A DNA stretch of 55,409 nt, taken from Verrucomicrobiota bacterium (GTDB lineage Bacteria; Verrucomicrobiota; Verrucomicrobiia; Chthoniobacterales; SZAS-18). Each line of letters begins with the position of its first letter. Position 1 is the first letter of the stretch. Both the position numbers and the translations under genes were made by a program. Shown one piece after another: positions 1 through 55,409 of this stretch. The DNA lies in NCBI GenBank assembly GCA_025353105.1, contig JANXRG010000004.1, positions 1 through 55,409 of the forward strand, given 5' to 3'. Below the pieces are notes generated by a model. It ran no database searches, was not told where the DNA came from, and saw only the letters and a program-made list of their open reading frames with translations.

Positions 1-625
1 GCGGCTGATTCCGTCGGTTCGGAGAGCCGATCCGACGCCGTCGGCCAAGGTTCTCGTGGTCATCGGATGGACCGGCATGCGCGGCATCGTGACCTTGGCC
101 GCCGCCATCGCTCTGCCGGCGCTGACGGCCAGCGGTCAGCCGTTTCCGCAACGCGACCTGATCGTCTTTCTCTCGTTTGCCGTCATCCTGGCGACCCTCG
201 TGGTGCAAGGCCTGACGCTTCCCCCGATGATTCGCGCCTTCCACCTGAAGGACGACGGCGAAGCGGAACGCGAGGAACGCGAAGCAAGGATCCACGCGGC
301 GCGGGCGGCAATCGGCAACCTGGAAACGCTCGCCATTCACGACGGCAGCGAGTCGCCGCCCGATGCGCTGATCGCGTCGTTTCGCGCGCGGTATCAACAG
401 AAAGTCGACGAGCTTCTCCGCGACCAATTCGACGCCGAGGTGGCGACCGACGCTTCGCCGGCGAGCCGCCTCCCGGTCTTTCCGTGGATTCAACGTCTGC
501 GTCTTTCCGGGCTGCAGGCGGAGCGCCGCGCGATCATTGACCTGCGTGGACACGGAAAAATGGGAGACGAGGTCATGCACAAGATCGAACGCGAACTCGA
601 TCTCGAGGAAAGCCGGCTGAAATGA
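1..625 (+). CDS. Na+/H+ antiporter, CPA1 family (3' part)
   Basis: The 5' end lies outside the window; the reading frame is open from base 2. The visible part begins with the last membrane segments of a monovalent cation/proton antiporter. The GMRGIVTLAAAIALP stretch is the conserved late transmembrane motif of NhaP-like exchangers. A further hydrophobic helix follows (LIVFLSFAVILATLVVQGL), then a cytoplasmic tail of about 120 residues rich in Glu and Arg, as in many bacterial NhaP proteins. It would exchange Na+ or K+ for H+ across the inner membrane. The cation cannot be predicted from this fragment. The next gene is convergent on the other strand. Confidence 0.85.
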   Translation, partial: RLIPSVRRADPTPSAKVLVVIGWTGMRGIVTLAAAIALPALTASGQPFPQRDLIVFLSFAVILATLVVQGLTLPPMIRAFHLKDDGEAEREEREARIHAARAAIGNLETLAIHDGSESPPDALIASFRARYQQKVDELLRDQFDAEVATDASPASRLPVFPWIQRLRLSGLQAERRAIIDLRGHGKMGDEVMHKIERELDLEESRLK

Positions 626-647
626 ATTATCGCGGGGAGCGTGCCCG

Positions 648-2906
648 CTATGGCGCCGCCGTGAGCAACGCCACGAAACTCGCGTCGTTCCGCGCGAAAT
701 CCCACCGGCTGTCAGCCCTCAGCTCGTGGATCGTGAGGTAGCCGGGCTCCGACAGAAGATGCCGGATCAACGTCGTCGCCTCGTCCCGTTGCCCGGCCCG
801 CAGCAATACCTCCGCGAGATCGACCGCGCGATCCGGACCATCGACCGGTTCGCGATCCATCGAGACGAGCGCGGCCGCCGCCCGGGCGGCGGGCACCGCT
901 TCCTCCGCGCGACCGCACGCCGCGTCGACCCGCGCGAGCGAGCTCTTCGCACGTGCATCATCGGGGTACAGCGCCAATTGCGTCCCGAGCACCGCCCGGG
1001 CTGTCTCATACTGCTTTCGAGCGGTCTCCCTGTCACCCTGCGCTGCGGCCAGAATTCCGAGCAGCATGGCTTTCGGCCAGAACGTGCTGCGGTCGTGCAC
1101 GGCAAAGTCCTCGGGCATTGATTCCGTCAGGCGCCGCGCCTCGTCATAGTCGCGCGAGAAGAACCGGTAGGCGAACACGGAGGCGAAGTTTTCCTCATCG
1201 ACCATCTGCTCAGGCCGCAGGCGACGCGTGAAGTCGGCCAGCCCGGAGAAATCGCCCTTCCAACGAAACAGAATCCACCCGCGGTTCGCCACGTACGCCG
1301 GCTTTTCCTGCGCCAGGTAAGACGCACGTTCGAAAACTTCCGCCGCTTCCGCGTAACGCCGCACAACCTCGTAGGTCACCCCCAAATCGTAGAGGCAGGC
1401 GGCGGTATTCGGCTCCAGTTCGCAAATCTTCTGCGCTGACTCGATGGCCTCCTGCCACTCGTGCTGGCGTTTTGCCACGATGCCGAGCATGCCGTGGATG
1501 TCGACGTCGCCGGGGTCGAGATTGCGCGCCCGTCGGAGCGCTTGCAGGGCCTTCCGATCCTCCCGCCGACAACGAAAATAGTACTCACCAAGGGCGAGCA
1601 TGGCCCTCCCCAACCCCGGCCGCAGGCGCACCGCTGTCTCCGCTTCGCGCCGCGCCAGCTGAGCCCCCGCCTCGCTGCGATCGATATACGACCAGAACAT
1701 CTGACTGTGCACGCGCGACAACTCGGCGTGCGCCAAGGCGTAGCCCGGCTCGAGCGAGACGGCGCGCCGGAACAACTCGAGCGCCTGCGCGTACCCTGCC
1801 GCCGTGCGCTGCCGCAGGCTCACCTCCATCCCGCGACGAAAGAAATGCGCGGCCTCGAGATTCGAGGTTCCGTCGACCTCGCGACGTGACGTGCGCGGCG
1901 CGGCGTAGCCCAACGCCATGCCTCCCGCCACCAACAGACAGGCGAGACCGGCCAGCACCGCGCCCGGGCGTCGACGCAACCATTGCCGCGCACGCGTCGG
2001 CGCGGAAAGCCGATGATCGGTCGGGCGCAGGCCCACGAGCCAGCGCTCGAGATCGTTCGCCACGCCGAGGGCCGACGCATAGCGCTGTGCGGGATCGGGC
2101 TGCATGCAGCGCTCGCAAATCCATTCCAAATCGCGTGGCAGCGTTGGATCTCGATCGCGCAGGCGCGGCGGCGACTCCTCGGCCGCGCGTCGGAGTACCG
2201 TCAGCGCATTCTCACCGGGAAAAGGTCGACTGCCGGTTAACAGCTCAAACAGGATGACCCCAAGACTGTAGACATCGACTCGCGGCGTCAGCCGATCACC
2301 GCGACCCGCCGCCTGTTCCGGTGCGACGTATCCCGCCGTGCCCAGCACGACGAGCGAACGCGTCAGCTCCCCGGGGTCCTGCACCCAGCGGGCCAGGCCG
2401 AAATCCGTCACCATGGGCTCGTTGCCGCGGTCGAGGAGCACATTCGCCGGTTTGAGATCGCGGTGCAGCAGGCCGCGTTCGTGCGCGTGGTGAATCGCCC
2501 GCGCAATTTTCGCGACGACGGCGGCGGCCCCGATGACGTCACCGCGCAAACGCGGCAGCGCATCCGCGAGGCTGCCGCCCTCGGCGAATCGCATGGAGAA
2601 GTACGGAAGGGAGCCGGTCTCGCCGACCTCGTACACGCGCAGGATTCCCGGATGATTCATGCTCGCGGCCGCCTCCGCTTCCCGGCGGAAGCAGGCGCGC
2701 AGATCCGCCGAGCCCGCGAGCGCGGGTTGCATCATCTTCACGGCCACAATCCGATTGGTTCCGCGCTGGCGCGCGCGATAAATGACGCCCATCCCGCCGC
2801 GGCCGATTTCTTCCAGCAGCTCGTAGTCGGCGAATCGACGGCCCGGCTGCGGGGTGTTCGCATCGCCCGCCGCGGGACGTTCAGGTGGCGGCGAGGAGTC
2901 AGTCAT
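648..2906 (-). CDS. Membrane Ser/Thr protein kinase with TPR domain
   Basis: A 752-residue Hanks-type kinase. Residues about 27-290 form the kinase: glycine loop GRGGMG at 35-40, ATP-binding Lys57, catalytic HRDLKPAN at 148-155 and DFG at 168-170, so it should be active. A single transmembrane helix at about 314-334 is followed by a long C-terminal region built of TPR-like helical repeats (about 350-740), which should lie outside the cytoplasm and bind peptides or wall components. This kinase-TM-TPR layout is common in Verrucomicrobiota and Planctomycetota. It is convergent with the antiporter, and its start at 2906 faces the tRNA across a 270-bp gap. The substrate is unknown. Confidence 0.9.
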   Translation of the reverse strand: MTDSSPPPERPAAGDANTPQPGRRFADYELLEEIGRGGMGVIYRARQRGTNRIVAVKMMQPALAGSADLRACFRREAEAAASMNHPGILRVYEVGETGSLPYFSMRFAEGGSLADALPRLRGDVIGAAAVVAKIARAIHHAHERGLLHRDLKPANVLLDRGNEPMVTDFGLARWVQDPGELTRSLVVLGTAGYVAPEQAAGRGDRLTPRVDVYSLGVILFELLTGSRPFPGENALTVLRRAAEESPPRLRDRDPTLPRDLEWICERCMQPDPAQRYASALGVANDLERWLVGLRPTDHRLSAPTRARQWLRRRPGAVLAGLACLLVAGGMALGYAAPRTSRREVDGTSNLEAAHFFRRGMEVSLRQRTAAGYAQALELFRRAVSLEPGYALAHAELSRVHSQMFWSYIDRSEAGAQLARREAETAVRLRPGLGRAMLALGEYYFRCRREDRKALQALRRARNLDPGDVDIHGMLGIVAKRQHEWQEAIESAQKICELEPNTAACLYDLGVTYEVVRRYAEAAEVFERASYLAQEKPAYVANRGWILFRWKGDFSGLADFTRRLRPEQMVDEENFASVFAYRFFSRDYDEARRLTESMPEDFAVHDRSTFWPKAMLLGILAAAQGDRETARKQYETARAVLGTQLALYPDDARAKSSLARVDAACGRAEEAVPAARAAAALVSMDREPVDGPDRAVDLAEVLLRAGQRDEATTLIRHLLSEPGYLTIHELRADSRWDFARNDASFVALLTAAP

Positions 2907-3046
2907 ATCTTCCGGTGTTATTTCAGCGCACGGTCACGAGACGGGCAATGCTCTTCTTGCGCGGACGGTTAACCAAGCTGTCGCTCTTTCGATCCGGCCT
3001 TCACCAGTGACAGGTCGGAACGGCAATGGAGAATGCGCGGACGGCA

Positions 3047-3122
3047 GACCCAACGCGTCGCTGCCGCGACGCGCTGGTCCGGGGTGCGCTAACTCCGGTC
3101 TGCGTCGGGTCGACGTTGGGTC
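3047..3122. repeat. Three-armed palindromic structure upstream of tRNA-Ile2
   Basis: GACCCAACG (3047-3055) pairs with CGTTGGGTC (3114-3122). Between them are three hairpins: CGTCGC/GCGACG (3056-3061 with 3066-3071), CCGGGGT/ACTCCGG (3079-3085 with 3092-3098, one G-U pair) and CGTCG/CGACG (3103-3107 with 3111-3115, sharing two bases with the closing stem). The segment has no coding potential that I can see. It could be a dispersed structured repeat or an unrecognised RNA. No second copy was seen in the window. Confidence 0.5.
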
Positions 3123-3139
3123 CCGAAACGGTTTTACAA

Positions 3140-3174
3140 ATTGCGCCTGCGCCTGTTTGCTGCGCCAGCGCAAT
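3140..3174. repeat. Hairpin abutting the tRNA-Ile2 gene
   Basis: Two 13-nt arms (3140-3152 and 3162-3174) match at 11 of 13 positions as an inverted repeat around a 9-nt loop. The hairpin ends two bases before the tRNA. It may be a processing signal of the tRNA precursor or part of the structured segment upstream. Confidence 0.45.
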
Positions 3175-3176
3175 AC

Positions 3177-3249
<73 letters not shown>

Positions 3250-3295
3250 CCCCTCCCCGGAGCGCCTGCGCGATGATCCCTCCTATTCTTTTCCC

Positions 3296-4744
3296 ATGAG
3301 CCTCATCACCCACCCCAAGCCCGGCGAATATGATTTCGTCGTGGTCGGAGGCGGGAGCGCCGGCTTTGCTGCGGCCCGGACCGCGGGATCGCTCGGCCTC
3401 TCGACGCTGGTCATCGAGGGCGGCGTGGAAGTGGGCGGACTTTGCATCCTTCGCGGTTGCATGCCGAGCAAGACGGTCATTGAATCGGCCAATCGCATGG
3501 TCGCTTTGCAACGCGCGGCCGAGTTCGGCCTGCGCGCGGACAATCTTCAGGTGGTTGCCCCGGAAATTCTCGCCCGGAAGCGTCGCCTGGTGACGGAGTT
3601 CGCCGACTACCGAAAGGGCCAGCTGCAGGCCGGGGCGTTTGATTATCTCCGCGGCATGGCTCGCTTTGAGGACGACCACACGGTCTCGATCGATTCGCAG
3701 GACGGCATGCCGCTCGGCCACGCCCGCGCGAAGACGATCCTGCTCGCCACCGGTTCGCGCGTTTCGCGAGTGGATCTTCCCGGCCTTGCGGAAGTTGGTT
3801 TTCTCACGAGCGACGACGCCCTCGAACTTTCGGAAATCCCAAAATCCATCATCGTCCTCGGCGCGGGGCCGATCGCCGTCGAGGCCTCTCATCACCTTTC
3901 GGCCCTGGGCGCAAAGGTAACGGTCATCAATCGAGGCGAGCACCTCCTCCGTGAAATGGATCACGATGTCGCGTCCGTCGTGCAACGAGCGCTCGCGCAT
4001 CGCGGACTGATTTTTCATCTCGGCACAAAACTGATCGCCGTCGAACGCACCGCCGATGGATTCAAGCGCGTTCGCTTTTCGGATTCGCACGGCGAGCACG
4101 CGGTGCAGGCCGACGAGATCCTGTACGCGCTCGGACGCGAACCGGGGCTTGACGGACTCAAACTTGAAAACGTCGCCGGCCTGCCGCGATCTGAGCGCGG
4201 CCGGCTCGTCGTCGGGCCGGATCAAAGCGCCGGACTGCCGCATCTTTTTGCCGCGGGCGATGTGGCCGGTCCGTATGAGATTGTTCACCTTGCGATCCAG
4301 CAGGGCGAAATCGCGGCGCGCAACGCCGCTCGCCGGTTGGGAAAGCTCTCGTCGCCAATCGAAGCGATGGACTACCGCGTGAAAATCTTCTGCATGTTTG
4401 CGCAGCCGCAGATTGGGGCCGTCGGCCTGACCGAGCGCGAGGCGGCGGAACAGAAACTCGATGTCGCGGTCGCAAGTTACGCCTTCGCCGATCACGGTAA
4501 ATCGATGATCATGGGCGAGACGGAGGGATTCGTGAAGCTGATCGCGGAACGCGCGACCGGCCGGCTCGTCGGCGGCGCGGTGGTGGGGCCGGATGGGTCC
4601 GAGCTGATTCACGAAATTGCCGTGGCGATGCATTTTCACGCGACCGCGCGCGACCTGTCCCATGTGCCGCATTACCACCCGACGTTGAGCGAGATCTGGA
4701 CGTATCCCGCGGAAGAGCTTGCCTCGCTGGGGGCCGGCGGGTGA
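3296..4744 (+). CDS. Dihydrolipoamide dehydrogenase-like flavoprotein disulfide oxidoreductase
   Basis: A 482-residue class I pyridine nucleotide-disulfide oxidoreductase. It has the FAD-binding GGGSAG motif at 18-23, a redox-active CxxxxC pair (Cys50 and Cys55 in GGLCILRGCMPSK), an NAD(P)-binding segment near 185 (VLGAGPIAVEASHH), the second FAD motif FAAGDVAG, and a C-terminal dimerisation domain with the HPTLSE active-site His-Glu motif. Family members are lipoamide dehydrogenase, mercuric reductase and related enzymes. The C-terminal motif favours a lipoamide-dehydrogenase-like reaction, but no 2-oxoacid dehydrogenase genes lie nearby, so the physiological disulfide substrate is uncertain. 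Confidence 0.88.
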   Translation: MSLITHPKPGEYDFVVVGGGSAGFAAARTAGSLGLSTLVIEGGVEVGGLCILRGCMPSKTVIESANRMVALQRAAEFGLRADNLQVVAPEILARKRRLVTEFADYRKGQLQAGAFDYLRGMARFEDDHTVSIDSQDGMPLGHARAKTILLATGSRVSRVDLPGLAEVGFLTSDDALELSEIPKSIIVLGAGPIAVEASHHLSALGAKVTVINRGEHLLREMDHDVASVVQRALAHRGLIFHLGTKLIAVERTADGFKRVRFSDSHGEHAVQADEILYALGREPGLDGLKLENVAGLPRSERGRLVVGPDQSAGLPHLFAAGDVAGPYEIVHLAIQQGEIAARNAARRLGKLSSPIEAMDYRVKIFCMFAQPQIGAVGLTEREAAEQKLDVAVASYAFADHGKSMIMGETEGFVKLIAERATGRLVGGAVVGPDGSELIHEIAVAMHFHATARDLSHVPHYHPTLSEIWTYPAEELASLGAGG

Positions 4745-4797
4745 TTCATCCGCGTTGAGCCGTTGACACCATGCCCGCTCGAACCCGATAGTCCGGC

Positions 4798-5397
4798 GTG
4801 CTTCGTTTCTTCCCGCAAAAGCAAAATCCCGATGAACCGGGGGCCGAAGACACTACCATCCCCGCGCCCAACCCCAGCGAAAGCGCTGAAGCCACACGTC
4901 AGATGGTTTTTCTTCCGTCCACGAAGCCCACGTCCTCCAATCCCAACCCTACTTTACCCGCCATGGCCGATAGCCTCACCAAAAACATCCTCTCCAAAGA
5001 CGTCGAAATCAAAGGTTCGATCAAATTCACCAATGAACTGGTTATCGACGGCAAGATCGAGGGCGAGATCATTTCCGATGGCAACCTCACCGTGGGCGAG
5101 AACGCTGACATCCGCGGCGAGATCAAGACCAAGTCCGTGACGGTCTTCGGCAAGATTCACGGTAACATCACCGTCGCCGAACGTTGCGAGCTCAAGGCGC
5201 GCGCCCAGCTGGTGGGCGACCTCAAGGCCGCCCGCGTCATCATCGAGGAAGGCGCCACCTTCGTCGGCAAGTCGGAGGTCTCCTCCGGCGGCAAGATTGC
5301 GGCCTCCGCCGGCGTCACACCCGCGGGCGGCTCATCCAAGAGCGAGCCAGTGCCGGTCGCTGATCCCGCCAAAGCCACCGCCACCTTCGGGCGCTGA
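4798..5397 (+). CDS. Bactofilin
   Basis: A 199-residue polymer-forming cytoskeletal protein. The central part (about 60-165) is a run of short beta-strand repeats (IKGSIKFTNELVIDGKIEGE and onward), the right-handed beta-helix typical of bactofilins, which assemble without nucleotides into filaments that organise envelope growth. I chose the GTG at 4798 because the resulting N-terminus MLRFFPQK resembles the hydrophobic, positively charged membrane-targeting peptide of bactofilins. ATG codons at 4903 and 4963 are alternatives that would remove it. The tail after residue 165 is low complexity. A second bactofilin-like gene follows 24 bp downstream, probably in the same transcript. Confidence 0.88.
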   Translation: MLRFFPQKQNPDEPGAEDTTIPAPNPSESAEATRQMVFLPSTKPTSSNPNPTLPAMADSLTKNILSKDVEIKGSIKFTNELVIDGKIEGEIISDGNLTVGENADIRGEIKTKSVTVFGKIHGNITVAERCELKARAQLVGDLKAARVIIEEGATFVGKSEVSSGGKIAASAGVTPAGGSSKSEPVPVADPAKATATFGR

Positions 5398-5421
5398 CGC
5401 GCTCGCACCGGGAGGTGTCTC

Positions 5422-6375
5422 GTGGCGCAATCCGGCCAAAAGATCAACGTTCGCTGCCCGCACTGCGGGCATGAGCAGTCGGAACCGCGCATCGCGAAGT
5501 CCACGTATTGTCGCGCCTGCAGCGAATACTTCACGATCGATCAGGCCCTCCGCGCCGCGAAGGCCGCGTTGCCGCCCACCCGCGTCGTCATCCCCGAGGC
5601 GGAGCAGCTGACCCGCGGCACGTCGACGGTGCCACTCGACGCCCCGACGCTGCGCGAGCCGGATGAGGTCCCGAAGCCGGGCAGCGCAGCGCCGTCCACG
5701 ACCCTCTCGCATCTCCGGCTGAAGTTTGGGCAGTATTTCCGCGGACCAAACAGCCTCGTGGTCCGCTGTTTCGAATGCGGCGGAGAACACGAGGTCGCTG
5801 CGGCGGCGCAATCCGCGACCTGCCGGCATTGCGGGGCATACGTCGATCTGCAGAACTACAAGATCAACGGCAGCTTCAGCCGCGACATCAAGACCTGCGG
5901 CTCACTGCTTGTCCTGGCCCGCGCCGACCTGGCCAGCAGCAAGGTCATCTGCGGATCCGCCACGCTGTACGGAAAGGTCCGCGCGAATCTTTACTGCTCC
6001 GGCGACGTGGCGGTCCGATACGACGGGAAAATCTTCGGGGAAATCGAAGGGCGTAATCTCCACGTCGAAAAAGGCGCGAACGTGGAATTCGTCCGGCCGC
6101 TGAAGTTCAGCTCGGCAGACATCGAAGGCATCATGGCGGGTCAGATTCTTTCCGACGGTCACGTCATCATCCGCCGAACCGGCCATCTCACGGGCGCCGT
6201 GACCGCGAAGGCATTCACGGTTGAGCAGGGCGGCCTGTTCGAAGGCGAGTTGACGATCAGTCCCCACGAATCGATCGAGTCCGCGCTGCAATTTCCCCAT
6301 TCGATGGCCGACGCCGCCAAACAGCCCGAATTGCCTGGGTTGGACACCGAAAGAGTCGCTCCCGAACGCGGGTGA
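5422..6375 (+). CDS. Zinc-ribbon bactofilin-like protein
   Basis: 317 residues. The start is the GTG at 5422, preceded by a strong ribosome-binding site GGGAGGTG at 5410-5417. Two Cys4 zinc-ribbon modules are visible: CPHC plus CRAC near residues 12-34, and CFEC plus CRHC near 115-140. The C-terminal half (about 145-285) shows bactofilin-like beta-helix repeats (ICGSATLYGKVRANLYCSG and further turns). It is probably a partner of the upstream bactofilin, co-assembling with it. The zinc ribbons could bind protein or nucleic acid; their role is unknown. Membership of the bactofilin fold is by eye. Confidence 0.75.
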   Translation: MAQSGQKINVRCPHCGHEQSEPRIAKSTYCRACSEYFTIDQALRAAKAALPPTRVVIPEAEQLTRGTSTVPLDAPTLREPDEVPKPGSAAPSTTLSHLRLKFGQYFRGPNSLVVRCFECGGEHEVAAAAQSATCRHCGAYVDLQNYKINGSFSRDIKTCGSLLVLARADLASSKVICGSATLYGKVRANLYCSGDVAVRYDGKIFGEIEGRNLHVEKGANVEFVRPLKFSSADIEGIMAGQILSDGHVIIRRTGHLTGAVTAKAFTVEQGGLFEGELTISPHESIESALQFPHSMADAAKQPELPGLDTERVAPERG

Positions 6376-6393
6376 CGGGCCCTCCTTCTCGCA

Positions 6394-6417
6394 CCGGCTT
6401 CCGGCCGGGTGGGCTTT
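6394..6417. terminator. Possible terminator between convergent genes
   Basis: A short stem CCGGC/GCCGG (6394-6398 with 6404-6408) sits between the stop codons of the convergent neighbours and is followed on the + strand by a broken T-rich stretch. The T tract is weak. Confidence 0.25.
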
Positions 6418-7237
6418 ACTTTGCCGGGGGTGTGGCGGCCGGTGTGCTTTCCGATTTCGGCGCCGGCAGCACCGGCTTGGTGATCACTGGTGCGATCGCG
6501 GGCGGGCTGTCGGGCTTGGGGGTGGCAGGCGCCGGATTGACGACTGCGGCAGCGGCGGGCGCCGTGGCGACGACCCGCACGAAGCGTTTCTCCTGCTCCG
6601 CCTGCATGGCGGGCGCGGATCCTGGATAGCGGGCCATCACATCATCGAGGAACCGCCGGGCCTCGGTACTATTGCCGCGAAATTTGGCGATGTTCGCCCG
6701 GGCGAGCAATGCGAGCGGGACCGCAAAATCATTTGCCGCTCGCTCGCTCGCGGTCTTGAAGGCGGCATCCGCCTGGTCCAATTTTCCAGCCGCTTCGAGA
6801 TTCGCACCCAGCGCCAGCCAAGCCGCGCTCACGAGCGGATAATCGGGAAAATTCTCGGTTAACGCCTTCGCGCTCGCCGCCGCCGCCTCGTATTCCTTCG
6901 CCTCGGCCTGCCTCTGCGCGAGGACGAGGTACGCATTTCCGGCCACCACCGAACTCGGGTGATCGGAGATGACCTTCTTTAACTCGTCGATTGTCTTTGC
7001 GGCCGACAGCTGGGCATTGGCGGAGCCCAGCGCGTTCGCGCGGAAATAGAGGAAGAGCGTGTAGCCAAGAATCGCGGCCAGCACGAGGACCAGCGCGCCG
7101 ATGACCTTCATCTTGTGCCGATCCCAAAAAATTTCCGCCTCGAGACCAAGATCCGGACGCGTTGCGCCGGGCGTGGGCGAAGCGGTGGAACGGGGCGGCG
7201 GGGTGACGTTGGAGGAACGGCGGGAACTCGGGCGCAT
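6416..7237 (-). CDS. TPR-like single-pass membrane protein
   Basis: 273 residues from the ATG at 7237. A longer form from a TTG at 7357 would overlap the end of cysK and add an unconvincing Arg/Pro-rich leader. A Pro/Ser-rich N-terminus precedes one transmembrane helix (about residues 44-64), then alpha-helical repeats of TPR type (about 75-215) and a Pro/Ala-rich tail. The layout resembles YfgM-like proteins that sit in the inner membrane with periplasmic TPR domains and help envelope protein biogenesis; that functional link is inference. It follows cysK on the same strand. Confidence 0.7.
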   Translation of the reverse strand: MRPSSRRSSNVTPPPRSTASPTPGATRPDLGLEAEIFWDRHKMKVIGALVLVLAAILGYTLFLYFRANALGSANAQLSAAKTIDELKKVISDHPSSVVAGNAYLVLAQRQAEAKEYEAAAASAKALTENFPDYPLVSAAWLALGANLEAAGKLDQADAAFKTASERAANDFAVPLALLARANIAKFRGNSTEARRFLDDVMARYPGSAPAMQAEQEKRFVRVVATAPAAAAVVNPAPATPKPDSPPAIAPVITKPVLPAPKSESTPAATPPAK

Positions 7238-7353
7238 AAAAGGGAAAAGCGAACCGGGAGAGTCGGGGCGCCGCCCCGCGCCGTCAAGGAACTCTTCCAG
7301 GCCCGCGACCTTCGTCGGTCGTCGTCTCTGCGCACGACCTCCGGGGACGGGCT

Positions 7354-8325
7354 TCAACCGCCCACTTCAGCGCGCGCTTCCGCTGCCAGGGCGGTGCTGA
7401 GGTAACGTTCGCCCGTCGAGCAGGCCACCGTGACGATCAACTTGCCCTTGTTCTCCGGACGTTGGGCCACCTGAATCGCCGCGTGGACATTCGCGCCGCT
7501 GCTGATGCCCGCGAGGATTCCCTCCTCCTTGGAAAGTCGGCGTGCCATCGCAAAGGCGTCGTCGTTGGAAACGGTCAACACTTCGTCAACCTGCCCAAGG
7601 TGCAGATTCTCCGGCACGAATCCCGCGCCCGTCCCCTGGATCTTGTGCGGTCCGGGCTTGACCGGTTCGCCGCGCATCGTCTGGCCGATGACCGCCGAGT
7701 CGACCGGTTCCACCGCGATGGCTTTGAATCCGGGTCGGCGCGGTTTGATCACTTCACTCACGCCGGTCAACGTGCCGCCGGTGCCGACGGCCGCGATGAA
7801 GATGTCGATTTGTCCGTTCGTATCGGCCCAGATTTCCTCGGCGGTCGTGAGGCGGTGAATCTCCGGATTTGCGGGGTTTTCAAACTGGCCCGGGCAGAAC
7901 GAATGCGGCGTGCTCGCCACCAGATCCTTGGCTCGTGCGATCGCGCCCTTCATGCCCTCCGAGCCTGGGGTCAGCACCAGCTTGGCGCCAAGCAGCGCAA
8001 GCAAAGTGCGACGCTCGAGACTCATCGTTTCCGGCATGGTCAGGATGAGTTTGTAACCCTTGGCGGCAGCCACGAACGCCAGCGCGATGCCGGTGTTGCC
8101 GCTGGTCGGCTCGATGATCACCGTGTCCGCCGTGATCTTTCCGGCCTGCTCACCGGCTTCAATCATCGAAAGCCCGATCCGATCCTTCACGCTGCCCAGC
8201 GGATTAAAATATTCGCACTTCAGCGCAATCGTCGCCTCCAGCCCCGCGGTTACCCGGTTTAATTTCACCAGCGGCGTCCGCCCAATGGTTTCAACAATGC
8301 TGTTGTAAATGCGTCCGGTGCTCAT
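7354..8325 (-). CDS. cysK: Cysteine synthase A (O-acetylserine sulfhydrylase)
   Basis: 323 residues, the usual length for CysK. A PLP fold-type II enzyme that makes L-cysteine from O-acetylserine and sulfide in the cytoplasm. The PLP-binding lysine lies in [10 protein letters not shown], the substrate loop is [10 protein letters not shown], and the phosphate-binding glycine loop GTGGTLTG and the C-terminal GISSGAN motif are present. I used the ATG at 8325 ([10 protein letters not shown]), which fits the family N-terminus; the open frame continues upstream without homology. No Shine-Dalgarno sequence is obvious. Its promoter region is shared with the divergent pterin dehydratase gene. Confidence 0.95.
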
Positions 8326-8463
8326 GATTTTAGGGGGTTGGGGGGATATTCGATAGACAACTCCGAGTTTTTGGCGGCCGGACAATGACGTCAAGGGACA
8401 ACGCGGTGGTGACAAATAAAAATCCCGGCCTTGAGCCGGTCCCGGAAATTCCGCGAGCGATCG

Positions 8464-8489
8464 TTTGCACTCGCTGCAATGAGTGCTAG
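8464..8489. promoter_or_regulatory. CIRCE-like inverted repeat
   Basis: TTTGCACTC (8464-8472) and GAGTGCTAG (8481-8489) each match the HrcA operator half-sites TTAGCACTC and GAGTGCTAA at 8 of 9 positions. The spacer is 8 nt, whereas the consensus CIRCE has 9. It lies in the divergent cysK/pterin dehydratase intergenic region, 52 bp before the latter's start. Neither gene is a classical HrcA target. Confidence 0.3.
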
Positions 8490-8541
8490 AACGCACTTCG
8501 ATTCGCTCCTTTTCCGCCGACCTCATCCCAATCCTTTTGCC

Positions 8542-8829
8542 ATGTCCGACGTCATTTCCGCCTCCGAGCTCAAAACCTATCTGAAGCAAATCCCCGTCTG
8601 GGAGCACGACAAGAAGAAGATCGAGCGCGTGTTCGAGTTCGACGACTTCACGTCCGCGATCGATTTCGTGAACTCGGTCGCCGAGATCGCCGAGGAGTCG
8701 GAGCATCATCCCGACATCGAAATCAAATACAACAAGGTGAAACTCACCCTGACCACCCACAGCAAGGGCGGCCTGACGGAGCAGGATTTCGAGGTGGCCG
8801 AGAAGATCGATACGCTGACGGACGAGTGA
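8542..8829 (+). CDS. Pterin-4a-carbinolamine dehydratase
   Basis: 95 residues from the ATG at 8542 ([14 protein letters not shown]), the usual size of the family. The signature [20 protein letters not shown] followed by [10 protein letters not shown] is the conserved catalytic region of PhhB/PCD proteins, with the active-site His pair. The enzyme dehydrates 4a-hydroxytetrahydrobiopterin in the recycling of pterin cofactor. No phenylalanine hydroxylase gene is near, so it may serve another role, as in many bacteria where PCD supports molybdopterin or folate metabolism. Confidence 0.9.
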
Positions 8830-8847
8830 TTCGCGGAGCTCATCTTC

Positions 8848-9039
8848 GTGAGCGCTGAATTCCCAAGCCCGAGCGACGCACCGCCGGCCGGTCGTTGGTG
8901 GGCGGGCTGGTTGGTCGTCGCGCTCGCCGTGGCAACGTGGTGGATCGTGGACCGCGCTGCCCAGCCGCCACCGCCGCCCCCAGCCAAGGCCGCGCTGGCG
9001 CCGGCCATCTCCGCCTTGGAACCGACGCCGCACCCATGA
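8848..9039 (+). CDS. Small single-pass membrane protein
   Basis: 63 codons from a GTG at 8848 with a GGAG 9-10 nt upstream. One transmembrane helix (about residues 17-35, rich in Trp) is followed by a Pro-rich tail. No homology recognised. It starts 18 bp after the pterin dehydratase stop and could be co-transcribed with it. Being short and low in complexity, it could be spurious. Confidence 0.4.
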
Positions 9040-9149
9040 GGGCCGTGCGCCCCGAGTAAGACTTCGTGAAACTTAGCCGCCCGCTTGAGCAGCCCGCAAA
9101 CTCACGCGCTGTGTCGTCGTAATACCGAAGCTGGATCGCGCCTAACGCA

Positions 9150-9248
9150 GGTGGATCGTGACCTCCGGGCACGATGCCAAAGGTCTTGGCAGCCCGCGGG
9201 CGCGGGCTGCACTTGCTCTTGCCAACGCGCTCGGAAATCGCGTTCCAG
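9150..9248. repeat. Dispersed hairpin repeat, copy A
   Basis: About 99 bp that aligns with 53137-53235. It has three stem-loops: an ATCGTG/CACGAT arm on the left, a perfect 9-bp GCAGCCCGC/GCGGGCTGC stem at 9189-9210, and an AACGCG/CGCGTT arm on the right. The two outer arms are inverted copies of each other. It lies between two convergent genes. The whole 9040-9436 gap contains no gene I can support, only this repeat and the hairpin at 9386-9404. Confidence 0.75.
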
Positions 9249-9385
9249 CCTGCCCATGGCGATTCGGACGCGTAATTCGAGAAGCGGATTCTACCGACTG
9301 GAACGCCGCAGCTTGTCCGGCGCCAGCGAGCCCGATCCAACGCCTGCGGGTCGTCCGCTTCGGGCTAATATCATTCCGCCCACCT

Positions 9386-9404
9386 CACGGGCAAGATGCC
9401 CGTG
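9386..9404. repeat. Short perfect palindrome
   Basis: CACGGGCA and TGCCCGTG form a perfect 8-bp stem with a 3-nt loop in the same convergent intergenic region as repeat copy A. It may be a second type of REP-like element or act as a terminator, although no T tract adjoins it. Confidence 0.45.
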
Positions 9405-9436
9405 CCACGGAGCGTGCCCCCGTCACTTGGCCGACC

Positions 9437-9883
9437 TCACTTCTTCCGCCAGGAAAAAATGATGTTGGCGTGATCCTTTTCCCGTCGAAGCCGCCACGGA
9501 TTCCACTCGAAGACCCAATCCTTCAACGCGAAGCCGGTGGCGAGCGAAGTCACCACCACAACGGCCCACCCCATACGCTGGAGCGTTACGGTGCCACCCG
9601 CCCCGCTGAGCAGAAGCGCGACACCGAGCACGATGGCGATCACCCCGAGGCCTGACTCAACACAAAGACAGCGCTGTCCAGTCGCGCTCGGAGTGCGGGC
9701 GGCTTGACGGCTGCGCCAGAGCAGCCACGCGTCGCGCAGCAGGCCCTGTGTCAATTGGACCGCCGCGGCGACCAGCGCCAACATTCCGATTGGCAATCGC
9801 GCCGGCAACCGCGGCGCGAGCCAGGCCGCGGCCACCGTGGCCGCGGCGATCAGGGTAAGTTCAACCACTTCGATTCGGCGCAC
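9437..9883 (-). CDS. Small integral membrane protein of unknown function
   Basis: 148 residues from a GTG at 9883. Four hydrophobic segments are visible (about 8-27, 31-50, 76-95 and 102-120) with short polar links and a basic C-terminus ending FSWRKK. I recognise no family. It is convergent with the small gene at 8848 across the repeat-bearing gap and divergent from clpB, so its promoter lies in the shared 109-bp region. Confidence 0.65.
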   Translation of the reverse strand: MRRIEVVELTLIAAATVAAAWLAPRLPARLPIGMLALVAAAVQLTQGLLRDAWLLWRSRQAARTPSATGQRCLCVESGLGVIAIVLGVALLLSGAGGTVTLQRMGWAVVVVTSLATGFALKDWVFEWNPWRLRREKDHANIIFSWRKK

Positions 9884-9936
9884 GCCGGGAGCTTAGCTTG
9901 CGCCGACGGTTTCCCTTCGGTCAAATCCAAGAATAT

Positions 9937-9965
9937 TTGCGACTATTCGCGAACCGTGTTATATC
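9937..9965 (+). promoter_or_regulatory. Candidate sigma70-type promoter of clpB
   Basis: TTGCGA (9937-9942) and TATATC (9960-9965) are separated by 17 bp, each matching the consensus at four of six positions, 27 bp before the clpB ATG. No good CIRCE or sigma32-type sequence was found here, although ClpB is normally heat-induced. Confidence 0.35.
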
Positions 9966-9992
9966 GTTTATGTCAATAGACGTTCGATTCAT

Positions 9993-12563
<2,571 letters not shown>

Positions 12564-12657
12564 CCGCCCCCGACGCCGGAGTGCGCGCCCGGTACGTCGA
12601 AACCAAAGGAAGATCCGGCTCGCTAACGCGCCGGCGTCACGCGTAGAACTTCGCGCG

Positions 12658-13935
12658 ATGCCAGCGTTGCCCGAGCCCACCGTTGTGCCTGCCGCGGCCG
12701 TGGTGCGTCCGCCCGGTGCGTATTCCGCGCTGGGGTTGCTCCTCGCGATCAATCTCTTCAACTACCTCGACCGCTTCATCCTGGCGGCCGTGGAGCCAAA
12801 TATTCGCGCGGCGTTTTTCGCGCCCGGCGACCCGGATGCGATGGCCAAGACGGGTTCGCTCGCGACGGCCTTCCTCGTCAGCTACATGATCGCGGCCCCG
12901 GTTTTCGGCTGGTTTGCCGATCGCTTCTCCCGCTGGTGGCTGATCGGCGGAGCGGTCGCTCTGTGGAGCTTCGCGAGCGGTGCGAGCGGTCTGGCCGCCA
13001 CGTTCGGCGCGCTCTTCCTCACGCGGGTTTTCGTTGGGATCGGCGAAGGTGGCTATGGTCCGGCCGCGCCCACCCTGATTTCCGACTATTTCTCCTTGGA
13101 AGAGCGCGGCCGGAAGATGTCCTATTTCTACATGGCGATCCCGGTGGGAAGCGCGCTCGGCTATGTGTTCGGTGGATCCGTTGCGGCCCGGTTTGGTTGG
13201 CGCTGGCCATTCTATCTCGTCACGATTCCGGGCCTGTTGCTCGCGCTCATCTGCTTCTTCCGCCGAGACCCACGCAAGACCATCGGTGCGGGACTCCGGA
13301 GGGAATCCTCCCGGTCGAACTACGGCAAGCTTTTTCGGATTCCGTCGTTCATTTACAACACCATCGCGATGACCGGCATGACGTTCGCGATCGGTGGCGT
13401 TTCGTTTTGGGTGCCGAGTTATTTGCATGAGTACCGCGGGTTGGCGGACCTGGGCCACGTGAACACCGTCTTCGGCGCGATCACGGTTGTGGCCGGTTTT
13501 GCGGCCACCTTGTTCGGCGGCTGGCTCGGCGACAAGCTGCGCCCGCGCTTTGGTGGATCGTATTTCCTCGTCTCCGGCGGCGGCATGCTGACCGCCGTCC
13601 CGTGCTTTCTTGCCATGCTCTACGTGCCGTTCCCCGCTGCATGGGTCTTCGTGTTTCTCACGGTCTTCTTTCTCTTCTTTAATACCGGGCCCTCCAATAC
13701 CGCCCTGGCAAATGTCTCGCCCCCATCGATTCGCGCGTCCGCGTTCGCACTGAACATTCTCTGCATCCATCTCTTGGGCGATGCGTTCGCTCCGCCCTTG
13801 ATTGGTTTGGTCGCCGGACGAACCAATTTCAATACGGCCTTTCTCCTTGTCGCAGTCGCGATGTTCGTTGCCGGCGTCGTCTGGCTGCTCGGCGCGAAGC
13901 ACCTCCCACGCGATACCGCGGCGGCCTCGGTCTAG
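12658..13935 (+). CDS. MFS transporter, Spinster-like
   Basis: 425 residues from the ATG at 12658. The open frame extends upstream into clpB but that part is Arg-rich and not membrane protein. About 12 transmembrane segments are visible, with the MFS loop motif GWFADRFSRWWLIG between TM2 and TM3 and GEGGYGPAAPTLISDYF in the TM4-TM5 region, both typical of Spinster/lipid-transporter-like MFS members. The substrate cannot be predicted. It lies between clpB and murG, which is unusual for dcw-type clusters, where ftsW often precedes murG. Confidence 0.8.
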   Translation: MPALPEPTVVPAAAVVRPPGAYSALGLLLAINLFNYLDRFILAAVEPNIRAAFFAPGDPDAMAKTGSLATAFLVSYMIAAPVFGWFADRFSRWWLIGGAVALWSFASGASGLAATFGALFLTRVFVGIGEGGYGPAAPTLISDYFSLEERGRKMSYFYMAIPVGSALGYVFGGSVAARFGWRWPFYLVTIPGLLLALICFFRRDPRKTIGAGLRRESSRSNYGKLFRIPSFIYNTIAMTGMTFAIGGVSFWVPSYLHEYRGLADLGHVNTVFGAITVVAGFAATLFGGWLGDKLRPRFGGSYFLVSGGGMLTAVPCFLAMLYVPFPAAWVFVFLTVFFLFFNTGPSNTALANVSPPSIRASAFALNILCIHLLGDAFAPPLIGLVAGRTNFNTAFLLVAVAMFVAGVVWLLGAKHLPRDTAAASV

Positions 13936-14034
13936 CCGCCGGTCTGGCATGGGGGCGTGGCCCGCGGAAATTCTCTCTGCAAACGGGCGGCCCATGCGCA
14001 TATTCGGCGGCACCCGATTCCCCCTTTTCCCCTG

Positions 14035-15165
14035 ATGCCGGAACTCAAAGTCTCCATTGCCTGCGGTGGCACGGGCGGTCATCTATTTCCCGGCCTCGCG
14101 GTTGCGGAGACGCTGCGCCGCCGCGGTCATCGCGTGATGCTGATTCTCTCGGAGAAGAAGATCGACGCTTTGGCCGTCCAGGGGCGCGAACGGGATTTTC
14201 GCATCGAGACGCTTCCGTCGATCGGACTCCCCTCGCCTCTCCTGTCCGCAAAACTCATCAGCTTCAGTTTGGGCCTTATCGCCAGCGTCCGTCGCTGCCG
14301 CGCGTTGTTTCGCGATTTCCAACCACACGCTGTAGTCGGCATGGGCGGCTTCACTTCGACCGCTCCCATGGTCGCCGGCCGGATGATGGGGAAGAAGACC
14401 TTCGTGCACGAATCGAATGCCATTCCCGGCAAGGCAAACAAGCTGAACGCGCGCCTCGCGAACGTCGTCCTGCTCGGCTTTGCCGAATGCGCGCGGCATT
14501 TTCCAAGGACCACGCCGTCGGTCGTCACCGGCACTCCCATTCGCGAAAGCCTGCGCGCCCCGGTCGATCGCGCCGCGGCGCTGGCCTCGTTCGGATTCGA
14601 TCCCGCAGTGGACGCCTCCACGCTGCTCGTGATGGGCGGCAGCCAGGGCGCGCGCGGCATAAACCAAGCCGTGGCCCGTGCGCTGCCGCGGTGGAAGGCT
14701 TCCGGGCGCGTGCTCCGCTTCATTCATCAGACCGGTCCGAACGACGGGGACTTCGTGCGCGAGGCTTATGCCCGGGTCGGTCTGAACGCCTACGTCTGCG
14801 ATTTTTATTCCGAAATGCAGAATGCTTACGCCGCCGCCGATCTTGCCATCGCCCGGGCCGGCGCGGCCACGCTGACCGAGCTGTCGCATTTCGGGGTGCC
14901 GTCGATCCTCGTCCCGTTTCCGTCAGCCGCGGAGGATCATCAGACGCTCAACGCACAAATCCTAATGCGGGCCGGGGCCGCGTTGATGCTGAAGGAGAGC
15001 GGCATCGACGAATATCTGGCCGACCTTGTCCTCGAGCTGCTGAGGGGTCGCGAAAAGCGGTTGGCCCTCGGCGCCGCCGCCCGCAAACTCGACCCAAGCG
15101 ATGCGGCCGCCCTTGTCGCCGATACGATTGAAAAGTATTGCGAAAGAACGAATCCCGCCGCGTGA
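14035..15165 (+). CDS. murG: UDP-GlcNAc transferase MurG (lipid II synthesis)
   Basis: 376 residues from the ATG at 14035 (MPELKVSIACGGTGGHLFPG). It adds GlcNAc to lipid I on the inner face of the cytoplasmic membrane, forming lipid II. The N-terminal glycine loop GGTGGHLFPGLA, the second G loop MGGSQGARGIN and the C-terminal donor-binding region ARAGAATLTELSHFGVPSIL are all present. The last bases overlap the GTG start of the murC-murB gene (GTGA at 15162-15165), which implies translational coupling. Confidence 0.95.
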   Translation: MPELKVSIACGGTGGHLFPGLAVAETLRRRGHRVMLILSEKKIDALAVQGRERDFRIETLPSIGLPSPLLSAKLISFSLGLIASVRRCRALFRDFQPHAVVGMGGFTSTAPMVAGRMMGKKTFVHESNAIPGKANKLNARLANVVLLGFAECARHFPRTTPSVVTGTPIRESLRAPVDRAAALASFGFDPAVDASTLLVMGGSQGARGINQAVARALPRWKASGRVLRFIHQTGPNDGDFVREAYARVGLNAYVCDFYSEMQNAYAAADLAIARAGAATLTELSHFGVPSILVPFPSAAEDHQTLNAQILMRAGAALMLKESGIDEYLADLVLELLRGREKRLALGAAARKLDPSDAAALVADTIEKYCERTNPAA

Positions 15166-17462
15166 CTTCACCGCCCCCCATTGACCTGCTGCATTCCGGT
15201 CCGCTCCGCGTCCACCTCATCGGGGTCGCCGGATCCGGCATGAGCGGGATCGCCGGGCTGCTGCTGGCGCTCGGTCACCGGGTCAGCGGCTCGGACAAGA
15301 CCGACTCGGGGGAAGTGGCGCGCCTGAAGACCGCCGGTCTCGTCTTCCACACCCCGCACCGTGCTGAGCTGGTGCACGACGCCGACCTCGTGATCTACTC
15401 GTCTGCCATCAAGCCTGGCAATCCGGCCTTTGACGAAGCGCAACGCCTGGCCAAGCCAATGATCCGTCGCGCGGATGCACTTGCGGCGATGCTGACCGGC
15501 AAGAAGGGAATCGTCATTGCCGGCATGCACGGCAAGACGACGACTGCCGCCATGGCTGCGCACGTGCTTCGCGCCGGGGGCCTGAGGCCCAGCCATTACG
15601 TGGGCGCGGAGATTCCGATTCTCGGCACGAACGCGCATTGGGAGCCCGACGGCGAACCGTTCGTCATCGAGGGCGACGAAAGCGATGGCACGCTGGCCCT
15701 GTATCATCCGGAGCAGGCGCTCGTCCTGAACATCGAGGCGGAGCATCTCGACTACTATCAGGACATCGCCGCGATCGAAGTCGTCTTCAACGCGCTGCTC
15801 GATCAGACGCACGGCCGGATTTTTTATTGTCGCGATGACGCGATCGCCACGCGACTATGCGAATCGCGCAGCGGCTCCATTTCCTATGGCTCTAATCCCG
15901 GCGCGGATTACCACAGCGACGCCCTGGTCATGGAGAATTTCCAGTCGTACTTCGACGTTTTCCAACGCGGGACAAAACTCGGCACCGCGGTCCTCAACGT
16001 CCCCGGCGCGCACAACGTGTGCAATGCGGTCGGAGTGGTTGCGCTGGCCTCGGAGTTGGGCATTCCGTTTCCCTGCATCGCCACCGCCCTCGAATCGTTT
16101 CGCGGTGCGCGGCGGCGTTTTGAGTTCAAGTTTCGCGGTCGCGAATTCGCCGTCGTCGATGACTACGCGCATCATCCCAGCGAGTTGAAGGCGACCCTTG
16201 CCACGGCCCGGGCCGGGCACCGCGGGCGCATCATTGCGCTGTTCCAGCCGCACCGTTACACGCGCACCCTGGCACTGCAGGAGGAATTCGGCCGCGCCTT
16301 TGACGATGCCAACATCGTCCTGATCTCCGACATCTACGCCGCCAGTGAACGTCCGATCGAGGGGGTGAGCGGGCAGTTGCTGGTGGACGCGTTGAAGCGG
16401 CACGGGCATCCCGACGCGACGTTCGAACCGATGGTCCGTCGGATGCCGGCGCGTCTCGGCCCGCGGCTTCAACCCGGGGACATGGTGCTCAGTCTTGGAG
16501 CCGGAAACATCCACGAGGCGGCGCGCCAACTTTCCGCCGACCTCGACCATCTCGAGGCGCTGCGGTCGGTCGCCGGCCCGGATGCGAGCATCACGCTTTA
16601 CGAGCCACTCGCGCGTCACACCACGCTGCGCGTCGGCGGTCCCGCGCGTTTTTGGTGCGAGCCTTCGACGGTTGACGCGTTCGCCAAATTTCTGCGTTAT
16701 GCGAAGAAGCACTCGTTGCCGGTGTTCGTCATTGGGCGCGGTTCGAATCTGCTGGTCCGCGACGGCGGAATCGACGGCTTGGTCATTCACCCCGGGGGCG
16801 GCGAGTTCGCGGCGTTGTCGGTCGAAGCGGCGACGCATGAGCTCACGGCGGGGGCCGGCGTGAAGTTCAAGCAGATCGCGACGGCCGCCGCCAAGTCAGG
16901 CACCGCGGGCTTTGAATGGATGGAAGGCATTCCCGGCGAAGTCGGCGGCAGCCTGCGCATGAACGCCGGCGCCATGGGTACCGAGACTTTTGATCAGGTT
17001 GTTTCCGTGCGTTACCTCGATGCGGACGGCCAGCTTCATGAGGTCGCGCCGAACGAGCTTGAGGTGCATTACCGCGACGTCGCCTCGCTCAGGACAAACT
17101 ACGTCGTCGGAGCCGTGTTTCGCGGACGCGCCGGCGATCCAGCCGCAATCGCGCGTTTGCTGGAGGAATCGATGCGCAAGCGCAAGACCAGCCAGCCCGT
17201 TGCGTCGAGCGCGGGTTGCATCTTCAAGAATCCGTCGAAGGAAATTCCGGCCGGAAAACTGATCCAGGAACTCGGGCTGAAGGACACGCGCGTGGGCGCC
17301 GCCCGCGTTTCCGAAGTGCACGGCAACTTCATCGTGAACGACGGCGGCGCGACCGCCGGCGATGTGCTTGAGCTCATCGCTCAAATCCAGGCGAAAGCCC
17401 GGCACGATCGCGGGATCGAATTGCAAACCGAGGTGCAAATTGTCGGAAGCGATGGAACATAG
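15162..17462 (+). CDS. murC/murB: MurC-MurB fusion (UDP-MurNAc-Ala ligase / UDP-MurNAc reductase)
   Basis: 766 residues encoding two consecutive peptidoglycan-precursor enzymes. Residues about 15-465 are MurC: nucleotide-sugar loop GVAGSGMSG at 21-29, ATP loop GMHGKTTT at 121-128, and DDYAHHPSE at 332-340. Residues about 475-766 are MurB: FAD-binding GRGSNLLV at 525-532, GEVGGSLRMNAGA near 592-604, catalytic Ser in SSAGCIFKNP near 682-691 and Glu in LQTEV near 757. MurB makes UDP-MurNAc and MurC adds L-Ala, so the fusion joins sequential steps in reverse order along the chain. The start is GTG 15162, overlapping the murG stop; a TTG at 15138 would add eight residues. Confidence 0.95.
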   Translation: MTSPPPIDLLHSGPLRVHLIGVAGSGMSGIAGLLLALGHRVSGSDKTDSGEVARLKTAGLVFHTPHRAELVHDADLVIYSSAIKPGNPAFDEAQRLAKPMIRRADALAAMLTGKKGIVIAGMHGKTTTAAMAAHVLRAGGLRPSHYVGAEIPILGTNAHWEPDGEPFVIEGDESDGTLALYHPEQALVLNIEAEHLDYYQDIAAIEVVFNALLDQTHGRIFYCRDDAIATRLCESRSGSISYGSNPGADYHSDALVMENFQSYFDVFQRGTKLGTAVLNVPGAHNVCNAVGVVALASELGIPFPCIATALESFRGARRRFEFKFRGREFAVVDDYAHHPSELKATLATARAGHRGRIIALFQPHRYTRTLALQEEFGRAFDDANIVLISDIYAASERPIEGVSGQLLVDALKRHGHPDATFEPMVRRMPARLGPRLQPGDMVLSLGAGNIHEAARQLSADLDHLEALRSVAGPDASITLYEPLARHTTLRVGGPARFWCEPSTVDAFAKFLRYAKKHSLPVFVIGRGSNLLVRDGGIDGLVIHPGGGEFAALSVEAATHELTAGAGVKFKQIATAAAKSGTAGFEWMEGIPGEVGGSLRMNAGAMGTETFDQVVSVRYLDADGQLHEVAPNELEVHYRDVASLRTNYVVGAVFRGRAGDPAAIARLLEESMRKRKTSQPVASSAGCIFKNPSKEIPAGKLIQELGLKDTRVGAARVSEVHGNFIVNDGGATAGDVLELIAQIQAKARHDRGIELQTEVQIVGSDGT

Positions 17463-17470
17463 GGAAAGCT

Positions 17471-18139
17471 GTGAGACGACTTGCTTTCCTGCTTGCCCTG
17501 CTGTTTGGCGGCCCATTTGTAGATGGGCGGGATTTATTGCAAAGGGATTTTCTCGCCACAATCTCGCCCGACCATCGCCGGACGCCGGCCAGAATGTCCG
17601 GGAAGGGCAGAGAACGCGCTTCTTCGCAGCCCGTTGCCTACCTGCAACCCGGCACGGTGGTCTATTACCAGGGACCGCTCGATGGCAAACCAGACAATGG
17701 AGGGTTTCTCGTTGTCATTCTAGCGAATGGATGGAGTGTTCTTATCGAGCGAAGCGCGCTGATCTTTCACCCGGACTGGCCGATTTCGCAGATGCAATTC
17801 GACCGTCGGAAATACTCCGCTAAAGCAATCCTTGGATGGGCTGACGAGATTCAGCGTTGTGACGCCCCTCGCGCTGAGACTGCGGTAGCGGGGGCAAGAT
17901 CGGTCGCCGCTCGCGCTGTTCGAGGTGAAAAGACTGCTCTTCGATCCATTTATTTTGAGTATTGGAGTGGTGACAGCGAAATCTACACTGAGTTTCAGTG
18001 GGCTCTCTTGCATGTCGTCGGAGATTCAGAATTCGCTTCGTTTGCGTCTTCGCTTTCCCCCGTTGAGAAGATGAACCTTCCGACAGTTTTCTTGAGAATC
18101 ATTGCAGCTTCCCAATCGCTGATAACGAGGCCTATCTGA
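17471..18139 (+). CDS. Small secreted protein of unknown function, possibly frameshifted
   Basis: 222 residues from a GTG at 17471. The N-terminus (RRLAFLLALLFGGPFVDG) looks like a signal peptide. No family recognised. Base composition toward the 3' end is visibly less GC-rich than in its neighbours. The frame stops at 18139, but the +1-type alternative frame continues without a stop to 18213 and reads as ordinary protein (YLKRHFPKTSAAWLIQ). Its stop would overlap an ATG at 18210. A missing T in the T4 run near 18087-18090 would join the two. The gene interrupts an otherwise conserved murC-murB/ddl order. Confidence 0.6.
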   Translation: MRRLAFLLALLFGGPFVDGRDLLQRDFLATISPDHRRTPARMSGKGRERASSQPVAYLQPGTVVYYQGPLDGKPDNGGFLVVILANGWSVLIERSALIFHPDWPISQMQFDRRKYSAKAILGWADEIQRCDAPRAETAVAGARSVAARAVRGEKTALRSIYFEYWSGDSEIYTEFQWALLHVVGDSEFASFASSLSPVEKMNLPTVFLRIIAASQSLITRPI

Positions 18140-18233
18140 AGAGACACTTTCCCAAGACCTCCGCTGCGTGGTTGATTCAGTCCCGGCCCGCTCGAATGTC
18201 TGCTGAACAATGACAACATTTTCGCTCGTCAAT

Positions 18234-19154
18234 ATGCATATCGCGCTCCTAACCGGCGGACCCGGATCCGAGCGCGAGGTGAGTTTGCGGTCGGGTGCGA
18301 ATGTCGCGAACGGGTTGCGCGGCGCGGGTGCCGTCGTCGCGGAAATTGACGTGCGCGGAGGCGACTTCGATCTCCCGCCGGAAACGGAATTCGCGTTCCT
18401 CATGATTCACGGAACGTTCGGCGAAGACGGCCAACTGCAGGCCGAACTCGAGCGGCGCGGTACCCCTTATTCCGGCGAGGATGTGCGGGGAAGCGAGGTC
18501 GCCTTCGACAAGATTCTCAGCAAGCGCGCGTTCGACGCGGCCGGGATTCCCACGCCGCGCTGGGAAGTCATCCATGCGGGAGAAACACCAAAGATGTCCG
18601 CGCCGCTCGTGATCAAGGCGCCCAAACAGGGCTCGAGCGTCGGGGTCTATCTCTGCCGGAAGCCGGAGGATGTCGCGCCGGCGCTGGCCAAGGTGATCGA
18701 GTTTGATGAAGAGATTCTCGTCGAGCAATTAATTAACGGCCTCGAGCTCACGGTTGGCGTGCTGGGTGATCTCGCGCTCCCCATCATCATGATCAAGGGC
18801 AGCTATGACTATGAGCGGAAGTACCCGTGGTCCGAGGCCGCGAAGAAGGCCAGGCAGTCGAACCCGCAGCAGGAGGAAGCGCTGCATTTTTGCCCGGCGC
18901 CCATTACCGCGGAGCAAACGCGCCTGGTCCAGAAGATGTCGCTCGACGCGCATCGCGCCCTGGGTCTCAAGACGTATTCGCGCGTGGATTTGCTGCTCGA
19001 TGCCGCGGGTCGCGCTTGGGTGCTCGAGGCGAATACCATCCCCGGGATGACCGAAAGCAGCCTGTTGCCGGAGGCGGCGCTGGTGGCGGGAATCACACTC
19101 CCGGACCTCGTCACTCGCATCGTCGAACTTTCCCTCGCGGCGCGACCCGCTTGA
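18234..19154 (+). CDS. ddl: D-alanine--D-alanine ligase
   Basis: 306 residues from the ATG at 18234 (MHIALLTGGPGSEREVSLRSG); an ATG at 18210 would add eight residues and would overlap the frameshifted upstream frame. An ATP-grasp enzyme that joins two D-Ala for the peptidoglycan pentapeptide. The conserved features are the N-terminal serine loop SEREVSL, ATP-binding VIKAPKQGSSVGV, and the metal-binding segment WVLEANTIPGMTESSLLPEA. It is slightly short relative to many Ddl proteins but complete. Confidence 0.95.
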   Translation: MHIALLTGGPGSEREVSLRSGANVANGLRGAGAVVAEIDVRGGDFDLPPETEFAFLMIHGTFGEDGQLQAELERRGTPYSGEDVRGSEVAFDKILSKRAFDAAGIPTPRWEVIHAGETPKMSAPLVIKAPKQGSSVGVYLCRKPEDVAPALAKVIEFDEEILVEQLINGLELTVGVLGDLALPIIMIKGSYDYERKYPWSEAAKKARQSNPQQEEALHFCPAPITAEQTRLVQKMSLDAHRALGLKTYSRVDLLLDAAGRAWVLEANTIPGMTESSLLPEAALVAGITLPDLVTRIVELSLAARPA

Positions 19155-19185
19155 ATTCTTCCCAGGATTCCGCTATCCGCACCTG

Positions 19186-20253
19186 ATGCCACCACCGCGC
19201 CAGCCCAACCGAGCAGGCAGCGGGAACTCGCGCGCCGGCTCCCCGGGGGCCCGCCGGCAGATCCTCAACGTCACCGCAAGGAAGGAACGTTTTGTCCAGC
19301 AACGCAAGAGCCGTGCGCTCGCGCGCCTTGCGGTGATGTTCCTCGGCCTCGCGCTGCTCATCGGCGCCGCCCTCGGCATCTATCATGTGAAGGACCGTTT
19401 TTTTCTCGAGAATCCGCACTACAACCTGCGCGACCTCGAAGTGAAGAGTGACGGCACGTTGCCGCAGGAAGTCATCTTCAAGACGGCCGGACTCCAGCCC
19501 GGCGTGAACCTCTTCAAATTGGATCTCGCGGACGCCGCCCGCCGGCTCGAGGCCCTTCCGCAGGTCGAGTCGGTGCGGCTCCAGCGCTCGTTTCCTTCGA
19601 CGGTGACGATTCACATTGTGGAGCGTAAACCGGTGGCCTGGGTTGTCGCAGAGGGCATCGAGCAATCCCGCGAGCAGCTGGTCCAGGCCACCGATTCATT
19701 TCTCACCGACCAGCGCGGCGTCCTGCTCCATCTCAAGCGGCAGCTTCCCGAATACGCTTTTCTTCCGATCATCCGGGGATGTTCCGCGAAGGATCTTTCG
19801 CCCGGACACACCGTCGAAGCCGAGGAGGTGCGCGCGGCTTTGGATCTCATCCGGGCCCATCGCAATTCCCTGATCGGGGCGCGTTTCGGCCTGCAGGAGG
19901 TGGACGTCTCCAAGCGGTTCGGGCTCGTCGCCACGGATCGAACGGGCCTGCAGGTGATCTTCGCACTGGATGACTTCGAAGGTCAGCTCAAGCGCTTGGA
20001 TGTGCTGCTCAATGAAATGGATCGGATCGGCCAGCATCCCACGACGATCAATTTACTGGTGCTCAAGAACACTCCCGTGACCCTCAAAGGCGATATGCCC
20101 CCCGAGCTCACCGCGTCACCCGCGCCCTCGCTGGAGAAATCGCCCACCTTGAAGCTAGGGGCCAAAGAACCCGGGAAGGGAAAATCACCGGCGCCCGACC
20201 CGAAACCGAACGAGGTTCCCGTCCGCCGGGCGATCCCTGTTCGCCCGAGCTGA
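19186..20253 (+). CDS. ftsQ: Cell division protein FtsQ/DivIB
   Basis: 355 residues. A basic cytoplasmic N-terminus (about 45 residues), one transmembrane helix (about 46-66), then a periplasmic POTRA domain (about 77-145) containing LRDLEVKSDGTLPQEVI and the conserved VESVRLQRSFPSTVTIHIVERKPVA segment, followed by the FtsQ beta domain and a Pro/Lys-rich tail of about 50 residues that is longer than in most FtsQ proteins. FtsQ links FtsA/FtsZ-side proteins with the FtsBL/FtsWI complex. It lies 31 bp after ddl. Confidence 0.88.
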   Translation: MPPPRQPNRAGSGNSRAGSPGARRQILNVTARKERFVQQRKSRALARLAVMFLGLALLIGAALGIYHVKDRFFLENPHYNLRDLEVKSDGTLPQEVIFKTAGLQPGVNLFKLDLADAARRLEALPQVESVRLQRSFPSTVTIHIVERKPVAWVVAEGIEQSREQLVQATDSFLTDQRGVLLHLKRQLPEYAFLPIIRGCSAKDLSPGHTVEAEEVRAALDLIRAHRNSLIGARFGLQEVDVSKRFGLVATDRTGLQVIFALDDFEGQLKRLDVLLNEMDRIGQHPTTINLLVLKNTPVTLKGDMPPELTASPAPSLEKSPTLKLGAKEPGKGKSPAPDPKPNEVPVRRAIPVRPS

Positions 20254-20325
20254 TCGATCGACGACAACAACCACGTGGTCATTTCCTTACCGGCACGATT
20301 TGTGCGGCCAATCCGCTTGCGTAAT

Positions 20326-20351
20326 CGCCACGCTGCGATTTCATCGTGGCG
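20326..20351 (+). promoter_or_regulatory. Hairpin overlapping the upstream ftsA start
   Basis: CGCCACG (20326-20332) and CGTGGCG (20345-20351) form a perfect 7-bp stem with a 12-nt loop. The stem covers the GTG at 20346 and ends nine bases before the ATG at 20361. It could affect ftsA translation or be incidental. Confidence 0.3.
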
Positions 20352-20360
20352 CTAACCGGT

Positions 20361-21578
20361 ATGGCCAAGAATCCCATCATCGTCGGTCTCGAAATCGGCA
20401 CCACGAAAGTCTGCGTGGTGGTGGCCGAAGCCGCGCCCGGCGACGAGACCCGGATTCTCTGCGTCGGCCAGGCCGATTCACGCGGGGTCCGCAAAGGCGA
20501 AATCGTCGATTTTGATGCGGCGCACGAGGCGTTGCGCGATGCCATCGCCGACGCCGAGTCGAAGAGCGATGTCACGATCCGAAGCGCCTACGTCGGCATC
20601 ACCGGCGGCCATGTCACCAGCCTGAACAACCGCGGCGTGGTCCATCTCCCGGGCGAGCGTAACGAGATTTCCGATGACGACGTCGGGGAGGTAAAACTGC
20701 GCGCCGGTGAGGTCAGCATCCCGACGAACAACGCGTTTCTACATAACTTCATCCAGCAATACCGGGTGGATGGCCGCGACGGCGTGATGAATCCCGTCGG
20801 CATGCTCGGCCATAAGATCGAGGCCGACTATCACGTCGTCCACGGGGTACGGAATCGAATCCAGAACACCATCCGGCTCGTGCGCGAAGTTCCTCTCGAG
20901 GTGGACGATGTCGTCTTCAGCGGTCTGGCTTCGGCGCTTGCGGTGCTCGACCGCGAACAGCGCGAGCGCGGCGCGCTCGTCATCGATATCGGCGGCGGCA
21001 CGACGGATTACGTCATCTACCGCGACGGCGCGGTGCACGACAGCGGATGCATCGCGGTCGGCGGTGATCACATCACGAACGACATCTCGATGGGGCTGCG
21101 CGTTCCGATGGCGAGGGCGGATCGGTTGAAAATCGAGGAGGGCGGCGCCGTGCTCGGCACCTGCATGCCGGACGAGAAAATCCACCTGCGCGGCGAGCCC
21201 GGCTTTGCCGCGCGGGACATCGAGCGCGAGATGCTGCACCAGGTGATTCACTACCGGCTCCGCGAAATCTTCGAGTTGCTGAAGAAGCGTTTCAATGACG
21301 AGCGTCACCTCGATTACCTCGGCGCCGGCGTTGTCCTAACGGGCGGCTCCAGCCAGATTCCCGGCATCCAGTATCTCGCCGAGGAGGTCTTCGGCATTCC
21401 CGTGCAGCCGGCGCAGTCGCCGCCGCTGAGCGGCCTGACCTCCGCGCTCGCGAATCCACAAATTTCGACGGCGCTCGGGCTGGTCGAATACGCCCGCCTC
21501 GTGCAGGATGAACATCCCACCGAGGGCTTCTGGCTGCGGATGAAGCATCGGTTCGCCCGCGCGCTCGGTTCGCGGTAA
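20361..21578 (+). CDS. ftsA: Cell division protein FtsA
   Basis: 405 residues from the ATG at 20361 (MAKNPIIVGLEIGTTKVC); an in-frame GTG at 20346 would add five. Actin-fold ATPase that tethers FtsZ to the membrane. Visible are phosphate-1 loop GLEIGTTKV, the ALAVLDREQRERGALVIDIGGGTTDY phosphate-2 region in shortened form DIGGGTTDY, and the adenosine motif LTGGSSQIPG. The C-terminus WLRMKHRFARALGSR is a basic amphipathic helix fitting the FtsA membrane-targeting sequence. It lies directly before ftsZ. Confidence 0.95.
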   Translation: MAKNPIIVGLEIGTTKVCVVVAEAAPGDETRILCVGQADSRGVRKGEIVDFDAAHEALRDAIADAESKSDVTIRSAYVGITGGHVTSLNNRGVVHLPGERNEISDDDVGEVKLRAGEVSIPTNNAFLHNFIQQYRVDGRDGVMNPVGMLGHKIEADYHVVHGVRNRIQNTIRLVREVPLEVDDVVFSGLASALAVLDREQRERGALVIDIGGGTTDYVIYRDGAVHDSGCIAVGGDHITNDISMGLRVPMARADRLKIEEGGAVLGTCMPDEKIHLRGEPGFAARDIEREMLHQVIHYRLREIFELLKKRFNDERHLDYLGAGVVLTGGSSQIPGIQYLAEEVFGIPVQPAQSPPLSGLTSALANPQISTALGLVEYARLVQDEHPTEGFWLRMKHRFARALGSR

Positions 21579-21589
21579 ACTCTTTCGCC

Positions 21590-22894
21590 ATGACGAATTC
21601 CCCGCTCCCCTCGACGAAGCCGGATCCCTCGGCCGATCGGATCAAGGTGAAAGTGGTCGGCATCGGCGGCGCCGGATCCAACGTGCTCGATCGCCTCGTG
21701 CTCGACGACGCCGTCGAAGTGGATCTCGTGTCTTGCAACACCGACGTGCAATCCCTGGCGAGCAGCGTCGCCAGCCAGAAGGTGCAGCTCGGCCGGACGC
21801 TTACCCGCGGTCTCGGCGCGGGCGGCGATCCGGAAATCGGGTTCGCCGCCGCGGAGGAGGCGGCCGGGGAAATTTCTGCCGCGATCGAGGGCACGCCGCT
21901 CGTGTTCATCGTGGCCGGCCTCGGCGGCGGCACCGGGTCCGGCGCCGCACCGCTCGTGGCAAAACTTGCGCGCGAACGCGGCTCATTGGTCCTCGCCTGC
22001 GTGACGCTGCCGTTTTCCTTCGAAGGCCGCCGCCGCCGCGAGCAGGCTCGCGAATCGCTGCGCGCCATCCAGACGTACGCCGACGCTGTCATCTGTTTTG
22101 AGAACGACCGCATGGGCGAAATCGTCCTGCCGACCGCCGGTGTTCATGACGCCTTTGGCCGGACGGATCAAGTCATCGGGCAATGCGTCCGATCGGTGAT
22201 CGATCTCGTTCAGCGCCGCGGCCTGATCCGGTTGGGATTCGATGATCTTCTCAGCGCGCTTCGCAATCACGATTCGCGTTGCCTGTTTGGTTACGCGGAA
22301 GCTGCGGGGCACGACCGCGCTGCGCTCGCGGCGGATGAGGCGCTGCGCAGTCCGTTGATGGATGGCGGCACCCTGCTGCCGCGCGTCGCCCACGTGCTGG
22401 TTAACATCACCGGTGGCCACGATCTCACGCTGGCGGAGATCCAATCGCTAATGCAGGCCTTGCATCACCGGATCGCGGAAAATGCGCAGGTGTTGTTCGG
22501 CGCGACGGTGGATTCGAAATTTAACGGGCGCCTCGGCGTGACCGTGATCGGTTCGCTGCCCGCGGGCGCCTTCCCGCCGGAAGAAACCGCGCCCGCCCCC
22601 GTCGTCCGGATTCCAGCCGCCGCGCCCACGGTCCCCCGCCCGGCTCCCGTCGCGCCCCGCGCCGCTCCACTGGAGCCGCCCCGCGCTCCGGAGAGATTTT
22701 CTCCTCCTGCGCCGGTACCCGCGCGGAACGATGCGGTCCGACCGGTCCCGCCCCGTGCGCCCGCGACCCCGCCGGAGCCGACCCCCGTACCGGAGCCGGT
22801 TTACCGCGGTCGATTCGAGCGCAGCGAACCAACTATTGTCGACGGCGAGGACCTCGACGTTCCCGCCTTTTTGCGGAAGGGCTTGAAGAAATAG
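21590..22894 (+). CDS. ftsZ: Cell division GTPase FtsZ, with altered T7 loop
   Basis: 434 residues. Tubulin-like GTPase that forms the Z ring. The nucleotide site is normal (GIGGAGSN near 24-31, tubulin signature GGGTGSG at 112-118). The T7 synergy loop, NVDFAD in E. coli, reads RLGFDD at 214-219: the Asn and the first Asp are replaced by Arg and Gly, while the second Asp (Asp219) is kept. A Pro-rich linker (about 325-415) leads to the conserved tail DLDVPAFLRKGLKK that binds FtsA. The gene starts 11 bp after ftsA. Divergence from typical FtsZ is consistent with Verrucomicrobiota. Confidence 0.95.
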   Translation: MTNSPLPSTKPDPSADRIKVKVVGIGGAGSNVLDRLVLDDAVEVDLVSCNTDVQSLASSVASQKVQLGRTLTRGLGAGGDPEIGFAAAEEAAGEISAAIEGTPLVFIVAGLGGGTGSGAAPLVAKLARERGSLVLACVTLPFSFEGRRRREQARESLRAIQTYADAVICFENDRMGEIVLPTAGVHDAFGRTDQVIGQCVRSVIDLVQRRGLIRLGFDDLLSALRNHDSRCLFGYAEAAGHDRAALAADEALRSPLMDGGTLLPRVAHVLVNITGGHDLTLAEIQSLMQALHHRIAENAQVLFGATVDSKFNGRLGVTVIGSLPAGAFPPEETAPAPVVRIPAAAPTVPRPAPVAPRAAPLEPPRAPERFSPPAPVPARNDAVRPVPPRAPATPPEPTPVPEPVYRGRFERSEPTIVDGEDLDVPAFLRKGLKK

Positions 22895-22963
22895 CAACCC
22901 ACCACGTCATAGATTTCGCTGTCACAACTTCGTGATGGCCACTCCCAAAGACCCCACTCCCGT

Positions 22964-24157
22964 ATGACACCTCTCGTCCGCCGATTCCTCACTCTGTCGT
23001 TGACCGGCCTGCTGACCGCCGGTTCACTCGCGCTCGCCGAAGATAAAACCTACAATGTCAGCGGCCCCGTCAGTGCGATGGACGCGAGTGCCGTCACGCT
23101 GACGCAAGGCAAGGGCGCCGAAAAATTTATCATCCGGCGCAACAGCGCGACGCAGACTGCCGGCAGTCTTAAACCGGGAGATGTCGTGCGCATCGAATAT
23201 TTCATGACGGCGACGAGCATCGCGCCCAAGGGCACCAAGACCGTTCCGCCCGCTGGCGGGAAGATCTATCACGTCAGCGGCCCCATCTTCGCGAGCGACG
23301 CCAGCTCGATTTCGCTCACACAGGGAAAGGGTTCTGAAAAATACGTGATTTCACGCGGTGCCGGAACGCAGACGATTGATAATTTCAAGGTCGGCGACGT
23401 CGTGCGCGTGGGCTATTACATGACGGCGACCAGCATTGGGCTCAAGGAAGCCGGTAGGCCGGGCGCGGCCGTGGTTCCTGTGATCCCCGTCGCTCCCCGC
23501 GAAGCGCCCGCCGCCGCCGCGCCGGTGCCCGCGCCCATTCAGGTCACGCCTCGCGTTGCGCCCGCCGTCACCGCGCCCGCTACGGCACCCGTTCAAGCCG
23601 TACCGGCCCCGGCGCCCGTGACGCGAACCATGCCGGTACCGACTGTCGTCGCCCCGCCGGCCACCGCGGCCCCTGGTCCCGCCGCGACGACGACCGCCAC
23701 CGGAGAGGCTGCCGCGCCCGTGAAAATGACCAGGAAAACAAAGAAGGAAAAGGCGGCTGAGGCAGCAAGTGCCGCCGCAGCCACCGCCCCCGCGGCGCCA
23801 ATAACTCCCGCCAGCGGATCCGCCGCCGCCGTAAAGACGACGAGGAAAACAAAGAAGGAAGCCGCGACCGATGCGACGACCTCCGCGGCCACACCCGATG
23901 CGGCAGCGGCAGCGATCCCTGCCAAAAAAGCGGGGAAATCGAGTAATGCGAAAACAGGCGACGTGGTTTCCGAATCGGCAACGCCCAAGATGGAAGCGGC
24001 GCCCAGTCCCACCCCGGTTAAAAAGCCAAGGAAGACCAAGAAGCAAAAGGCCGAGGAAGCGGCCGCGACAGGGACGACCCCGAAGCGGGTCGCACCCAAG
24101 GGAATCCAGCCGGCGGAACAAATGCCCGTGCCGACTCCCACTCCCGCGGCGAAGTAG
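22964..24157 (+). CDS. Secreted repeat protein with Ala/Pro/Lys-rich tail
   Basis: 397 residues. A signal peptide (cleavage probably after LALA near residue 25) precedes two tandem beta-rich repeats of about 63 residues (about 28-90 and 100-163) that share VSGP, LTQGKG, GDVVR and YMTATSI. The C-terminal 230 residues are Ala/Pro-rich with three Lys clusters, each containing RKTKK. The repeats resemble small OB-like DUF5666-type modules, by eye only. The basic tail could bind anionic polymers such as DNA, LPS or teichoic-like material. It follows ftsZ by 69 bp and ends before a strong terminator. Confidence 0.75.
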   Translation: MTPLVRRFLTLSLTGLLTAGSLALAEDKTYNVSGPVSAMDASAVTLTQGKGAEKFIIRRNSATQTAGSLKPGDVVRIEYFMTATSIAPKGTKTVPPAGGKIYHVSGPIFASDASSISLTQGKGSEKYVISRGAGTQTIDNFKVGDVVRVGYYMTATSIGLKEAGRPGAAVVPVIPVAPREAPAAAAPVPAPIQVTPRVAPAVTAPATAPVQAVPAPAPVTRTMPVPTVVAPPATAAPGPAATTTATGEAAAPVKMTRKTKKEKAAEAASAAAATAPAAPITPASGSAAAVKTTRKTKKEAATDATTSAATPDAAAAAIPAKKAGKSSNAKTGDVVSESATPKMEAAPSPTPVKKPRKTKKQKAEEAAATGTTPKRVAPKGIQPAEQMPVPTPTPAAK

Positions 24158-24191
24158 TCACGACGCCTGCGATTCATCCCCGAAGCCCACC

Positions 24192-24221
24192 CCCCGTCAG
24201 CAGAAATGTTGACGGGGTTTT
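24192..24221 (+). terminator. Rho-independent terminator
   Basis: CCCCGTCA (24192-24199) pairs perfectly with TGACGGGG (24210-24217) around a 10-nt loop and is followed by TTTT. It closes the division cluster transcript and separates it from the UBact-proteasome genes. Confidence 0.8.
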
Positions 24222-24359
24222 CATTTGGACCCGTCGCGAAACCGACCGGTTCCCGAAACATTGAGCGGAAGCGATTCCAGGCGCGTCTAACTTAGAGTGC
24301 CGCGCCAAAAAGGGGAAGAAGGCTTGCCCATCGCGGCCGGGTCCCAGTACAAAGCTTGT

Positions 24360-24539
24360 ATGCCTGAACGCACCCAAAAACCAAATGTTCCGGCCCCGTG
24401 GAATCCGCAGTCAGGTGACGGCGGAGATGGACCGAAGGCTCCCGACATCACCAAGCCGGACACGCGCAAGCTCCTCGAGCGCATGCGGCGCGTCGATCCC
24501 GACCAATCGAAGCGCTATCGCCAGCGGACGGGCCAATAG
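24360..24539 (+). CDS. ubact: UBact, prokaryotic ubiquitin-like protein modifier
   Basis: 59 residues from the ATG at 24360. The sequence is disordered-looking, rich in Pro, Gly, Asp, Lys and Arg, and ends RQRTGQ. The segment GPKAPDITKPDTRKLL followed by ERMRRVDPDQSKRYRQ matches my recollection of the UBact family, the Pup-like modifier reported in Nitrospirae, Verrucomicrobia and other Gram-negative phyla. The C-terminal Gln would have to be deamidated to Glu before ligation to lysines, as for Pup. An in-frame ATG at 24297 would add 21 unlike residues. It is 81 bp before prcB, and the context makes the call strong. Confidence 0.88.
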   Translation: MPERTQKPNVPAPWNPQSGDGGDGPKAPDITKPDTRKLLERMRRVDPDQSKRYRQRTGQ

Positions 24540-24620
24540 GGGTCGACTGCGCGTTGAACGCCCTTTGGTCGGCGGGGATGACTTGCCCTGTCCGCGGAGG
24601 GCCGCAATACTTTGCGACGA

Positions 24621-25436
24621 ATGATGCCCCGTCCCGCCAGCGAGTCCGTCGCCGGAGCCATGCTTGGGTTTCGCGACTTTCCGGAACTTCTCCAGGCTCG
24701 TGGCCTGCTGCCGGTGGCATCGCCGGCAGTGGGCGGCGCGAACCAACCGACCCAGACGCAGGCCACCACGATCCTCGCGTTCAAGTTCGCTGGGGGCGTC
24801 CTGGTTGCAGGTGATCGCCGCGCGACCTCCGGCAACGTGATGGTCTACGACCGCGCCGACAAGGTGATCGAGATCGATGATCACTCGTTGATGGCGATCG
24901 CGGGGTCTCCCGCCGCTGCCTGGGAGATGGCACGCGTCCTGTCCCACTCATTCCAATTCTACCGCCGCACGCAGCTCCAGGAGATGACGGTATCCGCCAA
25001 GGTGCGCGCGCTCTCCAAGTTGTTGCGGGATAATTTCGGCCTCGCGATGCAAGGGGTCGGTGCCGTGGTGCCCATCTTTGCAACGTTCGATGCCGCCCAC
25101 CCTTTCCCCGGAGGAAAGCTGTTTTTCTACGACGTCATGGGCGCGCAATTCGAGGCGGCGGACTATGCGACGACCGGTTCCGGATCGCCCGCGATGCGTG
25201 GGGTGCTTTACCACGAGAACACCTACGGCCGTGCGCCGCTGCGCTCCCTCGACCGCGATTCGGCCATCGGCCTGGCCTTGCGCGCGCTCGACACGGCGGC
25301 GGAATCCGACACGGCCACCGGCGGCCTCGACCCGCGTGGAAAAATCTTTCCCGTCATCAAACTCGTGACCGGGGCCGGCGTGATTTCTGTCGCGGACTCC
25401 GACATGACCCGGATGCTTCCGACTCGCAACGAATGA
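24621..25436 (+). CDS. prcB: 20S proteasome beta subunit
   Basis: 271 residues from the ATG at 24621 (a second ATG follows at once; TTG 24612 is also open). A propeptide of about 48 residues ends QTQA, and cleavage would expose the nucleophile Thr49 in TTILAFKF. Counting from that Thr, Asp17 (AGDRRAT) and Lys33 are in the canonical positions, and the GSGS and ATGGLD segments supply the remaining catalytic residues. It should therefore be an active N-terminal-nucleophile protease. The sequence resembles actinobacterial PrcB. It lies 12 bp before prcA in the usual prcB-prcA order. Confidence 0.96.
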   Translation: MMPRPASESVAGAMLGFRDFPELLQARGLLPVASPAVGGANQPTQTQATTILAFKFAGGVLVAGDRRATSGNVMVYDRADKVIEIDDHSLMAIAGSPAAAWEMARVLSHSFQFYRRTQLQEMTVSAKVRALSKLLRDNFGLAMQGVGAVVPIFATFDAAHPFPGGKLFFYDVMGAQFEAADYATTGSGSPAMRGVLYHENTYGRAPLRSLDRDSAIGLALRALDTAAESDTATGGLDPRGKIFPVIKLVTGAGVISVADSDMTRMLPTRNE

Positions 25437-25448
25437 TGTCGCACGCCT

Positions 25449-26237
25449 ATGTTTGAAGAGCCGTTTCGTTTTGTGGAGGCGATCGCCAATCGTCGCGAGT
25501 ACATCGAGAATGAACTCGCAACGGGAAGCCCGATCACCGCGCTCGCATACGATCGCGGCATCGTCCTCTTCACGATGGGACGGGACCGGCAAAAAATCTT
25601 TGAGGTGTATGATCGCATTGCGCTCGGCGCGCTCGGTCACCCTGGCGACATCGAGCGCCTGCGCATGCTGGCCATCGAGCTCGCGAGCACCGAGGGGTTT
25701 ACGCGCTCCGCGGCGGACGTGTCGCTACGCCGTCTCGTCAATTACTCGCTCAGCCCGGGCCTGAAGGCCGCATTCGAGCAGATTTATGGTCCGCCGTATC
25801 TTGCCCGCCTGCTGTTTGCCGAACTCGGCGCGTCGCCCTCGACGGATCAATTTGTCCGCGTCGATTTTGACGGCGCCATTCATTCGAATGGCAACCCCGC
25901 GCTCAAGACCCGCCCGGGCTTCGGCGTGCTCAGCGGCACCAAACGCTCGGAGACGCGCATGAATGCCTTCCTCACGCAAGAGCACCGCTCTGACCTTTCG
26001 CTGACGGAGGCCGTTCGCGTTGCGCGAGACGCGTGGGTCGTCGGGCATCTCGCGTTGATCGCAAAGGACGAGTTCAATCCCGACGCGCCGTTTCCCACCG
26101 CGACGGAGATTCACGCGGCGCAGACCACCGTGCTGACCCAAGCTGTCTTCGAAGCGGCGCTTCTCGATCGGACGCGGCCCGACGGCCCAGCCTATCGAAC
26201 GCTCGATGCGGCGGAGCTCGCCGGGTTGCAAGGCTGA
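25449..26237 (+). CDS. prcA: 20S proteasome alpha subunit
   Basis: 262 residues, an Ntn-fold without a catalytic Thr. The N-terminal helix FRFVEAIANRREYIEN, which gates the pore, is followed by SPITALAYDRGIVLFTMG, equivalent to the first strands of actinobacterial PrcA, and by KIFEVYDRIALGALGH. The seven-membered alpha rings cap the beta rings and dock the ATPase. The C-terminus (LDAAELAGLQG) is shorter than in mycobacterial PrcA. It follows prcB by 12 bp, and a membrane protein gene starts 19 bp after it. Confidence 0.95.
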   Translation: MFEEPFRFVEAIANRREYIENELATGSPITALAYDRGIVLFTMGRDRQKIFEVYDRIALGALGHPGDIERLRMLAIELASTEGFTRSAADVSLRRLVNYSLSPGLKAAFEQIYGPPYLARLLFAELGASPSTDQFVRVDFDGAIHSNGNPALKTRPGFGVLSGTKRSETRMNAFLTQEHRSDLSLTEAVRVARDAWVVGHLALIAKDEFNPDAPFPTATEIHAAQTTVLTQAVFEAALLDRTRPDGPAYRTLDAAELAGLQG

Positions 26238-26256
26238 CGGCGTCCCCCCCGACCCG

Positions 26257-26886
26257 ATGAACGGTGCGTCTCGCTCCACGGTTGGCGCGCGTGTGCTGGT
26301 CGCGCTCGGCCTGTGGTTGGCAATCGCAACCGTACTTTCCACCCTTGGCGCGTGGGAGCGGATTCGGATTCCAATGCCCGTGGTGGTCCCGGCGCTGGTC
26401 GGCATCCTGCTGGGCGTCATCGCGTTGAACGCGCGGGTCCGGGTGTGGGTTTATGCGCTCGATCCGCGCTGGCTGGTAGCCCTTCATCTCGTGCGCTTTG
26501 TCGGCTTTCTCTTTCTCGTCATGTATCAACGCGGGGAGCTGCCGTGGGCCTTCGCGGTTCCCGGTGGCTGGGGTGACATCGTCGTCGGCTGCACGGCGGC
26601 GGTGCTACTGGTTGCGGTCCTGCCAGTGCGTTCGCGAACTTCGTGGCGGCTCCTGCTCATCTGGAACCTCGCCGGACTCACGGACATCCTTTTCGTGGTG
26701 AGCACCGCGTTGCGGCTGTTCCTCTCGGACCCGCCGTCGATGAGCGCGCTTCTGCGATTGCCGCTCAGTCTCTTACCAGCATTCTTTGTCCCGTTGATCA
26801 TTGTTTCCCACCTGATTCTTTTTGTCTGGCTTAAGCACCATCGGGGCGACGGAAATTCGAATGCTTTCGCCGACGCGCCGTTCTAA
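26257..26886 (+). CDS. Polytopic membrane protein of unknown function
   Basis: 209 residues from the ATG at 26257; the open frame upstream overlaps prcA and is not supported. About six transmembrane helices (near 10-30, 38-58, 70-89, 105-123, 130-152 and 170-195). A conserved-looking loop ELPWAFAVPGGWGDI sits between helices 3 and 4. I recognise no family. It lies 19 bp after prcA and 24 bp before the next gene, so it is probably co-transcribed with the proteasome genes. Confidence 0.75.
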   Translation: MNGASRSTVGARVLVALGLWLAIATVLSTLGAWERIRIPMPVVVPALVGILLGVIALNARVRVWVYALDPRWLVALHLVRFVGFLFLVMYQRGELPWAFAVPGGWGDIVVGCTAAVLLVAVLPVRSRTSWRLLLIWNLAGLTDILFVVSTALRLFLSDPPSMSALLRLPLSLLPAFFVPLIIVSHLILFVWLKHHRGDGNSNAFADAPF

Positions 26887-26910
26887 GATAAGACCGTACC
26901 TTTCTTGCCC

Positions 26911-27750
26911 ATGAAACGACTTCCCACGCTACTGCTCCTCTGCGCCACTTTTCCGCTTCTCCTGCCCGCCGATGACGACACCAAGCAGGTGCAGCAGGCT
27001 CTGAAGACCCAGGGATTCTATTACGGCGACGTCGACGGCGCGCCCAGCGAAGAGACCACCGAAGCAATCCGGAGGTTCCAGATTCGCAACGGGCTTCTCG
27101 TGACGGGAAAACCCGACAACGAAACCCGCAAGGCCCTCGTCACGGGCGGCGAGGCGACGACGCCGTCGCAATCTCCAGCCGTGGAACCGCCGGGCATTCC
27201 GCAGTCACCTGCGGCTGCGCAACCCCTTCTTCCGCCAAGCGAAATCCAGGTTCCCACGGCCAGACCCCCGTCCGCGAAGCGCCCCGATCTGCGCGCCGAT
27301 CCGTCGCAAACAGCGCCAGCACCGCGCAATCCGGGTTCCTCGATCCAGGATGCCTCCGTGACCGATGGTACCACAAGTTATCGCGGCGGAAGCTCCATCT
27401 TCAACGGCGGACCGTTCGCCGGAGCGCCGCCCTTCGTGCAAACCAGCGTTCTCGGGCAGACGCAAGCAATGCTGTCCCGCGAGGGATTTTACAACGGGCC
27501 GGTCGACGGCCTGCCCGGTCAACGGACGGCGGAAGCGCTGCTCGCCTATCAAGCCGCGTATGGTCTTCCGCGCTCCGGACGACTCGATGCCAACACGGTC
27601 CGGGCTCTCGGCATCGCCCCGGTCGCGGAAGCCCGCGCACCGCGCCCGTCGAGGCCCGCCCGCCCGAGATATTATGAGCCGCCTGCCCCGCGCCAGCAGG
27701 GCTCCGGCGCGTACGAGGGCCGCATCGTGCCCGAGACGCGGCCACGCTGA
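26911..27750 (+). CDS. Secreted protein with two peptidoglycan-binding domains
   Basis: 279 residues from the ATG at 26911. A signal peptide (KRLPTLLLLCATFPLLLPAD) is followed by two PG_binding_1-type modules: one near 24-75 (VQQALKTQGFYYGDVDGAPS then AIRRFQIRNGL) and one near 180-235 (TQAMLSREGFYNGPVDGLPG then ALLAYQAAYGL). A Pro-rich linker separates them and the C-terminus is basic and low complexity. No hydrolase domain is visible. It would sit in the periplasm bound to peptidoglycan. It is the last + strand gene of the proteasome group before a convergent gene. Confidence 0.8.
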   Translation: MKRLPTLLLLCATFPLLLPADDDTKQVQQALKTQGFYYGDVDGAPSEETTEAIRRFQIRNGLLVTGKPDNETRKALVTGGEATTPSQSPAVEPPGIPQSPAAAQPLLPPSEIQVPTARPPSAKRPDLRADPSQTAPAPRNPGSSIQDASVTDGTTSYRGGSSIFNGGPFAGAPPFVQTSVLGQTQAMLSREGFYNGPVDGLPGQRTAEALLAYQAAYGLPRSGRLDANTVRALGIAPVAEARAPRPSRPARPRYYEPPAPRQQGSGAYEGRIVPETRPR

Positions 27751-27762
27751 TTTCCCCGCGCG

Positions 27763-28611
27763 TCAGTGGCCGCTGGCCACCCGCGTCACGTTGTCCAGCT
27801 CGAGAAAGACGGAGCCGACAAACACCTGCGACTGCACGCGTAGAATCTGCCGCGTGGCGTCGTCGGAAATCCAGATCGTCGCGCTGCGGAACCGCTTGTT
27901 GGGCACGAGCGAACCGTCGTCCTTCACCCTTTGAATCGAATCAACCGATATCCGAATCGCTCGAAACTTCCCGGCGCGCATCGAAATCTCCTCGCGGTTG
28001 CGCACCGTCACCGTCATGAGATAGGGCACACTTGGCGACATCACCGCCACGGTCCTCGTCTCGCCGTTGCCGAGTGACAGGCTCCGCAGCAGGAGAAAAG
28101 TGCTCATGAAATCCTGCAGTGCCATCGAATCGAATCGCTTGGTTTCCGTCCGCGGAGCGCCGGCCCCCGATTTCGAGACGATCGTGCGTGTGCGATCCGC
28201 GCCGTCCGCGTCGAACCGCACCGATTCCCGGAGGGTCCGATCGGACCGCTCCTCCGTCTGGTCGATTCGGATGGGACGCAGGCGCGAGGCATTTACCGTC
28301 GAGAGAATCGTGGCGTCGAGCGGCCAGAGCGTGCGGGCGGTTCCCACCGTGGTGGTGTCCGCCCGAAATTCATACGTGTCGGCCTGCGGTCGCTTGATCA
28401 CCATCTCCGCGCGCGCCGCGGTGATGCCGCCCCATCCGATTCGGTAGGTCGCGCGAAAAGGCGTCGCGAGAGCCGGAAAATCGCCGGGTTTGACCGCGCT
28501 GACCTGATCCTCCCATCCGGCACCGGACACCAAGGTCGGGCCGAAGACTCCAAGAACGAGCGCCGCTGCGCAAATCATGCCGCCGGGATTGTTGTAATTG
28601 GAGAAAAGCAT
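27763..28611 (-). CDS. DUF3108 family protein
   Basis: 282 residues. The N-terminal hydrophobic segment (MICAAALVLGVFGPTLVSG) acts as a signal peptide; an ATG at 28578 is an alternative start that begins just there. The body has the DUF3108 pattern, beginning near FRATYRIGWGGITAARAEM and continuing with beta strands (YEFRADTTTVGTARTLWPLD). The family is periplasmic or surface-exposed and of unknown function. It is convergent with the peptidoglycan-binding gene and divergent from the phosphodiesterase gene across 61 bp. Confidence 0.75.
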   Translation of the reverse strand: MLFSNYNNPGGMICAAALVLGVFGPTLVSGAGWEDQVSAVKPGDFPALATPFRATYRIGWGGITAARAEMVIKRPQADTYEFRADTTTVGTARTLWPLDATILSTVNASRLRPIRIDQTEERSDRTLRESVRFDADGADRTRTIVSKSGAGAPRTETKRFDSMALQDFMSTFLLLRSLSLGNGETRTVAVMSPSVPYLMTVTVRNREEISMRAGKFRAIRISVDSIQRVKDDGSLVPNKRFRSATIWISDDATRQILRVQSQVFVGSVFLELDNVTRVASGH

Positions 28612-28641
28612 TAAGGATGTCGACTCGCTGCAGGTCGCCCT

Positions 28642-28660
28642 TTGACATACGACAGGTCAA
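28642..28660. promoter_or_regulatory. Operator-like palindrome in a divergent promoter region
   Basis: TTGAC and GTCAA flank a 9-bp spacer between the divergent DUF3108 and phosphodiesterase genes. TTGACA on the + strand could also be a -35 element, but no convincing -10 follows and the ATG at 28673 is too close. Confidence 0.25.
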
Positions 28661-28672
28661 ACTTATTCGAAA

Positions 28673-30019
28673 ATGACGAAAAATGCCTCGCGCAGTTTGT
28701 CGATGTTCTGGGTAATCTCGACGATTGTTGTCGCCGTGGTTGCAGGGCTGGCGGCAGCCAAGTGGATGTACCAGTACTCGTTGCAGGCGGCCGCGCGCAC
28801 CACGGTCGTCTGGATCAGCATCGATGGAATGCGAGGCGACTACGTGCAGCGCGGCGACTTCCCCTTTTTCGTCCGGTTGCGACGGGAGGCCGCCACGACC
28901 GACAAACTCCGTCCCGTCTTTCCGTCCATCACCTTTCCCAGTCATTGCTCCGAAGCCACGGGCGCGACCGTCGAGAAGCATGGCATTACGGCCAACGCGT
29001 TTTATGACGCGGCCACCAAGACCCAGTACAGCTATCCGAACGACTCATCGCTGCTGCAGGCCGAACCCATCTGGCTCACCGCGCAGCGCCAGGGGGTGCG
29101 GACGGCGGTCCTCGATTGGCCGCTTTCCTTTGCGCAGAAAGGCCCGATTCGAACCGAAATCTTTGATGAAAAATTTGATTCCGCCATGCCCGACGAACAG
29201 CGCCTGAACCGGCTCCTCGACGCCTGGTCCGCCTCGCTTGCAAAGGCCGACCCTGTCCCTCTCCACCTGCTCATGGGCTACGTCATCGCGACGGACAAGC
29301 CCGGCCACAACAACGGTCCGGATTCCCCCGAAATACTGCAGGCGATGATCACGCTCGATGCGCAACTCGCGAAGTTCAGCGAGCGCGCGGTGGAATTATG
29401 GAAGCGACAGCGCAAGACACCCGAGGACCGGCTGTTTTTCGTGTTCTCGACCGATCACGGCATGTCGACGGTCAAGACGCTGGTGAGTCTGCCGCGCCTG
29501 CTCAATGTCGCCCGACGCGACCCCGAGATTCGCCTGAGCACGACGGGAAATGTCGGACACGTGTTTCTCGACGGGGTGAAATACCCGCGCGGCAGTGAGG
29601 CGCGCGAGGCGAAACTGCGCGAGTTCCGCGCCACGATGATTGCGGCGGGTCCCGATTTCCAGGCGTTCAAGCGCGAAGACATGCCCGCGGCCTGGGGCTA
29701 CGCCCATCCCACTCGCTGTGGCGATCTCATCATCATCCTGCCGCGTGGATACACATTCGGGTGGGCAGAAAACGCGGCCGCCATCTTGGAGGTCGGAACG
29801 AGCGCCACGGGCCCGAACGGCATGCATGGTTATGACCCGGCGACGAACCCCGAAATGATGGGCTTCTTTGCCATTTGGGAATTCGGTAAAATTAAACCAA
29901 TGGACCTCGGTGCCGTCGGGTGGGACCAGCTTCACCCCACCGTCGCAAAGCTTCTTGGGATCAACCCATCCCCGACCGCGACCGGGACACCGCTTGCCAT
30001 CGCCGCGTTGGCCAAGTGA
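28673..30019 (+). CDS. Type I phosphodiesterase / nucleotide pyrophosphatase
   Basis: 448 residues, alkaline-phosphatase superfamily. An N-terminal membrane anchor or signal sequence (about residues 11-29) places the enzyme in the periplasm. The metal site begins at VVWISIDGMRGDY, the nucleophile Thr lies in FPSITFPSHCSEATG, and STDHGM and HGYDP supply further metal ligands. These enzymes hydrolyse nucleotide pyrophosphates or phosphodiesters. The exact substrate is unknown. It is convergent with the pafA-like gene with only 12 bp between the stops. Confidence 0.85.
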   Translation: MTKNASRSLSMFWVISTIVVAVVAGLAAAKWMYQYSLQAAARTTVVWISIDGMRGDYVQRGDFPFFVRLRREAATTDKLRPVFPSITFPSHCSEATGATVEKHGITANAFYDAATKTQYSYPNDSSLLQAEPIWLTAQRQGVRTAVLDWPLSFAQKGPIRTEIFDEKFDSAMPDEQRLNRLLDAWSASLAKADPVPLHLLMGYVIATDKPGHNNGPDSPEILQAMITLDAQLAKFSERAVELWKRQRKTPEDRLFFVFSTDHGMSTVKTLVSLPRLLNVARRDPEIRLSTTGNVGHVFLDGVKYPRGSEAREAKLREFRATMIAAGPDFQAFKREDMPAAWGYAHPTRCGDLIIILPRGYTFGWAENAAAILEVGTSATGPNGMHGYDPATNPEMMGFFAIWEFGKIKPMDLGAVGWDQLHPTVAKLLGINPSPTATGTPLAIAALAK

Positions 30020-30031
30020 TCGGCTGGCTCG

Positions 30032-31444
30032 TCACCCCGCGCCCGCACCCGTCAGAAATTGCCGCATCTCCGAGTCGTAGGTGTTGAACGGATCGCCCAT
30101 CGAGATGTGACTCCCGCCTTCCAGCGTGATGGCGTCCCAGTTGATGACGTACGGCCGCGTCTCACCCATGAACTGCTCGACCGCGATGCCGCGGCCCCAG
30201 GCGCGCGTGTCCGCCGGCGGCGTGCGCATCGCCGACGGTCGACGCGCGCGCGCGTTGAATTCGCCGATGGTTTTTGAAGGCGGCTCGACCCCGTGAAACA
30301 AACCCGTGGCGGGATTGAGATTGTGGTATTCCAAATCGAGACTCTGCAACCATGGGTCTGTCCACTCAAGATTCTCGGCCGCGCGAAATGTCTCCAGCAG
30401 CCAGAATTTGGTAATCCAATCGACGCCGCCAATCAGCGCATTCGGTTTTGCGCGCAGGCAATCGAGCGTAAAGCACCATTGGTTGAGCAACCAGTCCGTC
30501 TCCGCGTCCTGACCGCGCAGATGCGCGTTCGCCGACGCGTGGAACGCCCGTTGCACGTCCAACGCGTCGCAACTTCGTCCATCGGCGAGCGTCACGGGCC
30601 ATTGCCGGGTCGCGTCGCGCGAGATGTCGCGCGTGGCTTGCACGGCGTCCGCGAGTGCCCAACCCCCCGGCAACCTCCCCTCCTCCAGCAGCGTGAGCAC
30701 CAGCGCCGTCGTCCCGCCCTTGAGCGCGCAGGCGAACGGGCTCATGTTTGAGTCGCCAATCAGCAGATGCAGCCGGCGAAACTTGCGGTGGTCCGCGAGC
30801 GGCTCGTCGCGGGCGTTGATGATCGCCCGGTTGAACTGCACCCACTGGTAGATGTCGTTGACGATGTGGTCCGCGCGCTGGCTGATCTGAAAGATCACGT
30901 CCTCGTCGGCCCGCGTCGGTTCGAAATCGAAGGCGAGCGGATGAGCGACGCCGATCCGACCGGTCCCGCAAAAAATCTGCCGCGTGGCCAGGAAGCAGAG
31001 CAGCGCGGCCAGCGCGTCCGGCGTGAACTCCGCGTCCCGCCGCATCAAATAATTTTCATGACAGCCAAAGGTCGCGCCGGTGTGGTGATCGACGTTGTTC
31101 TTGATCAGCGAGACCCGATCCGCCACGCCAAGTTCCTCCAGCGCACCCTGCACGAGCGTGTCCCCAGCCAGATCGTACGCGACCAGATCTTCGATCGTCC
31201 GGCATTCGGGCGACGAATACTCGAGGTGTCCCATGTCGAGGTAGAGTCGGCCCCCATTGAGGAGGTAGCCGCCGTTGCCAGGCGGCTCCTCGTAATCGCG
31301 ATAATGCAAATCAATCGCGCCCGCGCTGGCCTTCCGAAAGACGTGGTTCTTTACCCGCACTGGCCAGGCGTCCGGTCCGCCCGGCGAGCGATCATCCGCG
31401 ACGAGACATCCGTATTCCGTCTCGAGGCCGACGATGCGATTCAT
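30032..31444 (-). CDS. pafA: PafA/Dop family ligase acting on UBact
   Basis: 470 residues, a glutamine-synthetase-fold ATP enzyme. Motifs: GLETEYG at 6-12 with two Glu for Mg-ATP, the catalytic Asp70 in NGGRLYLD, EYSSPEC, KNNVDHHTGATFGCHENYL near 115-132, RQIFCGTGRIG, and INARDEPLADHRKFRRLH near 209-226. The C-terminal GDPFNTYDSEM segment resembles PafA rather than Dop. The segment between GLETEYG and NGGRLYLD is about 50 residues, in my recollection longer than in actinobacterial PafA and shorter than in Dop, so ligase, deamidase or both remain possible. It starts 9 bp after the zinc-ribbon gene, so they share an operon. Confidence 0.9.
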   Translation of the reverse strand: MNRIVGLETEYGCLVADDRSPGGPDAWPVRVKNHVFRKASAGAIDLHYRDYEEPPGNGGYLLNGGRLYLDMGHLEYSSPECRTIEDLVAYDLAGDTLVQGALEELGVADRVSLIKNNVDHHTGATFGCHENYLMRRDAEFTPDALAALLCFLATRQIFCGTGRIGVAHPLAFDFEPTRADEDVIFQISQRADHIVNDIYQWVQFNRAIINARDEPLADHRKFRRLHLLIGDSNMSPFACALKGGTTALVLTLLEEGRLPGGWALADAVQATRDISRDATRQWPVTLADGRSCDALDVQRAFHASANAHLRGQDAETDWLLNQWCFTLDCLRAKPNALIGGVDWITKFWLLETFRAAENLEWTDPWLQSLDLEYHNLNPATGLFHGVEPPSKTIGEFNARARRPSAMRTPPADTRAWGRGIAVEQFMGETRPYVINWDAITLEGGSHISMGDPFNTYDSEMRQFLTGAGAG

Positions 31445-31453
31445 GATTTGGCG

Positions 31454-32158
31454 CTAAATCACGCGATAGAGGACGCGCCCGCAATTCGGGCATTGGATCA
31501 ACTCCTCCTGCGCGCGGACAAGGCTGACCGTCGTGCCCGGTGCCTTCATGTGGCACCCCTGACAAATTTCATGTTCGAGCGGCACGATGGCGACGTCGCC
31601 CTTGCTCCTGAGGATGCGTTCGTAGAGCGAAAGGGTGTCGGGATCGACCGCGCCGGCGAGCGTCCCGCGCTCGGCCACGAGCTCCGCGAGACGCTTGGTC
31701 AGGTTGGCGGCCTTCTCGTCGAGGTCCTTGAGCTGCCGCGCGATGGATTCATTGGCTTGCTTCATGTCCGCCTCGCCCGCCTTGACCTCCGCGCCCAGTT
31801 TCTCCGCCTCCTCCATCAGGTCGAGTTCGCGATCCTCGATTGCGCGGATCTCGGTCTCGGCCCCTTGAATCTCGTGCAAGAGGGCTTGGAATTCCTCGTT
31901 CTTGCGGGTCTGCATCTGCTGCGTGCGGTAGCGCGCAATCGAGTCGCGCTTGACCCCCGCCTCGACCTCGAGTTTGCGGCGTTCGACTTCATTGTGTTTC
32001 GCCTTTTCGCGCAGGGCCTCGAAGGCCGCTTTGACGGACGCGCGTTTCGACTCCATCGCGGCGCGCTCCGTGGGAACCGCCTTGTCCTGCGCTTGATGAG
32101 CCTTGATGCGCTGGTCGCGATCCTGCACGACGAGCAGTTGTTCGATGAGTGGATTCAT
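31454..32158 (-). CDS. Coiled-coil protein with C4 zinc ribbon (COG1579 type)
   Basis: 234 residues. Residues about 1-175 form a long antiparallel coiled coil; the C-terminus has a four-Cys zinc ribbon (ICQGCHMK near 198-205 and CPNCGRV near 223-229). The layout fits the COG1579/zf-RING_7 family, which includes proteins proposed to act as nucleic-acid or protein adaptors; function is not firmly known. It is directly upstream of the pafA-like gene (9 bp), and so may work with conjugation or simply be co-transcribed. A terminator lies before its start, after the aldolase gene. Confidence 0.85.
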   Translation of the reverse strand: MNPLIEQLLVVQDRDQRIKAHQAQDKAVPTERAAMESKRASVKAAFEALREKAKHNEVERRKLEVEAGVKRDSIARYRTQQMQTRKNEEFQALLHEIQGAETEIRAIEDRELDLMEEAEKLGAEVKAGEADMKQANESIARQLKDLDEKAANLTKRLAELVAERGTLAGAVDPDTLSLYERILRSKGDVAIVPLEHEICQGCHMKAPGTTVSLVRAQEELIQCPNCGRVLYRVI

Positions 32159-32179
32159 GGGCGGGAAGCTCGGAGAAAG

Positions 32180-32225
32180 AAAAGGGCACGGCTGCCGGAG
32201 ACGAGTCTCCCGACATGCCGTGCCC
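32180..32225 (-). terminator. Rho-independent terminator after the aldolase gene
   Basis: On the minus strand GGGCACGGC and GCCGTGCCC (32217-32225 with 32184-32192) form a 9-bp stem, with a nested GGAGAC/GTCTCC hairpin inside, followed by TTTTC (32180-32183). It lies immediately downstream of fba on that strand and upstream of the zinc-ribbon gene. Confidence 0.75.
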
Positions 32226-32251
32226 TCGCGGGTGCAATCAACATTGTCAAT

Positions 32252-33205
32252 TCAAGCCGCCAATGATTTGCGCAGATCCGCCAGCTGGTCGGCGCTGCCC
32301 AGCTTGACGTTCTTGTTGGCGATGAATGCCGCATACTCGGATTGAAAAACTTTGCCCGGCGGACGAAAATCGAATTCCTTCGGGTTGTCGCGGAAAAACT
32401 CGCGGTGCACGCGCGTCCAGACCAGGCGGCCGTCCGTGTCGATGTTTACCTTGGTGACGCCAAGCCGCGCGGCGGGGAGATACTCCTCCTGGTCCACGCC
32501 GCGTGCGCTGGGATCCAGCTCGCCACCGGCGGCATTGATCCGGCGCACCTCCTCGACCGGCACGCTGCTGCTCCCGTGCATCACGATGGGGAGACCGGGA
32601 ATCCGGGCCGTGATTTCCTTGATGACGTCAAAGCGCAAGCTCTGCTGACCCTTGAACTTGTACGCGCCGTGGCTGGTGCCGATGGCCGCGGCGAGGGAGT
32701 CGCACTTCGTCTGCTTCACGAATTCCACCGCCTCGTCCGGGTTCGTCAGATTGGCGTGCCCTTCATCCACCTTGATGTCCTCTTCCACGCCACCCAGCAT
32801 TCCGAGTTCGGCCTCGACGCTGATGCCCTTGGCGTGGGCGCGATCGACCACCCGCTTCGTGATGGCGACATTCTGTTCAAACGGCTCGTGCGAGGCGTCG
32901 ATCATCACCGACGAATAAAAGCCGCTGTCGATGCAGTCATAGCACGTGTCCTCGTCGCCGTGATCCAGATGGACGGCAAAAATGGCCTCTGGGAAAATCT
33001 CTTCGCAAGTGCGGATAATGGCTTCAAGAATCCGTTTGTCCGTGTATTTCCGCGCGCCCTTGGAAAGCTGGATGATGAAGGGAGCCTTCGAGTCGATGCA
33101 GCCCTTGAAAAGCCCCATCGTCTGTTCTGCATTGTTGATGTTGTAGGCGCCGACGGCGTATTTGAGATAGGCGTGTTTGTAGAGTTGCTGGGTGGTGACA
33201 ATCAT
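32252..33205 (-). CDS. fba: Class II fructose-bisphosphate aldolase
   Basis: 317 residues from the ATG at 33205 (MIVTTQQLYKHAYL). Zn-dependent enzyme of glycolysis and gluconeogenesis, interconverting fructose-1,6-bisphosphate with dihydroxyacetone phosphate and glyceraldehyde-3-phosphate. Metal ligands are in VHLDHGDE, GTSHGAYK and MHGSSSVP; the phosphate site includes KVNIDTDGR near the C-terminus. The sequence is of the type IIB kind. The open frame upstream of 33205 is not homologous. It is transcribed away from the divergent DUF2339 gene. Confidence 0.96.
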   Translation of the reverse strand: MIVTTQQLYKHAYLKYAVGAYNINNAEQTMGLFKGCIDSKAPFIIQLSKGARKYTDKRILEAIIRTCEEIFPEAIFAVHLDHGDEDTCYDCIDSGFYSSVMIDASHEPFEQNVAITKRVVDRAHAKGISVEAELGMLGGVEEDIKVDEGHANLTNPDEAVEFVKQTKCDSLAAAIGTSHGAYKFKGQQSLRFDVIKEITARIPGLPIVMHGSSSVPVEEVRRINAAGGELDPSARGVDQEEYLPAARLGVTKVNIDTDGRLVWTRVHREFFRDNPKEFDFRPPGKVFQSEYAAFIANKNVKLGSADQLADLRKSLAA

Positions 33206-33370
33206 GGTCGAAAAATACGGGGATTTGGCGCGAAGAGGGGTAATTCGATGATGCGCGATCCGCCCGCGCGCTCGCAAGATGAAATCTGCGGGGCCGACAT
33301 CAGCTTCGATGATTTAGCCCCAACGGTTTTCGATTCACCCTCGGCCGCGGGGCCCGCTATCCTGCAGCCG

Positions 33371-36304
33371 ATGAATGACGACGCGTGGAATGCCGCAATT
33401 CAAACTCTGCGCAACGAGCAGTTGCGGCTGAAGGCTGAGCTCAGTCGAATCGACACCCGTATTGGCCAACTGGCGGCAGCGCAGCTCACGTTCGAACCGC
33501 AGGTCACCGGATTAAGTCTCGCGCCGTCTGCCGCGCCCTCACCCGCAGTCGACTTCGCCGACGCGGTCCACCCTGCGCCTCCCGACCTGCCACCGCCTCT
33601 GCCCCCTTCGATTCCACGCCTGTCCATTCCGCCTCCAATGCCAACGCCAGCGAGTTCGCTCGAGGCGATTCGGCAACTCAGACCTGCGGATGCGCCCGTG
33701 CCGCCCGACGCGAGGCCGAAAGCGATCGCGCCGCCGCGTTTACCGACCGCGCCACCGACGGCAAAGGCGGCCGGGCCGGCGGAATCACTCGAGATGCGCG
33801 TCGGCAGTTACTGGCTGGTTCGCATCGGTGTCGCCATCCTGCTGACCGGGCTCGTCTTCCTCGCGACCTACCTCTATCAGACGATCACGCCGCGGCTCGG
33901 ACCAAGTGGAAAGATCGGCCTGCTTTATCTCGCGTCCGGCGCGCTCGCCGGTATCGGGACGTGGCTGACGCGCAGGACGACGGAACCGCGCATGAAGAAC
34001 TTCGCGTCCGTCGTGGAGGCCGGCGGTCTGGCGGCCGTGTTTTTCACGACGTATGCCGCGCATTATTTTCCCGGACTGCAAATCATCTCCAGCCCGATCG
34101 TCGCAGGCGCGCTGCTGCTGGCTTGGAGTGGATTCATCGTGTGGCTCTCGAGCCGCCGGCAATCGCCAACGCTGGCGGCGGGCGCGATCGCCTTGATGGG
34201 TTACACGATGGCGGTGCATCCGATGGGCACGTTCAGCCTGACGGCGAACCTGATCGTGGTGGCCGCCTCGCTGGTGCTGTTGTGGCGGCATCGCTGGGTC
34301 ATGGTGTCGTACTCCGCTTTGGTCGCGAGCTACGGCGGTTACTTCTACTGGCGGTTCTTCCAGAAATCACCGTGGTCATCCGACGGCCTCTTCTGGATTG
34401 AACTCGGCTTTCTCACCGGCTACTGGGTGCTCTTTGCGGCCAGCGGATTCGTCGGCACCGAAAAGGAAATGCCGCCGCGCAAACGCGCGTTTCTCGTCGG
34501 CCTGAACAACAGCGCGTTCTTCGCGCTCGCGACGCTGCTGGTGGTGGAATTTCACCGCGCGTCATTCTGGAAATTTGCGACGGTCTTCGGGTTCGCGCTG
34601 TTGCTGATTGGCGCGCTGTCGCACCGGCGCGTGGATGGCGCCACGGCGGGCGTCTATCGCATGCAGGGGTTGTTGCTGATCACGCTCGCCATCGTGACGT
34701 ATTTCAGCGGCTGGCAACTTGGGCTGATGCTCGCGCTCCAGACTGCGGTGCTCGCCTCTGCCGCGTCGTGGCGGTGCAGTCGCGTCCTCCTCGTCGCTGC
34801 GATGCTGGCGGGCTTGGTCGCCGTGGTGGCCGCCGTCGACTACGTGCAGCGTGCGGCCGGTTCTTCCGTGATTCTGCCCGTCAGCCTCACGGGCGCGCTG
34901 TTGCTGGCCGCCGGATGGATCGCAAAGCATCGCCCGCGCGGCGAGACCCCGGAGTTTTACCCGCAATGGTTTGCCACCGCGTCGGCGCTCTTCACGGTCC
35001 TGGGCCCCGGGATCTGGTTCTTCGCGATGTGGACGCGCACGAGCACGCCCATCTTGCCCGCCTCGCTCGCCGCGATGGCGGTGGCGTTGACCTTTGGTTC
35101 AACTCTTCTGCGGCTGCGGCTGCTGCCGGCGTTGGGCCAGCTTTGGTTCGCGGCCGCCGTCCTCCGGTGGTTCCTTGCACATGGAGCGCTTCGCCTGCCG
35201 GATGCGATTACGCATCGCGCGCCGTGGTGGAGCAGCCTTGCGATGGTCGCCGCGGCGCTGGCGCTCGGGCGCTGGTGGCGCTCGAGCGCGCCCGCCGGGC
35301 TCGGCGTTGCAAACGCACCCACGACGACCACCGCGAGGGCCGTGGCCGCACTTGGTGGCGTGCTGATTTTCGGTGCCGCGGCCTGGCCTTGGTGCAGCGC
35401 GGAAACCTGGCTCGTCGTCGCGCCGCTGCTCGCCCTCGCGGTGATCGGCGCGGCGGTCCTTCTGCGCGACGAGATCCTCGGCCTCGCCTCGCAGTTTCTC
35501 CTCCTGGCCGGCAACGCTGCACTGGTTCAGGCGCATTTCTCGCATCCTTTGCCCGGCGCGATTTTTGCCTTCTTCGGCGCATTGGCCCCGCTCCTGTTCG
35601 CGGTGGTCGCCACGCGACTCGCCGGACGGTTCAGTTCCGACGCGCTCCGTCAGGCGATCGATCTCCGCGCCTTCTACGAGGTCCTGTCGGTGCTGCTGTC
35701 GGTCCTTTGGATATTCGATTACCTACCGCGCACCTGTCAGCCGTTTGCGCTGTCGGTCGCGGCGGTGACAATCTTCGTGCTGAACCGGCTTGACGCCGGT
35801 CTGCGACCATTTTTCTTTACGGTTCTCGGCGGCGCCGCCCTGCTGACCTTTTGGACCGTCCTGCGAACGGGCGAGCACGCCGCCGTCCAGAATCTTGCCG
35901 CGCTGATCCTGCTCGCGTTGCCCTTTGAGTGGGCGCGGCGGAGCGGCAACGCGGCCGATATTCCGGCCGATCCCGTCCGCTCCGTCTGTCTTGGGGCGCT
36001 GACGCTGACGGGTTGGCGCTGGGTCTCGAGTGCGACCGGACCGAAAGGCGGCTTCTACCTCGCGGCCGCGTGGGCGGTTTACGCTGCGGTCCTGCTTGGC
36101 ATTGGTCTCGCCGTGCGAGAGCGCGTTTATCGGCTCGCAGGCTTTGCCATCCTGGCGGCGACGCTGATTCGCGTGACAGTCTTCGACGCGTGGCGCCTCG
36201 GGGTCGCGTACCGCATGGTCAGTTTCATCGTGCTCGGGGCAGTCTTGATGATCGTCGGATTTCTCTACAACCGATATCAGGACAAATTAAAGGAGTGGCT
36301 GTGA
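33371..36304 (+). CDS. Large DUF2339-type multi-pass membrane protein
   Basis: 977 residues from the ATG at 33371; the open frame extends upstream across the aldolase gene but that part is antisense. The N-terminus has a short coiled coil (EQLRLKAELSRIDTRIGQL) and a Pro-rich stretch to about residue 135. From SYWLVRIGVAILLTGLVFL onward there are more than 20 hydrophobic helices to the C-terminus. The pattern fits DUF2339 membrane proteins, whose function is unknown. The O-methyltransferase gene follows 25 bp later. Confidence 0.8.
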   Translation: MNDDAWNAAIQTLRNEQLRLKAELSRIDTRIGQLAAAQLTFEPQVTGLSLAPSAAPSPAVDFADAVHPAPPDLPPPLPPSIPRLSIPPPMPTPASSLEAIRQLRPADAPVPPDARPKAIAPPRLPTAPPTAKAAGPAESLEMRVGSYWLVRIGVAILLTGLVFLATYLYQTITPRLGPSGKIGLLYLASGALAGIGTWLTRRTTEPRMKNFASVVEAGGLAAVFFTTYAAHYFPGLQIISSPIVAGALLLAWSGFIVWLSSRRQSPTLAAGAIALMGYTMAVHPMGTFSLTANLIVVAASLVLLWRHRWVMVSYSALVASYGGYFYWRFFQKSPWSSDGLFWIELGFLTGYWVLFAASGFVGTEKEMPPRKRAFLVGLNNSAFFALATLLVVEFHRASFWKFATVFGFALLLIGALSHRRVDGATAGVYRMQGLLLITLAIVTYFSGWQLGLMLALQTAVLASAASWRCSRVLLVAAMLAGLVAVVAAVDYVQRAAGSSVILPVSLTGALLLAAGWIAKHRPRGETPEFYPQWFATASALFTVLGPGIWFFAMWTRTSTPILPASLAAMAVALTFGSTLLRLRLLPALGQLWFAAAVLRWFLAHGALRLPDAITHRAPWWSSLAMVAAALALGRWWRSSAPAGLGVANAPTTTTARAVAALGGVLIFGAAAWPWCSAETWLVVAPLLALAVIGAAVLLRDEILGLASQFLLLAGNAALVQAHFSHPLPGAIFAFFGALAPLLFAVVATRLAGRFSSDALRQAIDLRAFYEVLSVLLSVLWIFDYLPRTCQPFALSVAAVTIFVLNRLDAGLRPFFFTVLGGAALLTFWTVLRTGEHAAVQNLAALILLALPFEWARRSGNAADIPADPVRSVCLGALTLTGWRWVSSATGPKGGFYLAAAWAVYAAVLLGIGLAVRERVYRLAGFAILAATLIRVTVFDAWRLGVAYRMVSFIVLGAVLMIVGFLYNRYQDKLKEWL

Positions 36305-36329
36305 TCGCAATTTCGCGATTCGTTAGAAC

Positions 36330-36986
36330 GTGTCCTCCAAGCATCTTCCCCTCACCGACCGCCTTCAAACCTACCTCGACGACAAGCACAGCGGCGCCGG
36401 CGACCCGCTGCTCGACGAATTGCAACGCGAGACGCGCACGCTCTTTCCCGAGCGCGCGGAAATGCAGATCAGCGCCGCGCAGGGCACGCTGCTCTCGATT
36501 CTCGCCGGCCTGACCGCCGCACACTCGATCGTCGAGGTCGGCACGTTCACGGGCTACAGCGCCATTTGTCTGGCCCGCGCGCTGGCCGCCGACGGCCGCC
36601 TGCTCTGCTGCGACATCAGTGAGGAGTGGACCGCAGTGGCGCGCCGGTATTGGGCGCGTGGCGGCGTGGCCGATCGGATTGACCTCCGAATCGGGCCGGC
36701 GCTCGAGACACTGCGGGACCTTCCGGCCGAAACGCGATTCGACTTCGCGTTCATCGACGCCGACAAGCCGGGCTACGACGCGTATTTTGAAACGCTCCTG
36801 CCGCGGATGCGCCGCGGCGGCTTGTTCGTTTTCGACAACATGCTCTACAACGGCCGCATCGAGGATGCGACGGACGAGAATGCGGTCGCGCTCAACGCGC
36901 TCAATCGCAAGCTGAGCACGGACCCGCGGGTCGAGTCCGTGCTGGTGCCATTCGCGGATGGCTTGAATCTCGCGCGCGTCCAGTGA
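36330..36986 (+). CDS. Class I SAM O-methyltransferase
   Basis: 218 residues from a GTG at 36330. The SAM-binding motif VEVGTFTGYSAICLA, acidic motif II LLCCDIS and the metal-binding DFAFIDADKPGYDAYFE with the later FDNMLYNG match the caffeoyl-CoA/catechol O-methyltransferase family (Methyltransf_3), Mg2+-dependent. The physiological substrate in bacteria of this type is usually unknown. It lies 25 bp after the DUF2339 gene. Confidence 0.9.
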   Translation: MSSKHLPLTDRLQTYLDDKHSGAGDPLLDELQRETRTLFPERAEMQISAAQGTLLSILAGLTAAHSIVEVGTFTGYSAICLARALAADGRLLCCDISEEWTAVARRYWARGGVADRIDLRIGPALETLRDLPAETRFDFAFIDADKPGYDAYFETLLPRMRRGGLFVFDNMLYNGRIEDATDENAVALNALNRKLSTDPRVESVLVPFADGLNLARVQ

Positions 36987-36998
36987 CGCAGAACGATA

Positions 36999-37275
36999 AG
37001 GAGCCTGTTGCAATACCAGCAAGGCTCGCGCGGGCGTCGATTGGGCTGATTGGCGGTGGAGCGAGGAGGGAGCGGGTTCAATTAACCCTGCGATCGACGA
37101 GCCACGCCGGCAGACGGCCCAATCCACGCCCGCCCTCCGGGTTGCGTCGATTTTTGGGTTGGGCTGTGTCGCCGCGCTTGGGCAGGATCGCAGAGGATCC
37201 AGCCGCTTCGCGCGCTCCTTGCCAAACAAAAAATCGACTGCAACGCGGCACTTGCCGGTATTTCAACGGGCTCCT
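36999..37275. mobile_element. MITE-like element with terminal inverted repeats
   Basis: The left end AGGAGCCTGTTGCAATACC and the right end, read in reverse complement as AGGAGCCCGTTGAAATACC, match at 17 of 19 positions; extended to 25 bp (both continuing GCAAG) the match is 22 of 25. An internal inverted repeat ATTGGGC/GCCCAAT lies at 37040-37046 and 37117-37123. There is no coding capacity. It occupies the 287-bp gap between the convergent methyltransferase and gnd genes, and its right end overlaps the gnd stop codon. No clear target-site duplication. Confidence 0.55.
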
Positions 37276-38683
37276 AGCTGTACCAGTCGGCGTGGAAGAT
37301 GCCGGGCTTGTCAACGCGCTCGAAGGTGTGCGCGCCGAAGAAGTCGCGCTGGGCCTGGAGCAGGTTGGCCGGCAGATTCGCGGAGCGGTAGCTGTCGAAG
37401 TAGCTGAGCGCCGAGCTGAACGAGGGCGAAGCGACGCCGTATTCGATTGCGGTCTGCACCGCCTTGCGCCAGCCGGGCTGCGTGCGTTGCAGGGCGTCGG
37501 CGAAGAACGGATCGAGCATGAGGTTTTTCAGGCCCGGATTCTTGCGGTAAGCCTCGGTGATGCGGTTGAGGAACCGCGCGCGGATGATGCAACCGCCGCG
37601 CCAGATGGAAGCGATATCGCCGAAGTTCAGGCCCCAGTTGTAAAGCTCGCTGGCGTGACCGAGCTGCACCATGCCCTGCGCGTAGCTCATGATCTTGCTC
37701 GCGTAGAGCGCATCACGCACGGCGGCGATCAGCGCGGCGCGATCGCCGGTGTACGGTTTCGTCTCCGGGCCTTTCAACACCTTGCTGGCGGCGACGCGCT
37801 CGTCCTTCAGCGAGGAGAGGATGCGGGCATCCACCGCACTGCCGATGACGCTGAGCGGAACACCCATCTCGACGGCGTGACCAACCGTCCATTTGCCGGT
37901 CCCCTTCTGGCCCGCCTTGTCGAGCACGATGTCGACGATGGGCTTGCCGGTCTCGGGATCCTTGCGCTTGAAAATCTTCGAGGTGATCTCAATGAGAAAG
38001 CTGTCGAGATCGGTCTTGTTCCACTCGGTGAAGATCTCCGCAAACTCGTCGGCGGTCGGATTCAGCGCGGCCTTGAGAATGGCGTACGCCTCGCAGATGA
38101 GCTGCATGTCGCCGTACTCGATGCCGTTGTGGGCCATCTTCACGTAATGGCCCGCGCCATCCGGACCCATGTGGCGGCAGCAGGGCTCACCTTCGACCAC
38201 CGCGGCGATCTTCTGGTAGATCGGCGCGAGCGCCTGCCAGCCTTCCTTCGAGCCTCCGGGCATGATGGACGGCCCTTTGAGAGCGCCTTCTTCTCCACCG
38301 CTGACCCCGACGCCAAAATAGTGAATGCCCTTTTCCTTGAGGGCCTTCTCGCGGCGCTGCGTGTCGGTCCAAAGCGAATTACCGCCGTCGATGATGATAT
38401 CGCCAGCTTCAAAAAGCGGGGCGAGCTGGGCGATGACGGCATCGACCGGGGCGCCGGCCTTGACCATGATCTGCGCCTTGCGCGGGCGTTTGAGCGAGCC
38501 GACGAATTCCTCGAGGGTTTTGGCGAAGACGAAGTTCTTTCCCTTGCCGCGGCCGGCTTCAAATTTCTCCACGACCTCGACGGATCGATTGAAGACGGCA
38601 ACGTTGAAGCCCTTGCTTTCCATGTTGAGAACGAGGTTTTCGCCCATGACGGCGAGTCCGATAAGGCCAATGTCAGCTTGCAT
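37274..38683 (-). CDS. gnd: 6-phosphogluconate dehydrogenase (decarboxylating)
   Basis: 469 residues, full length. Oxidative pentose-phosphate pathway enzyme converting 6-phosphogluconate and NADP+ to ribulose-5-phosphate, CO2 and NADPH. The Rossmann motif [13 protein letters not shown] is at the N-terminus, the substrate signature DGGNSLW near 101-107, GGEEGA near 128-133, and the catalytic Lys region [15 protein letters not shown] near 181-195. The C-terminal HADW is typical. A GGAG Shine-Dalgarno lies about 7 nt before the ATG. The stop codon sits inside the right end of the repeat element. Confidence 0.97.
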
Positions 38684-38747
38684 AGAAGGTCTCCAAATAG
38701 GTGGGTTTCGGGGTTGAGCGTGCGAGCCTAGCAGCTATGGATTTCGA

Positions 38748-39161
38748 ATGGCAATCTCGATTTGGGAATTTGCGCTGCTGGAATCGCCCCTGGTTATGCC
38801 GCCTTCGTGCGCGGACCCCGCCGATGCGGGCGCGATTGTCGATTTTCTGGGCGTGGTGCGCGACACCGAGGGCGCGGACCCCATCGCGGGAATCGATTAC
38901 GAATGGCATCCGCAGATGGCGCTGCGCCAGCTGGAACGCATCGGAAAAGACGCAGCGCAGCGTTTCCCGCTGCTCCCGGGGTGCGTGCTGCACCACCGGG
39001 TGGGTTTTGTCCCGGCGGGCGAGGCGTCCCTGGGATTGCGCGTTCGCTGCGCCCACCGCGGTCCCGCGCTCGCCGCCACGGGCTGGTTGATTGAGCGTCT
39101 GAAGCAGGTGGTTCCCATCTGGAAACATCCCCGACCGCGTCAGGATTCTGCGCTCGGATAG
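38748..39161 (+). CDS. moaE: Molybdopterin synthase catalytic subunit MoaE
   Basis: 137 residues. Transfers sulfur from MoaD-thiocarboxylate to precursor Z in molybdenum cofactor synthesis. The family signature is visible: GAIVDFLGVVRDTE, the IDYEWHPQMALRQLERI helix, HHRVGFVPAGEASLGLRV, and the C-terminal ERLKQVVPIWKHP containing the active-site Lys. It is divergent from gnd with 64 bp between the starts. No moaD or other moa gene is close. Confidence 0.88.
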   Translation: MAISIWEFALLESPLVMPPSCADPADAGAIVDFLGVVRDTEGADPIAGIDYEWHPQMALRQLERIGKDAAQRFPLLPGCVLHHRVGFVPAGEASLGLRVRCAHRGPALAATGWLIERLKQVVPIWKHPRPRQDSALG

Positions 39162-39249
39162 ATTTTGTCGCTCGACGGCACGCGGGTTTTGCGCTGATAG
39201 GGAAGTTGCCGAAACGCGATTTCCCTCCGGGTCGCGAAGCGGAAGCGAT

Positions 39250-39831
39250 ATGAATCTCCCCAACCGGCTCACCGTGGCGCGGCTGCTTCTCACGCTCTGC
39301 TTTGTGGTCGTGCTGAGCCTGGAGTTTCCGTATCACCACACCGTGGCCTTCGCGATCTTCGTGCTCGCGACGCTGACGGATTATTTCGATGGCGAAATTG
39401 CCCGTCGCTACAATCTGGTCACCAACTTCGGGATATTGATGGATCCGCTCATCGACAAGATCATGGTCGCGGCCGCGTTCATCACGCTCATCCCCCGCGG
39501 CGTCATGCCTTCGTGGGTGGCCATCGTCGTGATCGTCCGGGAGTTTCTGATCACGGGATTGCGCCTGCTGGCCGCGGAAAAAGGCCAGGTCCTGCCGGCC
39601 GAAAATCTGGGCAAACACAAGACGTCATGGCAAATCGCCACGATTCTCTATTTCCTGCTCTTCCTCTCGTCCCAGGAGATCTTCGGGCGCATGGAGGGCG
39701 CGACCGCCCAAGTCTGGCTGACGGCCCTGTACTATGGCGGACTCGTGATGATTGCGGTGACCGTCACTCTGACGCTTTTCTCCGGCTTTCGGTACCTCTG
39801 GAAGCATTGGGCGCTCGTCGGCGGGACGTGA
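39250..39831 (+). CDS. pgsA: CDP-diacylglycerol--glycerol-3-phosphate 3-phosphatidyltransferase
   Basis: 193 residues. Integral membrane CDP-alcohol phosphotransferase that commits CDP-diacylglycerol to phosphatidylglycerol synthesis. The CAP motif D-x2-DG-x2-AR-x8-G-x3-D-x3-D is complete, beginning at the Asp of TDYFDGEIARR and ending in ILMDPLID. The N-terminus MNLPNRLTVARLLL is also typical. Hydrophobic helices fill the rest. It is convergent with the exopolysaccharide cluster (28 bp between stops). Confidence 0.93.
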   Translation: MNLPNRLTVARLLLTLCFVVVLSLEFPYHHTVAFAIFVLATLTDYFDGEIARRYNLVTNFGILMDPLIDKIMVAAAFITLIPRGVMPSWVAIVVIVREFLITGLRLLAAEKGQVLPAENLGKHKTSWQIATILYFLLFLSSQEIFGRMEGATAQVWLTALYYGGLVMIAVTVTLTLFSGFRYLWKHWALVGGT

Positions 39832-39859
39832 TTTCGTCCGGACCGCGAGGCGCGATTGC

Positions 39860-40429
39860 TCACCAGAAACTTTCCTGCACCTCGATGATATCGCCCGGCT
39901 GGAGGCGGACATCGAGGTTGGGATTTCTTCGGACTTCCTTGCAATTCACCATGATGACCTGGCCGGCGCGGAGCACGCGCACCTTCGCCTGGTTCGCAAA
40001 TTCGTTGAAACCGCCCGCGGCGTTCACGGCCGAAAGCACGGTCAAGTCCGCGCTGTACGCGACCCGCTGGGGCGCCTTGACCGCTCCGCCCACACTGACC
40101 TGGCGCGCCTGCGCCGCGACGATGATATTGATCGTGGGGTTCGTGTAAATTTCGCGCGCGCGATAAGTTCGCTCGATCAGACTCTTGGCCTGACCGGCCG
40201 ACAATCCACCAACTGACACTTCGCCGATATGCGGTAGGTTGAGCCGGCCGCTGCCATCCACGCTGTAGGTGCTGTTGAAGAGACTGGCTTCGTCGCCCGG
40301 CACGCCCCCAATGCGCAGTTCGATGGTTTCGCCAGGGCGAAGCAGCGTGTCACTTTGCGCAAGCGACGTCGTTGCGAACGCGAGGCCGCAAGCAGCGAGC
40401 GCCAACGGCAGGAAGATGAAAGTTTTCAT
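39860..40429 (-). CDS. Polysaccharide export outer-membrane protein (Wza-like)
   Basis: 189 residues from the ATG at 40429. A signal peptide (KTFIFLPLALAACGLAFATTSLA) is followed by a Poly_export domain (DTLLRPGETIELRIGGVPG, then NLPHIGEVSVGGLSAGQAKSLIE) and an SLBB-like segment (VSVGGAVKAPQRVAY through GGFNEFANQAKVRVLR). No lipobox Cys is placed as in classical Wza, and it is much shorter than E. coli Wza. It lies 38 bp after the BY-kinase, with which it would form the envelope-spanning export channel. Confidence 0.88.
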   Translation of the reverse strand: MKTFIFLPLALAACGLAFATTSLAQSDTLLRPGETIELRIGGVPGDEASLFNSTYSVDGSGRLNLPHIGEVSVGGLSAGQAKSLIERTYRAREIYTNPTINIIVAAQARQVSVGGAVKAPQRVAYSADLTVLSAVNAAGGFNEFANQAKVRVLRAGQVIMVNCKEVRRNPNLDVRLQPGDIIEVQESFW

Positions 40430-40467
40430 GGGTCGGCGATCAGTCAAGCCGCGGCGGCGGGAGGCGG

Positions 40468-42660
40468 CTAATAATCATTGGAGGGAGCGCCCGAGCGTCC
40501 GACCGCCGGGGCGGCCTTCGGCGCGGGACGCTTTGGGGCCGGCGCTTCCGCCTCCTTGCCCTTCGGCGTGTAGTAGTGGTAGTAGCTCGTGTAGTAGTAG
40601 TAGTTCGGATCGTGGCGCAAATCGACGTTGTTGAGCACCACGCCCAGAACGGTGCCGCCCACGTTGGTGACCGCCTGTTTCACCCGCTTGAGCATCGCTT
40701 TCGGGAAGCGCCGGTGCTGCACGATGATGATCGACTGATCCACCTCGCTCGAAAGCACGGAGCCATCGCTGACCCCGAGAATGGGCGGCGAATCAAAGAA
40801 GATGATATCGTAGCGCGACTTCAACTCAGCGATCATGTCCGACATCCGTTGCGAGTTGAGAATGCCGACCGCGTCGGCCGGGAGAATGCCGCTGGGAATG
40901 ATGGAAAGATTCTCGATGCCGGTCGGCAGGATCACCTCGTCCAACCCCAAGTTCGTGGTGAGATAATTCGTCAGGCCGACCGCGTTGCTGATCTCGAGCA
41001 GCTTGTGCTGCGTGGGTCGTCGGAGATCCGCGTCGACGATTAAAACGGAATAGCCGCCCTGGGCGCAGGTGTACGCCAGATTGCAGAGCGTCGTTGATTT
41101 TCCTTCGCCCGGTCCTCCGGAGACCATCGAGATGGTGTTCGCGTCGGCGCTCTTGCGGTTGAACTCGATGTTCGTGCGCAGGATGCGGTACGCCTCCGCG
41201 TCGGCGATGTCCGGCGGGTTCTTGTGCAGGAGCCGAATGTTCTTGGGCACGACGGCGAGCACCGGCACGCCGAGGAGGCTCTCGACGTCGTCCATCGTCT
41301 TGATGCTGGTGTCGAGGTACTCGATCAGGAAGGCGAGGCCGACGCCGACGATGAGGCCGACGAGCGTGCCGAGCACCATGTTGAGCAGGACCTTTGGGCT
41401 GTAGGGGATCGAGGCGGCCTCCGCCTTTTCCCAAATCACCGCCGGCACCTGCGGCATATTTCGTTCGATGGACTCGCTCGAGTATTTCTGTTCCGCCGTC
41501 CCGAGGACCGTCTTGGCGCGGATGAGTTCCTCCTTCAGCTCGAAATAATCCGTGCTCCCTTGCCGCAGCGAGCGTTGATCGTCGCGGAGGTTCTGCACCT
41601 GTCGGCCGAGATTTTCGTTCGTCGTCCCGGAAATGTTGCGCTTGATCTCCAGCGAGCGGCGGACGCTGTCGATTTGCTCCGTGAGTTGCCTCGCGTACAC
41701 GTCCTTCTGCGCGCGGAGTGATTTCATCTTCGGGTGCTGGCGGCCCAGTCCGGAGTTCATCATCCCGGCCTCGCTGGCCACGGCCTCCTGGTAAAGCGGG
41801 AAGACCTTCAAGATGGTCGGATCATTGATTTCGAGCAGCGGAATCGCGCGCAGGAGCTCGTCACCCTTGAGCTTTTCAATCTGCCCCAGCTGGCTGTTGA
41901 GCGCGGCGAGTTGGGTGGTCGACTTGCTGAACTCCTCCTCCTTCGAGGCCACCACCTGCTTGCGCGGATCCTCGACGCCAATCGTGCGGTCGTTCTCGTT
42001 GTCGACGATTGTTGGATCGTCCTTCCGCATCTTCGCGAGCTTCGCCGTGAGTTCGGAAACCTTGGTGCGCTGCGCCTCGAGCTGGCTGTTCAACTGAAAA
42101 AGCGATGAACTGGTGAGCTCCTGTTTCTGCTCCCGCTTCTTGGTCTGGTAGCTTTCGGCCACCGCGTTGACGATCGTCGCGGCGGCCACCGGATCGGTGT
42201 ACGTGACACTCAGATCGAGCACCTCGGTGTTCCGGACCTGTTTGAGGCTCAAAAGATTGCGCAGCTTGAAGTAGGCGAGCTCCTTCGTGATCGTCGTCCC
42301 GGCGTCGCTGCCGAAACGATTGACGAGCTTGAGCTTGTCGATCACCGGGTAGAGCACCTCCTTGCGCTGCATGATCTCAAACTGCGTCGGCGCGAAGCGG
42401 GGATCGAGGCCGCCGGCCCGGTTCTGTTCGAACACCCGCATGTTCTCCGACTCGTACTTCAGCTCCATCGAGACGGTCGACCGATACTGCCGCGGCATGA
42501 AATAGGTCGTGACGCCGGTCGTCAGCAGGACGAGCAGGAAGGCGAGCACCACGATGCCCAAGCGGACCCGGATAACGCGCCAATAGTCGAGCGCGTGCAG
42601 TTTGACCTCGCTCGCCGCATCGGGGGCGGAGGTGTGGACTTCGGAATTACGAATCGCCAT
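40468..42660 (-). CDS. Wzc-like chain-length regulator / BY-kinase
   Basis: 730 residues. N-terminal Wzz domain with TM1 (about 34-54), a long periplasmic coiled coil (about 160-415) and TM2 (about 424-446), then a cytoplasmic bacterial tyrosine kinase: Walker A SGGPGEGKST at 514-523, Walker A' VLIVDADLRRP at 539-549 and Walker B IIFFDSPP. The C-terminal tail carries a Tyr cluster (NYYYYTSYYHYY, eight Tyr) for autophosphorylation, then a Pro/Lys/Ala-rich end. It controls chain length and export of exopolysaccharide together with the Wza-like partner. Confidence 0.95.
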   Translation of the reverse strand: MAIRNSEVHTSAPDAASEVKLHALDYWRVIRVRLGIVVLAFLLVLLTTGVTTYFMPRQYRSTVSMELKYESENMRVFEQNRAGGLDPRFAPTQFEIMQRKEVLYPVIDKLKLVNRFGSDAGTTITKELAYFKLRNLLSLKQVRNTEVLDLSVTYTDPVAAATIVNAVAESYQTKKREQKQELTSSSLFQLNSQLEAQRTKVSELTAKLAKMRKDDPTIVDNENDRTIGVEDPRKQVVASKEEEFSKSTTQLAALNSQLGQIEKLKGDELLRAIPLLEINDPTILKVFPLYQEAVASEAGMMNSGLGRQHPKMKSLRAQKDVYARQLTEQIDSVRRSLEIKRNISGTTNENLGRQVQNLRDDQRSLRQGSTDYFELKEELIRAKTVLGTAEQKYSSESIERNMPQVPAVIWEKAEAASIPYSPKVLLNMVLGTLVGLIVGVGLAFLIEYLDTSIKTMDDVESLLGVPVLAVVPKNIRLLHKNPPDIADAEAYRILRTNIEFNRKSADANTISMVSGGPGEGKSTTLCNLAYTCAQGGYSVLIVDADLRRPTQHKLLEISNAVGLTNYLTTNLGLDEVILPTGIENLSIIPSGILPADAVGILNSQRMSDMIAELKSRYDIIFFDSPPILGVSDGSVLSSEVDQSIIIVQHRRFPKAMLKRVKQAVTNVGGTVLGVVLNNVDLRHDPNYYYYTSYYHYYTPKGKEAEAPAPKRPAPKAAPAVGRSGAPSNDY

Positions 42661-42713
42661 AGAAAGCCGGCGCGGTCAGCTCAACATCGAACCAGAACCT
42701 GCGGCCCTCCTCC

Positions 42714-43943
42714 TTAGAACTGAAAGCGAACTCCCGCAAATACGCGATTGCGATTGTAGCTGCGACCCAGCAGCGGTGAATCGACGAACGTATAGAGGTA
42801 TCCGACGTCGATGGAGAAGTTCCGATTGATCGCGTAGCGAGCGCCGACGGCGGTATCAAAGATGTTGTCCGAGAACCGTCCTGGATTCAGCAGCGGCTGC
42901 GACGGGTCGCCCGTGTAGTAGGCATTCGTGTAATAGAACGACCCGGAGAGGCTGATCCGCGGCGTCAATTGGTGCCGGATGTTGACCCCCATCCGAAAAC
43001 CCTGCCGATAGAGTGTGCCCGCGACGTCCGTCTGCTCGACGCCGTAACGCAGAATGAACGCGATGTTCGAATATTTCTGGTAGTCGTAGCTCATCGAGCC
43101 CTCGAAATACGGCGAGGCGACGGTGGTGCGATTGGAATTGCTGTAATCCGCGAACTGCGCGCCGCCGCGCAGGCTCAGCTTCAGGCGCGGGCTAAGACTC
43201 GCATCCAAGCCGCCAATCACGTAATTCGAGGTCGAATCGAGCCGGTTGAAATTCAGATAATCGATGTACGAAAACCGATATTCCCCGACCAGGGTCACGG
43301 TTGGCTGGATCAAATAACGCAATTCCTCGCTGAAATAATACTCCACCCGGTTCTGCCCGGTCTTGTAGGGCTCTTCCTCGTACAGCACGATGATCGGGAC
43401 AAAGCTGGTGATGGTGGAGAAGCGCGACGTGAACTGGTAACCGAGCGCGACCCGGTTGGCGCTGTAAAAATAGTTCCCGGCCACGCGGGAATTGAGTCCG
43501 ACGATTGTGTACTCCGGCTGAGTGCCGTAGACGTTTGCCGTGCTGATCGCGAGGCTCATCCGCGGGCTGATCTTGTACGTCCAGGCGATGTTGAATTTCG
43601 CGTTGACCTGAAATTCCTGCGTGTTCGGAGCGGGATCGAAGTAAAAGACGAAATTCACCCCGGCGCCGATGGTCAAAGTCGAACGCGGGCTCGAGGCCGT
43701 GTAGGCGATATTGATGGCCAGGTTGAAGAAACCGCTGCTGTGCGGATTGAAGTAGGTCGTGTTGACGTTTGAATCGTAGCCAACCCGGAGGTCCGTCGTG
43801 ATCAGGAACGGGCGTCTTTCGAATTTCCCGGCACCGAAATCCGTCGCGCTGTAGTCGGACCCGCCCTGGCCAAACATCCCCGGCACGGCCGCCAGCGAGA
43901 GGGTTGCGATAAGCGCTAGACGAAGAACTGGAAATCTATTCAT
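42714..43943 (-). CDS. Outer-membrane beta-barrel protein of the exopolysaccharide cluster
   Basis: 409 residues from the ATG at 43943. A signal peptide (LRLALIATLSLAAVPGMFG) precedes alternating amphipathic beta strands to the end, many with aromatic girdle residues, and a C-terminal Phe (RVFAGVRFQF), the usual outer-membrane barrel signature. It matches the putative outer-membrane barrel proteins that often accompany Wza/Wzc genes. It starts downstream of the Wzy-like gene and 53 bp before the BY-kinase. It may help polymer secretion. The stretch 43944-44155 upstream holds no gene I can support; its strand suggests it contains this operon's internal promoter. Confidence 0.85.
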   Translation of the reverse strand: MNRFPVLRLALIATLSLAAVPGMFGQGGSDYSATDFGAGKFERRPFLITTDLRVGYDSNVNTTYFNPHSSGFFNLAINIAYTASSPRSTLTIGAGVNFVFYFDPAPNTQEFQVNAKFNIAWTYKISPRMSLAISTANVYGTQPEYTIVGLNSRVAGNYFYSANRVALGYQFTSRFSTITSFVPIIVLYEEEPYKTGQNRVEYYFSEELRYLIQPTVTLVGEYRFSYIDYLNFNRLDSTSNYVIGGLDASLSPRLKLSLRGGAQFADYSNSNRTTVASPYFEGSMSYDYQKYSNIAFILRYGVEQTDVAGTLYRQGFRMGVNIRHQLTPRISLSGSFYYTNAYYTGDPSQPLLNPGRFSDNIFDTAVGARYAINRNFSIDVGYLYTFVDSPLLGRSYNRNRVFAGVRFQF

Positions 43944-44155
43944 GGTCAGGTGAGAGACGTAAATCAAATTGACCAATCCCCGCCCCGGACGAAACCGGAA
44001 CCAGAAGGCAAATGCCAGGAGGATTGACGTTTTTCTACTTGGTCGCGACATTATCGGCAGGCCCAAAGCCGGGCAATACCTATTTTCACAGATTCAAGAG
44101 GCACCAAACGCCGGCTTGCCGGGGATTGGCGGGCGGCCTTCCGATCGAATTTGTC

Positions 44156-46003
44156 CTACGGCGCACGTCCCTCCAGTTGAAGCAGATTGGCCTTCGCGTC
44201 GGGATTCCCGCTGAGTTCGACCGCGCGCCGGTAAGCGGCGATGGCGAGTTCGGTCTTGCCAAGCGTCCGCAGATGATGACCGTAATAAGTCTGGAGGGCA
44301 CCGTTGTTCGGATCCCAGGCCAACGCCGATGCAAACGCCGCATCGGCCTCATCCACCCGGCCAAGCATGGAGAGCGTCCAAGCCAGCTTGAGCCACGCGC
44401 GTGCGTCCTCGGGGAACAGGGCCAGCGCCTCGCGATAGGGTGCCACCGCCGCGTCCGCGAAGGATCGGGCGATCGCGGGGTTGCGAATGTGCTGGGATTG
44501 TTCCCAGTCACTTTCGGCCAGCGAGAAATACAGGTTGGGATTTTGTTTTTCAAACCCGAGGCCGAGCCTCGCGAGATTCGCGGCCTCGAGCCAGCGGCCG
44601 TCGCGCCGCGCGACGCGTGATTCCTCGGCGTACCACTCGCCGGGCAGCTTGGGGAGGGCAACAACGGCCAGCCCCAGCCCGGCGGCCACGAGCGTCAGCC
44701 GCGGAACCAACTGGCGAAGACCCAACGCGACGGGCCCAGGTGGCGCGTCGATCTCGACGCTGGGATTTGCCAGCATGCCCCCGACCGACGCGAGCAGGAG
44801 GGCGTTGGCGGGAATGTGCAGATTGAAATCCACCACGGAGTGGACGGCGTAAGCGGCGACACTGGAGAGAGCTCCAATGTTCAAGGCCGCCGCATTGCTC
44901 AGGCCCCACGGATGTCGCTCACCGCGGGTGCCCAGCTGGCCAAAAGCTATCAGCCCGGCGCGGCCATGCGCCCAGACAAATAAAAATGCCGCCGCCAGCC
45001 CCGCGAGGCCGAACTCAGCGAGCAGTTGGAGATAGTCATTGTGCGTGTGAATCGGATCCAGTTCGACCCCCGGCGGCCGAAACTTGCGACCGTAATAAAG
45101 ATAGGTGCCCGCGCCGGTGCCGAAAGCGGGACTGATTTTTGCCTGTTCGATCGCGGCCGACCACAACCGCAGGCGGATATTGTCTGCACTTACGATCATC
45201 GCCGCCCGCCGCTCCAGCAGCGTGCTTTGCCGAATCGCGAGCCAGCCGATCCCGACGCTAAACACCAGGATCAGGACGCCCACGACAATGGGTTTGACGG
45301 GAGAAACTTGTCCGACCCGGGACAGCCGGACCAACGTGAGCGCGATGAGCACCAAGACCCCGACCGCAAAGCTGAGGAATCCTCCCCGGCTTCCGCTCAG
45401 CAAAATTCCCGCGAGACAGACCGCCGCGACGTAGGCGGACACCACCCGCCACGTGATCGCCGCGCGTGACCAGATGGCGATCGCGAGCGCGAACAGCGCG
45501 ATCACGTCAAGGTAGCCGGCGAGATGATTGGGACAGATGTAAAATCCGCTCGCGCGACCACGATAGCTCTCCGGCCGCAGGAATCCAAACGGCATCCAAT
45601 CGCCTCCCACGCGAAATTGGTGCGCCCCCACGAGAACGCCGGCCAGTGCCAGCGCGCCGAGTGCCACCATCCATCCGAGGCGCAGGCCCGGAGTCGTCAG
45701 ATGACACGCGAACAGCAGATAGACCGCCGCGCACGCGAAGGCGCTGAACAGGTCCGGCCACGCGAGGTAAGCCACCGGGGAAAGCGCCGCCCGGAGCGCA
45801 ATATATCCAAAAAAGATCACCGCCGAGACAACGGCGAAGCGCTGGGGCGCCACGCTCACCCGGCGGAGGGAATACACCGAGACCGCGGCCGCGAGAGCAA
45901 TGAGGCCGTAGCCGGGCAGCGCAAACAGCAGGCGGGCCCCACCGATGAGCAGATGGACCGCGGCGAAGGCAACAATCAGCAGGACTAGATAAGCAATGCG
46001 CAA
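44156..46003 (-). CDS. O-antigen ligase / Wzy-type polymerase with TPR tail
   Basis: 615 residues from a TTG at 46003 (MRIAYLVLL...); a proper ATG is not near. About 12 transmembrane helices cover residues 1-445, with the Wzy_C features SGSRGGFLSFAVG and the long periplasmic loop ending HTHNDYLQLLAEFGLAG. After residue about 460 come TPR-like helices (NPLYFSLAESDW through AYRRAVEL). Polymerases of this kind join oligosaccharide repeat units on undecaprenyl-PP at the periplasmic face. First gene of the exopolysaccharide group. Confidence 0.85.
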   Translation of the reverse strand: MRIAYLVLLIVAFAAVHLLIGGARLLFALPGYGLIALAAAVSVYSLRRVSVAPQRFAVVSAVIFFGYIALRAALSPVAYLAWPDLFSAFACAAVYLLFACHLTTPGLRLGWMVALGALALAGVLVGAHQFRVGGDWMPFGFLRPESYRGRASGFYICPNHLAGYLDVIALFALAIAIWSRAAITWRVVSAYVAAVCLAGILLSGSRGGFLSFAVGVLVLIALTLVRLSRVGQVSPVKPIVVGVLILVFSVGIGWLAIRQSTLLERRAAMIVSADNIRLRLWSAAIEQAKISPAFGTGAGTYLYYGRKFRPPGVELDPIHTHNDYLQLLAEFGLAGLAAAFLFVWAHGRAGLIAFGQLGTRGERHPWGLSNAAALNIGALSSVAAYAVHSVVDFNLHIPANALLLASVGGMLANPSVEIDAPPGPVALGLRQLVPRLTLVAAGLGLAVVALPKLPGEWYAEESRVARRDGRWLEAANLARLGLGFEKQNPNLYFSLAESDWEQSQHIRNPAIARSFADAAVAPYREALALFPEDARAWLKLAWTLSMLGRVDEADAAFASALAWDPNNGALQTYYGHHLRTLGKTELAIAAYRRAVELSGNPDAKANLLQLEGRAP

Positions 46004-46011
46004 CGGCGGAC

Positions 46012-46045
46012 AAAAAAGCCCTTGCGACCGGTGGGCCGCAAGGGC
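46012..46045 (-). terminator. Rho-independent terminator
   Basis: On the minus strand a 9-bp stem GCCCTTGCG/CGCAAGGGC (46037-46045 with 46018-46026) with a 10-nt loop is followed by six T (46012-46017). It terminates the small secreted-protein gene and separates it from the exopolysaccharide operon. Confidence 0.85.
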
Positions 46046-46070
46046 TGATGTGAAAATTCTCGCAGGACGA

Positions 46071-46631
46071 TCAGCGGTTCTGCGTCGGTGTCACCGGTAC
46101 AAACACGCCGCCGCCCGGAGCGCTGCCCACAAAGCCGGGAGGCACACCCGTGAAACCCGGGCCGGTGAAGCCCGTGCCGGGGTTGAAGAACGGATCCATG
46201 TCGCTTGAGTTTAGCAGCTGCTGCAGTTCCGCCGCGCATCCCGGCGCGATCGAAATCGCCTCGTTCACCAGCGCTTGCGCGCGGTCCGGCGCCGCCTCGA
46301 CGGCGGGCCGCGTCAGCGCGAGGACATCACCCGGGCAATCACGCGCGATCGTCTTGCCGGACGAACTCCTCTTCACGCTCGGGCGCGAGAGCAGCGCGAT
46401 CCGGAGAAGCGGCACAGCCTGATCCGAATTTTTTCGGATGGCGGATTTGAGCGCGGTGGCCAGCACCGGGGTGGGCGCACTAACGATCGTCAATCCCGCG
46501 GGCAGTTCCGCGGCGAGCAAATCCCCGGAAGAGGCGGCAGCCACGGCCGTCATCTCACGAACGCCCCCGAGGCTCAGCACGGCGCAGAGGGCCAAAGCAG
46601 GGGCAACCTGGCGAAGCAGTGTTTGTTTCAT
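46071..46631 (-). CDS. Small secreted protein of unknown function
   Basis: 186 residues from the ATG at 46631. A signal peptide (QTLLRQVAPALALCAVLSLGG) leads to an Ala-rich helical body that resembles a string of short helices (LATALKSAIRKNSDQAVPLLRIAL) with two Cys (CPG, PGCA), and a Gly/Pro/Phe-rich tail (PFFNPGTGFTGPGFTGVPPG). No family recognised. It is monocistronic, bounded downstream by the terminator at 46012-46045, and transcribed toward the exopolysaccharide operon. Confidence 0.7.
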   Translation of the reverse strand: MKQTLLRQVAPALALCAVLSLGGVREMTAVAAASSGDLLAAELPAGLTIVSAPTPVLATALKSAIRKNSDQAVPLLRIALLSRPSVKRSSSGKTIARDCPGDVLALTRPAVEAAPDRAQALVNEAISIAPGCAAELQQLLNSSDMDPFFNPGTGFTGPGFTGVPPGFVGSAPGGGVFVPVTPTQNR

Positions 46632-46671
46632 GGTGGAATGGACCAACGATGGGTGCGGCAAATCGGTGAAT

Positions 46672-46745
46672 TGGAGCGGGCAGCGGGAATCGAACCCGCA
46701 TTGCCAGCTTGGAAGGCTGGCGCTTTACCACTAAGCTATGCCCGC
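46672..46745 (-). tRNA. tRNA-Gly (anticodon UCC)
   Basis: On the minus strand a complete cloverleaf starts GCGGGCATAGCTTAGTGGTA at 46745. Acceptor arms GCGGGCA (46745-46739) and TGCCCGC (46682-46676) pair, the anticodon loop is CTTCCAA within CCAGC/GCTGG, and the T arm is GCGGG/CCCGC. The discriminator T is followed by an encoded CCA (46674-46672). This reads GGA and GGG codons. Confidence 0.95.
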
Positions 46746-46833
46746 GTTGGCGGAACAATGTCAATCATCTTCCGTCCCGCCAAGTGATTTTTTGACGACC
46801 CTTCGCCCGGCCCAGCCCGGCCCGGCCGCGGGG

Positions 46834-49209
46834 TCAACGACGAGACGTGTCGCCCATCTTGTTCCCGGACATCTTGTTCGTCTTCTCCACCTTCGGGTTC
46901 GCGCCATTCACGATGTAGAGGCCGAACTGCTTGTTGTTGAGCAGACGGTTGTCCCGCACGGTCGGGTCCGTCTGCGGGTCAGAAATGGCGACCCCGCTCC
47001 CGTCGTTCGACTCCGCGGTGTTGCCTTCGAGCACACCGATCGAACCGCGTTGATATTCGAAACCGTTGAGCTTGTTGGACCGACTTTCATTGCCCCGCAG
47101 CGTCGGGTTCGTGCCCTTGTCATAGATGACGATGCCACTGCCGACGTTGCTCTCGCTCAGGTTGTTTTCGGCCAGGCCGCCCGCGCCATTGCCGAAGGCG
47201 ACGCCGTGCTGCTGGTTGCCGCGGCACTGGTTGCGTCGCATCGTCGGGCTGGTGCCGGTGTTGACGATGACGATGCCACCGTTGCCGTTACGCTCGCAGA
47301 CGTTCTCCTCCGCCGTGCCGCCCGAGCCGTAGCTGAATTCGATGCCGTGCTTCTTGTTCTCGCGGCATTCGTTTTTGCGGAGGACCGGGTCTGTTCCGGG
47401 ATCCGCGACGGAAATGCCGGTCACGCCGTTGGTCGTGCACATGTTTCCTTCTGCGAGCCCCACGGACCGCTTGACGAAAAATATGCCCGAGCGCCCGTTT
47501 CCGCGGCATTGGTTGCTCGTCAAGACGGGCGAGCTCCCCTCCCCGCGGATCACGATTCCACTGCCCTTGCAATCGGTGATCACGCAATTGGTGACGGCGA
47601 TCTTGGAGTCATCGATCGTGATCCCGTCGACGAGAATCCCGCCGCCCAGCAACGTGAGCTTCTCAATGCTGCCGGTCTTGCAGCCCCGCACGAGAATAAT
47701 TTCCTCGCGACTGGCGACGTCGATCGCCTCGATGCGGCACGCCTGCACATCGGTCCCCACCAGATGCACGCCATCCTTGAAGATGATGGCCTCCACATAC
47801 GAGCCCGGCTTGATCCGAATCGTGTCGCCCGATTTCGCCGCGTCCATCGCCAGTTGAATCCGGTTGTACTGGTCCGGTACGATGAGCGTCTGCGGTCCGG
47901 CCACGCGGCGCGCCTCGTCCTGTTTGCTTTTCTGCTCCGCCAGCCTTGCAGCGTCCGCGCCCCGGGCGGCCTCCTCCTGCTTGCGCTTTTCCTCGGCGAC
48001 TTTCGCTGCATCCGTCGTCGCCCTTTCCGCGACCAATCGCTCCTGCTCAACCCGGGCACGCTCAAGCTGCTCGGTCCTCGCCTTCTTCGACTGCTCACTC
48101 TCCTTCTGGAAGTAGAAATACGCCCCCACCCCGCCGGCCAGCAGCGCCACGCCCAATAGGATCAGACTCAAGCGGCGTCCGTTTCCCGCGGGCGGAGGCA
48201 CCGTCGTGTCTGCACGAGTGGCAGCAACGGCGGTTCCCGTCGGCACGCGATCGGTCTGCCCCGTGACAGTGCGCGCCACCGAACGCCCGGCCATCGACCC
48301 GCCGGCGAAACTCACCGGTCCCGAAAGCAAACCCATGCGCGAAGCAACCTCCATCGCGCCCGGCGGACGCAAGGCGGGATCCTTGGCGAGGCAGGCCGCG
48401 ACCGTATCCTCCCACTCCGCCGGAATCGGCTCGCTGACCAATTCCAGCTCCTGCCGGCGGTCCGCCATCTTCGGCGGCATCATCTCCTCAAGCTGCCGCG
48501 CGATGTTGCCTGAGTAAAACGGCGGCTTCGAGGTCAGCAATTCGTAGAGCGTCGCGCCAATCGCGTACACGTCGTCGGAGATGGCCGGTTTCAGTCCGAG
48601 CGCCTGCTGGGGGCTCATGTAGAGCAGCGTGCCGCTCGTGCCGCGATCCATCGTCACCCGGCTCACGGAGTCGCTGATCGACCGCGCGATGCCGAAATCC
48701 GTGACCTTGAGATCCTCCTGCTGGTTGATCATCAAATTGGCCGGCTTGAGGTCGCGATGAACGAGCTTGGCCCGGTGATGCGCATAATCGAGCGCCTCGC
48801 AGAGCTGCCGCACCCATACCGATAAATCCGCCACCTCGAAAATCTTGTTCTCCTTCGCCACGCGCATCGACGCGAGCGTCTGGCCGTCGACAAATTCCAT
48901 CGCGATCGCCGCCGCATTTGGATCCTCCACCAAATCATAAACGCGCACAATGTGCGGATGCGCGAGGTCGAGACCCCGCCGGGTTTCGCGTTTCAGGTCG
49001 TCGAGCGCGGCCGCATCGGAACGCAAAAGATCCGGCAGAAACTTCAGCGCCACCTCGCGCTCCAGCCGCTCATCCCAGGCCAGCCAGACCATGCCCATGC
49101 CGCCGCGACCAAGGATTCGCTTGAGCACGAAACGGCCGAACAGCCGCTGCCCGGCGGCGTACCCGCGGATGGTCATGCCTAAAGCTAGGTCGTCGAACTC
49201 GTCCGCCAT
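46834..49209 (-). CDS. Ser/Thr protein kinase with extracytoplasmic parallel beta-helix
   Basis: 791 residues. A Hanks kinase (about 27-290): glycine loop GRGGMG at 34-39, Lys56, HRDLKPAN at 151-158, DFG at 171-173. Then a variable linker, one transmembrane helix (about 346-367), a Glu/Lys/Arg-rich coiled coil (about 370-436), and a C-terminal right-handed parallel beta-helix of about 340 residues. In the helix a repeat of about 23 residues recurs (GNxCxxNGxxGIxVxDxGTxP pattern, many Asn ladders), as in NosD/PbH1 and pectin-lyase-like proteins. The topology puts the helix outside. It is divergent from the next kinase, across 134 bp. Confidence 0.9.
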   Translation of the reverse strand: MADEFDDLALGMTIRGYAAGQRLFGRFVLKRILGRGGMGMVWLAWDERLEREVALKFLPDLLRSDAAALDDLKRETRRGLDLAHPHIVRVYDLVEDPNAAAIAMEFVDGQTLASMRVAKENKIFEVADLSVWVRQLCEALDYAHHRAKLVHRDLKPANLMINQQEDLKVTDFGIARSISDSVSRVTMDRGTSGTLLYMSPQQALGLKPAISDDVYAIGATLYELLTSKPPFYSGNIARQLEEMMPPKMADRRQELELVSEPIPAEWEDTVAACLAKDPALRPPGAMEVASRMGLLSGPVSFAGGSMAGRSVARTVTGQTDRVPTGTAVAATRADTTVPPPAGNGRRLSLILLGVALLAGGVGAYFYFQKESEQSKKARTEQLERARVEQERLVAERATTDAAKVAEEKRKQEEAARGADAARLAEQKSKQDEARRVAGPQTLIVPDQYNRIQLAMDAAKSGDTIRIKPGSYVEAIIFKDGVHLVGTDVQACRIEAIDVASREEIILVRGCKTGSIEKLTLLGGGILVDGITIDDSKIAVTNCVITDCKGSGIVIRGEGSSPVLTSNQCRGNGRSGIFFVKRSVGLAEGNMCTTNGVTGISVADPGTDPVLRKNECRENKKHGIEFSYGSGGTAEENVCERNGNGGIVIVNTGTSPTMRRNQCRGNQQHGVAFGNGAGGLAENNLSESNVGSGIVIYDKGTNPTLRGNESRSNKLNGFEYQRGSIGVLEGNTAESNDGSGVAISDPQTDPTVRDNRLLNNKQFGLYIVNGANPKVEKTNKMSGNKMGDTSRR

Positions 49210-49343
49210 TCCGCTCAGATTGAGTCGAAGTCATTCTTGCGTCCAACGATTTCTACGCCGCGTTGCGAGAAGTGATCTCATCGCATTTGTCTTTGCGGTC
49301 ACCCGCCCCGACTGTAAAACGCATTCTTCGGTCCCGAGCGTTC

Positions 49344-52064
49344 ATGGCTACCCTCCGCTACCAGCACTATGAAGTCGTCGTCCACCCGGATGGCAAACCG
49401 TTTGAGTTGGGCCGGGGTGCGATGGGAATCACGTACAAGGCGTTCGATACAAATCTGCGCAGCGAAGTCTGCCTGAAAGTCATCAATGGCCAGTTCCTGC
49501 ACAGCCGGATGGCCCGCGAGCGATTTTTGCGTGAGGCCCGCGCCGCGGCGCGGCTCCGCCATCCAAACGTGGCGAGCGTCTATCACCTCGGGCAGGACGG
49601 AAACAGCTACTTCTACTCGATGGAGTTCGTCGAAGGCGAGACGCTCCAGAGCCTGGTCAAACGCGAGGGCCCGGTCTCCGCGCGCGACATCCTGGAAATC
49701 GCCCTGCAGGCCAGCCGCGCGCTCGCCGCCGCGCAGCGTGAGAAGCTGGTGCACCGGGACCTCAAGCCCGCCAACATCATGCTCGCGCGGCAGGACGGCG
49801 AGTTGCTCGTCAAGCTGATCGACTTCGGACTCGCCAAGTCCAACGGCGATCTGGACGAGGGCAGCCGCGCGCTGACGATGGGATTTGTCGGCACGCCCGA
49901 TTACGCCAGCCCCGAGCAAATCGAGGAGAAGCCGCTCGACACGCGCTCCGACATTTACTCGCTCGGCGCCACCATGTGGTATTCGCTCACTGGCCGCGTG
50001 ATGTACACCGGCACGGTCCCGCAGGTCATGGCGCAGCAGATGGATCGTCCGCCGCCGTGGGAACTGCTCGACACGCAGCCGGCCGAGTTGACCGCGCTCA
50101 TGCACAAGATGCTCGCCAAGGATCGCGAGCAGCGGCCGCGCGATCCGGTGGAGTTGCGCGGCATGATCGAGCTTTGCCTGCGCACGATCCCGAGCGACGC
50201 GGGAGCCAGCCGGCTGGGCAATCTCGGGCTCTCGACTGACGCCGAGGCCAAATTTGAAATTCCGCCCGATCCGACGGTTGCGATCGCGCCGCTCGAATCG
50301 AAACCGGTCAGCGCGGCGGCCAAACGACTTGATCTCAAGGCATCCGCGGCACCGCCCGCGCCTGCCGTGCCATCGGCCCCGGTGGCTCCCCTCGATGGCC
50401 CGCCGCCGGAAACGGGTGCGCTCGTCGCCCGCCGCTATAAGATCGGCCAGCGCCTTATCGCGCAGCCGCCCGACCAGACGTATCTGGCCGAGGACATGGC
50501 CAGCGGACACATGGTCGCCCTGCGGTATCTCGAGCCGCCGGGACCCGGCGAAAGTGGGGCGCGGAAGGCCCTTCTCGAATGTCTCGAGCGCGCCAAGGCA
50601 AAGCCGCATCCGCACCTCCTGAATGTGCTTTCGCTCGAGCCTTGGAACGGGGGAACGCTCGTGGTCATTGAGTGGAGCGGCGGAGCCACGTTTTCGGATC
50701 GGCTCCGCGCCCGCGGGCACTTCGGTCGCCCGGAGCTGCTGCATCTGCTGGAACCCGTGGCCGCCGCCGCCGATCACGCCGCGTCGATTGGTCTCGCCAG
50801 TCTTGAACTGTCGCCCCTCGGCGTCGCGCTTCCGGGAGTCGACGCCGCCGCGCCGTTCAATCCATCCCTCGTGCCCGCCGTGAAGGTTGGCATCTTCGGC
50901 ATCCAGCACGTGCCACCCGGTCCGTCTGATCAGGCGTTCGACGTGACGATGGTGGCGCAGGCGACCCGGACCATCACCGATCACGGTTCCGGCGATCCGG
51001 ACGAGCTCAATCGCGCGTACCAGCGCCAGCTCGTCGCCCTCATTCACGAAATGCTCGGCCGCCCGCGCCCGCGGGACGTCGGTCATCTCGCGCCGATCGC
51101 GGTGCTCGGCGAGGAGGGCAATCACGCGCTGACCCGCGCGCGCGGCGACGATCCTGACCACGGCCCATTCGAGTCGTCCCTGGATTTCGTGCGCGGCCTG
51201 CGCACGCAAACTTTCGTCAACCGTTCGGCGGCGCCGCCCTTGCATCGCGTGCAATCGCTGAAGATTCCCGGTCGCCTGCTCACGCGGACCCAGCCCGGGC
51301 TCGTGCTGACCTTGGCGCCCGGTCTTCTGCCCGACGGTTCCACCACGCTCTCCACCCGCATCGTTGCGCGCGACGAATTCCGCATCGGCCGTTCGCCGGT
51401 GGACGCGGATCTCGTGACGTGGTTCCAGCCGCGGAACGCGGAAAACGACGAACTCACGCGGCGGCTGAGCAAGGTCCATTGCTACCTTCGTCGGCGCGGG
51501 GGGCGCCTGACGGCGATCGACAGCGAGAGTTCCAACGGAACCGAGCTCGACGAGCGGCGACTACCGCGCAGCACCGCCACCGGCGAGCCTCTTCCCGAAA
51601 GCGGCATCCTCGCCCTCGACACGCGTTACGTCATTGACTTCCGCCTGCTGCCGGGATCGCCCGCGGGTCGGCCACAGATCGACAATCTTCCGCAATGGGC
51701 CGGGGCGGCCGCGGCGGCGCCCGGGAGCTCGCCTGGTTCGGTGGCGCTTGATCCGACGGCGCTTGGCGGGATGATCTTCCAGCCGCGGTGCGAGACGACG
51801 ATTCGCCGGGCCGTCTGGCTCCTTTCCGGAATTGCGTTTGGCAGCGATGCCGGCCTCGCGCTTTCCGCACCGGCCGCCGAAGGACTCCGGCCCGTCCAAG
51901 GCTATCTCCACCATCATCGGGGTCACTTCTGGATCGAAAACCTCGATGGCAACGGCGCCGTCATGCTCGACGGAATCATGCTCGGCGGCAACGAAATCGC
52001 ACCGCTGGTCACAGGCCAGAAACTCCGCCTCGGCGCGGTCGATTTCCTCGTCGACGTGGAGTAA
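49344..52064 (+). CDS. Ser/Thr kinase with pseudokinase-like and two FHA domains
   Basis: 906 residues from the ATG at 49344; an open frame from 49263 adds 27 unlikely residues. Kinase (about 8-280): Lys45, HRDLKPAN at 137-144, DFG at 160-162. A Pro/Ala linker leads to a kinase-like module (about 364-615) with the fold pattern (VARRYKIGQRLI ... YLAEDMASGHMVALRYL) but no HRD or DFG. FHA 1 is near 675-750 (RIGRS, SKVH, SSNGTEL); FHA 2 near 808-905 (AFGSDAGLAL, HFWIENLDGNGAVMLDG). No TM helix, so probably cytoplasmic. FHA domains bind phosphothreonine, suggesting autophosphorylation feedback or partner recruitment. Confidence 0.9.
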   Translation: MATLRYQHYEVVVHPDGKPFELGRGAMGITYKAFDTNLRSEVCLKVINGQFLHSRMARERFLREARAAARLRHPNVASVYHLGQDGNSYFYSMEFVEGETLQSLVKREGPVSARDILEIALQASRALAAAQREKLVHRDLKPANIMLARQDGELLVKLIDFGLAKSNGDLDEGSRALTMGFVGTPDYASPEQIEEKPLDTRSDIYSLGATMWYSLTGRVMYTGTVPQVMAQQMDRPPPWELLDTQPAELTALMHKMLAKDREQRPRDPVELRGMIELCLRTIPSDAGASRLGNLGLSTDAEAKFEIPPDPTVAIAPLESKPVSAAAKRLDLKASAAPPAPAVPSAPVAPLDGPPPETGALVARRYKIGQRLIAQPPDQTYLAEDMASGHMVALRYLEPPGPGESGARKALLECLERAKAKPHPHLLNVLSLEPWNGGTLVVIEWSGGATFSDRLRARGHFGRPELLHLLEPVAAAADHAASIGLASLELSPLGVALPGVDAAAPFNPSLVPAVKVGIFGIQHVPPGPSDQAFDVTMVAQATRTITDHGSGDPDELNRAYQRQLVALIHEMLGRPRPRDVGHLAPIAVLGEEGNHALTRARGDDPDHGPFESSLDFVRGLRTQTFVNRSAAPPLHRVQSLKIPGRLLTRTQPGLVLTLAPGLLPDGSTTLSTRIVARDEFRIGRSPVDADLVTWFQPRNAENDELTRRLSKVHCYLRRRGGRLTAIDSESSNGTELDERRLPRSTATGEPLPESGILALDTRYVIDFRLLPGSPAGRPQIDNLPQWAGAAAAAPGSSPGSVALDPTALGGMIFQPRCETTIRRAVWLLSGIAFGSDAGLALSAPAAEGLRPVQGYLHHHRGHFWIENLDGNGAVMLDGIMLGGNEIAPLVTGQKLRLGAVDFLVDVE

Positions 52065-52076
52065 GGTTTGGTCCTC

Positions 52077-53087
52077 ATGCCAACCGTGGCCGTTCCTGCC
52101 GACGCGGCAACCGCCCCGCGACTGTTCCTCGCTTCCGGGTCACCGCGTCGGCGCGAACTTCTGCACCGCGCCGGCCTTGCCTTCGAGTTGTCCGCCACTC
52201 CGCCCGTGGTCGAAGTCGAAAGCGACCAACTTTCCGCCTGCGAGCTCGCGTTGCTCAACGCCCTGCGCAAGGCCCGCGCCGCGGCCCAGCTTCGCGCCCA
52301 TGCCACCTCCGAGATCGTCCTCGGGGCCGACACACTCGTCACCCTCGACGGCCGGATTTTTGGCAAGCCGCGCGATCGTCGCGAGGCCGGCGCGATGCTC
52401 AAACGACTTCAGGGCCGCACCCATTCCGTTGTCACCGGCGTCGCACTCATCCGCGGTCACGCGTGTGAATTGTTCGCGGTGTCAACCGACGTGACCTTCC
52501 GCCGCCTCGACGCACGTGCCATCGCGGCATATCTTTCGCTCATTAATCCGCTCGACAAGGCCGGGGGCTATGCGGCACAGGAGCAGGGCGATCGCATCAT
52601 CGCCGCCGTCGCGGGCAGCTGGACCAATGTGATGGGACTTCCGATGGAGGCGGTGACAAATGCCCTGACCCGCCACGGAATTTCCACCCACCGCCGGCGC
52701 CACGTCGGCAGCGGTTCGCCGTGGGAGTCCATTGTCGGCTATGCGCGCGCGGTGCGCGTCGGGCGCAGCATTCACGTGGCCGGCACGACCGCGACCGACG
52801 CCCAGGGCCGGGTCATCGCGCCCGACGATCCCGCCGGACAGACGCGCTTCATTCTCGAAAAGATCGAGAGCGCGCTCGAGCAGGTCGGCGCTTCGCTGCG
52901 CGACGTGGTGCGCACGCGGATGTTTGTCACCGACATTTCGCGCTGGGAAGCGATTGGCCGCGTGCACGGTGAGTTTTTTGGCAAGGTGCGACCGGCTGCG
53001 ACCATGGTTGAGATCGTGCGACTGATTGAGCCGGGATTGCTCGTCGAAATCGAAGCCGAGGCGATCGTGGGGGATCATCTTGGATGA
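52077..53087 (+). CDS. Maf nucleotide pyrophosphatase fused to RidA-like domain
   Basis: 336 residues from the ATG at 52077, with AAGG about 10 nt upstream overlapping the preceding stop. Residues about 15-205 are Maf: LASGSPRRREL, GADTLV, KPRDRREAGAMLKRL, and KAGGYAAQEQGDRII ... NVMGLP, an NTP pyrophosphatase that removes unusual nucleotides. Residues about 220-335 are a RidA/YjgF/YER057c-type module (WESIVGYARAVRVGRSIHVAG through FGKVRPAATMVEIVRLI ... VEIEAEAIV). Canonical RidA has an Arg in a PARS-type motif; here the position reads PAAT. The frame is continuous with no internal start near the junction. It lies 12 bp after the kinase gene. Confidence 0.9.
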   Translation: MPTVAVPADAATAPRLFLASGSPRRRELLHRAGLAFELSATPPVVEVESDQLSACELALLNALRKARAAAQLRAHATSEIVLGADTLVTLDGRIFGKPRDRREAGAMLKRLQGRTHSVVTGVALIRGHACELFAVSTDVTFRRLDARAIAAYLSLINPLDKAGGYAAQEQGDRIIAAVAGSWTNVMGLPMEAVTNALTRHGISTHRRRHVGSGSPWESIVGYARAVRVGRSIHVAGTTATDAQGRVIAPDDPAGQTRFILEKIESALEQVGASLRDVVRTRMFVTDISRWEAIGRVHGEFFGKVRPAATMVEIVRLIEPGLLVEIEAEAIVGDHLG

Positions 53088-53136
53088 CGGATGCGTGGCA
53101 TTCGGTGTCCCCCGGCATCGCATCGCGCCGGGCAAA

Positions 53137-53235
53137 GGTGGATCGTGACCTCCGGGCACGATGCCGATGGGCTTGGCAGCCCGCGGGCGCGGGCTGCTTT
53201 TTTTTCGCCAACGCGCCCGGAGGTCGCGTTCCACC
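53137..53235. repeat. Dispersed hairpin repeat, copy B
   Basis: About 99 bp aligned with 9150-9248. Left arm: head GGTGG, stem ATCGTG/CACGAT (53142-53147 with 53157-53162), loop ACCTCCGGG. Right arm read in reverse: head GGTGG, stem AACGCG/CGCGTT, and the same loop ACCTCCGGG. The central stem (53176-53197) doubles as the terminator below. It lies between convergent genes in the 53088-53265 gap. Confidence 0.75.
53176..53205 (+). terminator. Rho-independent terminator within repeat copy B
   Basis: A perfect 9-bp stem GCAGCCCGC/GCGGGCTGC (53176-53184 with 53189-53197), 4-nt loop, is followed by eight T (53198-53205). It lies 88 bp after the maf-ridA stop. Copy A lacks the T run. Confidence 0.75.
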
Positions 53236-53265
53236 TTGCGCGTTTGGATCCTTCGGCAGCACGCT

Positions 53266-54252
53266 CTACGCCGATTCCATCAGCTCCACCGCGCGTTTCG
53301 CAATCGCGCCCACGTCGTCGGGGCACGGCAATTCGTCCTTGAGAAAAATTCCGCCCGGCTGCGCTGTCAGCTCGTCGAAGCGGCACATCACCGAGCCCTT
53401 CCAGATCACGGCATCCGCGCGATACGGCCCGACCTTCCGCGGATCCGACCACGCGTGAATTCCGATGAGCGGCCGACCCGTCGCCGCGGCCAGATGCATC
53501 GGCCCGCTGTCCACGCTCACCGTCGCGCCCGCGCGGCGCAGCAGCCAGATCAGCTGCGCAATCGAAGTCCCGTCGAGGAGATCGATCGCGTTCTCCGGCC
53601 AGCGCGAAGCAGCCACCGAACCGCGACCAACGATCACCACCCGACGCGGATGCACCGCACGACATAAAATCGCGGCATCGTCCGGCGAAAGCGACTTCCC
53701 CGCCCCGCGCGAGAACGGGTGCAACACAAGATACGAGCGTTCGGCGAGGGTGAACCCCGTCAGCGGCTGGTCCGGTCCGAGCGGAAATTCGACTGGTCCA
53801 TCCGCGGCCCCGATGGCGCGGGCCAGACGCAGATAGCGTTCGACTGAGTGCACGTTGTCGCCGGCTGCGATCACTTCCGTGTGAAAAAACCTCGCGCCCT
53901 CGCGGGAATCATCGAGCCCGACCACCCGATTGGCGCGCGTGGCGCGCGCAATCAATCCGCTGCGCAGGAGACCCTGGAAATCAAGCACGGTGTCGACCCC
54001 CCAGCCCGGTGGCTCACGACGAAGCCACTGGGCGAAGACCAGCAGTCCACCTAGGCCGCGCAACTGCTGGCGGGGAAAGAGGTGCAGCCGGTCCAGCAGC
54101 GGATTCTCCGAAAGCACTGAGGACCACTCGGTGTTTACCAGCCACGCGAGGTCCGCTTCCGGGAGACCGCGCCGCAGCGCCGCGAGCGCGGGCAGCGTCT
54201 GGACGATGTCGCCCAGCGAACTGGGCTTGAGAATGAGGATTCGATCGCGCAT
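53266..54252 (-). CDS. Glycosyltransferase family 9 (heptosyltransferase-like)
   Basis: 328 residues, GT-B fold. The N-terminal acceptor half starts RILILKPSSLGDIVQTLPAL, the Gly-rich SLGDIV motif of the family. The ADP-sugar half contains LVLHPFSRGAGKSLS and the C-terminal signature SVDSGPMHLAAATGRPLIGI. Heptosyltransferases add heptose from ADP-heptose to lipopolysaccharide core; which heptose position is uncertain. It is followed upstream by a metallophosphoesterase gene on the same strand (59 bp). Confidence 0.9.
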   Translation of the reverse strand: MRDRILILKPSSLGDIVQTLPALAALRRGLPEADLAWLVNTEWSSVLSENPLLDRLHLFPRQQLRGLGGLLVFAQWLRREPPGWGVDTVLDFQGLLRSGLIARATRANRVVGLDDSREGARFFHTEVIAAGDNVHSVERYLRLARAIGAADGPVEFPLGPDQPLTGFTLAERSYLVLHPFSRGAGKSLSPDDAAILCRAVHPRRVVIVGRGSVAASRWPENAIDLLDGTSIAQLIWLLRRAGATVSVDSGPMHLAAATGRPLIGIHAWSDPRKVGPYRADAVIWKGSVMCRFDELTAQPGGIFLKDELPCPDDVGAIAKRAVELMESA

Positions 54253-54311
54253 TCGCTCGCTGACCGCTTTCCTCCCCGGTCCAGGACCGCGAACCAGCTT
54301 TGGCCGGGACG

Positions 54312-55034
54312 TTATTTTCCGATCGCCAGTCGATCCGCCAGCCGCCGCGGCAGCCCGGCCTCGAGAATTTTCTTCTGCGCCGTTTCCAAATCGTACTCCA
54401 GCCGGCGCAGCTCAATGCTGTTGTTCTCAATGTCATACACCACGTACGCGGCGCGCCAGTCGCCGTCGCGCGGCTGACCCACCGAACCAATGTTGATGAA
54501 ATATTTCTTACCCATCTCGAACGTGATCTTGTCGAGCACGAGACTGACAATCGCGCCGTCGCGGATGTAGGCGCGCGGCGCGTGCGTGTGGCCGAAGAAG
54601 CAGACGCCCGTCGTCTGGTAGGTGAAGCTCGCCGCGGCGTCGAGCTGGTTGAAGACGTAACCCCAGCGGTGCGGCGTATCGAGCGTCGCGTGCACGATCG
54701 TGAAGTCGCGCACCTGCCGCACCATTTTCAGTTCGTTCAGCCACTTGCGGTCGTCCGGCGTGAGATGATTGCGCGTCCAATTTAGCGCCTCCTCCGCCAG
54801 CGGGTTGAAGCCCTCGAGCGAATCATTGATGGCCGCCTGCTCGTCGTGGTTGCCCTTCACCACCGGGCATTCGAGCGACTGCACGATTTTCACGCATTCG
54901 TGGGGATTCGCGTTGTAGCCGACCACGTCGCCGATGCACACGTAATGGGTGCAGTTCTGCTTCCCGGCATCATCCAGCACGGTATTCAACGCTTCCAGAT
55001 TGGCGTGGATGTCTCCGAATAGGGCGATGCGCAT
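54312..55034 (-). CDS. Calcineurin-like metallophosphoesterase
   Basis: 240 residues. Metallophosphoesterase with the metal-ligand motifs FGDIHAN (5-11), CIGDVVGYN, KGNHDE and FGHTHAPR, followed by INIGSVGQPRDGD near the C-terminus, matching MJ0936/YfcE-type small phosphodiesterases. The substrate is unknown. It lies upstream of the heptosyltransferase gene on the same strand and may be co-transcribed. The start ATG is at 55034; the 135 bp before it (to 55169) hold no other gene I can support. Confidence 0.9.
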   Translation of the reverse strand: MRIALFGDIHANLEALNTVLDDAGKQNCTHYVCIGDVVGYNANPHECVKIVQSLECPVVKGNHDEQAAINDSLEGFNPLAEEALNWTRNHLTPDDRKWLNELKMVRQVRDFTIVHATLDTPHRWGYVFNQLDAAASFTYQTTGVCFFGHTHAPRAYIRDGAIVSLVLDKITFEMGKKYFINIGSVGQPRDGDWRAAYVVYDIENNSIELRRLEYDLETAQKKILEAGLPRRLADRLAIGK

Positions 55035-55169
55035 GGGGCTGACGTAGGGGCTGCGCCGAAATAAATGCCGAGCGCTGGCCTTTTGTAAATTCTTTGTTCC
55101 GGGTGAGACAGAAGTTTTTTCTCGGTCCGTTCAGGCTTGACGACCGGGGGGTCGACCCAACATCATCCG

Positions 55170-55338
55170 TTAACGCTCAATCACAAAGCCCAACCGCTCC
55201 CGCAACGGCGGAATCGAATGGCGCTCGATGTGGAGCACATGGTGTCGGAGGGGACTCGACGCGATGGCCGCCAGAAACTCGTCCACCTCCTCGCGATCGC
55301 CGCCGGCCTGCAGCTCCACCCGACCGTCCGCGTGACTT
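55170..55338 (-). pseudogene. Acylphosphatase, C-terminal fragment
   Basis: On the minus strand the frame that ends at the TAA at 55170-55172 reads SHADGRVELQAGGDREEVDEF and on to RERLGFVIER, matching the second half of acylphosphatase (DGRVE...G...V..F and C-terminal GF.I). The N-terminal half with the catalytic GRVQGVGFR-type loop is absent: further upstream the same frame is unlike acylphosphatase. Another frame there encodes a folP fragment. No start codon is visible for this fragment inside the window. Confidence 0.6.
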
Positions 55339-55409
55339 GCCGAATCCGATCCCAGGGTCGAGCGCGACGCATTCGCGGTCGATGCCGGCCGCGACGGCGT
55401 GGGCGAGAC
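55333..55409 (-). pseudogene. folP: Dihydropteroate synthase (folP) fragment
   Basis: On the minus strand from the window edge, frame 3 of that strand reads AVAAGIDRECVALDPGIGFGK, the DPGIGFGK region of dihydropteroate synthase, which condenses p-aminobenzoate and hydroxymethyl-dihydropterin pyrophosphate in folate synthesis. Directly after the Lys (about 55336) the frame no longer resembles FolP, and acylphosphatase sequence begins in another frame. Whether the gene continues normally beyond the window cannot be seen. Truncated or chimeric. Confidence 0.6.

Follow-up and report, generated by a model that had tools for sequence, protein, structure and literature searches.

A UBact–proteasome gene set in two pieces in a Chthoniobacterales genome, with a ring ATPase tail that lacks the HbYX motif

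The stretch of DNA analyzed here (the window; 55,409 nucleotides of contig JANXRG010000004.1) comes from a member of the Verrucomicrobiota that, judged by its relatives, belongs to the order Chthoniobacterales, in agreement with the Gram-negative, nonactinobacterial host proposed in a preliminary description of the locus. The window encodes a UBact modifier, both subunits of a 20S proteasome, and a ligase of the PafA/Dop family, and the same genome encodes a ring ATPase (ARC) and a Dop at a second place, on contig C101. The features are as follows.

24192–24221, + strand: intrinsic terminator ending the upstream gene (11-bp stem, GAAA loop, TTTT; fold −20.8 kcal/mol)
24360–24539, + strand: UBact modifier, 59 aa (NF033388, 5.9e-24; PF20513, 2e-21; C terminus RYRQRTGQ, the Gln form)
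24612–25436, + strand: prcB, 20S proteasome β-subunit with propeptide (TIGR03690, 168 bits; start TTG at 24612 or ATG further in)
25449–26237, + strand: prcA, 20S proteasome α-subunit (TIGR03691, 78 bits; M. tuberculosis PrcA, 1.3e-13)
30032–31444, − strand: PafA-type UBact ligase (PF03136, 415.8 bits, cut-off 25; no Dop-loop; outside the Dop clade)
31454–32158, − strand: CdsZ-like coiled-coil/zinc-ribbon protein (PF24481, PF02591), directly upstream of pafA with a 9-bp gap
C101, 50043–51791: ARC ring ATPase (443.9 bits to pup_AAA, TIGR03689, under the equivalog cut-off of 504.75)
C101, 51802–53328: Dop, directly downstream of ARC (intact Dop-loop; 398 bits to Dop structures)

UBact, PrcB, and PrcA are encoded together in one compact operon on the + strand, and the ligase gene lies 4 kb downstream on the opposite strand, just as had been described. 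Chance does not account for this arrangement: at almost every one of 80 other loci, prcB and prcA come after the UBact gene, and most of the cases that deviate lie at the end of a contig. Since the terminator at 24192–24221 closes the upstream gene, the operon probably starts from its own promoter. The idea that it is part of the upstream dcw (ftsA–ftsZ) cluster was rejected: the terminator lies between the two, and ftsZ/ftsA are found near none (0/80) of the other UBact loci. The region between the proteasome genes and the ligase gene (26206–30019) encodes a membrane protein, a peptidoglycan-binding protein, a DUF3108 protein, and a type I phosphodiesterase, which are unrelated to the system. 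The gene for the CdsZ-like protein is paired with pafA repeatedly in relatives (loci L066, L224–L226, and L229–L232) and is a candidate member only.

The preliminary description had assigned the 59-residue product to the UBact family and had proposed a profile search, which bears out the assignment: the product matches two curated models, NF033388 of NCBIfam (84.1 bits; cut-off 35) and PF20513 of Pfam (75.9 bits; cut-off 27.8), with scores far above the cut-offs. The Pup model gave no match, the UBact model alone matching at E ≤ 1, and a comparison with PDB sequences turned up no related protein, the best match (E 0.21) being an unrelated one. Relatives share both the start at the ATG of 24360 and the C terminus, and the genome holds a single copy of the gene. 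The RQRTGQ ending noticed earlier recurs as [RK]QRTG[QE] in 80/80 distinct UBact sequences; the window protein thus ends in TGQ and has no Pup-type GG[EQ] C terminus. Of these 80 sequences, 63 have a terminal Gln and the other 17 a terminal Glu, which fits a deamidation step by Dop.

The best PDB match of PrcB is Rhodococcus/M. tuberculosis PrcB (1.6e-32), and the alignment to these proteins shows that Thr1, Asp17, and Lys33 are present, so that the catalytic residues are indeed intact. The mature protein is read as starting with TTILAFKF, after ...QTQA. The residue at position −1 is Ala, Gly being absent there, and Ala or Ser occupies this position in 50/52 sequences, the other 2 being shifted by the search pattern. 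Because the −1 residue is not the actinobacterial Gly, autocatalytic maturation is an assumption. PrcA is very divergent (~20% identity to M. tuberculosis PrcA); structural modeling, which had been suggested as a check, gave a model of medium confidence with M. tuberculosis PrcA as its best Foldseek match (7.7e-9).

No ARC/Mpa gene lies in the window, as the preliminary description had noted, and the genome-wide search that it recommended located the ATPase at C101. Compared with the structures of M. tuberculosis Mpa, the protein is near full length (335 bits to 7px9 over residues 73–565), with the coiled coil, OB, AAA, and β-grasp domains. The adjacent Dop falls in the Dop clade of the family tree. 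The genome-wide absence of ARC/Mpa, named earlier as an argument against the system, is therefore removed, since ARC and a separate Dop occur in the same genome, and a system lacking ARC or Dop was rejected. The six-gene UBact–proteasome set is complete and is split over two genomic places. In relatives of another family, the same genes form one contiguous arc–dop–ubact–prcB–prcA–pafA cluster, matching the gene order described for pup loci (PMC3511204). Across 147 genomes of Chthoniobacterales, UBact and the Pup_ligase (ligase/Dop) family occur together in 58, discordantly in 3, and not at all in 86 (58/1/2/86; Fisher 2e-37), and the corresponding counts for UBact and ARC are 55/4/2/86. Weak UBact matches in two genomes (G099 and G230), both of which have no Pup_ligase family member, were dismissed as chance.

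The C terminus of ARC and the pocket of PrcA depart from their actinobacterial counterparts. In 42/42 distinct ARC tails, the last two residues are V or I only, with entropies of 0.53 and 0.75 bits versus 2.4 to 3.4 in the preceding linker, and the GQYL (HbYX-type) docking motif is absent from all 42; actinobacterial control tails, read identically, end in GQYL. In M. tuberculosis, the tyrosine of Mpa/PafE is bound by Arg26 and Glu119 of PrcA, and the terminal carboxylate by Lys52 (PMC9599533). Among 77 distinct PrcA sequences, Arg26 occurs in none (the window protein has Thr) and Glu119 is replaced by Leu in all, the window protein included. Lys52 and Asp144 (M. tuberculosis numbering), the pocket residues for the terminal carboxylate and the backbone, are kept in 77/77. 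We found no report of proteasome docking without HbYX in the literature searched.

Taken as a whole, the locus is very probably the UBact–proteasome system of this Chthoniobacterales genome, complete but in two pieces, and UBact conjugation and the degradation of targets are the reactions predicted from the gene content. UBact would be synthesized with a C-terminal Gln, which the C101 Dop would deamidate to Glu; the PafA-type ligase of the window would then phosphorylate this Glu with ATP and join it to a target lysine. The N-terminal coiled coil of ARC would bind the UBact part, and ARC would thread the target and push it into the PrcA/PrcB 20S barrel, where Thr1 of PrcB would cleave it; Dop could also remove the tag. 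ARC is envisaged to dock on the PrcA ring by its V/I–V/I C terminus, carried on a variable linker, with the carboxylate meeting the invariant PrcA Lys.

The preliminary description was right about the position, strand, and family of the PafA/Dop-type gene, which can now be specified as the ligase type rather than a depupylase: the alignment shows no Dop-loop, and in an unrooted tree, the protein splits from all Dops with support of 95/94. Its predicted catalytic Asp70 lies within RLYLDMGHLEY. The α-loop is rebuilt relative to PafA and near-invariant (DHIVNDIYQWVQFNRAIINARDEP), with a motif of its own (DHIVNDIYQWVQFNRA); of the PafA-specific α-loop residues (His, Trp, Glu, Gly, Ser, Ser, Ala, Arg, Ser; PMC7947786, table 1), the first His alone is kept. 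The AlphaFold model (pLDDT 47) is too poor to call this segment a helix, as in PafA, or a loop, as in Dop. The cut-off of the PafA equivalog model TIGR03686 was not reached (316 versus 551 bits), and midpoint rooting of the tree, which contains no outgroup, places the protein outside PafA plus Dop; its status, as a PafA orthologue proper or as a third, deeply branching lineage, hinges on where the tree is rooted. Conceivably, the real ligase is encoded elsewhere, and the product of 30032–31444 is either another hydrolase of the Dop kind or a member of a third branch of the family that has no ligase activity. The best PDB matches, which are Dop rather than PafA (244 versus 205 bits), the Dop-like residues close to the catalytic Asp (Ser at position 13 and Pro at position 15), and the un-PafA-like α-loop speak for this. 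We nevertheless consider it very improbable, given the tree and the missing Dop-loop, the PafA-like residues (a Leu preceding the catalytic Asp, a Gly following it, and the His at α-loop position 25), and the fact that the genome holds only two Pup_ligase-family genes, the other being a clear Dop, with almost all relatives carrying the same pair.

A different reading accepts the tagging but not the degradation: UBact, ligase, and Dop would perform a regulatory modification, with the proteasome and ARC serving other substrates or being uncoupled, productive coupling having been lost because the ARC tail has no docking motif. The absence of GQYL/HbYX from ARC and of Arg26 and Glu119 from PrcA is in line with this reading, as is the retention of pupylation without a proteasome in some actinobacteria (PMC3511204). 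It appears highly unlikely, since UBact shares an operon with prcB and prcA at nearly every locus, UBact, ARC, and the ligase are gained and lost together, the ARC tail is tightly kept at its last two residues rather than decayed, and the catalytic residues of PrcB are intact. The ARC tail, the PrcA pocket, and the rebuilt ligase α-loop point to docking without HbYX. The evidence leaves about evenly balanced the proposal that docking of this kind joins ring ATPase and core in the UBact-type proteasomes of Verrucomicrobiota, with V/I–V/I–COO− opening the gate via a salt bridge to Lys52. With the same even prospects, motor and core might have changed in concert, with loss of both tyrosine partners, across the order and in another family of the class. 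Given how divergent PrcA is, drift could explain why two pocket residues are missing, with no necessary link to the ARC tail, and something other than docking may underlie the conservation of Lys52 and Asp144. Hydrophobic C termini can act as degrons. The V/I–V/I tail could thus mark ARC for degradation, or bind some other partner, while docking proceeds via the β-grasp domain alone, which is retained in the ARC sequence and touches the α-ring in Mpa (PMC9599533). We regard this as rather unlikely, in that the changes in tail and pocket match, both tyrosine partners being gone and the carboxylate partner Lys52 kept throughout, and in that insertion peptides usually consist of a fixed C terminus on a variable linker. 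It competes only with the docking step, not with the UBact–proteasome reading as a whole.

UBact systems in Verrucomicrobiota have already been published, and the locus is a further case of a known system type. Lehmann and co-workers are said to have counted Verrucomicrobia among the UBact hosts. The open literature that we found makes passing mentions of UBact only; the UBact conjugation–proteasome system of Gram-negative bacteria goes back to Lehmann et al. (2017, BBRC 483:946), to judge by its citation in PMC12751074. A Pup-like protein in Methylacidiphilum and a Chthoniobacter flavus sequence in a PafA alignment appear in PMC2588565. By its host, the window proteasome belongs to the Gram-negative 20S cluster (armatimonadetes, nitrospirae, and verrucomicrobia), whose α- and β-subunits form a subcluster apart from actinobacteria, according to passages in PMC5666114 that deal with neither the docking pocket nor the tail of the ATPase. 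With the Gram-negative UBact system, the genome shares the modifier family (NF033388, PF20513), a PafA-type ligase, Dop, ARC, PrcA, and PrcB; it differs in the two-place split and in the inversion of the ligase gene relative to UBact, the gene content being otherwise the same. The actinobacterial Pup–proteasome system (M. tuberculosis Pup, PafA, Dop, Mpa, PrcA, and PrcB) has the same six functions, its gene order is shared by the contiguous relatives, and its Dop and ARC are clearly homologous, with all main domains. The present UBact systems differ from it in the modifier end (TG[QE] versus GG[QE], the Pup model missing UBact), the ARC end (V/I–V/I versus GQYL), the missing PrcA residues Arg26 and Glu119, the PrcB −1 residue (Ala/Ser versus Gly), and the rebuilt ligase α-loop.

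Experiments on prokaryotic tagging of the Pup/UBact type have, to our knowledge, dealt almost exclusively with actinobacterial Pup, and we are aware of none that tests UBact conjugation biochemically. The present group offers hundreds of loci together with clear predictions, namely deamidation of the Gln and a distinct substrate loop in the ligase. According to PMC11475706, every known 20S cap uses a hydrophobic-Tyr-X end, a generalization that the ARC tail does not fit. If this tail docks, it would be a minimal, tyrosine-free gate-opening peptide.

The operon in the window comprises UBact, prcB, and prcA, with the proposed ligase gene on the opposite strand; ARC and Dop are encoded on another contig of the same genome (C101).

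24192-24221, intrinsic terminator of the gene preceding the UBact operon
24360-24539, + strand, UBact gene, 59 codons (UBact models)
24612-25436, + strand, prcB (sequence match to bacterial 20S subunits)
25449-26237, + strand, prcA (sequence match to bacterial 20S subunits)
30032-31444, − strand, Pup_ligase-family gene (PafA-type ligase)
C101:50043-51791, ARC/Mpa ATPase
C101:51802-53328 or so, Dop (second Pup_ligase-family gene), adjoining ARC

The preliminary description placed a UBact-like modifier directly before prcB and prcA. This is borne out by the 20S matches and by profile searches: for the 59-residue product, NCBI's equivalog model of UBact gave 84.1 bits (cut-off 35), and Pfam UBact gave 75.9 bits (cut-off 27.8). 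The intergenic gaps are 72 bases (UBact–prcB) and 12 bases (prcB–prcA), and the draft genome contains no other copy of UBact. The structural modeling proposed earlier for prcA returned Mtb PrcA as the closest structure, with a predicted model of medium confidence (mean pLDDT 69).

Just upstream of the operon lies a dcw cluster (9993-22894; ClpC-like ATPase, murG, fused murC-murB, ddl, ftsQ, ftsA, and FtsZ, the last with a long proline-rich tail), an adjacency absent from the other 80 UBact loci whose neighborhoods were compared. On the 3′ side of prcA, a PG_binding_1 peptidoglycan-binding gene and a convergent DUF3108 gene (26905-28611) form a neighborhood that is conserved among many relatives within the order (46 of the 82 stretches compared contain DUF3108) and has no evident link with the proteasome.

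The ring ATPase had been described as missing from the window, which is correct; the suggested search of the draft genome (3.72 Mb, 121 contigs, 97.6% complete) located ARC on C101. The enzyme encoded next to it carries the Dop-loop and groups with structurally solved Dops, and is therefore Dop. With both genes found, UBact, ligase, Dop, ARC, PrcA, and PrcB make up the full set. The genome holds no third Pup_ligase-family gene.

As to the gene described as a PafA/Dop ligase, family and strand stand, and its type can be narrowed to ligase, Dop being on C101 instead. The window enzyme lacks the Dop-loop and falls outside the Dop clade (tree support 95/94). Comparison with published PafA- and Dop-specific positions (PMC7947786) showed that Leu and Gly on either side of the catalytic Asp are those of PafA, as is the His that opens the alpha-loop, and that Ser and Pro at further positions are those of Dop. 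Because the other family member is Dop, and because of these residue features, the 30032-31444 product is assigned, by elimination, as the predicted ligase. The rest of its alpha-loop is a sequence of its own, DHIVNDIYQWVQFNRAIINARDEP, of which the stretch WVQFNRA is unchanged in 16 of 17 additional genomes from the order and also occurs in another family of the same class, probably Methylacidiphilaceae. Since the alpha-loop governs target contact in PafA (PMC7947786) and is rebuilt here, target choice by the UBact ligase may differ from that of PafA.

The nearest gene on the upstream side of pafA, in the same orientation, encodes a CdsZ-like coiled-coil/zinc-ribbon protein (31454-32158). It is paired with pafA in eight relatives (loci L066, L224, L225, L226, L229, L230, L231, and L232), not in others, and its product may work together with the ligase. 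In one relative (G290, L236:6376-7802), pafA occupies two overlapping frames, reflecting a frameshift or a sequencing error.

In all, 325 UBact loci were confirmed in a scan of the collection. By label, the 80 top-ranked of these all belong to Verrucomicrobiota, one being labeled only "PVC group"; the nearest named loci are from Spartobacteria/Chthoniobacterales (Verrucomicrobiota), including a Spartobacteria MAG (L134). Among 147 genomes of the order, UBact exceeded the cut-off in 59, and ARC was present in 57 and the Pup_ligase family in 60. UBact and the ligase family occurred together in 58 genomes, alone in 1 and 2, and neither in 86 (Fisher 2e-37, a value inflated by shared descent); for UBact and ARC, the numbers were 55, 4 and 2, and 86. 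Clearly, the three were gained and lost jointly.

In the other family (genomes of 2.2-2.5 Mb), the genes run arc-dop-ubact-prcB-prcA-pafA in about 8 kb, matching the published order of pup loci (PMC3511204). In the window's order the cluster is split: ARC and Dop lie away from UBact-prcB-prcA, and pafA is either apart or 2-6 kb away, on either side. One genome (G292) has a second, divergent UBact paralogue (L238:7543-7782) that ends in RSGQ and lacks adjoining prcB/prcA. Another, 96% complete (G306, L237), has UBact, prcB, and prcA with ARC, PafA, and Dop unmatched, half of the system being lost or missing.

Several features set these systems apart from the Pup system. Ala or Ser precedes Thr1 of PrcB, whereas actinobacterial PrcB has Gly, and the UBact C-terminus is TG[QE]. 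Of 80 distinct sequences, 63 terminate in Gln and 17 in Glu, so the window's strain would require deamidation by Dop, and some relatives could do without it.

Actinobacterial ARC ends in GQYL (NTGQYL in two control sequences extracted with the same script), whereas ARC of this genome ends in RGAVI. Within Verrucomicrobiota, which the tail and pocket counts cover, V/I-V/I closes each of the 42 distinct tails, which were drawn from the order and from the other family. Entropy at these last two residues is 0.53 and 0.75 bits, compared with 2.4-3.4 bits over positions −3 to −16. We found no published report of this tail, which is weak evidence of novelty as the search lacked most subscription journals. 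In Mtb complexes, a tyrosine of Mpa or PafE bonds to PrcA Arg26 or Glu119, Lys52 takes the tail carboxylate, and Asp144 holds the backbone; PafE-driven degradation cannot proceed without Arg26, nor without Lys52 (PMC9599533). Rhodococcus PrcA, as read from an alignment, also has Arg and Glu at positions 26 and 119. UBact-system PrcA has neither: in 77 of 77 distinct cores, from a genome list overlapping but not identical with that for ARC, Arg26 is replaced and Glu119 is Leu, with Lys52 and Asp144 invariant. Tail and pocket thus appear to have changed in a matching way, which is suggestive, not proof, because PrcA is divergent overall.

A 2008 paper (PMC2588565) pointed to Pup-like proteins of Methylacidiphilum and to a family member from the verrucomicrobial genus Chthoniobacter. 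Verrucomicrobial 20S subunits were reported in 2017 (PMC5666114), the year in which UBact received its name (Lehmann et al., cited in PMC12751074). The locus is one more member of already known systems. Its gene identities and their conservation are direct observations here; its chemistry, degradation, and docking are predicted from homology with PafA, Dop, Mpa, and PrcAB of M. tuberculosis and C. glutamicum.
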